A stretch of DNA of 64,000 nucleotides from Streptomyces iconiensis (GTDB taxonomy: Bacteria > Actinomycetota > Actinomycetes > Streptomycetales > Streptomycetaceae), in the NCBI RefSeq assembly GCF_028657195.3, contig NZ_JANCPR020000035.1:1-64000 (forward strand), read 5' to 3'. Below, piece after piece: positions 1 through 64,000 of the stretch. Position 1 is the stretch's first letter, and the number at the start of each line of letters is the position of its first letter. The position numbers were made by a program, and so were the translations under genes. The notes beneath the pieces are model-generated. The model saw only the letters and a list, made by a program, of their open reading frames with translations. It did no database searches and was not told where the DNA came from.

Positions 1-995
1 AGACCGGTGCCCACACCGGTCTGGACCCCGGCCCTGTCCGTCATGGTCCGGGCCGCGTGCTCCCTCTCGGCGGCGCACGCATGCCCCGCGCGGATCAGCG
101 GCAACCGGGACCTGGGCGGTACGACGACGCCCGGCACAGGGGAGCGGTGGACCGTGCCCCCGACGTTCACCGGCCCCCTGGCGAGGACCACGCGGTACGC
201 CTCCGTCAGATCGGGGCCCAGCTCAAGCCCGTGTTCCTGCACCAGGATCCGGTGGCCCTCCTGGTAGGTCGCGATCGCCTCCTGGCGCCTGCCGACCCGG
301 CCCAGCGCACGGATGAGGTGCAGCCGGAAGCGCTCGCGCAGCGGGTGCGCGCGCACCAAGGACCTGAGTTCGCCCAGGACCTCATGGTGCCGTCCGAGGA
401 CGAGATCCGTGCCGACCCGCTCCTCGGTCACGATGATCCAGTGGTCCTGGAGCGTGATCGCGCCGGCGCGTATGCCGGGTGCGGAGACCTCCGGCGGGCG
501 GATGTCCTCGAAGGCGGGGCCCCTCCACAGGCTGAGCGCTTTCCGGTAGCTGCGCGCCGCCTCCTCGAACTCACCGCGTGCCGCCGCCCGCCTGGCTTCC
601 TTGACGCATGTGTCGAAGAAGACCAGGTCGATCGACGAGGGTTCCAGTAACAGCAGATAGCCGCCCGCCTGGTTGACGATCTGCGGCCGGCTTTGAGGGG
701 CCTCGTCGGGGAACGCCTGGTTCAGCAGCTCCCGCAGTTTCCACACCTTGATCTGGATCTGCCGCAGCGCGGTGCGCGGCGGGTTGTCCCACAGCGCGGC
801 GGCCAACGCCTCGCCGCCGACCCGGTTGTTGGCCCGCAGGGCCAGTACCGCCAGAAGCGCGCTCTGGAGAGGGTCACCCACCGGGAAACTACTCTCCCCG
901 TCGGTGAGTTCTGTGATTCCCAACAGGCGCAGTCTCACCGGAATCGTGTCGGCGACGGCCGCTGGCTCAGTGAAGCTCGTCAAGTTTTCCCCCAT
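1..995 (-). CDS. SARP-family transcriptional activator (3' end outside window)
   Basis: Reading leftwards from an ATG at 993-995, the frame stays open to the window edge (331 codons), so the C-terminus is missing. Residues about 15-100 look like an OmpR-type winged helix (LALRANNRVGGEALAAALWD, then KVWKLRELLN). Residues about 105-250 look like the bacterial transcriptional activation domain (SIDLVFFDTCVKEARRAA; YRKALSLWRGPAF; HPLRERFRLHLIRALGR). This layout is that of Streptomyces antibiotic regulatory proteins, which switch on neighbouring biosynthetic operons. Codon 116 (648-650) is TTA, the rare leucine codon read by the bldA tRNA, so expression may be tied to development. By position it could be the pathway activator, but its distance from the NRPS genes leaves this open. 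Whether further domains (NB-ARC, TPR) follow cannot be seen. Confidence 0.88.
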   Translation of the reverse strand, partial: MGENLTSFTEPAAVADTIPVRLRLLGITELTDGESSFPVGDPLQSALLAVLALRANNRVGGEALAAALWDNPPRTALRQIQIKVWKLRELLNQAFPDEAPQSRPQIVNQAGGYLLLLEPSSIDLVFFDTCVKEARRAAARGEFEEAARSYRKALSLWRGPAFEDIRPPEVSAPGIRAGAITLQDHWIIVTEERVGTDLVLGRHHEVLGELRSLVRAHPLRERFRLHLIRALGRVGRRQEAIATYQEGHRILVQEHGLELGPDLTEAYRVVLARGPVNVGGTVHRSPVPGVVVPPRSRLPLIRAGHACAAEREHAARTMTDRAGVQTGVGTG

Positions 996-1897
996 GATGT
1001 CCGTGCTTCCCGCGGTGCTGGTGGTGCCTCGTAGCTCCTACGGGGTCGTGAGCGGTACTTCCTCGGGTGTCCCAGGCGCGGATCGGTTGCCGGGGAGACG
1101 AAGGCGTCGTGGAGTAGGGACCGGCGTTCGTGGTCAGCGGTCGGATACGGAGTCGGCGGGTGCGGACTGTCCGAAGGTGAGGCGGAACGGGCGTGCCCAT
1201 GAGGCGTGCGGCAGCTCGGGCAGTCACCGGTGGGGGGCGGTGACCACGGGCTCGGGACGGTGGGTGCGGAAGCGGCGCCGTCAGCACGGCGGGACCACGG
1301 TGAAGCGGCCCGGCTCATCGGAAACGCGGCTCTGCACCCATCGGTCACACCTCTGCCCACAGAGCCGGCGGGCCTCGAACCGCGGCTGCTTCGGGCGGAG
1401 ATGACGGCGTCATCCTGACAAAGAAAGTGCAAAATGCCCAGTGGAACCAAGCTGTCCGCTTATGTGCGGCGCACGCACGGACTCCGGAAGCGTGATCGCG
1501 CGTGGTGGCGGACAGGCGTGCGCGGTCCGGCTCCGCACACACCGGGGACCCACCGGAAGCGGGCAGTCCGCCACCAGGGTCCGTAGTGGCCACGCCGCTC
1601 TTCCGTGGGAGCATGCATGTCTGGCTCCGTTCCGCCGTCGAGAGACATGCCCTGCCGCGAAGGAGCGCCTGCGGCCGTCGGGCTGTTCCAGGTCTGTGTC
1701 TCGGACCCGACGATCCCCCATCGCAAACGGGACTCGCGTCGCCGCGCGCGGATGGCGACAACACGCCAGCGGCCTTGTGCCCGCATCGTGCCCGGTGGTT
1801 GCGTGCAGAGCCCTGATCTTCAGGAGAGCCCTCGCGTCATCTCTACGTTCCGCCGCCGTCAGCGAGGCCGGAACCGAGCGTTTGGATCGATAGCCGG
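996..1897. other. 902-bp intergenic region between divergent SARP and sbnB-like genes
   Basis: No convincing gene is present. The open frames here have arginine/proline-rich, low-information translations and no recognisable motif. The region should hold divergent promoters. A 15-bp inverted repeat lies at 1400-1414 (GATGAC, 3-base spacer, GTCATC), followed by an unusually A-rich stretch (1415-1435). I could not assign -10/-35 boxes or SARP-type direct repeats with confidence. Confidence 0.5.
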
Positions 1898-2971
1898 ATG
1901 CTGCACTTCGACGAGTACCCGAACACCGACCTGCTCTACCTCTCCAGGAACGACGTACGGCTCGCGGCCGAGGACGTCGATGTCGTGCCCGTCGTGCGCG
2001 ACGCGATCGTGCGGCACGCGCAGGGCCTGACCCTGCTGCCCGACGAGGCGTACCTGGGCTGGACGACCGGCGACGGGTTCTCCGCACGTTCCCTGGCCAT
2101 GCCCGGTGGCATCCACACCGACTCCGGGCTCGAACTGGGGCTGAAGGTGATCAACGCGTCCCTCGGCAACCCGGGCAAGGGCGTGGCGAGGTCCCAGGGG
2201 CTGATGCTCCTGTTCGACCACGAACTCGCCTGGCCCCGCGTGGTGATGGAGGCCGCGTACGTCAGCGCCTTCCGTACCGCGGCCGTCAGCGCCGTCGCCG
2301 CGCTCGCCCTCGGCGTCCACCCGGTGCGGCGGCTGGCCGTGCTGGGCTGCGGCACGCTGGCGCGCGCCCACGTGCAACTGCTCTCCCGGGTGCTCGAAGG
2401 ACTGGAGACGATCACGCTCCACGACCTCGACCCCGCGCGCGCGGGCGCCCTCGCCGACGCGATCAACTCCGACCCGGACTTCGCCGGGGTACGCGCCCAG
2501 GCAGCGGCCGATCCGGAGACCTGCGTCAAGGACGCCGAGCTGGTGATCCCCGCGACCGTCACCACGGAGGGATACCTGCGTGCCGAGTGGTTCGCGCCCG
2601 GGGCGCTGATCGTGCACGTATCGCTGGACGACCTGCTGCCCGAGGTCGTGACGGCTGCCGGCCTCGTGGTCGTCGACGACTGGGGCCTGGTCAGCCACGA
2701 CCACCGCAGGCTGCTCGGCCGGATGTACCGCGAGGGCACGCTGCTGGGGCCCGGGGGCGAGAGCGCCGAGGACACCGAGCCGGCGCCCGGCGCGCGCCGC
2801 GTCGACGGCACGCTGGGCGAGGTGCTGCTGGGTACGGGGCCGGGCCGCGCGGCGGACACGGACGTGGTGGTGTGCAACCCGTTCGGCATGTCGATCCTGG
2901 ACGTCGCACTGGGCAGCGCGGTGGCCGCAGCCGCCGAGCGGCAGGGGCTCGGGAGGCGCATCCCCCGCTGA
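1898..2971 (+). CDS. sbnB: SbnB-like N-(2-amino-2-carboxyethyl)-L-glutamate dehydrogenase (Dap pathway)
   Basis: A 357-residue protein of the ornithine cyclodeaminase/mu-crystallin family. The N-terminal half carries the family substrate-binding region (about 60-120), and an NAD-binding Rossmann fold begins near residue 145 (RRLAVLGCGTLARAHVQLL). The length is usual for the family. In siderophore and peptide antibiotic pathways, SbnB oxidatively cleaves N-(2-amino-2-carboxyethyl)-L-glutamate to 2-oxoglutarate and L-2,3-diaminopropionate. The intermediate comes from the PLP enzyme SbnA, and an SbnA homologue lies at 6051-7094. That partnership is the main reason for preferring this assignment over a true ornithine cyclodeaminase. 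The ATG at 1898 has only a weak ribosome site. Substrate specificity is inferred from context. Confidence 0.82.
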   Translation: MLHFDEYPNTDLLYLSRNDVRLAAEDVDVVPVVRDAIVRHAQGLTLLPDEAYLGWTTGDGFSARSLAMPGGIHTDSGLELGLKVINASLGNPGKGVARSQGLMLLFDHELAWPRVVMEAAYVSAFRTAAVSAVAALALGVHPVRRLAVLGCGTLARAHVQLLSRVLEGLETITLHDLDPARAGALADAINSDPDFAGVRAQAAADPETCVKDAELVIPATVTTEGYLRAEWFAPGALIVHVSLDDLLPEVVTAAGLVVVDDWGLVSHDHRRLLGRMYREGTLLGPGGESAEDTEPAPGARRVDGTLGEVLLGTGPGRAADTDVVVCNPFGMSILDVALGSAVAAAAERQGLGRRIPR

Positions 2972-3011
2972 ACCCGCGTCGGCCGCAGCGCGTCGGTTGT
3001 AGCGCGTTCGG

Positions 3012-3077
3012 CCGCAGCTCGCCCGCCGCAGCTCGCCCGCCGCAGCTCGCCCGTAGCAGCTCGCCCGTAGCAGCGCG
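3012..3077. repeat. 14-bp tandem repeat, about 4.5 copies
   Basis: Units of CCGCAGCTCGCCCG start at 3012, 3026 and 3040, then a TAGCAGCTCGCCCG variant at 3054 and a partial unit at 3068. The array is intergenic, just after the sbnB-like gene, and has no obvious function. Confidence 0.9.
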
Positions 3078-3148
3078 TCGCCTCCCGAGCCTCGGCTGTC
3101 ACTCGTGCACCGCGGCACGCCGGCGAAGCGCTTCCGTGCCGTCGTACG

Positions 3149-3192
3149 CGACTGCCTCACGGCGGCTCCACGACTGCCTCACGGCGGCCCCA
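3149..3192. repeat. 22-bp tandem duplication upstream of the peptidase gene
   Basis: Two adjacent copies of a 22-bp unit (CGACTGCCTCACGGCGGC plus TCCA or CCCA), with a decayed third copy after it. It sits about 60 bp before the start of the secreted peptidase gene and could overlap its promoter. Confidence 0.85.
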
Positions 3193-3253
3193 CGACAGCC
3201 CCAACTCACGTTGTACGCAGGCCCATTGGGCCACGACCGAGGAGAAGCACACC

Positions 3254-4984
3254 GTGCTCAGACCCCGCGTCATCGTTCCCGCCACGCTGCTCGCGCTGAC
3301 ACTGGGCGCTGTGCCAGCGAGCGCCAGGCCGTCAGCCGAGCCGGCCGAAGCGGTCGCCACGAAGGTGAGCGAGAGGTTCCGCGCCCAGCAGCTCAAGTGG
3401 CAGCCCTGCTTCCCGGAGTCGGCGCCCGGGCTGCCGCCCGGCGGCGAGCGGCTGCAGTGCTCCGTCATGAAGGCCCCGCTGGACTGGAACAAGCCGGACC
3501 GCGGCACCGTCGACCTCGCCGTCAGCAGGCTCCGTCCCGAGCACGGCGAACCGAAGAACCTGCTGCTGACCAACCCCGGCGGGCCCGGCGAGGAAGGCAC
3601 GATCGTGCCGCTGCTGTTCCTCGACCCCCGGCACGCCGCCGTCGCCGACTCCTCGGAGATCGTCGGCGTCGACGTACGCGGAACAGGGCGCTCCACCAAT
3701 GTGACCTGCGGCGGCGAGACGATCGGCCGCGAACGCGATGTGCGCGACCGCGGCCGTACCAACGAGAACGCGATGCTGGACGACGCGGAGAGCATGGCGC
3801 GCGCGTGCCAGACCGCCTCGAAGCCGGTCGGCGACTACGTCAACACCGCCCAGACGGTGCGGGACTTCGACCTGCTGCGCTCCCTGCTCGGTCACGACAG
3901 GACCAACTTCTTCGGCTTCTCGGCCGGGACCTGGCTGGGCGCGCACTACGCGACGGCGTTCCCCTCGCGGGTCGGCCGCTTCGTCTTCGACTCCAGCGTG
4001 AAGTTCACCGGCACCTGGCAGCAGATCTACGCGTTGCAGCCCATGGGGTTCGAACGCCGTTTCCGGCAGGACTTCCTGCCGTGGGCCGCGCGTTACGACG
4101 CGGTGTACGGGCTGGGGGATTCGGCGCGCGCCGTGCGTGCCGTGTACGAGCGCACCAGGGCCCAACTGGCCGAGCAGCCGCTGGACATGGGCGACGGCAC
4201 GGTGGTGACCGCCACCTCGTTCGACTCTCTGATCGCGGGAAACCTCTACAACAAGGCGTACTTCCCGCAGCTCGGCGGGATCCTCGCCGGACTCGACGCG
4301 GCGACGGGCGGCTCCACGGCGCGTTCCGGGGACGCGGGCACGAGCGGCGCGGGTACGAGCGGCGCGGGTACGAAGGGTGCCGCCGGCGCGAACGGCGCCA
4401 AGGTGAAGAAGGACCTGGCGGAACTGGTCGACGGGGCGCGCGGCAGCGCCAAGATGCCCGGCGTGCCCACCGGCGCACCGGACGCCATCGACGCCACGTT
4501 CTACACCGTGGGCTGCAACGACACCCCGTGGCACGGCAACCGCCGTACGCTCGCGGCGAGTTCGGCCCTGCAGGGCAAGATGTTCCCGCTCATCGGCTGG
4601 CGCAGCATCGCCGAACCCTGTCTGTTCTGGGACAGGCCGGCCGTCAAGCTGCCCAAGCCGGACGGCAAGGGCCTGCCGCCCGTACTGATGGTGCAGTCCG
4701 AGCACGACCCGGCGGCACCGATGGAGGGCGCGAAGCTCGCCAGCGCCGGGTTCGCCGGATCGCGGCTGCTCACGGTCGAGGACGAGGGCGACCACATGCT
4801 CTACGGGAACAGCAACCCGTGCGTCGACAACGCGGTGGACTCCTACCTGGCCTCGGGCAAGCTGCCCAGGCGCGGCACCACGTGCACGGGCGGACCGCTG
4901 CCCGACCCGACGGCGCCGGAGGGCGCGCGAGGAGAGCACAGCGCCGAGCGGCTGAGCGGCTTCGCCGACAAGCTGCCCCGCTGA
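3254..4984 (+). CDS. Secreted alpha/beta-hydrolase, tripeptidyl aminopeptidase (TAP) family
   Basis: A 576-residue exported hydrolase. The GTG start at 3254 follows a GAGGAG ribosome site. The N-terminus is a signal peptide (basic MLRPR, hydrophobic core, cleavage after about PASA). The oxyanion-loop motif NPGGPG lies near residue 110. The nucleophile elbow is FGFSAGTWLG (Ser near 222), and the C-terminal TAP domain ends with the catalytic-His region DEGDHMLYGN. Family members remove N-terminal tri- or dipeptides outside the cell. Residues about 355-380 are a low-complexity Gly/Ser/Thr/Ala insertion encoded by a 15-bp repeat (4334-4378). It stands alone and ends in a strong hairpin terminator. 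It may be a housekeeping protease or process an exported peptide; the sequence does not decide. Confidence 0.9.
   Translation: MLRPRVIVPATLLALTLGAVPASARPSAEPAEAVATKVSERFRAQQLKWQPCFPESAPGLPPGGERLQCSVMKAPLDWNKPDRGTVDLAVSRLRPEHGEPKNLLLTNPGGPGEEGTIVPLLFLDPRHAAVADSSEIVGVDVRGTGRSTNVTCGGETIGRERDVRDRGRTNENAMLDDAESMARACQTASKPVGDYVNTAQTVRDFDLLRSLLGHDRTNFFGFSAGTWLGAHYATAFPSRVGRFVFDSSVKFTGTWQQIYALQPMGFERRFRQDFLPWAARYDAVYGLGDSARAVRAVYERTRAQLAEQPLDMGDGTVVTATSFDSLIAGNLYNKAYFPQLGGILAGLDAATGGSTARSGDAGTSGAGTSGAGTKGAAGANGAKVKKDLAELVDGARGSAKMPGVPTGAPDAIDATFYTVGCNDTPWHGNRRTLAASSALQGKMFPLIGWRSIAEPCLFWDRPAVKLPKPDGKGLPPVLMVQSEHDPAAPMEGAKLASAGFAGSRLLTVEDEGDHMLYGNSNPCVDNAVDSYLASGKLPRRGTTCTGGPLPDPTAPEGARGEHSAERLSGFADKLPR
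4334..4378 (+). repeat. In-frame 15-bp repeat (AGTSG units) in the TAP-family gene
   Basis: Three 15-bp units (GCGGGYACGAGCGGC type) encode an Ala-Gly-Thr-Ser-Gly linker inside the peptidase. It looks like a replication-slippage expansion in a surface loop. Confidence 0.85.
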
Positions 4985-5001
4985 CCCTGTAGCACGCACG
5001 T

Positions 5002-5039
5002 CACAGGGCTCCGTACCCCTCTGGGGGCGGAGCCCTGTG
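5002..5039 (+). terminator. Strong hairpin terminator after the TAP-family gene
   Basis: A perfect 12-bp stem (CACAGGGCTCCG at 5002-5013 with CGGAGCCCTGTG at 5028-5039) encloses a further CCCC/GGGG pairing. It starts 17 bases after the stop codon. There is no U-tract, as is common in actinomycetes. Confidence 0.85.
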
Positions 5040-5114
5040 GCGTCCGGTCATGCCCCCGCCGGCGTCATGGCGGGTGCGATGGTGACACGGCGGCGCCGGA
5101 TTCCGTGAAAAACA

Positions 5115-5151
5115 TTGCGGTGCATGGGCGTTGGCACAGTATGCTGCACGA
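5115..5151 (+). promoter_or_regulatory. Possible promoter giving a leaderless transcript
   Basis: TATGCT (5140-5145) resembles a -10 box and lies 6 bases before the GTG at 5152, which would put the transcription start on the start codon. The best upstream match is TTGCGG at 5115 with 19-bp spacing, which is weak. No Shine-Dalgarno sequence precedes the GTG. Confidence 0.4.
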
Positions 5152-5538
5152 GTGAGCGAATCGACTCCGAAAGAACGCGACCGAACATCCGCGCAGAATC
5201 TAGGTATTGACGCCGAGGAAATCCACGGCTCGCTTGAGGCGCGAAGGGCACTCGGTCCCGAAGCGGAATCGGACGTCGTCGCCAGCTTTCTGGAGCGGGC
5301 GGCGGGCGCGATCGACGCGCGTGTCGATCAGCGCATCGCGGAGAACGCCCCGGCGAGCAACGAAGGTTCGACGGACAGTGGCGGCTTCTGGCTCGCCGCT
5401 GTTTCGATCGGTATGGGAATTCCGGTCACGGGCGTGGCCACCTCGTTCAACGATTCGGGAAGTGTGATCGTGGCCGCCGTCGCCTGGGGTGGTATCGCAC
5501 TCGTGAATGTGGCCTACAACTTCCGCCGGAACCGGTAA
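5152..5538 (+). CDS. Small membrane protein of unknown function
   Basis: About 128 residues from a GTG at 5152. An upstream in-frame TTG at 5131 is less likely because a -10-like box lies between the two. The N-terminal half is soluble and charged ([20 protein letters not shown], then a helix rich in Arg and Glu). Two hydrophobic segments follow (about 78-96 and 102-119), and the tail is basic (NFRRNR), consistent with two membrane helices. The N-terminal pattern recalls a widespread uncharacterised actinomycete family. The first part of the gene is noticeably less GC-rich than its neighbours. No link to the biosynthetic genes can be shown. Confidence 0.7.
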
Positions 5539-5603
5539 CCGGAAAATACCGTGGCGCATCGTCGCCACAAGTATCAGGCAGGGCGGTACCCGACTCGTAG
5601 GCT

Positions 5604-5630
5604 TCCCCTATTCACTGTCCCTAGGGGAGG
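5604..5630 (+). promoter_or_regulatory. Hairpin overlapping the panD ribosome-binding site
   Basis: TCCCCTA (5604-5610) can pair with TAGGGGA (5622-5628). The second arm is the core of the strong ribosome site AGGGGAGG (5623-5630), which lies 8 bases before the GTG at 5639. Folding could limit initiation. This comes from complementarity alone. Confidence 0.35.
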
Positions 5631-5638
5631 CGACACCT

Positions 5639-6010
5639 GTGCTCAGAACAATGCTCAAGTCGAAGATTCACCGCGCGACGGTGACGGCCGCTGATCTGAA
5701 CTACGTCGGGTCCTTGACCCTTGACCCGGATCTGATGGACGCGGCGGACCTGCTCCCGGGCGAGCAGGTCCATGTCGTGGACATCAACAACGGCTCGCGC
5801 CTGGAGACCTACGTCATCGAGGGCACGCGCGGCAGCGGTGAGGTGCAGATCAACGGTGCGGCGGCGAGGCTCGTGCACACCGGTGACCTGGTGATCGTGA
5901 TCGCCTACGGCATGGTGACCGACGAAGAGGCCAGGAGCGGCACCCCGCGGGTGGTCTTCGTCGACGAGCGCAACGCGGTCACGAACGTGGGGGGCGACCC
6001 GGGGGCCTGA
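5639..6010 (+). CDS. panD: Aspartate 1-decarboxylase (pyruvoyl enzyme), makes beta-alanine
   Basis: A 123-residue protein with near-exact positional identity to the family. The self-cleavage site is Gly24-Ser25 in NYVGSL; Ser25 becomes the pyruvoyl group. Lys9, His11, Tyr22, Arg54, Tyr58 and Asn72 are all at the expected positions. The GTG start at 5639 follows AGGGGAGG. It decarboxylates L-aspartate to beta-alanine. Normally panD serves pantothenate synthesis beside panB and panC, which are not here. Its place between the two Dap genes, and a beta-alanine-like adenylation domain in the NRPS at 29049-36389, suggest a dedicated pathway copy supplying beta-alanine as a building block. It could still be the only genomic panD. 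Confidence 0.95.
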
Positions 6011-6055
6011 TACCAGGCCCCCGGGCCTGATGCCAGGACCGGTCCCGGCATCAGG
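5998..6055. terminator. Bidirectional terminator between convergent panD and sbnA-like genes
   Basis: Two hairpins in tandem. The first has a 12-bp perfect stem (CCCGGGGGCCTG at 5998-6009 with CAGGCCCCCGGG at 6014-6025). The second is CCTGATGCC (6026-6034) with GGCATCAGG (6047-6055). The first overlaps the panD stop codon and the second contains the sbnA stop codon, so terminators and coding ends are merged. Confidence 0.8.
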
Positions 6056-7094
6056 AGGCCGTGACGCGGAAGCGCAGGCCGTCCTCCCGGAACCGCGCGA
6101 CGGCACCGTGCACATCCTCCGCGATGTGCACGGTGTCGAGCCATGTGTCGTCGTAGACGGTGCCGAGGTACTTGCTCCCGTCGTCGGGGCACAGGCACAG
6201 CGCCCTGCGCGGGAAGTGCAGCGGGCCCAGGTCGCCGAGGTAGCCGCACAGCACGCTGCCGCTGGACCCGCCCAGCGCGATGCCCGTGTCCTCCAGGAAC
6301 ATCCGGCACGCCGCCACGGTGGCAGCGGGCGTGATCCGGGCCGCCTTGTCGTACGAGCCCCGTGTGAGGAAGGACGAGGCCCTGCTGGCCCCGAGCCCCG
6401 CGATCAGGCGCTGGCCGCCCGTCCCGCCGGTCACCACCGACCCCGTGGCGTCGACGGCCACGATCCTGACGCCGGGCGCGACAGCGCGCAGATGCGCGGA
6501 GATGCCGGCCAGCGTCCCCCCTGTGGACACGGCGATGTACACGGCGTCCAGGGCGGCCCCGCCCTGCGCGGCGATCTCGGGGCCCGTGGTGTGCTCGTGG
6601 ATCAGGGGGTTGGCCTGGTTGTGGTACTGGTTCGGCCAGCGGTACTCGGGGTGCTCGGCGCACAGTTCGCGTACCGCTTTGAGCCGGGTCAGAAGGTAAC
6701 CTCCCTGGCCGTCCGGCTCGTCGACGAACCGCAGTTCCACACCGCTCTCCGTGAGGGAGTCACGGGTCGGCTGTGGTGTTTTCTCGTCGATCACCGCGAT
6801 GAAATTGCAGTCCAGCAGGCGTACCAGTCTCGCCAGTGCGAGACCGAGGTTCCCCGAGGTCGACTCGACGATGACGGACCCGGGCACAAGTGGATTTATG
6901 CGGTCGATTTCGACCAGCAATCCAATTGCTGTCCTGTCCTTGATGGAGCCCGTTGGGTTAAGACTTTCGTGCTTGAGAGCCAGTTCATGCGTGCGCCCTC
7001 GGTATTCGACGGCGATATCCGAAATCGGAGTCGCCGAAATATTTGCACGCAGCTCGCCAATTCGCTGCAACAATTTTCTTCTCCCGGGTCGCAC
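6051..7094 (-). CDS. sbnA: SbnA-like PLP-dependent 2,3-diaminopropionate biosynthesis enzyme
   Basis: A 347-residue protein of the cysteine synthase/fold-type II PLP family. The PLP lysine is Lys52 in ESLNPTGSIKDRTA. The asparagine/serine loop ESTSGNLG and the glycine-rich phosphate loop VSTGGTLAGIS follow. SbnA enzymes join O-phospho-L-serine and L-glutamate to give N-(2-amino-2-carboxyethyl)-L-glutamate, which the SbnB partner (1898-2971) converts to Dap. The GTG start at 7094 gives a slightly long N-terminus, and a TTG at codon 8 or 9 is possible. The 5' end is less GC-rich than the rest. The gene is transcribed away from the ABC operon, with a 30-bp palindrome in the shared promoter region. 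Confidence 0.88.
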   Translation of the reverse strand: MRPGRRKLLQRIGELRANISATPISDIAVEYRGRTHELALKHESLNPTGSIKDRTAIGLLVEIDRINPLVPGSVIVESTSGNLGLALARLVRLLDCNFIAVIDEKTPQPTRDSLTESGVELRFVDEPDGQGGYLLTRLKAVRELCAEHPEYRWPNQYHNQANPLIHEHTTGPEIAAQGGAALDAVYIAVSTGGTLAGISAHLRAVAPGVRIVAVDATGSVVTGGTGGQRLIAGLGASRASSFLTRGSYDKAARITPAATVAACRMFLEDTGIALGGSSGSVLCGYLGDLGPLHFPRRALCLCPDDGSKYLGTVYDDTWLDTVHIAEDVHGAVARFREDGLRFRVTAS

Positions 7095-7175
7095 GCAGAT
7101 AATCCGCCAGCCTCAGGATCCGCTTTGACGCCTGTTTTCGGAAGGTGACTGGCGACTTATGGCCACCGGGCGATG

Positions 7176-7205
7176 CTCCGTGTCAACCGATCGGTTGACA
7201 CGGAG
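7176..7205. promoter_or_regulatory. Perfect 30-bp palindrome over divergent -35 boxes (probable operator)
   Basis: The half-site CTCCGTGTCAACCGA is followed at once by its exact reverse complement. Each arm contains TTGACA reading outward: plus strand at 7195-7200, minus strand at 7186-7181. A repressor bound here would cover both -35 boxes and control the ABC operon (start 7258) and the sbnA-like gene (start 7094). The symmetry and the ACCGATCGGT core suit a TetR-type dimer. No such regulator gene is visible in the window. The -10 boxes are not clear. Confidence 0.75.
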
Positions 7206-7257
7206 TTCCATCCGTAGGTCGCTACTGCTTCGGCGCCCGCCGGACAACGATGGGGAC

Positions 7258-8142
7258 ATGACCGAAACTGCAGTGCACGTAAGGGGCTTGAGCAAGAGGT
7301 ACGGCGGTACACCCGTCGTCGACGGACTGGACCTCGACATCGCGCACGGCGAAGTCTTCGCACTGCTCGGGCCGAACGGCGCGGGCAAGACCACGACGGT
7401 GGAGATCCTGGAGGGCTACCGCGACCGCGACGCCGGAACCGTCGCCGTCCTGGGCGAGGACCCGGGCAAGGCGGGACGCGACTGGCGCAGCCGGATCGGC
7501 ATCGTCTCCCAGACGGCGACGGACGCCTCGGAGCTGACGGTCCGCGAGGTGGTGACCCACTTCGCCGCCAACTACCCCAGACACCGCGACCCGGAGACGG
7601 TGATCGAGCAGGTCGGCCTCGGCGAGCACGCCAAGAAGCGGGTCGGCAGGCTCTCCGGCGGTCAGCGCCGCAGGGTGGATGTGGCACTCGGCATCATCGG
7701 CGACCCGGAACTGCTGTTCCTGGACGAGCCGACGACCGGCTTCGACCCCGAAGCGCGCGTCAAGTTCTGGCAGTTGATCCGCCAGCTCTCCGCAGAGGGC
7801 ACCACGATCCTGCTGACCACCCACTACCTCGACGAGGTCGAGGCGCTGGCGAACCGGGTCGCGGTGATCGCGCGCGGCCGGCTGAAGACCATCGGCGAGC
7901 CGGAGACACTCGGCGGCCGGGCGACGGCGGGCGCTGTCGTCTCCTGGCGCGAGGACGGCCGACTGATGGAGCGGGAGACCACGAACCCGGACCAGTTCGT
8001 CGCCGAACTGGTCGGCAAGAGCGGCGGCCACGTGCCGGGCCTCTCGGTGCAGCGCCCCAGCCTTGAGGACGTCTACCTCCAGCTGATCGGCACCTCGGAG
8101 GACCTGGACACCACCCCTGAGCTCCGTAAGGAGACAGCATGA
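7258..8142 (+). CDS. ABC transporter ATP-binding protein (DrrA-like)
   Basis: A 294-residue ATPase with Walker A GPNGAGKTT (near 44), signature LSGGQRRRV (near 136), Walker B LLFLDEP and an H-loop TTHYLDE. It has the C-terminal extension typical of DrrA/CcmA-type drug and antibiotic exporters. The ATG at 7258 follows a GGGG ribosome site; an upstream ATG at 7159 lies before the promoter region and is rejected. It overlaps the permease gene by 4 bases, and kinase and response regulator genes follow, a common actinomycete arrangement for sensing and exporting antibiotics. Next to this cluster it is a candidate exporter or self-resistance system. Confidence 0.95.
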   Translation: MTETAVHVRGLSKRYGGTPVVDGLDLDIAHGEVFALLGPNGAGKTTTVEILEGYRDRDAGTVAVLGEDPGKAGRDWRSRIGIVSQTATDASELTVREVVTHFAANYPRHRDPETVIEQVGLGEHAKKRVGRLSGGQRRRVDVALGIIGDPELLFLDEPTTGFDPEARVKFWQLIRQLSAEGTTILLTTHYLDEVEALANRVAVIARGRLKTIGEPETLGGRATAGAVVSWREDGRLMERETTNPDQFVAELVGKSGGHVPGLSVQRPSLEDVYLQLIGTSEDLDTTPELRKETA

Positions 8143-8984
8143 CCACGCAGACCACACCCTCCGTACGACAGGCACGTCCGCAGCCCCCGAACGTCATCAG
8201 GGTCGGGCTGTCGCGCGGCGCCCTGGAACTCAGGCAGTTCTTCAGGGAGCGGGACGCGGTCGTCTTCACCTTCTCCCTGCCGGTGGTGATGCTGGTGCTG
8301 CTCGCCGGCATCTTCAACGACACCATCCCGGACACCGGCGTCAAGGCCAGCCAGGTCTTCGCGGCCAGCATGATCGCGGCGGGCATCATGTCCACCACGT
8401 TCGTCAGCCTCGGCACCGGGATCGCCCAGGACCGCGAGGACGGCACACTCAAGCGGCTGCGCGGCACCCCGACCCCGATGACGTCGTACTTCATCGGCAA
8501 GGTCCTCATGGTCCTGGTGGTGAGCTTCGCCGAGGTCATCGTGCTTCTCGCGCTCGGCAAGGTCATGTTCGACCTTCAGATGCCGAGCGACGCGGGCAAG
8601 TGGCTGACGTTCGGCTGGGTCTTCCTGCTCGGCGTGATCGGATGCGCCCTGCTGGGCATCGCGATCAGCAGCGTTCCCCGGTCGGCGAAGAGCGCATCGG
8701 CCGTCATCATGCTGCCCTTCATTGGTCTACAGTTCGTTTCCGGTGTGCTGTTCAACCCGATCAAGGAACTGCCGTCGCCGATGGTCGAGATCGGCTCCTT
8801 CTTCCCGCTCAAGTGGATGGCGCAGGGCTTCCGTTCGGTGTTCCTGCCCGATTCGATGACGTTCCAGGAGGTCGCAGGGTCATGGGAACCGGGAAGGACG
8901 GCTCTGGTGCTCGTGGCCTGGTGCGTCGGTGGTCTGGTGCTGTGTCTGCTGACCTTCCGGTGGAAGAACAGCCGGCAAGGATAG
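8139..8984 (+). CDS. ABC-2 type transporter permease
   Basis: A 281-residue integral membrane protein with about six hydrophobic segments (near 43-62, 75-95, 120-142, 155-178, 187-205 and 255-275). It has the ABC-2 family motif of a permease fused to nothing else. The ATG at 8139 overlaps the ATPase stop codon (ATGA), so translation is coupled. With the ATPase it should form an exporter of the daunorubicin-resistance type. The substrate is unknown; the adjacent NRPS product is the obvious guess. Confidence 0.93.
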   Translation: MTTQTTPSVRQARPQPPNVIRVGLSRGALELRQFFRERDAVVFTFSLPVVMLVLLAGIFNDTIPDTGVKASQVFAASMIAAGIMSTTFVSLGTGIAQDREDGTLKRLRGTPTPMTSYFIGKVLMVLVVSFAEVIVLLALGKVMFDLQMPSDAGKWLTFGWVFLLGVIGCALLGIAISSVPRSAKSASAVIMLPFIGLQFVSGVLFNPIKELPSPMVEIGSFFPLKWMAQGFRSVFLPDSMTFQEVAGSWEPGRTALVLVAWCVGGLVLCLLTFRWKNSRQG

Positions 8985-10186
8985 GCAGGGCCCGGCACGA
9001 GTGGCTGCGCGGATACCTCATATGGGACTGCTACTACGCGGTCGCGTTCGCCGCGACCATCACGTTCGTCCTGACCCTTGAGGACACCACCGCCAAGGAC
9101 GAGTCACTCGCCTCGGTACTGCTGGCCTGCTGCGCCGCCTGGTACGCCGGGTACGGCAGAAGGCTGATGCGCACGGACGACCAGAGCTGGCGGGGATTGC
9201 TGTACCTCGGTGTACTGCTGGGCCTCTTCTCGGCGGCCGACACCTTCGCCTCCGCCAGCTCGATCGCGCTCATCGTGATCATCCCGCAGACCTACTGGAC
9301 GCTGCGGCCACTGCACGCGACCGGCGCCGTGGTCCTGTTCGCGCTGGTGCCGCTGACCGTGAACACCTTCCGTACCGGGGCCTTCGTCCGCAGCGTCGCT
9401 GACCAGGGCCCCACGGCGCTCGTGATCATCGTGCTCTCCGCCATCTTCGGCACCTGGGTGCACCGGATCATCGACCAGAGCCGCGAGCGCGCCGACCTCA
9501 TCGAGGAACTGGCCTCCACGCGCGCCGAGTTGGCCGAGGTCTCCCGGGAGGCGGGGGTGGCGGCCGAGCGCGAGCGGCTGGCGGGGGAGATCCACGACGC
9601 CATCGCACAGGGCCTCAGCAGCATCGTCATGCTGGTGCAGGCCACCGGCTCGACGCTGGACCAGATGACGGGTCTGCCGGCGGGACACGGCAAGACGGTC
9701 GACCAGGCACGCCACCAGCTCGACCTGGTCGCCCGCACCGCCAGGGAGAGCCTCGCCGAGGCGGGCGCCCTGGTGGAGGCGCTGCGGCCGACGGCGCTCG
9801 ACACGGGTTCGCTGCCTGAGGCGCTGCGCAGGCTCACCGACCGGGCGGCCGAGGGCGGCTGGCTCACGACCAGCTTCTCGCTGCACGGCGAGCCGGACGC
9901 GCTGCCCGTGGCCGTCGAAGTGGTCATCCTGCGCGTGGCACAGGAAGCGCTGACCAACGTACGCAAGCACGCGCGCGCTTCCTCGGCGCAGGTCACCCTC
10001 AGCTACGCCGAGCAGACCGTCACCGTGAGCGTGCGGGACGACGGGAAGGGTATCGAGCCCGACGAGGAGCCACACGGCTACGGTCTCGTGGGCATGAGCC
10101 GGCGGGTGGAGCAGGTGGGCGGGAAACGCCACCTCGACAGCACGCCGGGCCAAGGGACCATGGTGTCCGTGGAGGTGCCGAGATGA
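8960..10186 (+). CDS. Two-component sensor histidine kinase (HisKA_3/NarL type)
   Basis: About 408 residues. I chose the GTG at 8960, which overlaps the permease end by 25 bases; the first membrane helix (WDCYYAVAFAATITFVL) soon follows. No strong ribosome site marks the start, so it is uncertain. There are five or so membrane segments in the first 165 residues, a coiled linker (DLIEELASTRAELAEVSREAG), the dimerisation box RERLAGEIHDAIAQGLSSI with phospho-acceptor His212, and an ATPase domain with N-box EALTNVRKHA and G-box DDGKGI and GYGLVGM. The sensor has little extracytoplasmic sequence, as in intramembrane-sensing kinases paired with ABC exporters. The response regulator overlaps by 4 bases. 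Confidence 0.92.
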   Translation: MEEQPARIGRARHEWLRGYLIWDCYYAVAFAATITFVLTLEDTTAKDESLASVLLACCAAWYAGYGRRLMRTDDQSWRGLLYLGVLLGLFSAADTFASASSIALIVIIPQTYWTLRPLHATGAVVLFALVPLTVNTFRTGAFVRSVADQGPTALVIIVLSAIFGTWVHRIIDQSRERADLIEELASTRAELAEVSREAGVAAERERLAGEIHDAIAQGLSSIVMLVQATGSTLDQMTGLPAGHGKTVDQARHQLDLVARTARESLAEAGALVEALRPTALDTGSLPEALRRLTDRAAEGGWLTTSFSLHGEPDALPVAVEVVILRVAQEALTNVRKHARASSAQVTLSYAEQTVTVSVRDDGKGIEPDEEPHGYGLVGMSRRVEQVGGKRHLDSTPGQGTMVSVEVPR

Positions 10187-10818
10187 CCGGAACGATCGCT
10201 GTGCTGATCGTCGACGACCATCCCGTCGTCCGGATGGGTCTGTGCGGAATGCTCGCGAACGAGGACGACATCGAGGTCGTCGGCGAGGCGGGCAGCGCGG
10301 ACGAGGCCGTGGCACTGACCCACGCGCTCGACCCCGACGTGGTGCTGATGGATCTGCGGATGCCGGGCGGGGGCGTGGAGGCGACCGCACGGCTGGCCAA
10401 GGAGAAGCCCAAGAGCCGCGTTCTGGTCCTCACCACCTACGGCACCGACGACCAGATCCTCAGCGCCGTCGAGGCGGGCGCCACCGGCTACCTGCTCAAG
10501 CACGCCGACCGTGCCGACCTGCTCCAGGCGATCCGCAGCGCGGCCACGGGCGAGACCGTACTGGCGCCCTCCGTCGCCGCGCGGCTGACCAGGCGGGTAC
10601 GCGCCCCCAAGCGGGACAGCCTCTCGGCCCGCGAGTCCGAGGTGCTGCGCCTGGTCGCCCGCGGCCTGAGCAACCCCGCGATCGGTGCGGCGCTGTGCAT
10701 CAGCGAGGCGACGGTGAAGACCCATATGATCCGGATCTTCGGCAAGCTCGGCGTCGACGACCGTACGGCAGCGGTGATGGTCGCCGTCAGCAGAGGCTTC
10801 ATCACCGTCGAGGACTGA
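10183..10818 (+). CDS. NarL/FixJ-family response regulator
   Basis: A 211-residue regulator. The receiver domain has acidic pocket residues VDDH near residue 10, phospho-acceptor Asp57 in VVLMDLRMPGG, the conserved Thr in VLTTYGT and Lys in LLKHADR. It ends in a LuxR-type helix-turn-helix (LSARESEVLRLVARGLSNPAIGAAL through SEATVKTHMIRIFGKL). ATGA overlap with the kinase gene places it last in the four-gene ABC/two-component operon, which it probably regulates. The 108 bp after it, up to the convergent hydrolase gene, hold GC-rich hairpins and a repeated GAGCGGTGRCGG motif that probably serves as a two-way terminator. Confidence 0.95.
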   Translation: MTGTIAVLIVDDHPVVRMGLCGMLANEDDIEVVGEAGSADEAVALTHALDPDVVLMDLRMPGGGVEATARLAKEKPKSRVLVLTTYGTDDQILSAVEAGATGYLLKHADRADLLQAIRSAATGETVLAPSVAARLTRRVRAPKRDSLSARESEVLRLVARGLSNPAIGAALCISEATVKTHMIRIFGKLGVDDRTAAVMVAVSRGFITVED

Positions 10819-10926
10819 AGGGCCCGAAGGGGCCGAACGGGCCCGGCGGTCCTGCGCGTCCGCGGCGCCGCCGGATCGGTGGCGGTCCCGGAGCGGTGAC
10901 GGCCCCCGAGCGGTGGCGGTCCCGGC

Positions 10927-11742
10927 TCAGTGCGGGAGGCTCGCCTTGGCGAGGAAGTCCAGGAGCAGCGCGTTGACCTCGTCGGGGCGCTCCAGGAAGC
11001 CGAAGTGGCCGCAGCCGGCGACCTCTTCGTAGCGGGCGCCCTCGATCGCGTCGGCGACCTCTCTGACCAGCTCGGGAGGCATCAGCACATCGTGCGGGAA
11101 GCCGACCACGAGGGCTGGGCAGTCGATGCCGGGCAGCTCGTGGGCCCACTCGTCGACGGAGAGCGTGGCCAGGTACTGCCGGGCGGCGCCCTCGCCCTGG
11201 ACCGGGCTGAGGGTCATCAGGTCGAGCCACTCCCGCGCGAACCGGTCGTCGAGCAGCGTCGCGGGCGCGAAGAGCTGGGACATCGTGGAGGCAGCCGCGT
11301 AGTCGGCCGGCACCGAGCCCGAACGGGCCGCCTGCGCGACGGACTTGACGAGCGCGGCCGTGAACAGCGGCGTACGGGCCCTGGTGGCCAGCAGGGTGAC
11401 CGAGCTGACGAGGTCGGGCCGCAGCGCGGCCAGGCGCTGGGCCACCAGCGCGCCGAGCGACGAGCCGACCAGATGGCAGGGCTCGCCCGCCACGTCCTGG
11501 ATCACGCGGGCCGCGTCCGTGACGAGTTCGGCGAAGCGCACGGGGCCCTCGGGCACGAACTCAGCCGTGGCACCGCGGTGTTCGAAGGTGAGCGCGCGGT
11601 ACCCGGCGGCGCTCAGCGCGGGCACCTGGTGCAGGAGCCACACCGCCGACCGGGTCGCCGCCGGGGCGAGCAGCAGCACGGGCCGGCCGGAACCGGCGCT
11701 CTGGTGGGGCGGAAGGAGGGGCGGGCGTGGCGGGTGTGTCAT
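10927..11742 (-). CDS. Alpha/beta hydrolase
   Basis: 271 residues from the ATG at 11742, which follows a GGAGAG ribosome site. A longer frame upstream would overlap the MFS gene and is not needed. The nucleophile elbow is LVGSSLGALVAQ (Ser in G-S-S-L-G), the oxyanion region is LLLAPAATRSAVW, and the catalytic His is in GCGHFGFLERP near the C-terminus. The fold is that of small esterases, lactonases and haloperoxidase-like hydrolases. It follows the MFS gene by 4 bases, so both are one operon transcribed away from the PKS gene. A role in tailoring or proofreading is possible but unsupported. Confidence 0.85.
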   Translation of the reverse strand: MTHPPRPPLLPPHQSAGSGRPVLLLAPAATRSAVWLLHQVPALSAAGYRALTFEHRGATAEFVPEGPVRFAELVTDAARVIQDVAGEPCHLVGSSLGALVAQRLAALRPDLVSSVTLLATRARTPLFTAALVKSVAQAARSGSVPADYAAASTMSQLFAPATLLDDRFAREWLDLMTLSPVQGEGAARQYLATLSVDEWAHELPGIDCPALVVGFPHDVLMPPELVREVADAIEGARYEEVAGCGHFGFLERPDEVNALLLDFLAKASLPH

Positions 11743-11746
11743 CGGG

Positions 11747-13081
11747 TCACTTCTCTCCGCCTGGTTGGCCGCTGGTCTCTTCGCCTGGCTGCCCTGCGGG
11801 CTCGCTGCCCGCATGATAGTCGGGGGACCAGATGCCGTCCTTGAGCTTGCTGAACCCGATGACGGTGAGCACCGTGGCGATGAGCGCGGCGAGGATCAGC
11901 GGCGTACGCAGGCCGAACTCCCGGTCCGTCAGGACCTCCGAGCCGGTCACGATCAGTCCGCCGAGCACGGAGCCCAGCGGCAGCGGGCCCCAGGCGAGCA
12001 GCCGGTAGATGCTGTTGACGCGGCCCATCATCTCCTCGGGGACGATCCGCTGGCGGTAGCTGACCGTCAGCACGTTCCAGATGGTGGAGAGCATTCCGCC
12101 GCCCGCGATGGCAACGGCGACGACGACGGCGTTGCTCGCCACCCCGATGGCCAGGCTGGTCGCGGCGTTGCCCGCCAGGCTGATCAGCAGGATTCTGCGG
12201 GCTCCGAGGCGCCGCTCCAGGGTGCTGGTCAGCCAGGCGCCGAGCATCGCGCCCACGCCGCCGGCCAGGAAGAGCAGGCCGAACTGGGCGGCGCCCAGGC
12301 CGAGGATGGTCTGTGCGAACAGCACCTGGGTGGAGACCGCTATGGCGCTGCTGAGGTTGAGCAGCCCGAGGAAGAGCCCCAGGGTGCGCAGTTGGCGGTG
12401 GTTCCAGAAGTACCGCAGCCCCTCGGCCATCTCCGCGCGCACCGTGCGTTTGGGCCGGTCGCGGTTGCGGGGCGCGAGCACGACGAAGACCATCAGCGCT
12501 GCCGCGAGCCCGAACAGCCCGCCCTCGAAGACGAACGGCAGCATCAGCGAGGAGCCGAGCAGCAGACCTCCCAGCCAGGGCCCGATGAACAGGCCGCCCA
12601 CCGTGTCGGTCATCACCAGATAGCCGTTGGCGCGCTCCAGCAGGGACGAGGGCACCAGCCTGGGTATGACGACCTGGCTGGTGTTCTCGTTGACCACGGT
12701 GGCCGAGCCGATGAGGAACGCGACGGTGTAGATCAGGGCCAGCGGGGTGGAGCCGAACGCGACGGCCAGCGCCACACCCGTTGCGACCAGCGCGCGGAAG
12801 ACATGGGTGACGGCCAGTGTCCAGCGGTGGTTCGTCCGGTCGATGAAGACGCCGGCGGGCAGGCTGGCCAGCAGCCAGGGCAGTTCGAGCAGCATGGCGA
12901 CGCCCGAGATGAGCAGCGCGCTGTCCGTCACCGAGGTGGCCAGCCAGGGGAAGGCGACCGAGCTGATGCCGGAGGCCAGGTTCGCCAGGAACATCCCTCC
13001 GCACACGGCCGCGAAGCCGAGGCCGAAGCGTGGCCGCGCGGCCGGTTCCTCCGTGCTCGGCGCTGTTGCCGTCGGTGTCAC
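11747..13081 (-). CDS. Major facilitator superfamily exporter
   Basis: A 444-residue membrane protein with about 12 hydrophobic helices, an MFS fold like the MFS_3/enterobactin exporter (EntS-like) group, and a long hydrophilic C-terminal tail. The motif near helices 2-3 (PAGVFIDRTNHRW) matches the family signature between helices 2 and 3. The GTG start at 13081 follows GGGAG. It is divergent from the PKS gene across 227 bp, a typical place for a cluster export pump. It is therefore a second candidate exporter beside the ABC pair. Confidence 0.92.
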   Translation of the reverse strand: MTPTATAPSTEEPAARPRFGLGFAAVCGGMFLANLASGISSVAFPWLATSVTDSALLISGVAMLLELPWLLASLPAGVFIDRTNHRWTLAVTHVFRALVATGVALAVAFGSTPLALIYTVAFLIGSATVVNENTSQVVIPRLVPSSLLERANGYLVMTDTVGGLFIGPWLGGLLLGSSLMLPFVFEGGLFGLAAALMVFVVLAPRNRDRPKRTVRAEMAEGLRYFWNHRQLRTLGLFLGLLNLSSAIAVSTQVLFAQTILGLGAAQFGLLFLAGGVGAMLGAWLTSTLERRLGARRILLISLAGNAATSLAIGVASNAVVVAVAIAGGGMLSTIWNVLTVSYRQRIVPEEMMGRVNSIYRLLAWGPLPLGSVLGGLIVTGSEVLTDREFGLRTPLILAALIATVLTVIGFSKLKDGIWSPDYHAGSEPAGQPGEETSGQPGGEK

Positions 13082-13308
13082 GTCTCCCGCTTCCCGTCGC
13101 TGAGTTCGCCCCGCATCGGCTCAGGACATGGCAGCGGACGGTGTTCCGTCAACGCGGTGTCGAGTTGTCGCCAGCAGGGCGGGCAGCACTTGTGAACGCA
13201 CCCGCCGAGTCCACAGGCTTGCGTCTCACGGAATGGTTCCGGCGCTCGTACCTTCGGTGCGACCGTGCGCCTCCAGCATTCCTTGTTCGGTCTTCTGAAG
13301 GGGGAACC
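13082..13308. promoter_or_regulatory. Divergent promoter region between MFS exporter and PKS operon
   Basis: 227 bp with no gene. It should drive the MFS/hydrolase operon leftwards and the PKS-NRPS operon rightwards. A 13-bp inverted repeat (CGGAA, 3-base spacer, TTCCG) lies at 13229-13241. A good ribosome site (GAAGGGGGAA) ends 3 bases before the PKS ATG. No clear -10/-35 pair was found, which would suit an activator-dependent promoter such as a SARP target. Confidence 0.5.
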
Positions 13309-16300
13309 ATGGAGATGGGAAGCAGCGGCCATATCGCCGTCATCGGAATGGCGGGCAAGTTCCCGGGGGCTCGCGATGTCGACGAGCTATGGCAGAACCT
13401 TGTCGCGGGCGTCGAATCGATCACGTTCTTCAACGATGACGAGCTGCGGACAGCGGGTGTCAGCGAAGAACGGCTCGCCGACCCCAACTACGTGAAAGCG
13501 GCACCGCTTTCCCCGGACACCGAACTCTTCGATCCCGGGTACTTCGGAATGACGGTCCGCGAGGCCGAGGTGCTCGACCCGCAGCACCGCGCATTCCTTG
13601 AGGCGTGCGACGGGTCGCTCCAGTCGGCCGGTTATGCGCCGAGCAGCTTCTCCGGCCGTATCGGGGTGTACGGCGGCGTCGGGATCAACACCTACCTCGA
13701 CCTCTATGTGAAGCCCAACCCGGACGCGTACAAGCTCCTGGGCGGCCTCACCGCGAACATCGCCAACATCAGCGACTACGTCGCCACCGGCGTCGCCTAC
13801 CGGCTCGGCCTGGAAGGACCCGCACTCACCTGCCTGACCGCCTGCTCGACCTCGCTGGTCGCACTGCACCTGGCGTGCCAGGCGCTGCGCAACGGCGAGT
13901 GCGAGATGGCGCTCGCGGGCGGCGTCGAGGAATTCTTCCCCGAGATTTCCGGGTACATGTATTCCGAGGGCGGCATGTACTCGCCCGACGGGCGCTGCCG
14001 CGCCTTCGACGCGAAGGCGCGCGGCACCATTTTCGGCAGCGGCAGCGGTGCCGTTCTGCTGAAGCCGCTCGAAGCGGCGCTTGAGGACCGGGACAACATC
14101 TCCGGGATCATCAGGTCGACCGCCATCAACAACGACGGTTCGCAGAAGGGTGCCTTTTCGGCGCCGAGTCCCGCCGGCCAGTACGCGGCCGTGATGGACG
14201 CCTGGAACAAGTCGGGTGTCGACCCTTCGACCGTCTCCTATGTCGAGGCGCACGGCACCGGAACCTTCGTCGGAGACCCGATCGAAGTGAACGCGCTGAG
14301 CCGTGCGTTCCGCGCGCACACCGACCGCAAGCAGTACTGCGCCATCGGTTCCGTGAAAACAAATGTGGGGCATCTGGGAGCAGCCGCAGGAGTCGTCGGT
14401 CTCATCAAGACGCTGATGTCGATGCGGCACCGTATTCTGCCGCCGAGCCTGAACTTCGACGAGCCCAATCCGCAGATCGACTTCGACGCCTCACCGCTCT
14501 ATGTGAACACCGAACTCTCCCCCTGGACGAGCGATTCGGGTCCGCTGCGCGCCGGGCTCAGCTCGTTCGGCGTCGGCGGCACCAACGCGCACGTCGTGCT
14601 GGAAGAGCCGCCCGCGCTGCCCGCTGCCACACCCCCGGCCCGCGACCACCAGCTCATCGTGCTCTCGGCGCGTACACCGACCGCGCTGGAATCCAGCGCC
14701 ACCGCCCTCGGCGAGCACCTGCGCGAGCACCAGGACGAACTGCCCGACGCCGCCTACACCCTGGCCGTCGGCCGGGAGCAGCGCGCCGTACGCGGCTACC
14801 TGGTCGCCGAGGGCGCCGAGGCGGCTGCCGACCGGCTCGCTGCGGGTGTGCCGCAGCCCAGCCCCGCGCTGGTACCCGCCAGGGACACGGAGCGTTCCGT
14901 GGTCTTCCTCTTCCCCGGCCAGGGCGCGCAGTACGTGCAGATGGGCAGGGAACTCTACGAGCGGGAACCGGTGTTCGCCGCCGAGCTGGACTCCTGCGCC
15001 AAGGTGCTGGCCGAACACACCGGCTGGGACCTGCGCGAGGTGCTCCATCCCGTCGACGAGGGCGAGGTGGAGCGCGCGACCGAGCGTCTGAAGCAGACCG
15101 AGGTCACGCAGCCCGCGCTGTTCGTCTTCTCCTACGCGCTCGCCAGGCTCCTGGAGAGCTGGGGCGTACGGCCGGAAGCGTCGGCGGGGCACAGCGTCGG
15201 CGAGTTCGTCGCCGCGAGCCTCGCCGGGGTGTTCTCGCGCGACGACGCGCTGCGCCTGGTCGCCGACAGGGGACGGCTGATGCAGGGCCTGCCTTCAGGC
15301 TCGATGCTGTCGGTCCCGCTGGCCGAGGACGCGCTGCGGCCGATGCTCCCCGACGACGTGAGCGTGGCCGCCGTCAACGCGCCCCACGCCACCGTCGTCT
15401 CGGGCCCCGACGAGAGCGTCGAGGACCTCAGGGCGCTGCTGTCCTCGCAGGGCGTCGAGGGCCGGCTCCTGCACACCTCGCACGCCTTCCACTCCAGCAT
15501 GATGGACCCGATCCTGGACGACTTCCGTTCCCTGGTCGCCGGCGTCGAACGCCACGAACCCGCCTCGCCGTTCGTCTCCAATGTGACCGGAACGTGGATC
15601 ACGCCCGAGGACGCCGTCGACCCCGACTACTGGGCCAGGCACCTGCGCGGCGCCGTACGGTTCGGCGACACCGTCGCCCTGCTGGCCGAGGGCGGCAAGC
15701 GGGTGCTGATGGAGGTCGGACCGGGCAACACCCTGACCGTGCTCGCCCGCCAGCAGCTCGGTTCCGAGCGCGCGGGGCTCGCCGTGCCGACCGTGCGCCA
15801 CGTCAAGCAGCGGCAGTCCGACGTGGCCGTGCTGCTCGGCGCCGTCGGCCAGGCATGGCAGACCGGTGTGCCGCTCGACCTGGGCACGCTGTGGAACGGT
15901 GAGCGCAGGGGCCGTATCCAGCTCCCTCCGGTGCCGCACGAGAAGATCCGCTGCTGGCTCGACGCCAAGCCCGGCGCCGCCGGTGGCGAGGCGGGCGCCC
16001 TGGAGGCGGCGGCGAGCGCCGAGACCGGCCCGTACTACGTGCCGAGCTGGCGCGAGCAGACGCTGCTCGGCGGCGTCACTGTCGACACCGAGGCGACCTG
16101 GCTCGTGTACGAGTCGGAGACAGCGCCCGTGACCGGACTGGTGGAGAGGCTGCGCGCAGCGGGCGCCACCACGTACGTCGTCAGGGCCGGCAGCGCCTTC
16201 GGCCGCGACGGCGAGTACGGCTTCACCGTGCGGCCCCGCGAACTGGCCGACCACATCGAGGTGTTCGGCGCGATCACCGCGACCGGTCCCTCCTCGCTGC

Positions 16301-18891
16301 GGGTGGTGCACGGCTGGCTGGTCGGCGACATCCCGGGCGAGACCCCGAGGGAGCGTGCGCGTACGGGCCTGGACATCGGGTTCTTCAGCATCCTGACCGC
16401 TGTGCACGCCGTCACCAGGAAGCTCGTCAACACCCCGCTGGACCTGGTGCTGCTCACCAGCGACGCGGAGCCGGTGACCGGCGGCGAGCGGATCGAGCCC
16501 GTCAAGTCGGGTGTGCTGGGCTTCGCCAAGCTGCTGCCGAAGGAGCTGGCCGACACCAGGTGCCGCGCCGTCGACGTCACGCGCGACGGCGTTCCCGGCA
16601 CCCAGATCGGGCAGATCCTGCGGGAGATCGCGCACGGCGACGACGAGCGTGTCGTCTACCGGGGCGGGCGCAGGTGGGTGTGGGAGCACCAGGAAGTGGC
16701 GCTTCTGCCGGCGGGGGAGGGCGCCAGGTTCCTGCGGGACGGCGCCGTCTACCTGATCACCGGAGGGCTCGGCGGCATCGGCCTGGTGACGGCGAAGGAC
16801 CTCGCGCGCAAGCACGCGGCCAAGCTGGTGCTGCTGGGCCGCAACGGGCTGCCGCCCCGCGCCGAGTGGGACGACCACCTGGCGGCCGATGAGGGCAAGG
16901 ACGCGACCAGCGAACGTATCGAGGCGGTACGTGAGGTCGAGGCGCTCGGCGGCGAGGTGCTGGTCTGCGCGGCGGACGTGACCGACCCCGAGCAGCTGCG
17001 CGCCGTACGCGCCGAGGCGGAGAGCGCCTTCGGGAAGATCGACGTGGTGCTGCACGCCGCGGGCGTCACCGGCGGCGGCATGCTGGAGACGCGCTCGCAG
17101 GCCGATGCCGAACGGGTCATGGCAGCCAAGGTGTTCGGCACGCTGGCGCTGGAGGAGGTGTTCGCCGACGACGTGGACGCGCTGGTGCTCTACTCCACCT
17201 TCGCGATCTTCACCGGCGACTTCGGCCTCGGCGACTATGTGTCCGCCAACGCGATCATGGACGCCTACGCACACGCACGGGCCGCACGGGGCGGCAGCAC
17301 ACATGTCGTGGCCGTCAACTGGCCGATCTGGCAGGGCCTGGGCATGGCCGACCAGGTGGACGCGCCTGACCTGCTCCTCGACTTCGAGATGGGCGACCGC
17401 TACCAGGAGGTCGCACACCCGCTGCTGGGCAGCAGGCTGATCCGGGCGGGCAACGACAACACCATCTTCGTCAAGAGGCTCTCCACCGACGACTGGGTGA
17501 CGGCCGAGCACACCGTCGCCGACCGCCCGACGATGCCGGGCACCAGCCTCATCGAGATGGTGCGCGCCGCCTACCAGGAGGCGACGGGCTCCCCGACCTG
17601 CTCGATCACCAACCTCGTCTTCCAGCGCCCGCTGTCCTTCGACACCTCGCACTCGGTGCACATCCTGCTCGTTCCCGAGGGCGCCGAGCGGTTCACCGTC
17701 GTCATCAGGGACGCGGACAACGACGACGGCCCGGTGCTGGACTACACCACGGCCAAGGTCGGGCCCCCGGCGAGCACGCCGGCGCCCGTCCACCCGCTCG
17801 ACGAGTGGCGCGCGCACTGCAGCAACCCGGACGAGGGCGAACGCCTGGAGAAGTCCGAGGGGCTGGTGTGGCTCGGCGACCGCTGGGACAACATCGCCGG
17901 CCACTGGCGCAGCGACCTCGCCGAGGGCGGCAGGTTCGACGAGCTGGCCACCCTCGAACTGGCCGAGAAGTACCGCGCCGACCTGGACGACTTCCTCGCG
18001 CACCCGGCGGTCCTCGACTGCGCGACCTCCATCGCGCAGCACATCATCGGCACCGGCGAGGGTTCGTACCTGCCGTTCGGCTACGACAAGATCGTGGTAC
18101 GGGCCCCACTGCCGGCCAGGGTGCACAGCAGGATCCAGCACCTGGACGACACCAAGGGATCGCTGGTGCGCACCAACGTGACCGTCGTGGACGACCAAGG
18201 CAATGAACTGATCGCCATCGAGGGCTTCACGCTGATCGCGGTCGGCGGCGCCGACGCGCTCCAGGCAGCGGCGGCCGATACGTCCTCCGCGAGCGCCGTT
18301 CCCTCGCAGGGGGCCGCGCAGGGCGGGTCTTCCGTGGATGTCGGCAAGCAGCTGGAGCTGGCCCTGTTGCGGGTCAACGAGCGGGAGTTCGGCATCCGTG
18401 CCGAGGACGGCTACCCGATGCTGTGGGACCTGTTCGACTCCGCCGTCGCGCCGCAGCTCATCATCTGCCCTGACAGCTTCACCCGGCGCCTCGGCTTCGC
18501 CAAGGAGGTCACCAGGGACGCGCTGCGCGAGCAGCTCGCCGCCGCTCCGCAGCGCACCGTCACCGCCAGCCCGCGCAACCTCGCGACGCCGTACGTGGAG
18601 GCGGAGACCGAGGCCCAGCGGGTGATCGCCGAGATGTGGGCGGAGACCCTCGCGGTGGACGCCATCGGCATCGACGACGACTTCTTCGACCTCAACGGCA
18701 ACTCGCTGGTGGCCGTCCAGCTCGTCGCCCGTATCCGCGAGCGGTTCGACGTGGACATCGCGGTGGCCAGCCTGTTCGAGGCACGCACCATCCGCGGCCT
18801 GGCCCAGGAGATCGAGAACTCGCTCCAGGCACTCATCGAAGGGCTGTCCGAGGAAGGGGCGGCCAGCAAGCTGGCCGCGAACGCGAACTGA
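13309..18891 (+). CDS. Type I polyketide synthase, KS-AT-KR-DH-ACP
   Basis: 1860 residues forming one module. KS about 6-430, active Cys179 in LTACSTSLVA, with both histidines (EAHGTGT, KTNVGHLGA). AT about 525-815: Ser629 in GHSVGEF, and HAFH, the malonyl-CoA signature. KR about 1145-1345: YLITGGLGGIG cofactor motif, catalytic Tyr1310 in GDYVSAN. DH about 1375-1645: His1401 in EHTVADRPTMPG and Asp1570 in HPAVLDCA. ACP: Ser1799 in LNGNSL. The DH follows the KR, opposite to ordinary modular PKSs (KS-AT-DH-KR-ACP). There is no ER, so the product should be an alpha,beta-unsaturated acyl chain. No loading domain is present, so the KS must take its starter from another protein. It is the first gene of the main operon. 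Confidence 0.95.
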   Translation: MEMGSSGHIAVIGMAGKFPGARDVDELWQNLVAGVESITFFNDDELRTAGVSEERLADPNYVKAAPLSPDTELFDPGYFGMTVREAEVLDPQHRAFLEACDGSLQSAGYAPSSFSGRIGVYGGVGINTYLDLYVKPNPDAYKLLGGLTANIANISDYVATGVAYRLGLEGPALTCLTACSTSLVALHLACQALRNGECEMALAGGVEEFFPEISGYMYSEGGMYSPDGRCRAFDAKARGTIFGSGSGAVLLKPLEAALEDRDNISGIIRSTAINNDGSQKGAFSAPSPAGQYAAVMDAWNKSGVDPSTVSYVEAHGTGTFVGDPIEVNALSRAFRAHTDRKQYCAIGSVKTNVGHLGAAAGVVGLIKTLMSMRHRILPPSLNFDEPNPQIDFDASPLYVNTELSPWTSDSGPLRAGLSSFGVGGTNAHVVLEEPPALPAATPPARDHQLIVLSARTPTALESSATALGEHLREHQDELPDAAYTLAVGREQRAVRGYLVAEGAEAAADRLAAGVPQPSPALVPARDTERSVVFLFPGQGAQYVQMGRELYEREPVFAAELDSCAKVLAEHTGWDLREVLHPVDEGEVERATERLKQTEVTQPALFVFSYALARLLESWGVRPEASAGHSVGEFVAASLAGVFSRDDALRLVADRGRLMQGLPSGSMLSVPLAEDALRPMLPDDVSVAAVNAPHATVVSGPDESVEDLRALLSSQGVEGRLLHTSHAFHSSMMDPILDDFRSLVAGVERHEPASPFVSNVTGTWITPEDAVDPDYWARHLRGAVRFGDTVALLAEGGKRVLMEVGPGNTLTVLARQQLGSERAGLAVPTVRHVKQRQSDVAVLLGAVGQAWQTGVPLDLGTLWNGERRGRIQLPPVPHEKIRCWLDAKPGAAGGEAGALEAAASAETGPYYVPSWREQTLLGGVTVDTEATWLVYESETAPVTGLVERLRAAGATTYVVRAGSAFGRDGEYGFTVRPRELADHIEVFGAITATGPSSLRVVHGWLVGDIPGETPRERARTGLDIGFFSILTAVHAVTRKLVNTPLDLVLLTSDAEPVTGGERIEPVKSGVLGFAKLLPKELADTRCRAVDVTRDGVPGTQIGQILREIAHGDDERVVYRGGRRWVWEHQEVALLPAGEGARFLRDGAVYLITGGLGGIGLVTAKDLARKHAAKLVLLGRNGLPPRAEWDDHLAADEGKDATSERIEAVREVEALGGEVLVCAADVTDPEQLRAVRAEAESAFGKIDVVLHAAGVTGGGMLETRSQADAERVMAAKVFGTLALEEVFADDVDALVLYSTFAIFTGDFGLGDYVSANAIMDAYAHARAARGGSTHVVAVNWPIWQGLGMADQVDAPDLLLDFEMGDRYQEVAHPLLGSRLIRAGNDNTIFVKRLSTDDWVTAEHTVADRPTMPGTSLIEMVRAAYQEATGSPTCSITNLVFQRPLSFDTSHSVHILLVPEGAERFTVVIRDADNDDGPVLDYTTAKVGPPASTPAPVHPLDEWRAHCSNPDEGERLEKSEGLVWLGDRWDNIAGHWRSDLAEGGRFDELATLELAEKYRADLDDFLAHPAVLDCATSIAQHIIGTGEGSYLPFGYDKIVVRAPLPARVHSRIQHLDDTKGSLVRTNVTVVDDQGNELIAIEGFTLIAVGGADALQAAAADTSSASAVPSQGAAQGGSSVDVGKQLELALLRVNEREFGIRAEDGYPMLWDLFDSAVAPQLIICPDSFTRRLGFAKEVTRDALREQLAAAPQRTVTASPRNLATPYVEAETEAQRVIAEMWAETLAVDAIGIDDDFFDLNGNSLVAVQLVARIRERFDVDIAVASLFEARTIRGLAQEIENSLQALIEGLSEEGAASKLAANAN

Positions 18892-18927
18892 CCCGGAACC
18901 GGCCGCGGACCGGCCCGTGCGGTGCGG

Positions 18928-18993
18928 GCGACCCCGCCGTACGGGCCGGGTGACCTCGCTGTACGGGTCGGGCGACCCCTCCGTACGGGTCGG
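18928..18993. repeat. 22-bp tandem repeat, three copies, between PKS and mbtH
   Basis: Units at 18928, 18950 and 18972 share the form GNGACCNCNCNGTACGGGNCGG. The 204-bp gap holding it has no gene; a GAGGAAGGAA ribosome site for mbtH lies at its end. No promoter is evident. Confidence 0.85.
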
Positions 18994-19095
18994 CGGTCGG
19001 CCACATGAACCGAGCAGCCGGCCCGTCAGGACCGGGCAATCCGCCGGGCAACCCGCCGTGCGGGCCGCAGCGCCACGAGGAAGGAACACACGCGC

Positions 19096-19308
19096 ATGTT
19101 CGACGACGAAGACAACCGCGACTACACCGTGGTGATCAACGACGAGGAGCAGTACTCGATCTGGCCCACGGGGCGCGAGGTACCCGCCGGCTGGCACGAG
19201 GTGGGCGTCTCGGGTGCCAAGGACGTCTGCCTGGCCCACATCAAGGAGGTCTGGACCGACATGCGGCCCAAGAGCCTCCGCGACCAGATGAGCGCCCGGT
19301 CGGCATGA
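19096..19308 (+). CDS. mbtH: MbtH-like NRPS chaperone
   Basis: A 70-residue protein with the family's conserved residues: NDEEQYSIWP, PAGWHEVG, CLAHIKEVWTDMRPKSL. These include the tryptophans that grip the adenylation domain. MbtH proteins bind and activate A domains. As the only copy in the cluster it may serve several of the nine A domains. The ATG at 19096 follows GAGGAAGGAA, and its stop overlaps the next gene (ATGA). Confidence 0.97.
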   Translation: MFDDEDNRDYTVVINDEEQYSIWPTGREVPAGWHEVGVSGAKDVCLAHIKEVWTDMRPKSLRDQMSARSA

Positions 19309-20276
19309 CGGGCGACCACGGCGCGGCCAGGACGAGCGGCATCGTGCTGGAGGGGCAGGACATCCCGGTGTCCGAGCTGATCCGGCGGGCCAGGATGGTG
19401 GAGAAGGCCGGGGTCGACTCGGTGTGGCTGGTGCAGCTTCCGACCATCAGGGACAGCGCGAGCGTTCTGGCGGCCCTGGCCGTCTCCACGGAGACGGTCC
19501 AGCTCGCCGCGGGAGTGCTGCCCTACTACAGCCGCCCGCCCGTGGTGATGGCCCAAACGGCCGCCACCGTCGACGAGTTGTCGGGCGGCCGGTTCCGGCT
19601 GGCGCTGGGGACGGGGCACCGGATGATCGCCGAGTGGAGCCTCGGCAGGAAGCCGGGTCCCCCGGTGGCCGAGATGCGCGAGTATCTCGGCGCCGTACGC
19701 GATCTGCTCCACGACGGCGAGGTCAACGCCGCGGGCGACTGGTACCGCGCACACGCGCTCTACAGCTCACCGCGCCGCGAGACCCAGCCGGTGTACCTGG
19801 GCGCCTTCGGGCCGAAGATGCTCCGGCTCGCCGGTGAGCTGGCCGACGGGATCGCCCTGTGGATGTGCACCCCGCAGTACGTGCATGACGTCGCACTGCC
19901 CGAACTGCGGGCCGGGCTGCGGCAGGCGGGGCGCGATCCCGAGGGCTTCCCCGTCACGGTGATGGTCCCCGGCATGGTCTCCGACGACCTGGAGACCGAC
20001 CGAGAGGTGCTGCGCAAGTACCTGTCGACGTACGCCCGCGTGCCCAACTACCGGCGCATGTACGAGGCGAGCGGATTCGCCGACGAGGTGCACAGCAGCC
20101 GCATCGGTGACCGGCTCCTCGACGGCGTCGGTGTGGTCGGAGACGAGGAACAGGTCAGAGCCGGCGTCGCGCGCTATCACGACGCCGGCGCCGACGAGGT
20201 CGTGCTCACCCCGATGGCCAGCGCCCACTACGACCCCGTGCTGCTCCAGCGCACGGCCGAGGCGCTGGCCGGTTGA
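19305..20276 (+). CDS. Luciferase-like (LLM) flavin/F420-dependent monooxygenase
   Basis: A 323-residue TIM-barrel protein of the bacterial luciferase/F420-dependent oxidoreductase superfamily. Typical segments are ARMVEKAGVDSVWL, TVQLAAGVLPYYSRPPVVMAQTAATVDELSGGRFRLALGTGH, and the C-terminal DEEQVRAGVARYHDAGADEVVL. LLM enzymes embedded in PKS-NRPS operons often hydroxylate or oxidise carrier-bound intermediates. It lies between mbtH (4-base overlap) and the first NRPS gene, so a role on the nascent chain is likely. The cofactor (FMN or F420) and the site of oxidation cannot be read from sequence. Confidence 0.9.
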   Translation: MTGDHGAARTSGIVLEGQDIPVSELIRRARMVEKAGVDSVWLVQLPTIRDSASVLAALAVSTETVQLAAGVLPYYSRPPVVMAQTAATVDELSGGRFRLALGTGHRMIAEWSLGRKPGPPVAEMREYLGAVRDLLHDGEVNAAGDWYRAHALYSSPRRETQPVYLGAFGPKMLRLAGELADGIALWMCTPQYVHDVALPELRAGLRQAGRDPEGFPVTVMVPGMVSDDLETDREVLRKYLSTYARVPNYRRMYEASGFADEVHSSRIGDRLLDGVGVVGDEEQVRAGVARYHDAGADEVVLTPMASAHYDPVLLQRTAEALAG

Positions 20277-20311
20277 CCCGCGAGGCGGCTTCGGCCGGAA
20301 CGGAGGAAACT

Positions 20312-23300
20312 GTGGTTGCTGAGGCAGCGGGCGTGCCAGGCACCCTGCCGGCGCTCGTCGAGCGCTGGGCGGTGCGCACCCCTGACGTGTGCGCGGTGCG
20401 CGAGGGCGAGCTGACCCTGACCTACGCCGAGCTGGACGCCGCCGCCTCGCGGCTGGCCCGTACGCTGCGCGCCACCGGGGTGGGCACCGAGGATGTCGTC
20501 GGGGTGCACACCGGACGCGGGCTGCGGCTGGTGGTGGCGGTCCTCGGCGTGCTCAAGGCGGGCGCCGCCTTCCTGGCGCTGCCCCGCGACCTCCCGGCCG
20601 CCCGCCTGGCGGGCCTCGCCGCGGACGCGGGAGCCACCGCGCTGGTCACGGTTACGGACCTGCGTGCGGGGCTGCCCGAACTGGGCTGCCCCGCGGTGGT
20701 GTTGGCCGAGACCGGACTGGGGAGTGGGACCGGGCCCGAGCCCGAGACCGGACCCGGGGGCGGGGCCAGGCCCGAGGACGGCGCGTCCGGTGGGCCGCTG
20801 TCCGGCGCCGGCCCGTCCCATGCCGCGTACGTCATCTACACCTCCGGTTCCACCGGAACGCCCAAGGGCGTGGTGGTGGAGCACGGCGCCGCGGCGGCCC
20901 ATGTGCGGGCCATGGCGGACCGCATCGGAGTCGTTCCCGGTGACGAGGTGCTCCAGATGGCGGGGGAGTCCTTCGACGTGGCCGTTGAGCAGCTCTTCGT
21001 GGCGCTGGCCTCCGGCGCGACGGTGGCGCTGCGCGGCGACGAGCCCTGGGGGCCGGCCGAACTCTGCGCCGAGCTGCGCAGGGGCCGGGTCACGGTCGCC
21101 GACCTGCCCACGGCGCTCTTCGCCGAACTGGTGAGCGCCCCGGGCGCCTACGATCTGCCGGAGGTGTTCGCGCGGGTGCACACCGTTCTGGTCGGCGGCG
21201 AGGCGTTCCCCGCCGGCGCCCTCGACCGGTGGCGGGCCGCGTTCGCGTCCGCCGGGCACGCGCCCCGCGTGGGCAACGCGTACGGACCGACCGAGGCCGT
21301 GATGACCGCCACGCTGTGGCTCACGGAACCGGCCGCGCCCGACGCCGCCGTCACACCCGGCCCCGGCCCCGGCCCCGGCACCGCGCCGGACGCCGCCGCG
21401 ACGTCGGGCGCTGCCGCCACCGCCCGTTCGGTCCCGGTCGGCACCGTCGTCGCGCCGCGTACCGTACGGCTGCTGGACGGCGAACTGGCGCCCGCCGACG
21501 GCGCCGGAACGCCCGGTGAGCCCGGTGAGCTGTACGTCGGCGGTCCTGCGCTGGCCCGTTGCTATCTCGGGCGGCCCGAGCTGACCGCGGCGCGCTTTGT
21601 GCCCGATCCGGCTGGGCCGCCGGGTTCCCGGATGTACAGGACCGGGGACCGTATGACGGCGGCGCCCGACGGTGAACTGACCTTCGTGGGCCGGGTGGAC
21701 GACCAGATGAAGGTCAGCGGCTTCCGGATCGAGCCCGGCGAGATCGAGGCGGCCCTGGTGAGCCACCCGGCCATCGGCCAGGCCGCGGTCACGGCCGAAG
21801 GCGACCGGCTCGTCGGCCACCTGGTCTCCGCCGAGGCGGGGTCCCGGCTGCCCGTCACCGCGCTCAGGGACTGGCTGGGCGCGCGGCTGCCCGGCTGGAT
21901 GGTGCCGACGGCATGGGCCTGGCTGGACCGGCTGCCCGTCACGGCGAGCGGCAAGATCGACCGGGCGGCTCTGCCCACGGCCCGCTCCGACCGCGCGGAC
22001 GCCGGCAGGCCCTACGAGCCGCCGCGCGACGCCACGCAGCGTGCCCTGTGCGCCGTATGGGCCCGCGTGCTGAACCTGCCCGAGGTGGGCATACACGACG
22101 ACTTCTTCACGCTCGGCGGCACCTCGCTGCTCGCCGCACGCGCGCTCGCCGACATCCGTACCGAACTGGCGGCCGACCTGCCGCTGCGTACGCTGTTCGC
22201 CGCTCCCACACCGCTGGAGCTGAGCGCGGCGCTCGCACAGGGCGGCGCCGGCGCCCCCACGCTGCCGCCCGTGGTGCGTGGCGAGCCGGGCGGCACGGCG
22301 CCGCTTTCTCTGATGCAGCGTCAGGTGTGGGTGGTCGAGCAGATATCGCCCGACAGCTCCGCCTACAACGCGCCGACCACTCTGCGGCTGCACGGCCCCC
22401 TCGACCTCGTACTGCTGGAGCGCGCCCTCAGCGAGATCGTGCGCAGGCACGAGATCCTGCGCACCACCGTGGAAGAGCGTGACGGCGAGCCCGCACAGAT
22501 CGTGCACGCGCCCTACGCGGTGCCTGTGCGGGAGCTGGACCTGCGCGGTGAGCCCGACCCCGAGGCCGCAGCCGAGGAGTTCGTACGGACGGACATCGGG
22601 GTCCGCTTCGACATCGCCACGCTGCCCCTGATCAGGTGGACGGCGCTGCGGCTCGCCGAGCAGACCTGGGAACTGGTGCTGGTCGAGCACCATCTCGTGC
22701 ACGACGGCTGGTCGTTCGCGCTGCTGGTGGACGAGCTGAGCCGGGTCTACACCGCGCTCGCCGAGGACCGCACACCGGAGCCGCCCGCTCCGGCCCCCCG
22801 GTACCAGGACTTCGCACGCTGGCAGCGACAGGAGCTCGAAGGCCCCGTGATGCGGGCCCAGCTCGACCACTGGAAGCGGCAACTCGACGGCGCGCCCCAG
22901 CACTTGGACCTCCCCTACGACGGGCCGCGTGCCGAGCACGACGACACCAGGGGCGCGGTGCACCGGATGGAGCTGCCCGCGGCGCTCTGCGCCCGGCTGC
23001 GGGAGCACAGCAGGGAGAACGCCGCGACCCTGTTCATGACGATGCTCGCCGGATACGCGGCCCTGCTGCACCGCTACAGCGGCCAGAACGAGGTCTGCGT
23101 GGGCTCGGCCTTCGGCAACCGTGGCGTGCCCGGGACCGCCGGGGTGCTCGGCATGTTCGTCAACCCGGTGGTGCTGCGCTGCGCCGTACGCCGCCAGGGA
23201 GAGCCGGAGCCGGGCTTCGCCGACCTGCTGGAGCGGGCGCGCGAGGTGGTGCTCGACGCGCAGGCCAACCAGGAACTGCCGTTCATGGAGCTGGTCAGAG

Positions 23301-25711
23301 AGCTGGACCCGCCGCGGGCGCCGGGCCGCAACCCGGTCTTCCAGGCCATGCTCAACTTCGACGACTCGCCGCTTTCCGAACTGCGGCTCGGGCCCGTGGC
23401 GGGCAGCTACCTCGAACGCAACAACGGCACCGCGAAGCTGGACCTGTCGGTGCTCGTGGTGCCACGCGCCGAACGGCAGCTCGGCACGCCCAGCGCCGAA
23501 CGGGACCGCAGGATCACCCTGATCTGGGAGTACAGGACCGACCTGTTCGCACCGGAGACCATCGAGCGGCTGGCCCAGGGCTACGCCGAGCTGCTCGAAG
23601 CCGCGCTCGCCGACCCCGCGAGGCCCGTCTCCGAACTGCCCGCCGGGCGGCCCGTTTCCGTGGCTGACACGGCAGCCTCCGACGGCAGCGGGACACGTAC
23701 GGGGGCCGCGCTCGGCACGCCGGCGACCGTGCCCGAACTGTTCGCCGCCGCCGTCGCCAGGGACCCCGGGGCCGTCGCGGTCACCGAACCCTCCGGCGCC
23801 GAGCTGACCTACGGCCGCCTCGACGGCGCCGCCAACCAGGTGGCGCACGCGCTCGCCGCACGCGGAGTCGGAGCCGGTGACGTCGTCGGGCTGCACCTGC
23901 CCAGGTCGGCCGCGCTCGTGGTGGCCATGCTGGGCGTGCTCAAGGCGGGCGCCGCCTATCTCCCGCTCGACGCGAACGGGCCCGCCGCGCGGCTCACCGA
24001 CGTGCTGGACGACGCCGGACCCCGACTGGTCCTGACCTCTTCCGCGCCGATCTCTTCCGCGCCGACCTCTGCCGCGCCGACCTCTGCCGCGCTCGGCTGC
24101 GACGTTCCCGTAGCGCACGACGTTCCCGTAGCGCACGGCGTCCCCGTACTGCACGGCGTCCCCGTACTGCACATGGAGGCGCCCGAGATCACCGGGGCCG
24201 CGCGTACGGACCCGGGAGTGCCGATCGCCCCCGGCGAACTCGCCTACGTCATCTACACGTCGGGCTCGACAGGGCGGCCCAAGGGTGTGTGCATTCCGCA
24301 CCAGGGCCTCGTCGACAAGTACCGGGCGTGGGAACTGGCGTACGGGCTCGACGGCCCGCGTGGCACGCATCTGCAGATGGCGTCCCCGGTGTTCGACGTG
24401 TGCACGGGCGACGTCTTCCGCGCGCTGCTCTCCGGCGGCCGGCTGGTGCTCTGCCCGCCCGACACCCTGCTCGACCCCGGCCTGCTGCTGGCCCTGATGC
24501 GGGACGAGCGGGTGGACCACGCGGAGTTCCTGCCCTCCGTGCTGCGCCTCCTGGTCGATCACGCCGAGCGCGTGGGCGAACCTCTGCCGCCCGCGCGGCT
24601 GTTCGCGGTGGGCGGCGAGGCGTGGAGCGGCGCCGATCACCGGCGCTTCCGGGCCGCAGTGCATCCTGACACGCGGATCCTCAACGTCTACGGCGTCACC
24701 GAGGCGACCGTCGGCAACACCTACCATCGGCCGACCGAGCACGACACCGGCGTGCTGCCCATCGGCTGCCCGCTGCCGGGCGTACGCGCCGCCGTACTGG
24801 ACACGGCCGGCCGGCCCGTGGCGCCTGGCGTCGTCGGAGAGATCTTCCTCGGCGGCACCGGACTCGCCCGCGGCTACCACGGCGACCCGGCGCGCACCGC
24901 CGTACGGTTCGTCCCCGACCCGGACCCCACCGTGCCGCAGGGCAGCCGCCGCTACGCCACCGGAGACCTGGGCCGCCACCGGCCGGACGGCGTCATCGAG
25001 TTCCTGGGCAGGAGCGACGACCAGGTGAAGGTGCGCGGCTTCCGGGTGGAGCCCGCCGAGATCGAACAGACACTGCGCGCGCACCCACGGGTGGCCGAGG
25101 CGGTGGTGACGGCACGCGCGGGCGCCGACGGCGTCCGGCTCGTCGCCCACTGCACAACGGTGCCGCCCGCGTCTCCGGATGCGGCCGGGTCTCCGGGAGC
25201 GGCCGGCTCTCCTGACCAGGACGTGGTGGCCGAGGAGGTCAGGGAGTGGCTCCGTGCGCGGGTGCCCGGCTATCTGGTGCCCTCCGCCTTCATGGTGCTG
25301 CCCGCACTGCCGCGTACGGCCAGCGGCAAGGTCGACAGGAACGCGCTGCCCGAACCCGTACCGGCCGACCGGGGGAGCGGCGCGGCGGGTGCCGAGCCGC
25401 GCACGGAGGCGGAGCGCTCCGTCGCGCGCATCTGGCAGCAGGTGCTCGGCGTCGAACGGGTCGGCCTGCGGGACGACTTCTTCGACCTCGGCGGGCACTC
25501 CCTGCTGGCCGTGCGCCTGGTCGCCAGGCTCCGCGCCGAACTGGACCTCGTCCTCACGGTCCGGGACCTGATCACGGAGGCCACCGTGGAGGGCGTCGTG
25601 GGCCGCGCCGCCGCGGCACCAGCCGACGGCGGACACGCGCCCGCACCGACCGCCCGTAACAGGAAGCGGGTGGACCCCATGCGGTTCGACCAGCAGGAGA
25701 GCACGGGATGA
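20312..25711 (+). CDS. NRPS, loading plus one module: A1-T1-C2-A2-T2
   Basis: 1799 residues. I take the GTG at 20312 because GGAGG ends 5 bases before it; a TTG at 20273 overlaps the previous stop but has no ribosome site. Order: A1 (P-loop [11 protein letters not shown] near 175), T1 (Ser605 in LGGTSL), C2 (HHLVHDG, 793-799), A2 (P-loop near 1315), T2 (Ser1730 in LGGHSL). There is no C domain before A1, as in a loading module. My by-eye ten-residue codes are A1 DVEDLGAMTK and A2 DVGEAGVVGK. A1 has Glu and Asp in the pocket like beta-lysine or diamino-acid domains. A2 resembles the ornithine code DVGEIGSIDK at six positions. No epimerase lies between the modules. Dap is a reasonable A1 substrate, not proven. 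Confidence 0.95.
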   Translation: MVAEAAGVPGTLPALVERWAVRTPDVCAVREGELTLTYAELDAAASRLARTLRATGVGTEDVVGVHTGRGLRLVVAVLGVLKAGAAFLALPRDLPAARLAGLAADAGATALVTVTDLRAGLPELGCPAVVLAETGLGSGTGPEPETGPGGGARPEDGASGGPLSGAGPSHAAYVIYTSGSTGTPKGVVVEHGAAAAHVRAMADRIGVVPGDEVLQMAGESFDVAVEQLFVALASGATVALRGDEPWGPAELCAELRRGRVTVADLPTALFAELVSAPGAYDLPEVFARVHTVLVGGEAFPAGALDRWRAAFASAGHAPRVGNAYGPTEAVMTATLWLTEPAAPDAAVTPGPGPGPGTAPDAAATSGAAATARSVPVGTVVAPRTVRLLDGELAPADGAGTPGEPGELYVGGPALARCYLGRPELTAARFVPDPAGPPGSRMYRTGDRMTAAPDGELTFVGRVDDQMKVSGFRIEPGEIEAALVSHPAIGQAAVTAEGDRLVGHLVSAEAGSRLPVTALRDWLGARLPGWMVPTAWAWLDRLPVTASGKIDRAALPTARSDRADAGRPYEPPRDATQRALCAVWARVLNLPEVGIHDDFFTLGGTSLLAARALADIRTELAADLPLRTLFAAPTPLELSAALAQGGAGAPTLPPVVRGEPGGTAPLSLMQRQVWVVEQISPDSSAYNAPTTLRLHGPLDLVLLERALSEIVRRHEILRTTVEERDGEPAQIVHAPYAVPVRELDLRGEPDPEAAAEEFVRTDIGVRFDIATLPLIRWTALRLAEQTWELVLVEHHLVHDGWSFALLVDELSRVYTALAEDRTPEPPAPAPRYQDFARWQRQELEGPVMRAQLDHWKRQLDGAPQHLDLPYDGPRAEHDDTRGAVHRMELPAALCARLREHSRENAATLFMTMLAGYAALLHRYSGQNEVCVGSAFGNRGVPGTAGVLGMFVNPVVLRCAVRRQGEPEPGFADLLERAREVVLDAQANQELPFMELVRELDPPRAPGRNPVFQAMLNFDDSPLSELRLGPVAGSYLERNNGTAKLDLSVLVVPRAERQLGTPSAERDRRITLIWEYRTDLFAPETIERLAQGYAELLEAALADPARPVSELPAGRPVSVADTAASDGSGTRTGAALGTPATVPELFAAAVARDPGAVAVTEPSGAELTYGRLDGAANQVAHALAARGVGAGDVVGLHLPRSAALVVAMLGVLKAGAAYLPLDANGPAARLTDVLDDAGPRLVLTSSAPISSAPTSAAPTSAALGCDVPVAHDVPVAHGVPVLHGVPVLHMEAPEITGAARTDPGVPIAPGELAYVIYTSGSTGRPKGVCIPHQGLVDKYRAWELAYGLDGPRGTHLQMASPVFDVCTGDVFRALLSGGRLVLCPPDTLLDPGLLLALMRDERVDHAEFLPSVLRLLVDHAERVGEPLPPARLFAVGGEAWSGADHRRFRAAVHPDTRILNVYGVTEATVGNTYHRPTEHDTGVLPIGCPLPGVRAAVLDTAGRPVAPGVVGEIFLGGTGLARGYHGDPARTAVRFVPDPDPTVPQGSRRYATGDLGRHRPDGVIEFLGRSDDQVKVRGFRVEPAEIEQTLRAHPRVAEAVVTARAGADGVRLVAHCTTVPPASPDAAGSPGAAGSPDQDVVAEEVREWLRARVPGYLVPSAFMVLPALPRTASGKVDRNALPEPVPADRGSGAAGAEPRTEAERSVARIWQQVLGVERVGLRDDFFDLGGHSLLAVRLVARLRAELDLVLTVRDLITEATVEGVVGRAAAAPADGGHAPAPTARNRKRVDPMRFDQQESTG
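24035..24172 (+). repeat. Two adjacent in-frame minisatellites inside A2
   Basis: Four 15-bp units (24035-24094, encoding Ser/Thr-Ser-Ala-Pro) are followed by four 18-bp units (24101-24172, encoding D/G-V-P-V-A/L-H). Both lie in the loop just before the A3 motif of A2 ([10 protein letters not shown] at about 24247). Confidence 0.92.
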
Positions 25712-28700
25712 GCGACGAAAAAACCGGGGCGGGGCAGTCCGTTGTGGCCGCCGAAGCCTCCGAGGAACAGCGCCGTCTGCTGCTGCTGGAGCAGCTGGCA
25801 GGGGACACGGCGCTCTACAACGTCCACTTCGGCTTCCGCTGGCACGGGGAGGTCTCGGCCGGCCTGCTGGAGGCGGCGCTCGCCGCCGTGGTCGCCCGGC
25901 ACGAGGTGCTGCGCACCACGTTCAGGTCCCTCGAAGGAGAGCCGCAGCAGATCATCGCGGAGCGGGGTACGGCACGGCTGGTGCGTACGGTGCGCGAGGG
26001 CGTACCGGAGGAGGAGCGCCCGCACGAGGCGCTGCGGCTGGCGGGCGCGCACGCGCGTGCTCCCTTCGACCTGGCCCGGGGGCCGCTGCTGCGGGCCGAG
26101 CTGGTGTCGTTCGCCGCGGACGACCACGCCTTCCTGCTGACGCTGCACCACACGGTGTTCGACGGCTGGTCGGCCGGTGTGCTCTTCGACGAGCTGTCCG
26201 AGCTGTACGCGGCGGGCGCCGAGGACAGGCAGGCACGGCTGGAGCCGCTTCCTCTCCAGTACTCCGACTTCGGGGACTGGCAGCGCGAACTGCTGGAGTC
26301 CGGGGCCTGGGACGGGCAGTCCGACTATTGGGCACGGCGCCTCGGCGAGGCTCCGGCGGCGGCCGAACTCCCCGCCGACAGGGCCCGGCCCGCGAAGCGC
26401 AGCTTCCAGGGAGAGCTTGTCGAACTGGCGCTCCCCGCCGCCGTCGGGTCCGCCGTTGACGCGGTGTGCCGCAGCCACCGCTGCACCCGCTTCGGCGTGC
26501 TGTTCGCCGCTTTCGCCGCTCTGCTGCACCGGTTCACCGGGGCGGACGACCTGGTGGTCGGCACCGTCGACGCAGGGCGCGGCAGGCCCGAACTGGAGCC
26601 GCTGATCGGCCTGTTCACCAACACCCTCGCGCTCCGCGTGCCGGTGCGCGGAACCGAGTCGTTCGCCGAACTGCTCGACACCGTGCGTACCTGTGTCGCC
26701 GAGGCGCAGTCGCACCGCGATGTGCCCTTCGCCCGCGTCGTGCGGCGGGTGAGCCCGGCACGCTCACACAGCCACAACCCGCTGTTCCCGTTCATGTTCG
26801 ACGTACAGCCGGGAGGGGCCGACAGGCTGCGGCTGCCCGGAGTGCGCAGCGCGCCGCTGCGCGTGCGGGACCGCCGCGTCTCCCTGTTCGACCTGTCACT
26901 GTCCGTCGAGACCGGCACCGAAGGCACCCGCCTGGTCGCGGAGTTCGCCACCGACCTGTTCGACCGCGCCACGGTCACCCAACTGCTCGGCTCCTACCGC
27001 ACGCTGCTGGCCGCACTGCTGGCAGCGCCCGACCGCGCCGTGGGCGAGGTACCGCTGCTCACGCCCGAGCTGCGGACGGCGCTGCTGGTCAGGCACGAAC
27101 GCGCCGTCGGTACGCCGCAGGTGCCGCCCGTCACCGAACTGCTCGCACGCCGGCTGCGCGAGGGAGGCGCGGCACCCGCCGTCATCGGCGCCGACGGCGC
27201 GGCCCTCAGCTACGCGCGGCTGGACATCTGGTCGGCGGCCGTCGCGTCGGCGCTCACCCGTGCGGGCACGGCGCCGGGCGACACCGTCGCGCTGTACCTC
27301 CCGCGCTCGGCGGGTGCCGTCGCCGCGATCCTCGGGACCCTGCGGGCCGGCGCGAGCTATCTGCCCCTGGACCCGGCGCAGCCCCGCTCCCGTACCGAGG
27401 CGATCCTCGCCGCCGCACGGCCGGCCGCCGTGCTGGCACCGCACGGCGCGCTGGACGGGCTCGACACCGGCACCGCCGTGCCCGTCGCCCTGCCGCCCGA
27501 GCGCGGAGAGGCCCCCTCGGGCCCCGTGCCCTGGTACTCCGCGCACCGCGACGCGCTCGCCTACACGCTGTTCACCTCCGGCTCGACCGGCACCCCCAAG
27601 GGGGTCATGGTCACCAGGGGCGGGCTCGACACCTACGTCGCGGCAGACCTGGACGTCTACCGGCTCACGCCTGCCGACCGCGTCCTGATGTTCACGGAGC
27701 TGACCTTCGACGTCAGCGCCGAGGAACTCTTCCCCGCACTCGCGGCGGGAGCCGCACTGGTGCTGCGTACCCCGCTGATGCTGGAGACCCCGGCCGACTT
27801 CTTCGCCGAGTGCGACCGGCTCGGCGTCACCGTCACCCACCTGCCGACCGCGTGGTTCCACCAGCTCGCCGCCGGACTGGACGACGGCGTACGGCCGTCG
27901 GCGGCCCTGCGTGCGATGGCGATCGGCGGTGAGGCGCCGGGTCCCGCGCAGGTCGCACAGTGGCGGGCCGCCGTGCCGGACATGCTGCTGACCAACGTGT
28001 ACGGGCCCACCGAGACCACGATCGTCGCGACCCTCGCCACCCTCGCCGGAGGGCAGGGACAGCCGCACACCGGAGACCGGGTCCCGCTGGGCGAGCCCCT
28101 TCCTGGCGTCTCCTGCCATGTGCTCGACGGCCACCTGGAGCCCGTACCGCCGGGCGCCGTCGGCGAGTTGCACATCGGCGGCGCCGGTCTCGCGCGCGGC
28201 TACCTCGCTGACCCGGCCCGCACGGCGGCCTCGTTCGTGCCGCACCCTTTCGCGGCCGGGCAGCGGCTCTACCGCACAGGAGACCTCGTACGCCGGTGCG
28301 CCGACGGCGGCCTGGAGTACCGGGGCCGCACCGACCAGCAGGTCAAGATCCGGGGCTACCGCGTGGAGCCGGGAGAGGTGGAGGCCGCGCTGCTCGCCAT
28401 CCCCGGCGTCGTCGCCGCCGTGGTCGTCCCGCACCCCGACAGGACCAGCCTGGTCGCCTACGCCGTTCCGGCACCGGGCGCCCAACTCCCTGCTGCGGCC
28501 GAGCTGTCGGACGCGCTGGCGAACACCGTGCCGTCCTACCTCGTGCCCTCGGCCTTCGTGGAGCTGCCGGAGATCCCCCTGACCCCGCACCACAAGGTCG
28601 ACGTGGCAGCGCTGCCCGCTCCACCCGCACGCCCGGCCGCCGCGCCCCGCGCGGCACCGGCCGAAGGCGCCGAACGCGCCGTCGCCGCTGTCTGGCAGCA

Positions 28701-29052
28701 GGTGCTGGGCGTGCCCGCGCTCAGCAGGCACGACGACTTCTTCGCACTCGGCGGGCACTCGCTGCTCGCCACCCAGGTCATCAGCAGGCTGCGCCGGGAG
28801 TTCGGCACGTCGGCCCGGTTGTCCCTGCTGTTCGAGCGGCCCGTGCTCGCCGACTTCGCCGCCGGCCTCGACCACGCGTCCGCACCCTCGGGACCTGCCG
28901 CACCGGCGCTGGTGCCGCGTACGGCGCTTACGGCGCATCCGGCCGATGCGACGGCCGAGCTGACGGCCGGCCTGTCGGCCGAGGAGATCACGGCGTTGCT
29001 GGGCACCACAGGCACGCCTTTCGAGGGGCGTAAGGGACGGGGGCAGGGATGA
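25708..29052 (+). CDS. NRPS, one module: C3-A3-T3
   Basis: 1114 residues. C3 carries HHTVFDG (147-153). A3 has its P-loop [11 protein letters not shown] near 622, and T3 has Ser1018 in LGGHSL. The specificity code by eye is DVEHAGVIVK, with Glu and His in the pocket, which matches nothing I know. The A10 motif is unusual: PHHKVDVAAL where NGKVDR is normal. The catalytic lysine is kept, but the preceding Gly and following Arg are lost. The gene overlaps its neighbours by ATGA at both ends, so stoichiometric translation is expected. Confidence 0.95.
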   Translation: MSDEKTGAGQSVVAAEASEEQRRLLLLEQLAGDTALYNVHFGFRWHGEVSAGLLEAALAAVVARHEVLRTTFRSLEGEPQQIIAERGTARLVRTVREGVPEEERPHEALRLAGAHARAPFDLARGPLLRAELVSFAADDHAFLLTLHHTVFDGWSAGVLFDELSELYAAGAEDRQARLEPLPLQYSDFGDWQRELLESGAWDGQSDYWARRLGEAPAAAELPADRARPAKRSFQGELVELALPAAVGSAVDAVCRSHRCTRFGVLFAAFAALLHRFTGADDLVVGTVDAGRGRPELEPLIGLFTNTLALRVPVRGTESFAELLDTVRTCVAEAQSHRDVPFARVVRRVSPARSHSHNPLFPFMFDVQPGGADRLRLPGVRSAPLRVRDRRVSLFDLSLSVETGTEGTRLVAEFATDLFDRATVTQLLGSYRTLLAALLAAPDRAVGEVPLLTPELRTALLVRHERAVGTPQVPPVTELLARRLREGGAAPAVIGADGAALSYARLDIWSAAVASALTRAGTAPGDTVALYLPRSAGAVAAILGTLRAGASYLPLDPAQPRSRTEAILAAARPAAVLAPHGALDGLDTGTAVPVALPPERGEAPSGPVPWYSAHRDALAYTLFTSGSTGTPKGVMVTRGGLDTYVAADLDVYRLTPADRVLMFTELTFDVSAEELFPALAAGAALVLRTPLMLETPADFFAECDRLGVTVTHLPTAWFHQLAAGLDDGVRPSAALRAMAIGGEAPGPAQVAQWRAAVPDMLLTNVYGPTETTIVATLATLAGGQGQPHTGDRVPLGEPLPGVSCHVLDGHLEPVPPGAVGELHIGGAGLARGYLADPARTAASFVPHPFAAGQRLYRTGDLVRRCADGGLEYRGRTDQQVKIRGYRVEPGEVEAALLAIPGVVAAVVVPHPDRTSLVAYAVPAPGAQLPAAAELSDALANTVPSYLVPSAFVELPEIPLTPHHKVDVAALPAPPARPAAAPRAAPAEGAERAVAAVWQQVLGVPALSRHDDFFALGGHSLLATQVISRLRREFGTSARLSLLFERPVLADFAAGLDHASAPSGPAAPALVPRTALTAHPADATAELTAGLSAEEITALLGTTGTPFEGRKGRGQG

Positions 29053-32000
29053 CACGGACGCACGGAGCCGCACCCGAAGGGGAGGCGGAACCTCTCGCGG
29101 GGCGCCGCGAACTGCTGGCCAAGCGGCTGGCGGCGGGCGGTACCCGGATCTGCCCCGTATCGGCCGCGCAGCGCAGGCTGTGGTTCGAGGACCAGCTCAG
29201 GCCGGGCCGTACCGACTACACCGTGGTGTGGCCGCTGCGGCTGACCGGACGCCTGGACGTCCAGGCGCTGCGCGCCGCGCTCACCGCGCTCGTGGCACGG
29301 CACGAGGTGCTGAGGACCCGCTTCGTCGGCGTCGACGGCGAGCCGGTGCAGGTCGTCGACCCGCCCGCCACCTTCGACTGCCACCTCACCGACCTTTCTG
29401 CGGCCCCCGGTCACGCCCCTGATCCGGCCCACGGTCCGGCCCATGGTCAGGCGGCCGGTCCGGTCCTCGGACTGCCCCCGGCCACCAGGGAGGCCCCGGT
29501 CCTGGACGAGGCCCCGGTCCTGGACGAGGGGCCGGTCCTGGACGAGGGGCCGGTCCTGGACGAGGGCAGGGCCCGGGACGAGGCCACGGACGCACGGGTG
29601 CGGGAGCGGGTCGCCGCCGCCGGGGCACGTCCGTTCGATCTGGCGTCGGGGCCGCTGTTCGCCGCCGAGGTGCTGCGCGAGGACGCGCGCCGGCACGTGC
29701 TGGTGCTCGCCGCGCACCACATCGTGTTCGACGGCTGGTCCTGGGCGGTTCTGCTGAGCGACCTGTCCGCGCTCTACGAGGACTTCAGCGCGGGCGGCGA
29801 GGGCGATGTGCTCAAGCCGCTGCCCGTGCAGTACGGCGACTACGCGGTGTGGGAACGGGAGCTGCTGTCGGGCGAGACGCTGACGGACCATCTCGGCTTC
29901 TGGCGCGAGCACTTGAGCGGTGCGCCCGAAACCCTCGACCTGCCCACCGACCTCGATCCCGGGCCCGCGGGGCGCTCGGGCGCCGGCGCCCGCCGTGCGG
30001 TGTCCGTTCCCGCAGGAGCCGCCGGGCGGCTGGCCGCGCTGTGCGCCGAGGAGGGCGCGACCACGTTCATGGGCGTCCTCGCAGCCACCGGGGTCGTGCT
30101 CGGCAGGTACGGCGGCGTCGAGGACGTCGTGCTCAGCACGCTGGCCGCCAACCGTTCACAGCCCGAACTCGAAGACCTCATCGGCTTCTTCGTCAACCCG
30201 CTGCCGCTGCGCGTCGACCTCTCCGGCTCCCCGACCTTCCGCGAACTGCTCGCGCGCTGCCGCGCCACGGCCCTGGGCGCCTTCGCGCACCAGGACCTGC
30301 CGTTCGACCGGCTCATCGAGGAGCTGGCCCCCCGCCGCACCCCGGGAGTCACCCCGTACGCGCAGGTGGCGCTGGTGATGCAGAACGGGCCCGAAGAGCC
30401 CGCGACGCTGGGCGGGCTGGGGGCCGAGTCGCTGCACACCGAGGCCCGTACCGCCACCTTCGACCTCTCCCTCCAGGTGTGGCCGGCGGCCGACGGTGGC
30501 CTGGACGGCTTCGTCGAATACGCCACCGACCTGTTCGCCGAACCCACCGCGCTGCGCTTCGCCGGGCACGTCAGAAGCGTCCTGGAACAGCTGGCCGCCG
30601 AACCCGACCGCCCCATGGGCGAGTTCGCGCTGCCGACGGGCGACGAGCTGGCCACGGCGCTGGCACAGGCACGCCCCGCCCCGGCTCCCGGGGAATCCGT
30701 GCCGGCGCGGGAGCGCGCCACCCCGGCCTGCCTGCACGAGCTGGTCGCGGCTCAGGCCGCCCGTATCCCCGACGCACCGGCCGTACGCTGCGGCGACGAG
30801 ACCCTTACGTACGCGGAGCTGGACCGCGCGGCCGAGGCCGTCGCCACCCGGCTGCGCGCGGAGGGCGTCGGCACCGAGGACCTCGTCGGCGTGTGCGTGC
30901 AGCGCTCCCTGTGGTCCGTCACGGCCCTGCTCGGTGTGCTCAAGGCGGGTGCCGCCTATCTGCCGCTGGAGCCCGACAACCCGGCCGACCGGCTCGCGTA
31001 TGTGATCGCCGACTCAGGGGCGCGCACCGTTCTCGTCGAGACGGACCTGCGCGACGAGTTGCCCGCCGGCGGGTTCCGCACGGTGCTGCTCGAAGAGGCG
31101 CTGCGTACCCCGGTGGTCCCGGTGGCACAGGTGACGCCCGCGGACCCGGCGGCCTCGGCAACGTCTCCGGCCCTCGCGGCCCCTCCGGCCCCGGTGGCGC
31201 ACCGCGCGGAGGTGTCCCCTGACAACCTCGCCTACGTCATCTACACCTCGGGCTCGACCGGGCTGCCCAAGGGCGTCGCCGTCACCCACCGCGCGGCCGT
31301 CACCCGTGTCCACGAGCCCCGGTTCGTCTCGCTCACCGAACAGGACGTGATGCTGCACGCGCTGGCACTCTCGTTCGACGTCTCCGTTCTGGAGGTGTTC
31401 GGCGCGCTCACCAACGGCTGCCAGCTCGCGGTGCTGCCGGGGAAGGCGATGCCCGAACGGGTCGGCGCCTTCCTGCCCGCCTACGGGGTCACTGTCGGCT
31501 GGCTGACGGCAGCTCTCTTCCACGCCGTCGTGGACACGGCGGGTGAGGGCCTCGCGGGCATGCGCACCCTGATAGCGGGCGGCGACCAGCTCTCCACCCA
31601 CCACGTCGAACGCGCCCTCGCCCTGCTCGACCCGTCGGCGCTCCTGGTGAACGGTTACGGTCCGACCGAGGCCGCCATCTTCGCCAGCACCCACCCGATG
31701 CGGGCGAGCGGCGGAGCCCAGGGCCGCGTCCCCATCGGGGCGCCGATCCCGGACACCGAACTGTTCGTCATGGACGCCCAGTTCCAGCCCGCGCCCGTCG
31801 GTGTCCCCGGCGAGCTGTTCATCGGCGGTGACTGCCTCGCGCGCGGCTACCTCGGCCGTCCGGGGCTGACCGCCGAGCGGTTCCTGCCGCACCCGCTCGG
31901 CGGCCGTGGCGCACGTCTCTACCGCACCGGCGACCTCGTACGCCGCAGGGCGGACGGGCTGCTGGAGTTCCTCGGCCGTACCGACCACCAGGTGAAGGTG

Positions 32001-35000
32001 CGCGGATTCCGTGTCGAGCTGGGCGAGATCGAACAGGTGCTGCGCGGGCATCCGGCCGTCGGCGAGGCGGTCGTGGTGGCCAGGCCCGACGAGCGCGCCG
32101 AACAGACCCTCGTCGCCTACGCCGAGCCGCTGGCCGGCCTGACCCCGCACACCGGCGAGCTGCTGGAGCACTGCCGAGGCGCTCTCCCCGGCTACATGGT
32201 GCCCGCCAGGATCGTCGTGCTGGACGCGCTGCCGCTCAACCCGAACGGCAAGGTGGACCGTGCGGCGCTGCCGGAAGCCGACGGGGCCCGGCCCGACCTG
32301 AACACCGGCTATGTGGCACCGCGCGGTCCGCTTGAGGAGACCGTCGCCGGGGTCTGGCGCGAAGTCCTCGACCTGGACAGGGTCGGCGCGCACGACGACT
32401 TCTTCGACCTCGGCGGGCACTCGCTGCTGGCCAGCAGGCTGCTCGCCCGGGTACGCCGCACCTTCGACCGCGATCTGCCGCTGGCCGTGTTCTTCGCCGG
32501 GCCGACCGTTGCCGCGCTGGCAGCCGCGCTGGAGAGCCGGCTCTCCGACGGTACGCAGACCTCGCGCCCCGCGCCGCGCGCCGGTGCACGCCCCGACCCG
32601 CTGCCCGCCTCGCTCGGCCAGCGCAGGCTGTGGTTCGCGCACCAACTGGACCCGGACAGCGTCGACTACACGATCGTGTGGCCCCTGCGGCTGTCCGGCG
32701 CGCTGGACACCACGGCGCTCCGCAGCGCCCTCGACGGCGTGACGGCCAGGCACGAGGTGCTGCGTACGCGCTTCGGCAGCGTCGCGGGCGAGCCGGTCCA
32801 GCTCATCGACGATCCCGGCGAAGGGCTCGACTGCGCCCTCACCGACCTGAGCGGCCTGCCGCGTGGCGAGCGCGCCGCTGTGGTCGGGGAGCGGATCGCC
32901 GCTGCCGGAGCGCACCGGTTCGACCTCGCGGCCGACCGGCTGCTGCGGGCCGAACTGCTGCGGGTCTCCGAGCGGGAACACGTACTCGTGCTCTGTGTGC
33001 ACCACATCGTCTTCGACGGCTGGTCCGCCTCGGTACTGCTGCGCGACCTCGCCGCGCTGTACGAGGCCGAGCTTGCCGCCCCGTACGGGGGCGAACTCTC
33101 CGGGCTGTACGAAGGTGAACTCTCCGCGCTGTACGACGGCGAAGTCGCCCTGCCGCACGAGGGCGAGGGCGAGGGAGTGGGCCCGGACGGGGACGCGGAC
33201 GGGGGCGAGGACGCGGCCGGGGGCGTGGGCGCCGGAGGACGCGACGGCGGCGGTGGCCTGCCTCCGCTCGCCGTGCAGTACGGCGACTACGCGGTGTGGG
33301 AGCGCGACTGGCTCTCAGGGCCCGTGCTGGAAGGGCAGCTCGACCACTGGCGCGCCCAGCTCGCGGGGGCGCCCGAGAGCACGCGGCTGCCCACCGACCT
33401 CGGTCCGCCGGAGCAGGGCGGCCGTTCCGGCGCCGGGGCCCGGCACGACGTGGCACTGCCGGGCGCCACCGGGGCCGCGCTGTCCGCGTTCTGCGCCCGT
33501 ATCGGCGCGACCCCGTTCATGGGGCTGCTGGCCGCGCTCGGCGTGGTGCTGGGCCGCTACGGCGAGACCGAGGACGTGGTCGTCGGCACATACGCGGCGA
33601 ACAGGAACAGGCCCGAACTGGAGGAGCTGGTCGGCTTCTTCGTGAACACGCTGCCGCTGCGCATCGACCTGTCGGGGGACCCCGGCTTCCGCGAACTCGT
33701 CACCCGCTGCCGCGCCGTGGCGCTCGGCGCCTTCGCCCATCAGGACGTGCCGTTCGACCGGCTGGTCGAGGAGCTGGCGCCGCGCAGGGGAGCGGCGGGC
33801 GCCACGCCATATGTGCGGGTGGCCCTGGTGATGCAGAACGTGCCCGACGAGAAGGTCTCCCTCGGCGGGGTCGAGGTGGAGTCCCTGCCGTCCGACACCA
33901 CGTCGGCCACCTTCGACCTCGCACTGCACGTGTGGCCGAACCCGCGCGTCGGCACCGGACGGGACCGAGAGGGCGGGAACGGCGCCGGCGGGGAAGGCAC
34001 ACGCGGGGCCGGCACACGCGGGGCCGGCGCGGGCGCTGAGGACGGAGGGTTCGCCGGATTCGTCGAGTACGCCACCGACCTGTTCACCCGTGAAGCAGCC
34101 GCGCGCTTCACCGGCCATGTGCGCCAGGTGCTGGAGCAGGCGCTCGCCGAGCCTGACCGCCCGGTACGCGAACACACCCTGCTGACCCCGCCCGAGGCCC
34201 ACGCACTGACCGCGGGCGCCGACGGCGGCACCGAGCGCTTCCCCGGCGAGCGCTTCCCCGACGAACGCTTCCCCGAGGAGAGCATCGCCGCCCGCTTCCT
34301 GCGCCAGGCCGGACGCACCCCGGCCGCGGCGGCGTACCTCGTGGAAGGAACCACGCTCAGCTACGCGGAACTGGCCCGCGACAGCGCCGAACTGGCCGCC
34401 CGGCTGCGGCTCAGCGGCGTCGGCCCCGAGACCCCGGTCGGCGTCTGCCTGCCCCGTGGCCGCCTGCTGCCCGTCGCCGCGCTGGGCATCTGGCGGGCGG
34501 GGGGCGCCTACCTTCCGCTGGACCCGGAGAGCCCGCCCTCCCGGATCGCCCACCTGGCCACCGACTCGGGCGCCCGCCTGACCCTCACCGACACGGCACA
34601 CGAGCACCTGCTGCCGCCCGGTGCGCCCCGGCTCGTACTGGACGCGGCGCCGGACGGGACGACGGAGTACGGGACGACGGAGTACGGGACGACGGAGTAC
34701 GGGACGACGGGCGGGACGACGGAGTACCGGGCGACGGACAGGGCGACGGAGTACCGGGCGACGGACAGGGCGACGGTGGGGGCATCGGCGGCCGGCGCCA
34801 TGGCTGCTTCCGGCACTGGGGCAGCGGCGTACGACGACCACGCGGCGCCGGGGTCCGGCGTCGACGCGCTCGCCGCCGTGATCTACACCTCCGGCTCAAC
34901 GGGCCTGCCCAAGGGCGTGGCGCTGACCGCGCGTTCGGTCCTCAACCGGATCGACTGGATGGCCTCTGCCTGGCCCCTCAGCGCCGACGAGGTCATGTGC

Positions 35001-36389
35001 CAGAAGGGCCCGCCCGGCTTCGTCGACGGACTGTGGGAACTGCTCGGCGGCCTCCTGCACGGGGTACCGACCGTCGTGGCACCGCCCGAGACGGGACGCG
35101 ACCCCCGAGCACTGACCCAACTGCTCGCCGAACACCGGGTCACCAGGCTGCTGGTGGTCCCCTCGCTGCTGCGCGCGCTGCTGGAGATCCCCGGCCTCGC
35201 GGAGCTGCTCCCGCACCTGAACCGCTGGGTCAGCTCGGGCGAGGAGCTGCCCCCGCAGCTCGCGCGGCTGTTCGGCGAGCGGATGCCGGGCCGTGAGCTG
35301 CGCAATCTCTACGGTTCCTCCGAGGCGTGGGACGCGCTGTGCCAGCCCAACGGCGCCGGAACCGAACCCGGAACGGGAACCGAACCCGATGCCGGACCGG
35401 TCACAGGACCCGGTGCCGGCCGCCCGGTCCCGGTCGGCGTGCCCGTCAGCAATGTGCGGGCCCATGTGCTCGACAAGGAGCTGCGCCTCGTACCTGCCGG
35501 GGTGACCGGCGATCTCCACGTGGCGGGCGCGTGCCTGGCCCGTGGCTATCTGGGCAGGCCGGACCTGACCGCCGAGCGGTTCGTGCCCGATCCCTTCGGC
35601 GCGGCGGGCGGCAGGCTCTACCGCTCAGGGGACCGCGCGGTACGCAGGGCGGACGGCCAGATCGAGCTGGCGGGCAGGGCCGACCTCCAGCTGAAGATCC
35701 GCGGCATGCGGGTCGAACCCGCCGAGGCGGAACGGGCGTTGGAGGACCTGCCCGGTGTCCGGCACGCCGTTGTCACCGGCCGTACCAGGCCGGGGACGGG
35801 CGACCAGGGCCTGGAACTGGTGGCGTACGTCGTGCCGGAGGCCGGGGGCACGGTGGAGGTGCAGGATCTGCGCGCCGCACTGGCCCGCGTCCTGCCCCGG
35901 CACCTGGTGCCCGCGGTCTACACCGTGCTCGGCGAACTGCCGCTCAACACCAGCGGCAAGGTCGACCGCGCCGCACTGCCCGAGCCGGAACCTCAGGACC
36001 GTACGGAAACGAGGGCGGCGGCGGACAGCGGCGAGCAGACGACGGATCAGGAGCGGGCGGTGTCGGCGCTGTGGGCGGAACTGCTCGGCGTGCAGACCGT
36101 CGGCCCGCACGAGGACTTCTTCGACCTCGGGGGCCACAGCCTGCTGGCCATGCGGCTCGTGGACGGTATCGCCGAGTCGTTCGGCGTCCGTTGGGGCGTA
36201 CGCACGGTGTTCGAGCACCCCACCGTGCACCTCCAGAGCCGGCTTCTGCATGCGTCCGAAGGCCCGTCGCCGAACGGCCTTCCACAGGGCGGCCCCACGC
36301 GAGACGGCCTTCCACAGGGCGGCTCCACGCAAGACGGCCCTCCACAGGGCGCTCCTGCCCGGGCTGACGACCCGGCACAGGAGACGTGA
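29049..36389 (+). CDS. NRPS, two modules: C4-A4-T4-C5-A5-T5
   Basis: 2446 residues. C4 (HHIVFDG at 223), A4 (P-loop near 732), T4 (Ser1125), C5 (HHIVFDG at 1318), A5 (P-loop near 1946), T5 (Ser2364). By-eye codes: A4 DVLWIGGIFK, close to valine (DALWIGGTFK); A5 VDWLVSLDAK. A5 lacks the Asp that binds the alpha-amino group (VDG in place of the usual FD-x-S alignment) and shares V-D-W...S-L with beta-alanine domains (VDWVISLADK from memory). With panD nearby, beta-alanine is the best call. C4 and C5 are strikingly alike, suggesting duplication. Three in-frame repeat arrays occur: in C4, before the A3 motif of A5, and at the C-terminus. Confidence 0.95.
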   Translation: MTRTHGAAPEGEAEPLAGRRELLAKRLAAGGTRICPVSAAQRRLWFEDQLRPGRTDYTVVWPLRLTGRLDVQALRAALTALVARHEVLRTRFVGVDGEPVQVVDPPATFDCHLTDLSAAPGHAPDPAHGPAHGQAAGPVLGLPPATREAPVLDEAPVLDEGPVLDEGPVLDEGRARDEATDARVRERVAAAGARPFDLASGPLFAAEVLREDARRHVLVLAAHHIVFDGWSWAVLLSDLSALYEDFSAGGEGDVLKPLPVQYGDYAVWERELLSGETLTDHLGFWREHLSGAPETLDLPTDLDPGPAGRSGAGARRAVSVPAGAAGRLAALCAEEGATTFMGVLAATGVVLGRYGGVEDVVLSTLAANRSQPELEDLIGFFVNPLPLRVDLSGSPTFRELLARCRATALGAFAHQDLPFDRLIEELAPRRTPGVTPYAQVALVMQNGPEEPATLGGLGAESLHTEARTATFDLSLQVWPAADGGLDGFVEYATDLFAEPTALRFAGHVRSVLEQLAAEPDRPMGEFALPTGDELATALAQARPAPAPGESVPARERATPACLHELVAAQAARIPDAPAVRCGDETLTYAELDRAAEAVATRLRAEGVGTEDLVGVCVQRSLWSVTALLGVLKAGAAYLPLEPDNPADRLAYVIADSGARTVLVETDLRDELPAGGFRTVLLEEALRTPVVPVAQVTPADPAASATSPALAAPPAPVAHRAEVSPDNLAYVIYTSGSTGLPKGVAVTHRAAVTRVHEPRFVSLTEQDVMLHALALSFDVSVLEVFGALTNGCQLAVLPGKAMPERVGAFLPAYGVTVGWLTAALFHAVVDTAGEGLAGMRTLIAGGDQLSTHHVERALALLDPSALLVNGYGPTEAAIFASTHPMRASGGAQGRVPIGAPIPDTELFVMDAQFQPAPVGVPGELFIGGDCLARGYLGRPGLTAERFLPHPLGGRGARLYRTGDLVRRRADGLLEFLGRTDHQVKVRGFRVELGEIEQVLRGHPAVGEAVVVARPDERAEQTLVAYAEPLAGLTPHTGELLEHCRGALPGYMVPARIVVLDALPLNPNGKVDRAALPEADGARPDLNTGYVAPRGPLEETVAGVWREVLDLDRVGAHDDFFDLGGHSLLASRLLARVRRTFDRDLPLAVFFAGPTVAALAAALESRLSDGTQTSRPAPRAGARPDPLPASLGQRRLWFAHQLDPDSVDYTIVWPLRLSGALDTTALRSALDGVTARHEVLRTRFGSVAGEPVQLIDDPGEGLDCALTDLSGLPRGERAAVVGERIAAAGAHRFDLAADRLLRAELLRVSEREHVLVLCVHHIVFDGWSASVLLRDLAALYEAELAAPYGGELSGLYEGELSALYDGEVALPHEGEGEGVGPDGDADGGEDAAGGVGAGGRDGGGGLPPLAVQYGDYAVWERDWLSGPVLEGQLDHWRAQLAGAPESTRLPTDLGPPEQGGRSGAGARHDVALPGATGAALSAFCARIGATPFMGLLAALGVVLGRYGETEDVVVGTYAANRNRPELEELVGFFVNTLPLRIDLSGDPGFRELVTRCRAVALGAFAHQDVPFDRLVEELAPRRGAAGATPYVRVALVMQNVPDEKVSLGGVEVESLPSDTTSATFDLALHVWPNPRVGTGRDREGGNGAGGEGTRGAGTRGAGAGAEDGGFAGFVEYATDLFTREAAARFTGHVRQVLEQALAEPDRPVREHTLLTPPEAHALTAGADGGTERFPGERFPDERFPEESIAARFLRQAGRTPAAAAYLVEGTTLSYAELARDSAELAARLRLSGVGPETPVGVCLPRGRLLPVAALGIWRAGGAYLPLDPESPPSRIAHLATDSGARLTLTDTAHEHLLPPGAPRLVLDAAPDGTTEYGTTEYGTTEYGTTGGTTEYRATDRATEYRATDRATVGASAAGAMAASGTGAAAYDDHAAPGSGVDALAAVIYTSGSTGLPKGVALTARSVLNRIDWMASAWPLSADEVMCQKGPPGFVDGLWELLGGLLHGVPTVVAPPETGRDPRALTQLLAEHRVTRLLVVPSLLRALLEIPGLAELLPHLNRWVSSGEELPPQLARLFGERMPGRELRNLYGSSEAWDALCQPNGAGTEPGTGTEPDAGPVTGPGAGRPVPVGVPVSNVRAHVLDKELRLVPAGVTGDLHVAGACLARGYLGRPDLTAERFVPDPFGAAGGRLYRSGDRAVRRADGQIELAGRADLQLKIRGMRVEPAEAERALEDLPGVRHAVVTGRTRPGTGDQGLELVAYVVPEAGGTVEVQDLRAALARVLPRHLVPAVYTVLGELPLNTSGKVDRAALPEPEPQDRTETRAAADSGEQTTDQERAVSALWAELLGVQTVGPHEDFFDLGGHSLLAMRLVDGIAESFGVRWGVRTVFEHPTVHLQSRLLHASEGPSPNGLPQGGPTRDGLPQGGSTQDGPPQGAPARADDPAQET
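29490..29579 (+). repeat. In-frame 18-bp repeat (EAPVLD/EGPVLD) in C4
   Basis: Five units of GAGGSSCCGGTCCTGGAC type encode repeats of Glu-Ala/Gly-Pro-Val-Leu-Asp in a loop of the first C domain, about 130 bp before its HHIVFDG motif. The equivalent loop in C5 lacks it. Confidence 0.92.
34656..34778 (+). repeat. In-frame 15/27-bp repeats (GTTEY units) before A3 motif of A5
   Basis: Three exact copies of GGGACGACGGAGTAC, a broken fourth and fifth, then two copies of a 27-bp derivative encode Gly-Thr-Thr-Glu-Tyr and Arg-Ala-Thr-Asp/Glu repeats. They sit about 100 bp before the P-loop of the beta-alanine-like A domain. Confidence 0.92.
36271..36360 (+). repeat. In-frame 30-bp repeat at the C-terminus of the NRPS
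   Basis: Three 30-bp units encode a Gly/Pro/Gln-rich tail (NGLPQGGPTR, DGLPQGGSTQ, DGPPQGAPAR) after the last carrier domain. This is where a docking element for the next synthetase would be expected. Confidence 0.92.
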
Positions 36390-36453
36390 TGGCTGAGTCA
36401 CCGAACAGACCGCGGCACACCGGACGTGTCCGGACGACAACCAGGAGGGCCTG

Positions 36454-37230
36454 ATGGCGGCTTCGACGAACCCTTGGACAGCCCGGCTGCGTCCGGCGAG
36501 CGACACACGGCTGCGGCTGATCTGCTTCGCGCACGCCGGCGGCGGCGCCGCGACCTTCCGGGGCTTCGCGCAGCACCTTCCCGACGACATCGACCTGTGT
36601 GCCATCCGTCTCCCGGGCAGGGAAAGCAGGCTGCGGGAGCCCCCGGTGCGCAAGATGGGCGAACTCGTCGGCCTGCTCGGCGAGGCGCTGGAGGACCTGT
36701 TCGACGTGCCCTTCGGTCTCTTCGGCTACTGCTCAGGCGCGCTGACGGCGTTCGAACTGGCCAGGTACCTGCGCGAGAACGGCGGCCCGCAGCCCGCGGC
36801 GCTGTTCGCGTGCGCCTGCCCTTCGCCCGCCATGGTGCTGCGCGACAGCGGCGTCCACGAGCTTTCCAAGGACGAGCTGACCGAACACCTCGCGGCGCTC
36901 GGCATCATTCCTGACACCATCCTCCGCACACCCGGGCTCCTCGACATGTTCGAACCGAGCGTGCGCGCCGACTACGAGGTGTACGAGACCCACGAGTACG
37001 TGCCGGACGAGCCGCTCGACATCCCCGTCAGCGTGTACGGCGCGACCGCCGACCCCAGCACGACGGAGCCGACCCTGCTGGGCTGGCGCGAGGAGACGAC
37101 CCGGACCTTCTCCATGCGGCTCTTCCCCGGTGACCACGGCTTCTTCGAGGACGACAGGGCAGCCCTCGCCGCCGGTGTGAGCACCGAGCTGCGTACGGCC
37201 GCCGCACAGACCCAGGTGGCGGCCAGATGA
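36454..37230 (+). CDS. Type II thioesterase with a cysteine nucleophile
   Basis: A 258-residue thioesterase of the stand-alone editing type (LICFAHAGGGAATFRGFAQHLP, then LPGRESRLREPP). These enzymes remove stalled or wrong acyl groups from carrier proteins. The nucleophile elbow, normally G-H-S-M-G, reads LFGYCSGALTAFEL, so Cys93 takes the place of serine. The His is kept (GDHGFFEDD) and an Asp is available (YGATADPST). AGGAGG precedes the ATG at 36454. It sits inside the NRPS operon and its stop overlaps the next NRPS start (ATGA). Cys-type thioesterases are known to make strained rings or amides in a few NRPS systems, so a role beyond editing is possible. Confidence 0.93.
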   Translation: MAASTNPWTARLRPASDTRLRLICFAHAGGGAATFRGFAQHLPDDIDLCAIRLPGRESRLREPPVRKMGELVGLLGEALEDLFDVPFGLFGYCSGALTAFELARYLRENGGPQPAALFACACPSPAMVLRDSGVHELSKDELTEHLAALGIIPDTILRTPGLLDMFEPSVRADYEVYETHEYVPDEPLDIPVSVYGATADPSTTEPTLLGWREETTRTFSMRLFPGDHGFFEDDRAALAAGVSTELRTAAAQTQVAAR

Positions 37231-40200
37231 CCGAACGCGAACTGTCCGAAGTCAAGCGCGAACTGCTCGCCAAGCTGCTCGCGGGCGGCGCCGCACCGAC
37301 GGCGCGGCGGGTGACCCAGGCCGAGCCCGGCAGGCGGGTACGGCTCTCCTACGCGCAGGAAAGGGTGTGGCTCACCTCCCAGCTCGCTCCAGACGTACCG
37401 GTCTTCCACCTGGTGGTGCTCGCGGTGCTGCCGGTGCGGCTGGAGGCCGGGCTGATGGAGGAGAGCCTGCGCGCCCTCGTGGCCCGGCACGACTCGCTGC
37501 GGATGACGGCCGAGGTGGAGGACGGCGTCCCGCTGATGGCGGTGCACGACCCCGCGGACATCGCGGTGCGTGTGCCCGTCACCGACCTGTCGGCCGAGCC
37601 CGACCCCCGCGCTGCGGCCGTCGAGCACGCCGGACGGGCAGCACGCGAGCCCTACCGGCTGGACCAGGCGCCGCTGTGGCGCGCAGAGATCATATGGCTC
37701 GGGCCCGACTCCTCCATGCTGATGTTCGCCGTCCACCACCTGATCGCGGACGCCGGCTCGCTCGACCTGATCGCCATGGAACTCTCGGGGGTCGGACAGG
37801 ACACTGAACTGCCCGTCTCCTACAGGGACTTCGCCGCCTGGCAGCGCGACGGCATCGAGTCGGGCAGCCTGACCGAGGAGCTGGCCTTCTGGCGCAGCGA
37901 GCTGGCCGGGGTGCCGACCTCACTGGAGCTGCCGGCCGACAGGGCCAGGCCCGCGCTGCCCGATCTGTCGGGCCGTACGCTCCAGTTCGACATCCCCGCC
38001 GCGACCACCGCGCGGGTCCGGGCGCTGAGCAAGGCCGAGGCCGTCACCCCGTACGTCGTGCATCTCGCCGCGCTCGGCGTCCTGCTGGGCAGGTACACGC
38101 ACCGCGCGGACGTTCTGGTGGGCACCTATGTGTCGGGGCGGAGCGAGCCAGAACTCCAGCAGCTCGTCGGCATGTTCGTGAACCTGGTTCCGATACGTGT
38201 CCGGATGGCGGGCGAGCCCACCTTCCGTGAGCTGGCCGACCGGGTGCGCGGGGCGACCGCGGGAGCGTTCGCGCACCAGACCGTGCCCTTCGAACAGCTC
38301 GTCCGGCAGGCCGAGCGCGGCCCCAGCAGGGGGGAGCCGCCGCTGGTGCAGGTCGGCTTCAACATGCTGCGGCTCAAGGGCGCGGCGTTCGGCGAGGCGA
38401 TCGACCTGCCCATCTCGCAGGACGTTTCCCAGCTCGACCTGACCGTGCATGTGGTGGAGCGCGCCGACGGCTCGCACAATCTGATGCTGGAGTACGCGAC
38501 CGCGCTGTTCGACAAGGAGACGGTCGAGCAGCTGGCCCGGCACTACCTCAGCCTGCTCGACCGGCTCACCGACGACCCCGATCTCCCGCTCGCCAGGACG
38601 GAAACGCTCACCGACGCCGAAAGCGCCGCCCTCACCTCCCTCGCCGACATCGCCGACCTCACCGAGCACCGGGACAGCTCGCGGGGAGCGGGAGCGGGGA
38701 CGGAAGCGGGGGCCGGCTCGGTCGGCGAACAGCCGCTGCTCGCCGACGCGTTCGCCGAGCAGGCGCGGCTGCGTCCGGACGCGGTGGCCGTACGCGCAGG
38801 CGAGGAGGCGCTGACCTACCGCCAACTCGACGCGCGTACCGCACGCCTCGCCGACCAGTTGCGCGCACGCGGCGCGGGGCCCGAGGCCGTGGTCGGTGTC
38901 TGCCTGGAGCGCGGCCTGCCGCTGGTGATCGGCCTGCTCGCGGTCTGGCGGGCAGGCGCTGCCTACCTGCCCCTCGACCCCGAACACCCGCCCGCACGCT
39001 GGTCCACCATGCTGACGGCGGCCACCGCACTGCTGGTGCTCACCGACTCCGACCACGAGGCCGGTATCGCGGCGCTGCCGTCCGCCGTACCCCTCGTACT
39101 GGACGCGGCAGGCGACCTCCGGGCTGCCCCCGCGCCCCCGGCCGACCCCGCGCCCGCGACGGCCCCCGTACAAGCGACGGACTCCGCGCAAGCGACGGCC
39201 GCCGTGCACGCGACGGACTACGCGCCCGCGAAGGATTCCGCGCACACGCCCGACGACGCGCCGCGCGGACAGCACCGGGACGGCGTCGCCTACGTGGTGT
39301 TCACCTCGGGTTCCACGGGGGCGCCCAAGGGCGTGGTCGTCAGCAACGCCGGTATCGCCAACCGCGTGTGGTGGACCGTACGCACGCATGGCATCGGCCA
39401 CGGGGACAGGGTGCTCCAGAAGACCAGGACCGGCTTCGACGCCGCGTGCTGGGAGATCTTCGCCCCGCTCGCCGTCGGCGGTACCGTCGTGATGGCCCCG
39501 CCGGGCGCCGAACGTGACCCGGCGGCGCTGCTGCGGGCCGCCGCCGAGACGGACGCCACGGTGCTCCAGGTCGTACCCTCCGTGCTGCGGCTGCTCGTCG
39601 AGGAGCCGGGCTGGGAGCGGTGCTCCTCCCTGCGGCTGCTCTTCTCCGCCGGCGAACCGCTCGACGCGGCGCTGTGCCGGCGGGTGCGCGAGCTGGCCGA
39701 CATCGAGGTGTGGAACACCTACGGACCCACCGAGTGCTCCATCGACGTCACCGCGCACCCCTACGACGCCCGGCAGCACGCCGGTACCGTGCCCATCGGC
39801 GTGCCGATCGACCACACGCGGATCACCCTCGTCGGCCCCCAGGGCCACCTCGTCCCCGACTCCGTGCCCGGCGAACTGCTGGTCGGCGGCCCTGGGGTGG
39901 CCAGGGGGTACGCGGGCAGGCCGGACCTGACGGCCGAGCGCTTCGTGCCCGACCCGTACGGCCCGCCGGGCGCCCGCGCCTACCGCACCGGCGACCTGGT
40001 GACCCGGGGCCGCGACGGCGTACTGCGCTTCGCGGGCAGGGCCGACGACCAGGTCAAGGTCAACGGCGTGCGGATCGAGCCGGCCGAGGTCGCGGCCTCG
40101 CTGCTGCACCACCCCGAGGTCACGGCGGCACACGTACTGGCGGCGCCGGGGCACACGGGCGAACGGCGGCTGGTCGCCTACGCCGTGCCCGCGCCCGGGT

Positions 40201-43200
40201 GCACGCCCGAGCCGGGTGCGCTGCGTTCGTGGCTCGCCACCCGGCTGCCCGCCACGATGCTGCCAGCCGTCGTCGTACCGCTGGCCGCGCTGCCCCTCAC
40301 CGAGAACGGCAAGGTCGACAGGACGGCGCTGCCCCCGGCCGAGGCGGCGGCCCCCGCGGCTGCCGCGCGTCCGGCCCCGCGCACCCCGGACGAACGGCTG
40401 GTCGCCGAGGTCTGGTCCGAGCTGCTCGGTGTCGAACAGCCGGGCGCCGAGGACGACTTCTTCGCACTCGGCGGCCACTCGCTGCTGCTCGCGCGGCTCG
40501 CCGCACGGCTCGGCGAACGCGCCGGAGTCCCGGTCGCCGTCCACAGCCTCTTCGGCTCGCTGCGGCTGTGCGACCAGGCCGCGCTGCTCGCGCCCGGCGG
40601 CCCGCGCACCGACGCGCCGCCGCCGGTCCCGGCCGTGCCCAGGCCGGCACCCGGCGAGCCCGGCCTGCCGCTCTCCTCGGGGCAGCGCAGGCTGTGGTTC
40701 CTCGACCAGCTCACCCCGCACAGCCCCGAGTACGTGCTGCCCGTGCCCGTACCGCTCACCGGGAGCGCCGAACTGGCCGCGCTGCGGGGCGCTTTGGCCG
40801 ACCTGGCGGCCCGGCACGAGATCCTGCGCACCCGCTACGTACGGCATGAGGGCGAGCCCCGCCAGCTGATCGACCCGCCTCCGCGTGAGGGGGAGTGCGA
40901 GGTGGTCGACGGCCCGCTGGAGACCGTGGTCGCCGTGCTCGGAGAGCGGATACGGGACGGCTTCGCGCTCGCCGAAGGCCCCTCGTGGCGTGCCGTGCTG
41001 CTGCGCGGCACGCAGGAGCCGGGCGCGGGGGACGTACTCGTGCTGCTGCTGCACCACATCGCGGCCGACGGCCTCTCGGTGCCTGTCCTCGGCCGTGACC
41101 TGCTGGAGCTGTACCGTGCCCGCACCGAGGGCGGACCGGCGCGGCTGCCCCAACTGGCGGCCCAGTACGCGGACTTCGCCGCATGGCAGCACTCCTGGCT
41201 GTCCGGCGAACGCGTCGAGAGCGAACTGGCCTTCTGGCGTGACCGGCTGGCCGGAGCGCCCTACCTGGCGCTGCCGACCGACCACCCGCGCCCGCCGGTA
41301 CGGGACGCGGCGGGGGCCGTCGTCGGCTTCCGTGTACCCGCCGAGGTGGCGGCGCCCGTCGTCGCAGCGGGACGACGGCGCGGAGCCAGCGAGTTCATGT
41401 CGCTGCTGGCGCCCTTCACCGTGCTGCTCGGCAGGTACTGCCGCCTGCACGACGTCACCGTAGGAGTCCCCGTCGCCGGCCGGGCCAGACCCGAACTGGA
41501 CGACCTCGTCGGCTTCTTCGTCAACACGCTGGTGCTGCGCACCGACCTGTCCGGCGGCCCCACCACCGGGGAACTCCTGGACCGGGTGCGTACGAGCGCG
41601 CTGGACGCCTTCGCCCACCAGTACCTGCCCTTCGAGCGCCTCGTGGAGGAGTTGAGCCCCGAACGCGACCTCTCGCGCACGCCCCTGGTCTCCGTGCTGT
41701 TCGACGTGACCGACTCCGCCGGGTCCGCGGGGGACCCGGGCGCAGCCGCGCTCGACGAACGGTTCGCGGAGCTGTGGCAGGCGGCGAAGTTCGACCAGAC
41801 TTGGACGCTGCGCGCCGAGCCCGACGGCTCGTACACGGGCACCGTCGAGTACGCGACCGCGCTGTTCGACGCCGAGACGGTGCGGGAGATGACGGGCCAC
41901 TTCGTGCAGGTGCTGCGCGGAGCCGCCGACCCGGAGCTGCCCGTCGCCGCGCTCGACCTGATGCCCGGGACACGGCGCGAGGCGACCAGGGCCGACGGGC
42001 CGCGGCAGGCCCCGGCGCCCCTGCTGCCCGACCGGATCGCCGCACACGCGGCCACGGCGCCCGGAGCCCTGGCGGTGACCGGCACCGCGCCCGGGGACCA
42101 GGACCTCGGCTACCGCGAACTGCTGGACCGTTCGCACCAGTTGGCCCATCACCTCCGCGCGCGCGGCATCGGCGAGGGCGACGTGCTCGGCGTCGCGCTG
42201 CCCCGTGGCACCGAACTGCTGGTGAGCCTGCTCGCCGCATGGCACGCGGGTGCCGCCTTCCTGCCGCTCGACCTCACCCACCCGGCAGCGCGCCTGGCCG
42301 CACAGTGCGCCGACGCGCGCGCCGTCGCCGTGCTCACCGACGGCACACTCCCGGAGGCCGTCCCGCACGCGGCGCGCGTCGGGACAGGCCGGCCCGACCT
42401 GACCACGGTCGACCTGGTCGCTGAGGCGGCAGCCGTCGCCTCCAGGCCCACCACCCCGCCACCCGTGCGCCGCACGGCAGCCGACGCCGCCTACGTGATG
42501 TTCACGTCCGGCTCCACCGGACGCCCCAAGGGCGTGGTGGTCGAACATGGCGCCCTCGCCAACCGGGTCGCCTGGTCGGTGGCGGGACAGGGCCTCGGCC
42601 CCACCGACCGTCTCCTGCACAAGACGAGGCCGGGGTTCGACGCCTCCCTGCTCGAACTGTTCGCGCCGCTCGCCTGCGGCGGCACCGTCGTCATGGCGCC
42701 ACAGGGCGCCGAGCAGGACCCCGGGGCCCTGCTGCGCGCCGTGGCCGACGGAGCGGCGACCGTACTGCAACTCGTCCCTTCCGTCCTGCGGATGCTGCTC
42801 GACGTTCCGGTGTGGCCCGCGCTGCCCGCACTGCGGCAGGTGTGGCTGGCGGGCGAGCCGCTGACCGCCGAACTGGTCGCCGCGCTGCGGGAACGCATCG
42901 GAGCCCAGGCGCGGGAACGCACCGATGACCGGGCGCGGGAACGCCCCGACGACCAGGCGCGGGAACGCACCGACGTGCAGGTGTGGAACACCTACGGGCC
43001 CACCGAGTGCGCCGTCGACGTCACAGCGCACCCCGTCGGCACGGCCCCGCGCACCGGCCCGCTGCCGATCGGCACGGCGCTGCCCGGCGTCCGGCTGCGT
43101 GTGCTGGACCAGGCGGGCTGCCCGGCACCGGCCGGAGTGCCCGGCGAACTGTTCGTGGGCGGCGGAGCGCCCGCACGCGGATACGCGGACAGGCCCGATC

Positions 43201-44072
43201 TGACGGCCGAGCGGTTCGTTCCCGACCCCTATGGCCCGCCCGGCACCCGGCTCTACCGCACGGGCGACCTCGTACGCCTCGGCACCGGAGGGACGCTGGA
43301 GTTCGCGGGGCGTGTGGACGGCCAGGTGAAGATCAACGGCGTACGGATCGAGCCGGGCGAGGTCGGCGCAGCGCTGGCGGCACACGCCTCGGTCCGCGAA
43401 GCGGTGGTCGTCGCACGTGAGGTGGGCTCGGGTGGCCGCAGTCTGGTCGCCTACTACCTGCCGGAGGGCGCCGCACCCGAACCCGCCGAGCTGACCCGCC
43501 ACTGCCGGGGGCTCCTGCCCCAGACACTGGTGCCCGGCGCCTTCGTACCGCTCGGCTCCTTCCCGCTGACCGGCAGCGGAAAGCTGGACCGCGCCGCGCT
43601 GCCCGACCCGGCGGCGGAGCCCGGGGCGGGCGAGGACGGGCCGAGCGGCCCGCTGGAGGAACTGGTCGCGAAGCTCTGCCGCGAGCTGCTGGACCTGCCC
43701 GAGATCGGCGCGCACACCAGCTTCTTCGCGCTGGGCGGCAATTCGCTGCTGGCCATCCGGCTGATCAGCGCGCTGCAACGGGAGTTCGACGTGGAGCTTC
43801 CCGTGCGCGTCGTCTTCGAGGGTCCGACCGTGGGCGAGCTGGCCACCGCCGTGGAGTCCGCCATCCGTGCCGAGGTCGAGGCACTGTCCGACGACGAACT
43901 GGCCGCCGAGGCAACGCTGCTGGCGGCCGAGCCCGCCGGCGAGGAGCCCGGCACGGGCACGGCCCCGTATCCGACGAGCACCGCGTATCCGAACAGCACC
44001 GCGTATCCGAACAGCACCGCGTATCCGAACAGCACCGCGTATCCGCACAACAGCGAGGAGCGAGCGACGTGA
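37227..44072 (+). CDS. NRPS, two modules: C6-A6-T6-C7-A7-T7
   Basis: 2281 residues. C6 (HHLIADA at 170; the usual final Gly is Ala), A6 (P-loop [11 protein letters not shown] near 692), T6 (Ser1085), C7 (HHIAADG at 1276), A7 (P-loop near 1759), T7 (Ser2173 in LGGNSL). By-eye codes: A6 DAWQFATIDK and A7 DALQWATVDK. Both resemble a glutamine code I recall (DAWQFGLIDK) and each other, so the two modules probably take the same or related residues. Because the cluster has a carbamoyltransferase, a ureido amino acid shaped like Gln (ureidoalanine from Dap, or citrulline) is a good alternative. In-frame repeats lie before the A3 motif of A6, inside A7, and at the extreme C-terminus. Confidence 0.95.
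39156..39245 (+). repeat. In-frame 18-bp degenerate repeat before A3 motif of A6
   Basis: Five 18-bp units beginning GCGACGG or GCGAAGG encode Ala-Thr/Lys-Asp-Ser/Tyr-Ala-Gln/Pro-like repeats. They end about 50 bp before the P-loop ([12 protein letters not shown]). Confidence 0.85.
42906..42977 (+). repeat. In-frame 24-bp repeat (QARERTDD) in A7
   Basis: Three 24-bp units encode Gln/Arg-Ala-Arg-Glu-Arg-Thr/Pro-Asp-Asp, a charged helix-like insertion just before the A5 motif (WNTYGPTEC). A6 lacks it. Confidence 0.92.
43965..44054 (+). repeat. In-frame 18-bp repeat (AYPNST) at NRPS C-terminus
   Basis: Five units, three of them identical (GCGTATCCGAACAGCACC), encode Ala-Tyr-Pro-Asn-Ser-Thr repeats in the last 35 residues. 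The stop codon and the GTG of the next synthetase follow within 20 bases. Confidence 0.95.
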
Positions 44073-47000
44073 CGGGGAATCAGGGAGCGCGGGAAGCGGC
44101 CGAACTCAGGGCCGAGGTCCTCGCCAAGCGACTGGCCGGGCGCCGGAGCGGCAGCAACCGCCGCCGCGGCGCGATCCCGCCCGCCGACCGGCAGGGCCCG
44201 CTGCCGCTGTCCTTCGGCCAGCAGCGGCTGTGGTTCCTCGACCGGCTCACGCCGGGCAGCCCCGAGTACCTGGTGCCGTGGGCGGCCCGGCTGCGCGGCG
44301 GCCTGCGCGCCGCCGAACTGCGCGCCGCCTGGGGCGATGTCGTCGCGGCCCACGAGATCCTGCGCACCCGCTACGCCCTGTCGGGCAAGGAGCCCGTACA
44401 GGTCGTCGGCGCCGCCACCGAGACCGACTTCGCCGTCGTCGACCTTGGTGACAGGCCCGAGGGCGAGCGCGAGAAGCTCGCCCTGGAGTACGCCGACGAG
44501 CAGGCCCGCACACCCTTCCGACTCGACGCCGACCTGCCGGCCCGGCTGCGGCTCGTACGCCTCTCCGACGGCGATCACCTGCTGGTGCTCGTGCTGCACC
44601 ACATCGCCTGCGACGGCTGGTCGCTCAACCTGATCGCTGAGCAGCTCTTCGCCGCCTACCAGCGGCGCTGCGACCCCGAGAGCGCCGAGGGCACGGCTGT
44701 GCCGGCCGCCGGGGTGCAGTACGCGGACTACGCCGCCTGGCAGCGGGCCCGGCTCTCAGGCACCGAGCTGGAGCGGCAGCTCGGCCACTGGCGCGCCGAA
44801 CTGGCCGGACTCGGCACCGCCGACCTGCCGGCCGACCGGCAGCGCCCGCAGATCAGGGACGCCAACGGCGCCACCCTCTGGTTCACGCTCCCCGCCGAAC
44901 TGGGTGAGCGCGTCAGGCTCCTGGCCAGGGAGCGGGAGACCACGGTTTTCACCGTGCTGCTCACCGCCTTCCAGGTGCTCCTCTCCCGGTACACGGGCCA
45001 ACGGGACATCGCGGTGGGCACCCCCGTCGCGGGGCGCGAGCGGCCCGAACTGGCCGGGCTCGTTGGCTTCCTCATCAACACGGTGGTACTGCGCGGCCGT
45101 TGGGAGGGCGACCCCTCCTTCCTCGACCTGCTCGCCTCGGCACGCGGCACCGTCGAGCGGGCACTCGCGCACCAGGACGTGCCGTTCGAGCAGCTCGTCG
45201 AGGAGCTGGCGCCCGAGCGCGACCTGGCCCGCACCCCGCTGTTCACGGTCATGTTCGGCCTCCAGGACGGTGTCGGGGGCGGCGGTACTCAGCTGCCGGG
45301 GCTGACCGTCGACCGGGTCGAGGTGGACTGGACCGTCGCGAAGTTCGACGTGAACCTCCAGCTCGCCCAGCTTTCCGACGGCAGCGTGACCGGCTTCCTC
45401 GAATACGCCACCGCGCTGTTCGACGAAACCACCATGGACCGCTTCGCGCAGCGGTACCGCAGGCTGCTGGAACACCTCGTGACGGCGCCCGAACGCCCCG
45501 TATCGCACGCCGACCCGCTGTCCCCGGGCGAGCGCCGGCAGCTGCTCGGCGACTGGGCGGGCGGCGCCTCGCCCGACGCCGTGCTCGACGAGGACCCCGC
45601 GCTCGGCTCCGCCGTCGGCATGCACCAGGCGTTCGAGGCGCACGCGGCTGCTGCCCCGGACGCCGTCGCCGTCACGGCCGAGGACGCCACGCTGACCTAC
45701 GGCGAGTTGAACGTCCGGGCCAACCGGCTCGCCCACGTGCTGCGCGCACGCGGCGTCGGACCCGACAGCCTGGTGGGCGTCTGCCTGGAGCGCGGCGCCG
45801 ACCTCGTGGTGAGCCTGCTCGCCGTGGTCAAGGCGGGCGGCGCCTACGTACCGCTCGACCCCGCCTACCCCGCGGCGCGGCTGGGGCACATCCTGCAGGA
45901 GACAGGGCTGCGCCTGGTCGTCACCCGGGACGCGCACACCGGCCTGTTCGCCGAGCTGCACGACGACATCCACGCCGACCTGCACGCCGACATCCACGGC
46001 GACCGGCACGGCGCCGGACTGGTCTGCCTGGAGTCGGACGCCGCGCTGGTCACGGCGCCCACGACGAACCCAGTGCCGGTCTCAGGGCGGGACCACCTCA
46101 TGTACGTCATCCACACCTCCGGTTCCACCGGCAGGCCCAAGGGCGTCTGCATGACCCACCGCAACGTGCTGCGGCTGTTCGCTTCGGCCCGCGAGCACTA
46201 CGACTTCGGCCCCGAGGACGTCTGGCCGCTGTTCCACTCCTACGCGTTCGACGTCTCGGTCTGGGAGCTGTGGGGAGCGCTCGGACACGGCGGAACGCTC
46301 GTCGTGCCGTCCTTCGAAGTGACCCGCTCGCCCGAGGAGTTCCTCGACCTGCTCGTGCGGGAGCGTGTCACGGTGCTCAACCAGACCCCGTCCGCCTTCC
46401 GCACGCTGCTGGCAGCGCTCGCCGCTACGGGGCAGGACGACCCGCGCCCCGCCGCCCTGCGGCTGCGCAAGGTGATCTTCGCGGGGGAGCGGCTCGAACC
46501 CGCCGAACTCCTGCCCTGGCACGCCGTCTTCGGCGAAACAGGCCCCGACCTGATCAACATGTACGGCATCACCGAGACCACCGTGCACACCACCCACCAC
46601 CACATACGGCCGGCCGAACTGGCGCCCGGCGCCCCCAGCCTCGTCGGGCGTGGCCTGTCGGACCTGCGGGTCTATGTGCTCGACCGGGACTGCGCCCCGG
46701 CGCCGACCGGCGTCGTCGGCGAACTCCACGTCGGCGGCCCCGGGCTGGCGCGCGGCTACCTCGGCAGGCCCGATCTCACGGCGGAACGCTTCGTTCCCGA
46801 CCCCAACGGTCCGCCGGGCGCCCGGATGTACCGCAGCGGCGACCTGGCGCGCTGGCGCGAGGACGGCGTGCTCGAATCCGCAGGCAGGGCCGACAAGCAG
46901 GTCAAGATCCGCGGATTCCGGATCGAGCCCGGCGAGATCGAGGCGTCCCTCGCCGAACATCCCGCCGTACGCACGGCCGTTGTCCTGCCCAGAACGGGGC

Positions 47001-50000
47001 ACGACGGAACGGCGCACCTCGTGGCCTACCTGGTGCCCGCGCGGGAAGCGCCCGCGCAGACCGTGCCCGCCCAGACGGCGCCCGCGCAGGAGGCGTCCAC
47101 CCAGGCAGCGTCCGCCCAGAAGCCCCCCGGGCTCGACCGTGCGGAGATCAGGACATGGCTGGCGGCACGGCTGCCGAGCCACCTCGTCCCCGCCTCCTAC
47201 ATGGAGATCCCCGAGGTCCCGCTGACGGCGAACGGCAAGCTCGACCAGGCGGCGCTGCCAGAGCCTGACTCCACCGCCGTGGCAGCGCACAGCCGCTATG
47301 AGGCCGCGCGCACGGCGGGGGAGCAGCGGGTGGCCGCGGTATGGCGTGACGTTCTGCGCAGCGAACGCGTCGGCGTGCACGACAACTTCTTCGAGCTGGG
47401 CGGCGACTCGCTGCGCGCCGTCGCCGTGGTGGGCGCCCTGCGTGCCGAGGGCCTCGACGTCTCCGTACGCGACCTGTTCGAGCACCGTACGGTCGCAGGG
47501 CTGGCCGAGCTGCTGTCGGGACGTACGGGTACGGCCGAACCGCTGCCGCGCGTCGAGCCGTTCTCGCTGGTCTCCCCGGCGGACTCGGCCCGGCTCCCGG
47601 CGGGGCTTGAGGACGCCTACCCGATGTCGCAGGTCCAGGTGGGCATGGTCATCGAGATGCTCGCCGGTGAGCTGCGCAACTACCACAACATCACCTCGTT
47701 CAGCATCCGTGACGGGGAGCCGTTCGAAGCGGAAGCCATGCGTGCCGCAGCGGCCGAACTCATCCGCAGGCACGAGATCCTGCGCACCTCGCTGCACCCC
47801 ACCGAGTTCTCCGAGCCGCTGCAGCTGGTGCACCCCTCGGCCACCCTGCCGCTGACCGTCACCGACCTGTGCCGGCTGCCGTCCGAGGAGCGGGAACGGC
47901 GGGTGCGCGCCTACATCGCCGAGGAGCGCGAGAAAGTCTTCGACCTGTCGCTGGCACCCCTGCTGCGGCTGGGTGTGCATCTGCACGAGGACGGATGGCG
48001 GCTGTCGATCACCGAGTGCCACGCCATCCTGGAGGGCTGGAGCTACCACTCGCTGCTGATGGAGCTGCTGCACCTCTACCGTGCCCTGCGCGACGGCGCC
48101 CCGCTCCCCGAGCCCGGCACCGTCTCCACCCGCTACGCCGACTTCGTCGCCCTCGAACAGCGCACGGCGCGCTCGCCCGAGCACCAGGACTACTGGCAGG
48201 GCGTGCTCGACGAGCACGCGCGGCTGCGCGTCCCGGAGACCTGGGCCGCGCCCGCCGAGCCGGCGCCCGAAGGGGAGGAGCAGCGTGCGCCCGTCCCGTA
48301 CCAGGTGTGGGTACCGGTCGCCGACCTCTACGACCCGCTGCGCGCCCTCGCCGCGCATGCCGGGGTGTCCCTCAAGAGCGTGCTGCACGCGGCGCATCTG
48401 AAGGTGATGAGCACGCTCACCGAGGAACGGTTCTTCTACTCCGGCCTCGTCTGCGACACCCGCCCCGAAGTGCCGGGCGCCGACCGGTTGTTCGGCATGT
48501 TCCTGAACACCGTGCCGTTCCCCTTCCAGCTCACGGCGGCGACCTGGCGCGAGCTGGTCTCGGACGTCTACGCCCGCGAGTCCGAGGTGTGGAGCCACCG
48601 CAGGTACCCGCTGTCCGCGATGAAGCGCGCCCAGGGTCAGGGCGGCAGCCGCCTGATCGACGTGTTCTTCAACTACCTCGACTTCCACATGGTCGACACC
48701 GAACTGGTCGACTTCGGCGACAGCATCGACGAGAGTCCCAACGAGTTCCCGCTCGCGGTCACCTCGCTCGGCGGCCACATGATCCTGACCACGAGCACCG
48801 ATGTCCTCGACCGCCCGCACGCCGAACGGCTGGCCGCCTCCTACCGGCGCGTCCTGGAGACGATGGCGGCCGACCCGGACGGAGACTGCCGCCTCGGCCA
48901 CCTCGAACCGGGCGAGGAGGCGCGGCTCCTGGCCGCGTACGACAACACGGCGCCCGCCACACCCGCCGGGTCCCTCGACGCTGCTCCGGGGGCTCCCGCC
49001 GTCTCCGCCGTGCGGCCCGCTCTGCCCGCGACGCTCGTACAGCGCGTCAGCGAGCACGCGCGCCGGGCACCCGAGCGGCCCGCCGTGACGGACGCCGGGG
49101 GCACGCTGCTCAGCTACCGCGAACTGGACGAGCGAGCCGCGCTGCTCGCCCACCGGCTGCGCGCCCGTGGCGTCGGCACCGACGTGCGGGTCGGCATCCT
49201 GCTGGCCCACAGCCCCCAACTGCTCGTCGCGCTCCTCGCCGTGCTCAAGGCGGGCGGCGCCTACGTCCCCATGGACCCCGAACACCCCTCCATGCGCTGG
49301 GACTTCGTCCTCGCCGACAGCGGCGCCTCGCTGATCCTCACCGACGAGGTCCGCGCGGCCGAACTGGGCCCCGGGCACGCCGGGCGCACCGTCCTCATGG
49401 ACACCGCTGAGCCGGAGGCCGCCGAAGGGGCCACCGGCGGTCTGCCGCAGGCCGCGCGGGACTCGCTCGCCTACACGATCTACACCTCGGGCTCAACGGG
49501 CACTCCCAAGGGCGTGATGGTCACCCACCGGGGCCTGGCGAACTACGTCGACTGGGCCGTACGGCGCTACCGCGTGACGGAGGGCGGCACCGTGCCGCTG
49601 CTCGGTTCGGTCGCCTTCGACCTGTCGGTGACCAACCTGCTGGTCCCGCTCGCCGGCGGTGCGACGGTGCGGCTGCTGCCCACCGAACGGCCCGTCGACG
49701 CGCTGGCCGGGCTGCTGCGCGACGGGACAGCCTTCGACCTGATCAAGATCACCCCGGCTCACCTGGAAGTGCTCAAGGCGCACCTCGCGGGCGAGGGTCC
49801 GATCGACACCGTCGGCACGTTCGTGGTGGGCGGCGAGGAACTGCGCGCGGACAGCGTGCGCTCCTGGCGCCGTCTGACGCCGGACGCCACCGTCGTCAAC
49901 GAGTACGGCCCCACCGAGACCGTGGTCGGCTGCGTCGTGGCCGACGCGGGAACGCCGGCGCCCGATGCCGTACGGGTACCGATCGGCAGGCCCATCGCCG

Positions 50001-52006
50001 GCACCCGCGTCCACGTTCTCGACCGGTTCGGCAACCCGGTAGCGCCCGGTGTGGTCGGCGAGCTGTACCTGGGGGGTGCCGGGCTCGCGCGCGGCTATCT
50101 CGGGCGGCCCGACCTCACAGCCGAACGCTTCGTCCCCGACCCGTTCACCGCGGCGGGCGACAGGCTGTACCGCACGGGCGACCTCGTCAGGGCCCTGCCC
50201 GACGGCGAGTTGGAGTACCTCGGCCGCGCCGACAGCCAGCTCAAGATCGCTGGTTACCGTATCGAGCCCGGCGAGGTGGAGGCCGCGCTGTGCGCACACC
50301 CCGGTGTCGCCGAGGCCGTGGTCGTCGCCGGCGAGCACACACCAGGTGACCGCGTGCTGGCCGCCTATGTCGTCGCGGTCGAGGGCGCCGAGCAGCCGGG
50401 CCCCGCCGAACTGCGCGGCTTCCTCGCGGGGAGGCTGCCCGTCCACCTCGTGCCGGGCGCCGTGCTGCTGCTCGACGCGCTGCCCGTCACCCAGGGCGGG
50501 AAGATCGACCACAGGCGGCTGCCCGCACCCCGGTCCAGGAGCGCGCTGAGCGCGCCGTTCGACCGCACCCGCAACACGGTCGAGGCACGCCTCGCCGACA
50601 TCTGGGTCAAGGTGTTCGGCCTGGACAGGGTGGGCAGGGACGACAACTTCTACGAACTGGGCGGGGACTCCATGGCCAGCCTGCGCGTCGTGGTCGAGGC
50701 CGCGGCACGCGGTATCGACCTGGAGCTGCGCGATGTGCTGGCCCACCCCACGGTCGCCGAACTGGCCAACAGGCTCAGGGGCGGAGAGCTGGCCAACGTG
50801 CTGGACAGCGTGCGCGCCGACGCCGTGCTCGACCCCGCGTACGCGCCCGCAGGACCCCGCCCCGCGCCCGCCGGACCCCGCCCGGCTGACGGTGCCGAAG
50901 CGCCCGTCCTGCTGACCGGCGCGACCGGTTTCGTCGGTACGTTCCTGCTGCGCGAACTGCTGGACCGTACGACGGGCCCGGTGCGCTGCCTCGTGCGCTG
51001 CGACGACGCGGCACAGGGAAAGCGGCGGCTCCTGGACGCGATGCGGGCTCTGGATGTGCCGACGGCCGACGTCGAGCGCAGGGTCGAGGTGGTGCCCGGC
51101 GATCTGGCGGCCCCCGAATTCGGCCTGGGAGCCGAGGGGTTCGCCGCGCTCGGCGACGGGCTCGCGGCGATCTACCACAACGGCGCCCAGGTCAACGCCG
51201 TGTACCCGTACCCGGCGCTGCGGGCAGCCAACGTGCTCGGCACCCGCAGGCTGCTCGACCTGGCCGCCGCGGGCAACACCCCGCTGCACCACATCTCGAC
51301 CATGTCCGTGTTCTCGCCGCTCCAGGCCGAGAGCGGCCCGGTCACCGAGGACACAGCGACCGACCACCTGGACGGCATCCCCGACGGGTACTCCCAGAGC
51401 AAGTGGGCAGCCGAGGCGCTCGTACGGGAGGCTGCGGCGCGCGGGCTCCCGGCCAGTGTCTACAGGCTCGGGAACATCTCCTGGCACACCCGTACCGGCG
51501 CTGCCAACCCCGACGACGTCATCTGCCAGGCACTCGCCGCCTGCGCCCGCCTCGGCGCCGTCCCGATCGCCGACCTGGAACTCGACCTGGCCCCTGTGGA
51601 CTTCGCCGTGGCCGCGATCGTCGAGCTGTCCCGGCAGGAGGGCGTCGAGGGCGAGCTGTTCCACATCGTCAGCGGCAGGCCGAGTCCCTGGAAGGACACG
51701 GCGGAGTGGCTCGCCGACCACACGGGCAGGCCGGTCGAGTCGCTGCCGTACCTCACCTGGCGTGCCCGGCTGCTCGAAGCGGCCGAACTGCCCGGCGGCA
51801 GCGAACTGAAGCGGCTGCTGCCGCTGTTCCCGAACATGGACTACGACCCCGACCTGCCCCTGATGCAGCGCGACCACAGGGCACCCCGCACCGAAAGGCG
51901 GCTGGCCGCCGCGCGGCTGCGCTGCCCCGAGGTCGGCAAGGAGGAGGTGGCCCGCTTCCTCGACCGCAGGCGCGACCTGAAGCCCCTCGGCACGACAGCC
52001 ACCTGA
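44069..52006 (+). CDS. NRPS, two modules with terminal reductase: C8-A8-T8-C9-A9-T9-R
   Basis: 2645 residues from a GTG overlapping the previous stop (GTGA). C8 (HHIACDG at 177), A8 (P-loop [11 protein letters not shown] near 682), T8 (Ser1114), C9 (motif CHAILEG at 1317, where HHxxxDG is expected), A9 (P-loop near 1805), T9 (Ser2201), then a thioester reductase: GATGFVG near 2285 and catalytic Tyr2441 in YSQSKWAAE. By-eye codes: A8 DVWNIAMVHK, near threonine (DFWNIGMVHK); A9 DLTKVGEVGK, near asparagine (DLTKLGEVGK). There is no thioesterase, so release is by NADPH reduction to an aldehyde, which may cyclise to an imine or be reduced to the alcohol. C9 may be a modifying rather than ordinary condensation domain. 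Confidence 0.96.
45964..46011 (+). repeat. In-frame 12-bp repeat (DIHA) in A8
   Basis: Four 12-bp units (GACATCCACGCC type) encode Asp-Ile/Leu-His-Ala/Gly in a loop upstream of the A3 motif of A8, the same region as the repeats in A2, A5 and A6. Confidence 0.88.
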
Positions 52007-52033
52007 GGCCGCGGCCCCGCACGACAGCGGGCA

Positions 52034-52086
52034 GCGCCCCGTACGCACCGCCCCCGCACACCGCGGGGCGCCGTAGTGCGGGGCGC
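52034..52086 (+). promoter_or_regulatory. Inverted repeats between NRPS and carbamoyltransferase genes
   Basis: GCGCCCCG (52034-52041) can pair with either of two CGGGGCGC copies (52064-52071 or 52079-52086), giving alternative hairpins. It may terminate the NRPS transcript or weaken read-through into the carbamoyltransferase gene, whose GGAG ribosome site lies at 52133-52136. Confidence 0.4.
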
Positions 52087-52142
52087 GCCCCCGTACGAAC
52101 ACGACACCTGCCTCAACCGGTAACTGGGACTTGGAGACTTCG

Positions 52143-53084
52143 ATGTGGCAACGGCGCCGGCACCTGCTGTCGATCGCGGACCTGACGGACGCGGAACTGC
52201 ACCACCTGGTCGAGGCGGCGAGCGGCCATGCCGCCGCGGCGGCCGAGGGGACCGCCCCCGCCTCCCCGCTGCGCGGACTGGTGGTGGGGACGTACTTCCG
52301 TAAGACGTCCACCCGCACCCGCACGGCCTTCTCGGCCGCCGCGCTGCGCCTGGGTGCCCAGGTCATCGCCTTCGGGCCCGCCGACCTCCAGGAGAACACC
52401 GGGGAGAGCGTGGAGGACACGGGCCGCGTGCTCTCGCGCATGCTCGACGGCCTGGTCGTCCGCACCTCGGGACCCGACAAGGAGATCGCCGCCTACGCGG
52501 CGCAGGAGCGGATGTCGGTCGTCAACGCGATGAGCGAGGGCGAGCACCCCACCCAGGCGCTGGCCGACCTCACCACCGTCCACCGCGTGCGCGGCCGGAT
52601 CGACGGCGCACGCGTGCTGTACGTCGGCGAGGGCAACAACTCCGCCGTGGCGCTCGCCCTCGCGCTCACCCGCTTCCCGGGGACCGAACTGCACGTGGTG
52701 ACCCCGCCCGGCTACGGCCTCCCCGAGGCGACACAGCGGGCGGCGCAGAAGTACGCCGCCGCCTCCGGCAGCACGTTCACCCACGGGCACGACCTCGCCG
52801 CTGCCCCGGAGAACACCGACTTCGTCTACACGACCCGCTGGCAGACCACCGGCACCACCAAGCCCGACCCTGACTGGCGCACCGTCTTCGAACCGTTCCG
52901 CGTCGACGAGGCCCTCATGGCCCGCCACCCCGCCGCCGCCTTCCTCCACGACCTCCCCGCACACCGGGGCGAGGAGGTGTCGGCCGCCGTGCTGGACGGC
53001 CCGGCCGGCATCGCCTTCGACCAGGCCGAGAACAAGATGCACAGCGCCGCAGCCGTCCTGGAGTGGTGCCTCACCGGGGGCTGA
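52143..53084 (+). CDS. Ornithine carbamoyltransferase homologue with altered amino-acid site
   Basis: 313 residues from the ATG at 52143 (GGAG six bases upstream; an in-frame TTG at 52131 is rejected). The carbamoyl-phosphate site is intact: STRTR at 56-60 and HPTQ at 135-138. The amino-acid site is not that of ornithine enzymes: the HCLP motif is HDLP (Asp270 replaces Cys), and the SMG loop region reads TRWQTTG (231-237). A cluster-specific transferase acting on a different amine is likely. As SbnA and SbnB make Dap, the best guess is carbamoylation of Dap to beta-ureidoalanine, a reaction known in zwittermicin- and guadinomine-type pathways. Citrulline formation, or carbamoylation of the finished peptide, are alternatives. 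It is the last gene of the main operon. Confidence 0.88.
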   Translation: MWQRRRHLLSIADLTDAELHHLVEAASGHAAAAAEGTAPASPLRGLVVGTYFRKTSTRTRTAFSAAALRLGAQVIAFGPADLQENTGESVEDTGRVLSRMLDGLVVRTSGPDKEIAAYAAQERMSVVNAMSEGEHPTQALADLTTVHRVRGRIDGARVLYVGEGNNSAVALALALTRFPGTELHVVTPPGYGLPEATQRAAQKYAAASGSTFTHGHDLAAAPENTDFVYTTRWQTTGTTKPDPDWRTVFEPFRVDEALMARHPAAAFLHDLPAHRGEEVSAAVLDGPAGIAFDQAENKMHSAAAVLEWCLTGG

Positions 53085-53198
53085 CCCCGCCACGGCCGGC
53101 CTCGTACGACGCCGCACCCGGGGCCGCCCGCACCCAGGGCCGCCCCGGGGACGTACGCCAGGCCGGCGAGTACGGGAGCGTGGCCCTTCCCGCCGCGC

Positions 53199-53654
53199 TC
53201 ACCCCCCGACGGGCAGCCCTCTGGGCTCCTTGATCCGCTTCATGATGATCTGCGAGTTGACCTCGGCGACCCCGTCCAGCGCCGTCAGCCGTTCGATCCA
53301 CAGCCGTTCGTACGCCGCGAGGTCCTCGACGGCGATGCGCAGCAGACAGCCGGGGCTGCCGAACAGCCGGTACGCCTCGATGACATCGGGGATGTCCTGG
53401 AGCGCGGCCTCGAACGCCTCGACCGTCTCGCGGTCCCGCTGGACCTCGACCGAGACCAGCACCTCGAACCCCCGCGCGACGGCGGCCGGGTCGATGACGG
53501 CGCGGTAGCCCTGGATCACCCCGTCCTTCTCCAGCTGCCGCACCCGCCGCATACAGGGCGAGGCGCTCAGCCCCACCCGCTGTGCCAGCTCCTGGTTGCT
53601 CAGCCGGCCGTCGCTCTGAAGCTCACGCAAAATACTCAGATCAATCTCGTCCAT
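53199..53654 (-). CDS. Lrp/AsnC-family transcriptional regulator
   Basis: 151 residues from the ATG at 53654 (MDEIDLSILREL, the usual family start; a longer upstream frame is rejected). The N-terminal helix-turn-helix covers about 1-60 (LSNQELAQRVGLSASPCMRRVRQLEKDGVI), followed by the RAM effector-binding domain (FEVLVSVEVQ, GSPGCLLRIAVEDLAAYERL). Family members sense amino acids. It is divergent from an asparaginase-aspartase operon, with a palindrome in between, so Asn/Asp control is the natural reading. It converges on the carbamoyltransferase gene; GTACG/CGTAC and GGCCGGC arms in the 114-bp gap could form a terminator. Confidence 0.92.
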   Translation of the reverse strand: MDEIDLSILRELQSDGRLSNQELAQRVGLSASPCMRRVRQLEKDGVIQGYRAVIDPAAVARGFEVLVSVEVQRDRETVEAFEAALQDIPDVIEAYRLFGSPGCLLRIAVEDLAAYERLWIERLTALDGVAEVNSQIIMKRIKEPRGLPVGG

Positions 53655-53697
53655 CGCGCAATTATGCACCTCGGATACGCGGGTAGCGCGAGATTTT

Positions 53698-53712
53698 CGC
53701 AATCTGATTGCG
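53698..53712. promoter_or_regulatory. 15-bp palindrome, probable Lrp/AsnC operator
   Basis: CGCAATC-T-GATTGCG is a perfect inverted repeat between lrp and the asparaginase gene. Related half-sites lie on both sides (GCGCAATTATGC at 53656-53667; TTGCGAATG at 53730-53738), roughly three to four helical turns apart, as expected for a multimeric Lrp-type protein. The area is the least GC-rich nearby, consistent with divergent promoters. Confidence 0.6.
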
Positions 53713-53781
53713 CGCTGACTGGCCTATCCTTGCGAATGACCTTTGCGGGGGAAGACCACCGAATTCTGGGGCTGAACACAC

Positions 53782-54942
53782 ATGGAATGGATACGTGCCG
53801 AAGGACCACGGCGCCTCGTCCTCATCAGCACGGGCGGCACCATCGCCAGCCGCTGGCAGGGCAGCGGATACGCCGCTGAGGCTTCGGGTGACGACGTACT
53901 CGCCGGAGCCGCCCTCCCCGCCGGCATCTCGGTCGAGGTCGTCGATCTGTTCAAGGTCAACAGCTCCCGGATGACCTCGTCCCTCCAGCTCACCCTCCTG
54001 CGCGCGGTCCACGACGCGCTCGCCGACCCCGGAGTCGACGGCGTCGTGGTCACCCATGGCACCGACACCCTGGAGGAGACGGCCTTCCTCCTCGACCTGC
54101 ACCACACCGACCCGCGCCCCGTGGTGTTCACCGGAGCGCAGCGGCCCCTCAGCGCCGAGGACTCCGACGGACCCGGCAACGTGTACGACGCGCTCCAGGT
54201 CGCCGCCTCCGTACATGACCTCGGCGTCCTGGTCGTCTTCGACGGCCGCGTCCATGCGGCACGCGGCACCGTGAAGACGCAGACCCTCGCGGCCAACGCG
54301 TTCGCCGACCCGCTCGAAGAGTCCGTCGGCCGCCTCGGCTTCGGCAGCGTCGCGATTCGCCGTACGCCCGAGCGCCCCGAACCCCTGCCGCTGCCCCCGG
54401 CCGCGCACGCCCCGGCGGACGAGACCGCCGGCTCCCTGCCCCGCGTCGACATGATCGCCCACCACTCCGACGCCGACCCGCTGTTCCTGGACACCGCCGT
54501 CGAGGCGGGCGCCCAGGGCATCGTGCTGGTCGCCACCGGCGCGGGCAACGCCACGCCCCGTATCGCCGAGTCCGTCTCGGCCGCGGTCGCCAAGGGAGTC
54601 CTGGTGGCCGTCACCACCCGCGTGTTCGCCGGGCCGGTCGCCGAGCTGTACACCGGCGGGGGAGCCGTCGACCTCGTGCGCGCCGGCGCCGTCCTCACCG
54701 GAACGCTGCGCGCCGGCCAGGCCCGTATCGCCGTACTCTCCGCGCTGCTCGCCGATGTCGCCCCCGCGCGCCGCACCCAGCTGCTCCGCCGGCTCCTCGA
54801 CGGCTCGGCGCACCCCGAACCCACGCTGCTCCCCGGCGGCGTCCGTACGTCCGCGCCCGCGGAAGCGGCGGCGCCCGCGGCGCCCGCGGCGGCCTCGGCC
54901 TCCGAAGCGCCGGCTGAGCAGCTGAAGGCGAGGACGGCATGA
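53782..54942 (+). CDS. L-asparaginase
   Basis: 386 residues. Both catalytic threonine motifs are present: LISTGGTIAS near the N-terminus and VTHGTDTLEETAF near 92. It has no signal peptide, so it is cytoplasmic. It hydrolyses L-asparagine to aspartate and ammonia. The C-terminal 35 residues are Ala/Pro-rich and probably disordered. The stop overlaps the aspartase ATG, forming an Asn-to-fumarate catabolic pair of the ansAB type under the divergent Lrp/AsnC protein. It borders the NRPS cluster; it could influence Asn and Asp pools used there, but no direct link is shown. Confidence 0.95.
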   Translation: MEWIRAEGPRRLVLISTGGTIASRWQGSGYAAEASGDDVLAGAALPAGISVEVVDLFKVNSSRMTSSLQLTLLRAVHDALADPGVDGVVVTHGTDTLEETAFLLDLHHTDPRPVVFTGAQRPLSAEDSDGPGNVYDALQVAASVHDLGVLVVFDGRVHAARGTVKTQTLAANAFADPLEESVGRLGFGSVAIRRTPERPEPLPLPPAAHAPADETAGSLPRVDMIAHHSDADPLFLDTAVEAGAQGIVLVATGAGNATPRIAESVSAAVAKGVLVAVTTRVFAGPVAELYTGGGAVDLVRAGAVLTGTLRAGQARIAVLSALLADVAPARRTQLLRRLLDGSAHPEPTLLPGGVRTSAPAEAAAPAAPAAASASEAPAEQLKARTA

Positions 54943-56411
54943 GCGGCTTCCGGCGCGAACACGACCTCCTGGGAGAGCGCGACATCCCGGAAGACGCGTA
55001 CTGGGGTGTCCACACCCTGCGCGCCACCGAGAACTTCCCGATCACCGGCACGCCCATCTCCACGTATCCGCTGCTGATCGACGCGCTGGCCGCCGTCAAG
55101 GAGGCGGCGGCGCTGGCCAACGAGGAGCTGGGGCTGCTCACCCCGGCCAAGGCCGGGGCTCTCGTGGCGGCCTGCCGTGAGATCCGCTCGGGCAAGCTGC
55201 ACGACCAGTTCGTCGTCGACGTCATCCAGGGCGGCGCCGGAACCTCGACGAACATGAACGCCAACGAGGTCGTCGCCAACCGCGCACTCGAACTCCTCGG
55301 CCACGCCAAGGGCGAGTACCAGCACCTGCACCCCAACGAGGACGTCAACCTCGGCCAGTCGACCAACGACGTCTACCCCACGGCCGTCCGGATCGCGACG
55401 ATCAACGCCGCACACGGACTGCTCCAGGCGATGGCCGTGCTCCAGGAAGCGTTCGCCGCCAAGGCAGTTGAGTTCCGTACGGTCCTGAAGATGGGCCGCA
55501 CCCAGCTCCAGGACGCCGTCCCCATGACGCTGGGCCAGGAGTTCTCCACCTACGCGGTGATGCTGGAGGAGGACCGCGACCGGCTGGCCGAGGCGGTCGA
55601 GCTGATCCACGAGATCAACCTCGGCGCCACGGCCATCGGCACGGGCCTCAACGCCCCGGCCGGATACGCGGCAACCGCCCGCCGCCATCTCTCCTCGATC
55701 ACCGGCCTCCCGCTGGTGACCTCCGCCAACCTCGTCGAGGCCACCCAGGACTGCGGCGCCTTCGTGCAGCTGTCCGGAGTCGTCAAGCGGATCGCGGTCA
55801 AGCTCTCCAAGACCTGCAACGACCTGCGGCTGCTCTCCTCAGGACCGCGCGCGGGACTCAACGAGATCAACCTGCCGCCCGTACAGGCCGGTTCGAGCAT
55901 CATGCCCGGCAAGGTCAATCCGGTGATCCCCGAGGTCGTCAACCAGGTCGCCTTCGGAGTCGTCGGCCACGACATCACCGTCACCATGGCAGCCGAGGCC
56001 GGACAGCTCCAGCTCAACGCCTTCGAGCCCGTCATCCTGCACGCGCTCTCCCAGAGCATCACCTCACTGCGTGCCGCCTGCCTCACCCTCGCCGAGCGCT
56101 GCGTCCAGGGCATCACCGCCAACACGGAGGCACTGCGCGCCACCGTGGACAACTCCATCGGCCTGGTCACCGCGCTCAACCCGCACATCGGCTACACCGC
56201 GGCCACCGCCATCGCCAAGGAAGCCCTCGCCACGGGCCGCGGCGTGGCCGAACTCGCCCTGGAGAAGAAGCTCCTGCCCCCCGAACAGCTCGCTGCCCTC
56301 CTCACCCCCGAGCGCCTCACCTCCGCCCTGCCGGAAGGCCCCACACCACAGGGCCCCACGCAGGAAGGCCCCACACCGGAAGGCCCGCCCTCCGCACCGG
56401 GCGACGCCTGA
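54939..56411 (+). CDS. aspA: Aspartate ammonia-lyase (aspartase)
   Basis: A 490-residue member of the aspartase/fumarase superfamily. The signature loop GSSIMPGKVNPVIPE lies near residue 318. Other conserved segments are GAGTSTNMNANEV and GQSTNDVYPTA. The length and the LGERDIPEDAYWGVHTLRA opening are those of aspartases rather than class II fumarases. It converts L-aspartate to fumarate and ammonia. It is translationally coupled to the asparaginase by an ATGA overlap. The last 30 residues are a Pro/Gly/Glu tail encoded by a 15-bp repeat (56333-56392) and are not part of the fold. Confidence 0.94.
   Translation: MSGFRREHDLLGERDIPEDAYWGVHTLRATENFPITGTPISTYPLLIDALAAVKEAAALANEELGLLTPAKAGALVAACREIRSGKLHDQFVVDVIQGGAGTSTNMNANEVVANRALELLGHAKGEYQHLHPNEDVNLGQSTNDVYPTAVRIATINAAHGLLQAMAVLQEAFAAKAVEFRTVLKMGRTQLQDAVPMTLGQEFSTYAVMLEEDRDRLAEAVELIHEINLGATAIGTGLNAPAGYAATARRHLSSITGLPLVTSANLVEATQDCGAFVQLSGVVKRIAVKLSKTCNDLRLLSSGPRAGLNEINLPPVQAGSSIMPGKVNPVIPEVVNQVAFGVVGHDITVTMAAEAGQLQLNAFEPVILHALSQSITSLRAACLTLAERCVQGITANTEALRATVDNSIGLVTALNPHIGYTAATAIAKEALATGRGVAELALEKKLLPPEQLAALLTPERLTSALPEGPTPQGPTQEGPTPEGPPSAPGDA
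56333..56392 (+). repeat. In-frame 15-bp repeat at the aspartase C-terminus
   Basis: About four units of GGAAGGCCCCACACC type encode Glu-Gly-Pro-Thr-Pro repeats after the end of the enzyme fold. Confidence 0.88.
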
Positions 56412-56508
56412 CCGGTGGCCGCGCCGGGTGACCGGGTAGCGGCGCACAACATTTCGGGCACGCCCGAATCGTCTTCCACGGCTCACGCCCTCCCGGCACG
56501 GTGGGGCC

Positions 56509-57057
56509 ATGAGCATGCGGATGAGAGTACGGGCGTCGGTCGCGGCGGCGGCGGGAACGGCCGCTGTCGCCTGGCTGCTCGCGGGCTCGGCGCCCGCGGG
56601 CGCCGCCTCGGGCGGCGGTCTGCACGGGCCCGTCGTCACCCACCCGGAGATGACGCCGCGCGACAACCCCGCGGGCGATGTGTGCGCGTTCGACATGCAC
56701 ACCGAATTCCCCGTAGCCGACCTGACGTTGCGCACGTGGACCAACGACGCGGGCGACCCCGTCTACGCCATCGAGAGCGGCCCCCTGGTCGCGCGCGTGA
56801 CGAACACCGAGACGGGCAGGACGGTGGAGCGCGACATCTCCGGCACGGGCACACACACGTACCCCGACAAGCACACCGACATCCTCAGCGGCAGCGACTG
56901 GGCCGGGGTGCTGCACAAGGGGGACAAGCCGGCGAACAAGCTGCTGATCTCCCGCGGCTTCATGTCCGTGAAGATCACAACCGAGGGCGACCGCACCCAC
57001 CGCGAACTCCTCGCACTGGACGGGAAGTACGAGGACCTCTGCGAGACGCTGGGCTAG
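56509..57057 (+). CDS. Secreted protein of unknown function
   Basis: 182 residues. The signal peptide is clear: basic MSMRMRVR, a hydrophobic stretch, then Ala-Ala cleavage sites (APAGAAS). The mature part begins near residue 33 and is about 150 residues with no motif I can assign. It contains one or two cysteines (GDVCAFDMHTEF near 60; YEDLCETLG at the end), which could form a disulphide. The ATG at 56509 follows GGTGGGG. It stands alone between the aspartase and methyltransferase genes. No function is proposed. Confidence 0.8.
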   Translation: MSMRMRVRASVAAAAGTAAVAWLLAGSAPAGAASGGGLHGPVVTHPEMTPRDNPAGDVCAFDMHTEFPVADLTLRTWTNDAGDPVYAIESGPLVARVTNTETGRTVERDISGTGTHTYPDKHTDILSGSDWAGVLHKGDKPANKLLISRGFMSVKITTEGDRTHRELLALDGKYEDLCETLG

Positions 57058-57143
57058 GGCCCTGGCGACGCCGCCAGCGTCACCGGCCGCGGCGTGGATA
57101 TCCGGTGGTGCGCACGGGATGCGTCTGATTAGCGTCACCGGTC

Positions 57144-58046
57144 ATGGTCTACGAGCATCCTTTGGCCTACGTGCTGGGCCTTGAGGGCATCGCCCTGATG
57201 CGGGCGTTCGCCGGGGAGTACGACAGGGATTTCACCGAGGCGCGGATCGCCGAGGTGCGGCGGCTGCTGGACGACGCGTCGCTCGCGCACGGCGGCGTGG
57301 AAGCGGCCCGGCTGGAGCCGCCCGAGGGGTACGGGATCTGGGCGGACACGTACGACGCTCCCAACCCGGCCTTCGGCTTCGACGAGCCTCTGGTCACCCG
57401 GATCGCGGCGCGGCTGCCGAGCGGCGTCGCCCTGGACGCCGCGTGCGGCACGGGCCGGATCGCGGCGCTGCTGGCAGGGTACGGCCACCGGGTGCTGGGG
57501 GTGGACAGCTCGCCCGGGATGCTCGACCGCGCCCGCCTGCGCGTACCGGAGGGCGACTTCAGAGCCGGGGATCTGCGTGAACTGCCGGTGGACGACCGCG
57601 CGGTCGACCTCGCCGTCTGCTCCCTGGCGCTGACGCACGTGCCCGAACTGCGGCCCGTGCTGGCCGAGTTCGCCAGGGTGCTGCAGCCTGGCGGGCAGCT
57701 GGTGCTGACCGATGTCCACCCCGAGCGGGTGGCGCGGTGCATGATCCCGACCGTCCGCCGCCCGGACGGCAGCCCCGGCAGGCCGGCCTCCTACGTCCAC
57801 CGCACGGGCGACTATCTCCGTGCCGCGCTCTCCGCCGGACTTCAGGTGTGCGCCTGCGACGAACCGGAGATGCCCCCGGCCGAACCGCGGGCACCCCGGG
57901 AGGAGCCGGACTGGCCGGGCCCGTGGGACGTGTGGCCATGGTCGCTGGCCGGGCTCGTGCGCGAGGCGGCGGACGCGGCCGGCGCGGGGGTTCCGGCCAT
58001 GCTCCAGTGGCACTTCCGGAAGCCGGGGCCGCCCGGGGCCGACTGA
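57144..58046 (+). CDS. SAM-dependent methyltransferase
   Basis: 300 residues. A class I methyltransferase fold is shown by motif I LDAACGTGRIAALLA, motif II VLGVDSSPGMLDRAR, DLRELPVDDRAVDLAVCSLALTHV and LQPGGQLVLTDVHPE. The first 85 residues are an extra N-terminal segment also seen in related family members. The substrate is unknown. It is separated from the NRPS operon by the asparaginase region, so it is not counted as part of the cluster. The ATG at 57144 has no obvious ribosome site. Confidence 0.9.
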   Translation: MVYEHPLAYVLGLEGIALMRAFAGEYDRDFTEARIAEVRRLLDDASLAHGGVEAARLEPPEGYGIWADTYDAPNPAFGFDEPLVTRIAARLPSGVALDAACGTGRIAALLAGYGHRVLGVDSSPGMLDRARLRVPEGDFRAGDLRELPVDDRAVDLAVCSLALTHVPELRPVLAEFARVLQPGGQLVLTDVHPERVARCMIPTVRRPDGSPGRPASYVHRTGDYLRAALSAGLQVCACDEPEMPPAEPRAPREEPDWPGPWDVWPWSLAGLVREAADAAGAGVPAMLQWHFRKPGPPGAD

Positions 58047-58088
58047 CGGCGGCGCGTGCGGCTTTCCGGGGCCGACGGGGCCGGCTGG

Positions 58089-58156
58089 CCAACAGGGCAA
58101 CAGGGCAACAGGGCCAACAGGGCAACAGGGCCAACAGGGCCAACAGGGCAACAGGG
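58089..58156. repeat. Intergenic 7-8-bp CAACAGGGC tandem repeat
   Basis: About nine copies of AACAGGGC or CAACAGGGC run head to tail in the gap before the ABC transporter operator. It is not a coding or CRISPR repeat (no spacers). Confidence 0.9.
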
Positions 58157-58218
58157 TCCACCGGCCCAACCGGGTTCAATGCGGGCTGCGCACACGTCCG
58201 TTGGAGGTTCATGACTTC

Positions 58219-58251
58219 GTATACACAACGTGTATACCTGTCGTGTATAGT
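58219..58251 (+). promoter_or_regulatory. GTATACAC palindrome and -10 box upstream of the ABC transporter
   Basis: GTATACAC (58219-58226), a 3-base spacer and GTGTATAC (58230-58237) form a perfect inverted repeat. A further half-site GTGTATA follows, whose TATAGT (58246-58251) is a good -10 box. A repressor bound here would block the promoter of the ABC operon starting at 58292. The ATAC/GTAT pattern recalls PadR- or TetR-controlled exporters; no regulator gene lies next to it. Confidence 0.75.
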
Positions 58252-58291
58252 CGTCGTTGTGTTCGCCACCAGCCCTCCAAGGAGTACGTCC

Positions 58292-59032
58292 ATGACGGTG
58301 CCCGTATCCGCTTCAGCTCCCGCGCCGGACCCGTCGGCGTCGGCTGAGGCCCTGCTCTTCGCCCAGGGGCTCCGTAAGACCTACGGCCCGACCGCGGCGC
58401 TGGACGGGGCCGACTTCACCATCCGTTCCGGCGAGGTCGTCGCCGTGATGGGGCCCTCGGGGTCGGGCAAGTCCACGCTGCTGCACTGCCTCGCGGGCAT
58501 CGTCCCGGTCGATGAGGGCACCGTGCGCTATCAGGGCCGGGAGCTGTCCTCGCTCTCCGACGCCGAGCGCAGCGAGCTGCGCAGGGGCGACTTCGGGTTC
58601 GTGTTCCAGTTCGGCCAGTTGGTGCCCGAGCTGACCTGCCTGGAGAACGCGGCGCTGCCCGTACGCCTCGCGGGCGCGGGCCGCAAGGAGGCCGAGGAGC
58701 GGGCGAGGGAGTGGCTGGTGCGGCTGGAGGTCGACGAGGTGCGCCACCACAGGCCGGGGCAGGTCTCCGGCGGCCAGGGCCAGCGCGTGGCGATAGCCAG
58801 GGCGCTCGCCGCGGGCCCCCGGCTCGTCTTCGCCGACGAGCCGACCGGCGCGCTGGACTCCCTCAACGGCAGGCGGGTCATGGAACTGCTGGGCTCGGCC
58901 GCCCGGGAAACCGGAGCGGCTGTCGTCCTGGTCACGCACGAGTCGCGGGTCGCCGCGTACGCCGACCGCGAAGTGGTCGTGCGTGACGGCAAGGCATACG
59001 AGCAGGCGACCACAGCAGGGGGCGTCGCATGA
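58292..59032 (+). CDS. ABC transporter ATP-binding protein (MacB/LolD type)
   Basis: 246 residues from the ATG at 58292 with AAGGAG upstream. Walker A GPSGSGKST, Q-loop FGFVFQFGQLVPELT, signature VSGGQGQRVAIARALA, Walker B LVFADEPTGALDS and H-loop VTHESR are all present. The LTCLENAALPVRLAG segment is typical of ATPases partnered with FtsX-type permeases. It overlaps the permease gene by ATGA. Such pairs export peptides and antibiotics or act in cell-envelope stress. The dyad operator just upstream suggests drug-inducible expression. Confidence 0.95.
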   Translation: MTVPVSASAPAPDPSASAEALLFAQGLRKTYGPTAALDGADFTIRSGEVVAVMGPSGSGKSTLLHCLAGIVPVDEGTVRYQGRELSSLSDAERSELRRGDFGFVFQFGQLVPELTCLENAALPVRLAGAGRKEAEERAREWLVRLEVDEVRHHRPGQVSGGQGQRVAIARALAAGPRLVFADEPTGALDSLNGRRVMELLGSAARETGAAVVLVTHESRVAAYADREVVVRDGKAYEQATTAGGVA

Positions 59033-61422
59033 GCGGGCGCACACAAGGCAGAGGCATGCGCGGATGGGCCCGCGATCTCGTGATGGGAGGCAGGTTCGCC
59101 GTCGCGGGAGGCCGCCAGGGCTGGGTCCGTACGATCCTCACGGCCGTCGGCGTCGCTTTCGCCGTCACGGTGATGCTGCTGGCCGCCTCGTTGCCGAACC
59201 TCCTGCACGAGCGGGACGCGCGCGCGGATGCCCGTACGCAGGGTCCAGGAACGGCCTCGGTCGACGGGCCCAAGCGCAGCGACACCTCGCTCCTCATGGA
59301 CTCGGCGAGCACCACCTTCCATGGGCAGGCCATCGTCGGCAAGTCGCTCCAGGCCGAGGGGAGTTCCCCGAAGCTCCCGCCAGGTGTCGACAAGCTGCCC
59401 GGGCCCGGCGAGATGGTGGTCTCGCCCGCGCTGAAGAAGCTGCTGGAGAGCCCCGAGGCCAAGGAGCTGGACCGGCGTCTGGACGGCCGTGTCGTCGGCA
59501 CGATCGGCCAGGACGGGTTGCTCAAGCCGACAGAACTCGTCTTCTACATGGGTTCCGACACACTCGGTGGCGCGGGCAGTACGGCCCAGCGCCTCGACGG
59601 TTTCGGCGGCGCCATGGAGGACGAGCCACTGCCGCCCGTCGCGCTGCTGTTGGTCGTCGTCGCCTGCGTCGTGCTCCTGCTGCCCGTGGGCGCCTTCGTC
59701 GCCACAGCGGCCAGATTCGGCGGCGAACAGCGCGACCAACGGCTCGCCGCGCTGCGGCTGGTGGGTGCGGACACCGCCATGGCGCACCGGATGGCGGCGG
59801 GGGAATCGCTGGTCGGAGCCCTGTTCGGACTGGTACTCGGCTCGGGCCTCTTCCTCGCGGGGCGCGCGCTGATCGGGCGGGTCGCGGTCGGTGAGATCAG
59901 CGTCTTCCCGAGCGACGTGTCACCCAGTCCGGGCATCGTCACGCTGATCGCGCTCGGCGTGCCCGTGATGGTCGTCGCCTCCGCGCTGCTGGCCATGCGC
60001 GGGATCGCCGTGGAACCGCTCGGCGTGGTGCGGCAGGCCGCCCCCCGCGGGCGCCGGCTGTGGTGGCGGCTGCTGGCACCCGTGGCCGGACTCGCGCTGC
60101 TGTACCCGCTCGCCGGTTCGGCGGCCGGCAAGGAAGGCGGCGTCGACAAGACACAGACGGCGGCGGGCATCATTCTCCTGCTGAGCGGCGTCGCGCTGCT
60201 GCTGCCCTGGGCCGTGGAGCGGCTCGTCGGCGCGATGCGCGGCGGTCCACTCTCCTGGCAGCTCGCGACCCGCCGCCTCCAGCTCAGCGGCAGCTCGTCG
60301 ACCCGCGCCATCAGCGGCATCACCATCGCGGTCGCCGGGGCCATCGCGCTCCAGATGTTCTTCGCCGGCGCGAGCTCCGCATCCGGTGCGAGCACCGGCG
60401 ACCAGCCGTCACGGAACCGGCTGAACGTGGCCGCCTTCACCGCCACCGGCGATCAACGGGGCGCCGAGGATCTGGAGCGCCGGCTTGCGCGCACCAAGGG
60501 AGTGCGCGACTCCATCGGATATCTGGAGTCCTACGAGGAACTGGCAGGCAAGGGCGAGACGTACGCCAGCGTCATCGTCGCCGACTGCGCCACGCTCAAG
60601 AAGCTCGCCAGGATCGGCCCGTGCGCCGACGGGCAGGTCTTCCGCGGGAAGTCGAAGCACAAGGAAGCGGACTCCGTGCTCCCCAAGCCCGGCGAAAAAC
60701 TCCGCTTCGCCTCCGACGAGCAGTCCTCAGGGCCCGGGTCCGGCGCCGGGAGCGAAGCCAAGGGCAAGGACAGCCACGGGGACGGATGGACCGTACCTGC
60801 GGACGCCCGTACGGTCGAGAGCCGCACGCACTGGTGGGAAGGCCCGGGGAACGCGCTGCTCCTCACGCCGTCGGCGCTGGCCCTCGACCGGCTGGACAAC
60901 CCGACGTTCACCGGCTGGGTGCGTACCGACCCCGGCGAGCCCGAGGCGGGGGAGTACGTCAACACGACCGTCTTCCACTTCGATCCGGCGTACTCGGTGC
61001 TGACCGAGGGGGAAGAGCAGGCGGAGGACACGATGGCGGCCCTGGGCCGTGCCATCGTGGCGGGAGCCGCCGTGATCATGGGCCTGATAGGCGCCAGCAT
61101 GGTCGTCTCCACGGTCGAGCAACTGCGGTCCAGCAGACGTCAGTTGGCCGTTCTGGTGGCCTTCGGTACCCCGCGCTCGGCGCTCGGCGCCTCGGTGCTG
61201 TGGCAGACCGCGGTGCCGGTGGCGCTGGGGCTGACGATGGCCGCGGGATTCGGCACCCTGCTCGGCTGGGTGCTGCTGAGGCTGGTACGCGAGCCGGTCA
61301 CGGACTGGCTGGCTTTCCTGCCCATGGTGGGCATCGGCGCGGGCGTCGTAGCCCTCGCCACCCTCGGCACCCTCCCGGTCCTCTGGCGCTTGATGCGCCC
61401 CGAGGGCCTGCGCACCGAATAG
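59029..61422 (+). CDS. FtsX-family ABC transporter permease
   Basis: 797 residues. An N-terminal membrane helix (near 36-55) is followed by an extracytoplasmic part, then a first FtsX domain (helices near 202-225, 255-280, 300-322), more helices near 345-420, a second large extracytoplasmic region (about 440-660), and a final three-helix FtsX domain (665-790). This two-FtsX-domain layout is that of actinomycete mechanotransmission-type transporters. It is coupled to the ATPase gene, and the two should form one complex. The substrate is unknown. Confidence 0.93.
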   Translation: MSGRTQGRGMRGWARDLVMGGRFAVAGGRQGWVRTILTAVGVAFAVTVMLLAASLPNLLHERDARADARTQGPGTASVDGPKRSDTSLLMDSASTTFHGQAIVGKSLQAEGSSPKLPPGVDKLPGPGEMVVSPALKKLLESPEAKELDRRLDGRVVGTIGQDGLLKPTELVFYMGSDTLGGAGSTAQRLDGFGGAMEDEPLPPVALLLVVVACVVLLLPVGAFVATAARFGGEQRDQRLAALRLVGADTAMAHRMAAGESLVGALFGLVLGSGLFLAGRALIGRVAVGEISVFPSDVSPSPGIVTLIALGVPVMVVASALLAMRGIAVEPLGVVRQAAPRGRRLWWRLLAPVAGLALLYPLAGSAAGKEGGVDKTQTAAGIILLLSGVALLLPWAVERLVGAMRGGPLSWQLATRRLQLSGSSSTRAISGITIAVAGAIALQMFFAGASSASGASTGDQPSRNRLNVAAFTATGDQRGAEDLERRLARTKGVRDSIGYLESYEELAGKGETYASVIVADCATLKKLARIGPCADGQVFRGKSKHKEADSVLPKPGEKLRFASDEQSSGPGSGAGSEAKGKDSHGDGWTVPADARTVESRTHWWEGPGNALLLTPSALALDRLDNPTFTGWVRTDPGEPEAGEYVNTTVFHFDPAYSVLTEGEEQAEDTMAALGRAIVAGAAVIMGLIGASMVVSTVEQLRSSRRQLAVLVAFGTPRSALGASVLWQTAVPVALGLTMAAGFGTLLGWVLLRLVREPVTDWLAFLPMVGIGAGVVALATLGTLPVLWRLMRPEGLRTE

Positions 61423-61440
61423 CCCCACCCCCGCCGCACC

Positions 61441-61483
61441 CACACCGCGCCCGCCCCTTCGCCGGGGCGGGCCCCGCGGTGTG
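61441..61483. terminator. Long hairpin terminator between convergent ABC and MASE1 genes
   Basis: CACACCGCG (61441-61449) pairs with CGCGGTGTG (61475-61483). Inside it CCCGCCCC (61450-61457) pairs with GGGGCGGG (61464-61471), with a small bulge. It lies 18 bases after the permease stop. Confidence 0.85.
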
Positions 61484-61511
61484 CGTGCGGGGAGCCGGTG
61501 CTTCGCCGGCC

Positions 61512-61567
61512 GGCGCACGGGCGCCCCGGAGCACAGGGCGGCGCACGGGGGCCCCGGAGCACGGGGC
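61512..61567. repeat. 28-bp tandem duplication in the convergent gap
   Basis: Two units of GGCGCACGGGSGCCCCGGAG plus CACRGGGC. Nothing else is recognisable in this part of the 238-bp gap. Confidence 0.85.
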
Positions 61568-61660
61568 GGGGGGCACAGGGCGGGAGTACGGGCTCCGGCG
61601 TACTGGCCGGGCAGTGCTGGCCGGCCTGGCGTGCCGGCGGGGCGTACCTGACGGGCGAGT

Positions 61661-62644
61661 TCAGGGGCCGCGGCGGCGGCGTGGGGTGAGGCGGTCGACC
61701 ATTTCGGCGAGTTCCACGCACGCCTGCTCGATCTTGCGCTGCGTGTTCCGCTTCTCCGCCGTGATGGCGGCCAGCAGCAGCGCGGTCAGCGCGGCCGAAC
61801 CGTTGAGCGCCTGGAGACTGATCATTCCCTCGATGAGCGTGTGCTCGGAGAAGGGCCCCACCTGGTCGGTCGCCGCCACGGTTGCCGCAACCGACACGAT
61901 GCCGGTGCAGAACGCGCCGCCCGCCAGCCGGAACCGCAGCGCGGCCCAGGTCAGCAGGGGAAAGACGAGGAACAGCAGGTTGATGGGGCTGCGCGTGGAC
62001 GCGATCGCCACGACGGCGGTCGCGACCAGCAGCGTGAGGACCTCCAGCACCTGCGGCACGTTCCGTGGCGGGCGCACCGTGCGCACCGCCAGCAGCAGCG
62101 GTGTCACCACCAGCACCCCCACGGCATCACCGGCCCACCACGCCGACCACACGGGCCAGAAGGCCGCCGCGTCGATGTTCCCGTTGGCCAGCAGCATTCC
62201 CGTACCGAACGTCGGGCTCGTCAGCATCCCCGCGAACGCGCCGAGGAAGACGAGCAAGGCGCCGTCCCGCAGCCGGTCCAGTTCCACGCGGAACCCCGTA
62301 TGGCGCAGCAGGAGGAAGGAGACGTACGGCGCGAGCGTGTTGCCCGCGATGAAGCCCAGGCTGGTCGGGTTGAGGCTGCTCATCCTGGCCGCCACGAGGA
62401 GTGCGCCCAGCATGACGCCAGGCAGCACCCGGCCGCCCCAGAGCAGCAGGGCGCTCACGGCAATCCCCGTGGGCGGCCAGAACGGGGTGACGACGGCGCC
62501 CTCCACAATCACCTGCCGCACCAGCCCCAGACCCCCGGCCGCGTAGTAGCTCAGGGCGATGACCAGCACGCGCAGACAGTCCGCGATGATCCGCCGGCTC
62601 CGGCTCGTGCCCGCAGTCGTCTCCTGGTGCTCCACACCGGTCAT
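61661..62644 (-). CDS. MASE1-domain integral membrane protein without output domain
   Basis: 327 residues from the ATG at 62644. About eight to ten hydrophobic helices match the MASE1 sensory domain (VTPFWPPTGIAVSALLLWGGRVLPGV; FLGAFAGMLTSPTFGT; WWAGDAVGVLVVTPLLLA). MASE1 normally precedes a histidine kinase, GGDEF or phosphatase domain. Here the protein ends after a short helix (TAEKRNTQRKIEQACVELAEMVDRL). The SpoIIE-type phosphatase gene lies 197 bp upstream on the same strand, so sensor and output may be split between two proteins. The ribosome site is weak, so the start is not certain. Confidence 0.85.
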   Translation of the reverse strand: MTGVEHQETTAGTSRSRRIIADCLRVLVIALSYYAAGGLGLVRQVIVEGAVVTPFWPPTGIAVSALLLWGGRVLPGVMLGALLVAARMSSLNPTSLGFIAGNTLAPYVSFLLLRHTGFRVELDRLRDGALLVFLGAFAGMLTSPTFGTGMLLANGNIDAAAFWPVWSAWWAGDAVGVLVVTPLLLAVRTVRPPRNVPQVLEVLTLLVATAVVAIASTRSPINLLFLVFPLLTWAALRFRLAGGAFCTGIVSVAATVAATDQVGPFSEHTLIEGMISLQALNGSAALTALLLAAITAEKRNTQRKIEQACVELAEMVDRLTPRRRRGP

Positions 62645-62841
62645 CAGACAACGAGCCGCGCGCGCACGCGACCGCGTGACACGCGCCTCCACCCCACCGT
62701 TCCCACCAACCCCACCCCAACCGGCCTCCCCGCCTCCCCCGAAGCCCGCCCGACAAGCACGACGGACGACCCCTCCGACGACGAGAGGTCTCCCCTCCGG
62801 CGGGCGGCAGCGTCTCGGTGGGTGTGGGTGTCTCCGCCGCC

Positions 62842-63684
62842 CTACGACACCTCCGGCGCACCGCGGCTCAGCACGAGTACGGCGGCGTCGTCGCTGTGTC
62901 CGGTCATCTCGGCGACCTCCATCACTTTGTCGGCCACCTCTTCCGTGTCCAGGGACAGGGACTCCTGCAGGATGCGTGCCACGGTGCCGAGGCCCTCGTC
63001 TATGGAGAAGGTCGGTCCCTCGACGACCCCGTCGGTGAGCAGGGCGACCATGCCGTGCGGGGGGAAGGTGTGCTGCGTGACGGGGTAGCGCTCGCCCGAC
63101 TGGACCGCCAGGGGTGGCCCGCCCGGGTCCTCGATCACGCCGGACCCGCCGTCCTCGTGAGCCCAGACCGCACTGGTGTGCCCCGCCCTGGCGCTCCACA
63201 CTTGCCATGTCCGCGGGTCCACCCGCAGAAAGCTGCACGTGGCGAAGAGCGGACTGTCCAGGGCGATCAGCAGATCGTTGGCCGTACTCAGGACATCGCC
63301 CGGATCGGCGGAAGCGGTCGCCGCGACGGCGCGCAGCACGATCCGGATCTGGCCCATGAAGGCGGCGGCATCCACGTCGTGCCCCTGCACATCGCCGATG
63401 GAGAGGGCGAGGCAGTCGTTGTCCAGGAGGAAGGCGTCGTACCAGTCGCCTCCGATGTCGAGCCCATGCCTGGCGGGCGCGTACCGCGCGGCGACGCGCA
63501 GCTCCGGAACGTCCGGAAGCGTACGGGGCAGCATGCCCCGCTGCAGTGCCTCGGCCAGCTCGACCCGGGCGCGCTGGCGCTCGATCTCCTCCCGCGCCCG
63601 CGCCGTCAGCTCGCCGAGCTGCGACAGAAGATCGTCGGCGTTCGCCGGGCGCGGGTTCCGTTGTCGACGCCGGTACCGGGGCAT
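62842..63684 (-). CDS. SpoIIE/RsbU-type PP2C serine phosphatase
   Basis: 280 residues from an ATG at 63684 preceded by GAGGG. A short N-terminal coiled coil (LLSQLGELTARAREEIERQRARVELAEALQRGMLP) leads into the PP2C-like domain: ARHGLDIGGDWYDAF, LSIGDVQGHDVDAAAFMGQ and ALLTDGVVEG, with metal-binding aspartates, and a C-terminal GHSDDAAVLVL. These phosphatases act on anti-anti-sigma factors in partner-switching stress systems. There is no attached GAF or PAS domain; the neighbouring MASE1 protein may supply sensing. Confidence 0.93.
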   Translation of the reverse strand: MPRYRRRQRNPRPANADDLLSQLGELTARAREEIERQRARVELAEALQRGMLPRTLPDVPELRVAARYAPARHGLDIGGDWYDAFLLDNDCLALSIGDVQGHDVDAAAFMGQIRIVLRAVAATASADPGDVLSTANDLLIALDSPLFATCSFLRVDPRTWQVWSARAGHTSAVWAHEDGGSGVIEDPGGPPLAVQSGERYPVTQHTFPPHGMVALLTDGVVEGPTFSIDEGLGTVARILQESLSLDTEEVADKVMEVAEMTGHSDDAAVLVLSRGAPEVS

Positions 63685-63860
63685 GCCCTCAGATTAGGTA
63701 CACCCTCTCCACACCGCCCGTCGGCTCCCCCCGAGGGCCCGGGGCATCGGATGGCGCACGGAAGGTTACGGAAAGTGGGCGCAGCCGACTCCGGGCCGGA
63801 GGCACCTCGAAGCACCGTCCACGCCATCCCCGGGGCCTTCCCGTGGCCGGTTCCCGCGGT

Positions 63861-64000
63861 TCAGCCGGTCCGCAGGCGGACGGTGCTCTTCTCGGCCAGT
63901 GGCGAGTGGTACTCGGTGAACAGCTTGCCGACGAGTTCGCCCCTGCTGGAGACACCGACCTTCTCGAAGACCGCCTTGATGTGGTCGCGGACGGTGTGCG
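63861..64000 (-). CDS. LuxR-family regulator, C-terminal fragment
   Basis: Only the last 46 codons are in the window. They encode the end of a LuxR-type helix-turn-helix (HTVRDHIKAVFEKVGVSSRGELVGKLF) and a short tail ending RLRTG. The rest, including any sensor domain, is beyond the right edge. The 176 bp between it and the phosphatase gene shows no feature. Confidence 0.8.
   Translation of the reverse strand, partial: HTVRDHIKAVFEKVGVSSRGELVGKLFTEYHSPLAEKSTVRLRTG

Follow-up and report, generated by a model that had tools for sequence, protein, structure and literature searches.

A probable L-2,3-diaminopropionate transcarbamylase encoded beside the NRPS genes of a Streptomyces iconiensis cluster

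Results and Discussion

The carbamoyltransferase gene directly downstream of a series of non-ribosomal peptide synthetase (NRPS) genes in Streptomyces iconiensis probably encodes an L-2,3-diaminopropionate transcarbamylase (DPTCase), an identification to which we assign a probability of roughly 85%. The window considered here is the whole 64-kb stretch of DNA. A sequence-only reading of the gene had suggested a transferase for diaminopropionate (Dap) or another short diamino acid, giving beta-ureidoalanine, and this proposal is supported by the motifs of the protein, its position in the tree, the presence of CmnB- and CmnK-like genes, and a conserved syntenic cluster. The enzymatic function is not itself novel, because both it and its motif signature have been published: the part of a 2015 review available to us (PMC4581275) ascribes the combination of (T/S)RWQTTG and HDLP to the DPTCase of viomycin and zwittermicin, which makes beta-ureidoalanine, and that of TRWQSMG and HDLP to the diaminobutyrate (Dab) enzyme (DBTCase) of padanamide. 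In the accessible text of another paper (PMC9586298), beta-ureidoalanine is a feature rarely used beyond zwittermicin biosynthesis. The interest of the cluster beyond a known kind of enzyme lies in an uncharacterised and probably reductively released peptide, and in a possible split of the family between Dap and Dab. We found no description of this cluster in the literature, judged by titles and the openings of abstracts. Its principal features are as follows.

1898..2971, + strand: SbnB/CmnK-like dehydrogenase (OCD family), Dap-pathway gene (Pfam PF02423; PDB)
5507..6010, + strand: PanD-type aspartate decarboxylase, beta-alanine supply (PF02261, E 3.8e-50)
6051..7094, - strand: SbnA/CmnB-like PLP enzyme, Dap-pathway gene (PF00291; own-genome match C54:6216-7037)
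13030..18891, + strand: single-module type I polyketide synthase (PKS; 81%, syntenic)
19005..20276, + strand: luciferase-like monooxygenase (84%, syntenic)
20273..25711, + strand: NRPS, A-T-C-A-T
25708..29052, + strand: NRPS, C-A-T
29049..36389, + strand: NRPS, two C-A-T modules, second A domain with code VDWV..
36454..37230, + strand: stand-alone thioesterase
37227..44072, + strand: NRPS, two C-A-T modules
44069..52006, + strand: NRPS, C-A-T-C-A-T-R, last A domain DLTK...NEYGPTE, terminal thioester reductase; directly 5' of the transferase
52143..53084, + strand: carbamoyltransferase, DPTCase-type, 313 aa plus stop (motifs, fold, tree)

Motifs and predicted fold of the transferase

Translation of the transferase gene gives a protein in which the two carbamoyl-phosphate motifs, SxRT and HPxQ, are present as STRTR at residue 56 and HPTQ at residue 135. 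Both published features of DPTCase are there as well: a TRWQTTG loop at residues 231-237, and HDLP, beginning at residue 269, in place of HCLP, which puts Asp at position 270. The DxxxSMG and HCLP features of ornithine transcarbamylase (OTCase, ArgF) are absent, while DxWxSMG and HCLP occur in all 15 primary OTCs compared, and the loop does not match the TRWQSMG of DBTCase. We took the ATG at 52143 as the start codon; an in-frame TTG lies 12 bases 5' of it, from which the reading frame would run from 52131. Chance can be dismissed as the source of this motif set, because STRTR, HPTQ and HDLP are found in every one of the best 80 named relatives.

Thus the carbamoyl-phosphate residues are intact, the Cys of HCLP is replaced by Asp270 and the SMG loop is replaced, all as the sequence-only reading had it. 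Its further statement that this Cys recognises ornithine was too strong, since the known structures, as the available part of the review relates (PMC4581275), show HxLP side chains without direct contact to the substrate. In models from the same source the alpha-amino group lies close to the HDLP Asp, and the carboxyl group close to the Arg of the loop; these residues are numbered D250 and R212 for the Saccharothrix mutabilis protein. The source also notes that R229 and Q231 in the R-x-Q motif of aspartate transcarbamylase anchor the beta-carboxyl group of aspartate. In a pairwise alignment Arg232 and Gln234 of the window enzyme fall opposite the R-x-Q of the aspartate-type enzyme of its own genome (L002), which agrees with a short substrate whose carboxylate is close to the amine. 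We suggest that Arg232, with Gln234, holds the carboxylate and that Asp270 holds the alpha-amino group.

The NCBIfam models place the protein among ornithine and aspartate transcarbamylases, yet it scores under the curated cut-off of all 16 models matched, including the OTC models NF001986 (253.3 against 306) and TIGR00658 (247.8 against 280.85) and the putrescine transcarbamylase model TIGR04384 (186.7 against 500). In sequence, the solved structures closest to it are those of OTCs. An AlphaFold model built from 22 aligned sequences (mean pLDDT 91.7) has a predicted transcarbamylase fold, with OTC 1a1s as the best PDB match followed by putrescine transcarbamylase, and from these best matches we judge the predicted fold to be the unknotted one of the OTC branch.

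Relatives and phylogeny

From 395 stretches, 344 were confirmed as relatives of the transferase; the best 80 of these 344 were examined, together with rows from 61 genomes near that of the window. The loop among the best 80 reads TRWQTTG in 76, TRWETTG in three and TRWNTTG in one. The tree of 113 rows was built by a quick method with SH-aLRT support only, and carried long-branch warnings for its outgroup rows. The 15 primary OTCs lie on one side of a branch with support of 95, across a long outgroup branch, and the window enzyme lies on the other; clustering inside the primary OTCs had been named beforehand as one outcome that would overturn the proposal, and the transferase falls outside their clade. 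It groups with L005 and L036 (support 100) and next, weakly, with L017 (82).

These results bear on whether the cluster has simply taken on an ornithine transcarbamylase as a source of citrulline for the NRPS. ArgF shares with the window enzyme the superfamily branch, the fold, the carbamoyl-phosphate site and 31-41% identity among the rows listed, but the window enzyme lacks DxxxSMG and HCLP, scores under the OTC cut-offs and belongs to a separate clade, and an OTC with HCLP and SMG is encoded separately in this genome (L001). We regard recruitment of this kind as exceedingly improbable.

An NRPS-like match was found in 76 of the 80 relative loci within the stretches examined, 75 of them with at least 300 aligned residues; the four loci without such a match (L021, L031, L032 and L064) include some short stretches. 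Plasmid-borne copies at E <= 1e-40 are all from Streptomyces, and 21 of the 28 close ones are annotated just 'ornithine carbamoyltransferase'. Taken together, the NRPS association and this labelling imply that ureido amino acids may be much commoner in actinomycete peptides than has been noted.

Some members of the family merit separate mention. Among the best 80 are a Bacillota entry, from Marininema (L008), and two from Bacteroidota, namely Chryseolinea and a Cytophagales bin (L023 and L032). The transferases of these three, 57-63% identical, form a group of their own (support 91), suggestive of transfer between phyla. Four rows (L096, L097, L099 and L100) form a separate group (support 99) with SRWQTMG and HDLPAVRG as against TRWQTTG and HDLPAHRG, and perhaps represent a further substrate class. 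At L045 an 809-aa reading frame lies just 3' of the transferase (11012-13438), in a neighbourhood cluster that spans 14 of the 80 loci; it has no NCBIfam match, and we take it to resemble lantibiotic dehydratases.

Dap genes and conservation of the cluster

The window contains candidate genes for both steps of Dap synthesis. The best PDB relative of the SbnB/CmnK-like protein is CmnK (7cxs, E 1.5e-52), followed by 4m54, and that of the SbnA/CmnB-like protein is CmnB (8if7, E 5e-73), followed by SbnA; the capreomycin Dap enzymes are thus the best solved relatives of both. The transferase had been described as standing beside a Dap pathway. The pathway genes are indeed in the window, but at the opposite end of the cluster, 45-49 kb from the transferase. 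With the DPTCases of viomycin, capreomycin and zwittermicin A the system shares the carbamoyl-phosphate motifs, (T/S)RWQTTG, HDLP, and linked SbnA/SbnB-type Dap genes and NRPS, a likeness set by motifs as the available part of the review describes them (PMC4581275) rather than by aligned DPTCase sequences; it differs in having a PKS, nine A domains, PanD and a terminal reductase.

Linkage over such a distance is conserved elsewhere. In Streptomyces aureoverticillatus the transferase (L005, 79% identical) and an SbnA homologue (82%) lie on one contig, 43.5 kb apart, compared with 45.0 kb in the window. By tblastn, the genes around this SbnA homologue keep the window order and include the CmnK-like gene (82%), PanD (78%), the PKS (81%) and the monooxygenase (84%), as well as two ABC genes, a kinase, a regulator, hydrolases, an MFS gene and part of the first NRPS protein (69%). 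Both S. aureoverticillatus and S. aurantiacus JA 4570 have a 74% identical NRPS adjoining the transferase. S. aureoverticillatus keeps the Dap genes, the transferase and parts of the NRPS, all at 69-84% identity where compared. More broadly, an SbnA homologue at 57% identity or more was present in eight of 49 genomes searched, a set without L057, one match being partial. It shares a contig with the transferase in four of the eight (L005, L017, L052 and L076); in the others (L007, L036, L054 and L059) the contig with SbnA differs in length from that of the transferase, and the transferase is not at the expected place there. The best SbnA match for the remaining 30 loci is 51%, in the genome of L050.

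Close neighbourhoods are less telling for the wider family. Both SbnA- and SbnB-like matches occur within about 10 kb of the transferase in eight of the 80 relatives, SbnA alone in five and SbnB alone in two, but these matches are 28-40% identical, except for the SbnA homologue of L017 at 56%, and because ordinary cysteine synthases also match at 28-40%, the count by itself is weak evidence for Dap.

PanD raises the question of whether the transferase carbamoylates beta-alanine, giving N-carbamoyl-beta-alanine. The gene is kept in the syntenic cluster, and the R-x-Q loop of the transferase resembles the carboxylate anchor of aspartate transcarbamylase. Yet beta-alanine would leave Asp270 with no amino group to bind, and PanD lies within about 10 kb of the transferase in only one of the 80 named loci (L017), being farther away in L005. 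Moreover, the VDWV.. code of the second A domain in the NRPS at 29049..36389 resembles that for beta-alanine, and loading by this domain would be a more direct use of PanD. We attach hardly any probability to beta-alanine as the substrate.

Directly after the transferase, at 53199-56411, an AsnC-type regulator is divergent from asparaginase and aspartase genes. Membership of these three genes in the cluster is not supported by the relatives: across the 80 loci neither the asparaginase nor the aspartase has a relative and AsnC has a single weak match (L047), and in L005 and L036, two loci that have the NRPS and transferase in common with the window, none of the three lies near the transferase. 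Because the asparaginase and aspartase are not shared, the cluster probably ends at the transferase.

A Dab-linked clade and the loop as a discriminator

The assignment raises the question of how Dap enzymes are to be told from Dab enzymes. The review, in its available part, calls it unclear whether the TTG/SMG loop difference separates DPTCase from DBTCase (PMC4581275), and the accessible text of another paper assigns the Dap and Dab loop motifs in the opposite sense (PMC6022934). We scored a Dab aminotransferase at 45% identity or more to a reference diaminobutyrate-2-oxoglutarate transaminase, that of L020 (569 bits, cut-off 438). Such a gene adjoins the transferase in 20 of the 80 loci, just upstream on the same strand in 17 and on the opposite strand in three. 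A single 27-row clade (support 99, SH-aLRT, quick tree) contains all 20 loci, which perhaps reflect one evolutionary event rather than 20; Fisher values computed on such counts take no account of relatedness. Their substrate, judged from gene neighbours, would be Dab. The clade is not purely Dab-linked, because SbnA- or SbnB-like matches also occur in it, in six of the 20 loci and, without a Dab aminotransferase, in four more rows.

All 20 of these loci have HDLP, and their loop is TRWQTTG in 19 and TRWETTG in one. TTG versus SMG is thus not supported as a discriminator, and the published loop alone does not prove Dap. Two other positions, in window numbering, follow the clade more closely: position 303 is Arg in 27/27 of its rows and in 0/53 others, and position 299 is Tyr in 25/27, as against Met or Leu in 50/53 others. 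These residues might separate Dap from Dab enzymes, but since the Dab-linked loci form a single clade they are candidate positions and not proven determinants. If the clade does use Dab, the loop as published cannot serve to tell the two substrates apart, and residues 299 and 303 can be tested directly for that purpose.

For the window enzyme itself, the signature is compatible with a diaminobutyrate transcarbamylase, as in padanamide, making 2-amino-4-ureidobutyrate; it shares HDLP and TRWQ with the padanamide enzyme, and HDLP and mostly TRWQTTG with the close relatives of the Dab-linked clade. However, it lies outside that clade and has Met299 and Ala303, its loop is TTG where the published Dab enzyme has SMG (PMC4581275, available part), and the 64-kb window has Dap genes and no EctB-type match. 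Neighbourhood and tree position therefore favour Dap over Dab, which we consider very unlikely here.

Adenylation domains and chain release

A-domain codes were read by regular expressions, which gave none for 12 of the 80 loci and are unreliable at code positions 299 and 301. Of the nine A domains in the window, the last lies, with its A3 core at about 49484, in the C-A-T-R module just 5' of the transferase and has a DLTK..EVG code with NEYGPTE. The DLTK type resembles the Asn code, and this domain may for that reason be an Asn domain. Under the stricter of two rules, and among loci with a readable A domain, 27 of the 46 non-Dab ones and three of the 22 in the Dab clade have a DLTK-type domain, leaving 19 of the 46 without one; the total depends on the rule (35/68 with the looser, 30/68 with the stricter). 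An FDP...W-type domain shows the reverse distribution (13/22 Dab-clade loci against 0/46). The two groups tend to pair with different A domains, a pattern that fits two different ureido amino acids.

We propose that the CmnB-like and CmnK-like enzymes make L-Dap, and that the transferase then carbamoylates the beta-amino group of L-Dap from carbamoyl phosphate, giving L-beta-ureidoalanine. This product, in free form, would next be taken up by the NRPS, with the last module as the likeliest site of loading, and the terminal reductase would release the chain; the Asn-like A domain and the reductase together suggest release of a beta-ureidoalanine aldehyde. A pairing of terminal reductase and transferase across the family was considered and rejected, a reductase like that of the window being found in two of the 80 loci, L005 and L036 (blastp E <= 1e-15, within the stretches examined).

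Alternatively, Dap might be carbamoylated after adenylation, when bound to a carrier or peptide. In favour of this, the transferase gene directly follows an NRPS gene, but the solved relatives, OTC and putrescine transcarbamylase, use free small amines, and the prevalence of the Asn-like A domain among the non-Dab loci fits loading of a finished ureido amino acid. We give this route little credence and prefer carbamoylation of free Dap.

A more speculative proposal combines the product with the family split, and we hold it only tentatively, as something rather unlikely to be right in all its parts. The PKS-NRPS peptide would end in beta-ureidoalanine and be released as an aldehyde by the terminal reductase, on which the ureido nitrogen would close to form a six-membered cyclic urea end group (5-amino-4-hydroxy-tetrahydropyrimidin-2-one). 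What divides the HDLP/TRWQ family between Dap and Dab would, on the same proposal, be not the published loop but residues such as those at 299 (Met/Leu or Tyr) and 303 (Arg in the rows of the Dab-linked clade).

A second copy in the genome

The same genome contains a second transferase, 53% identical (C59:235815-236711), adjoining SbnB-like and SbnA-like genes. The surrounding stretch (L130, C59:225000-244000) has, at about 8465-15138, a row of genes made up of this HDLP-type transferase, its SbnB-like and SbnA-like neighbours, a methyltransferase and a reading frame of 411 aa. This last has no Pfam or PDB match, and the row adjoins a PhyH dioxygenase. No NRPS was found among the ten reading frames scanned in this 19-kb stretch, but some 16 kb from the second transferase there is a condensation domain (C59:218094-219458), and given this an NRPS link is possible for this copy also.
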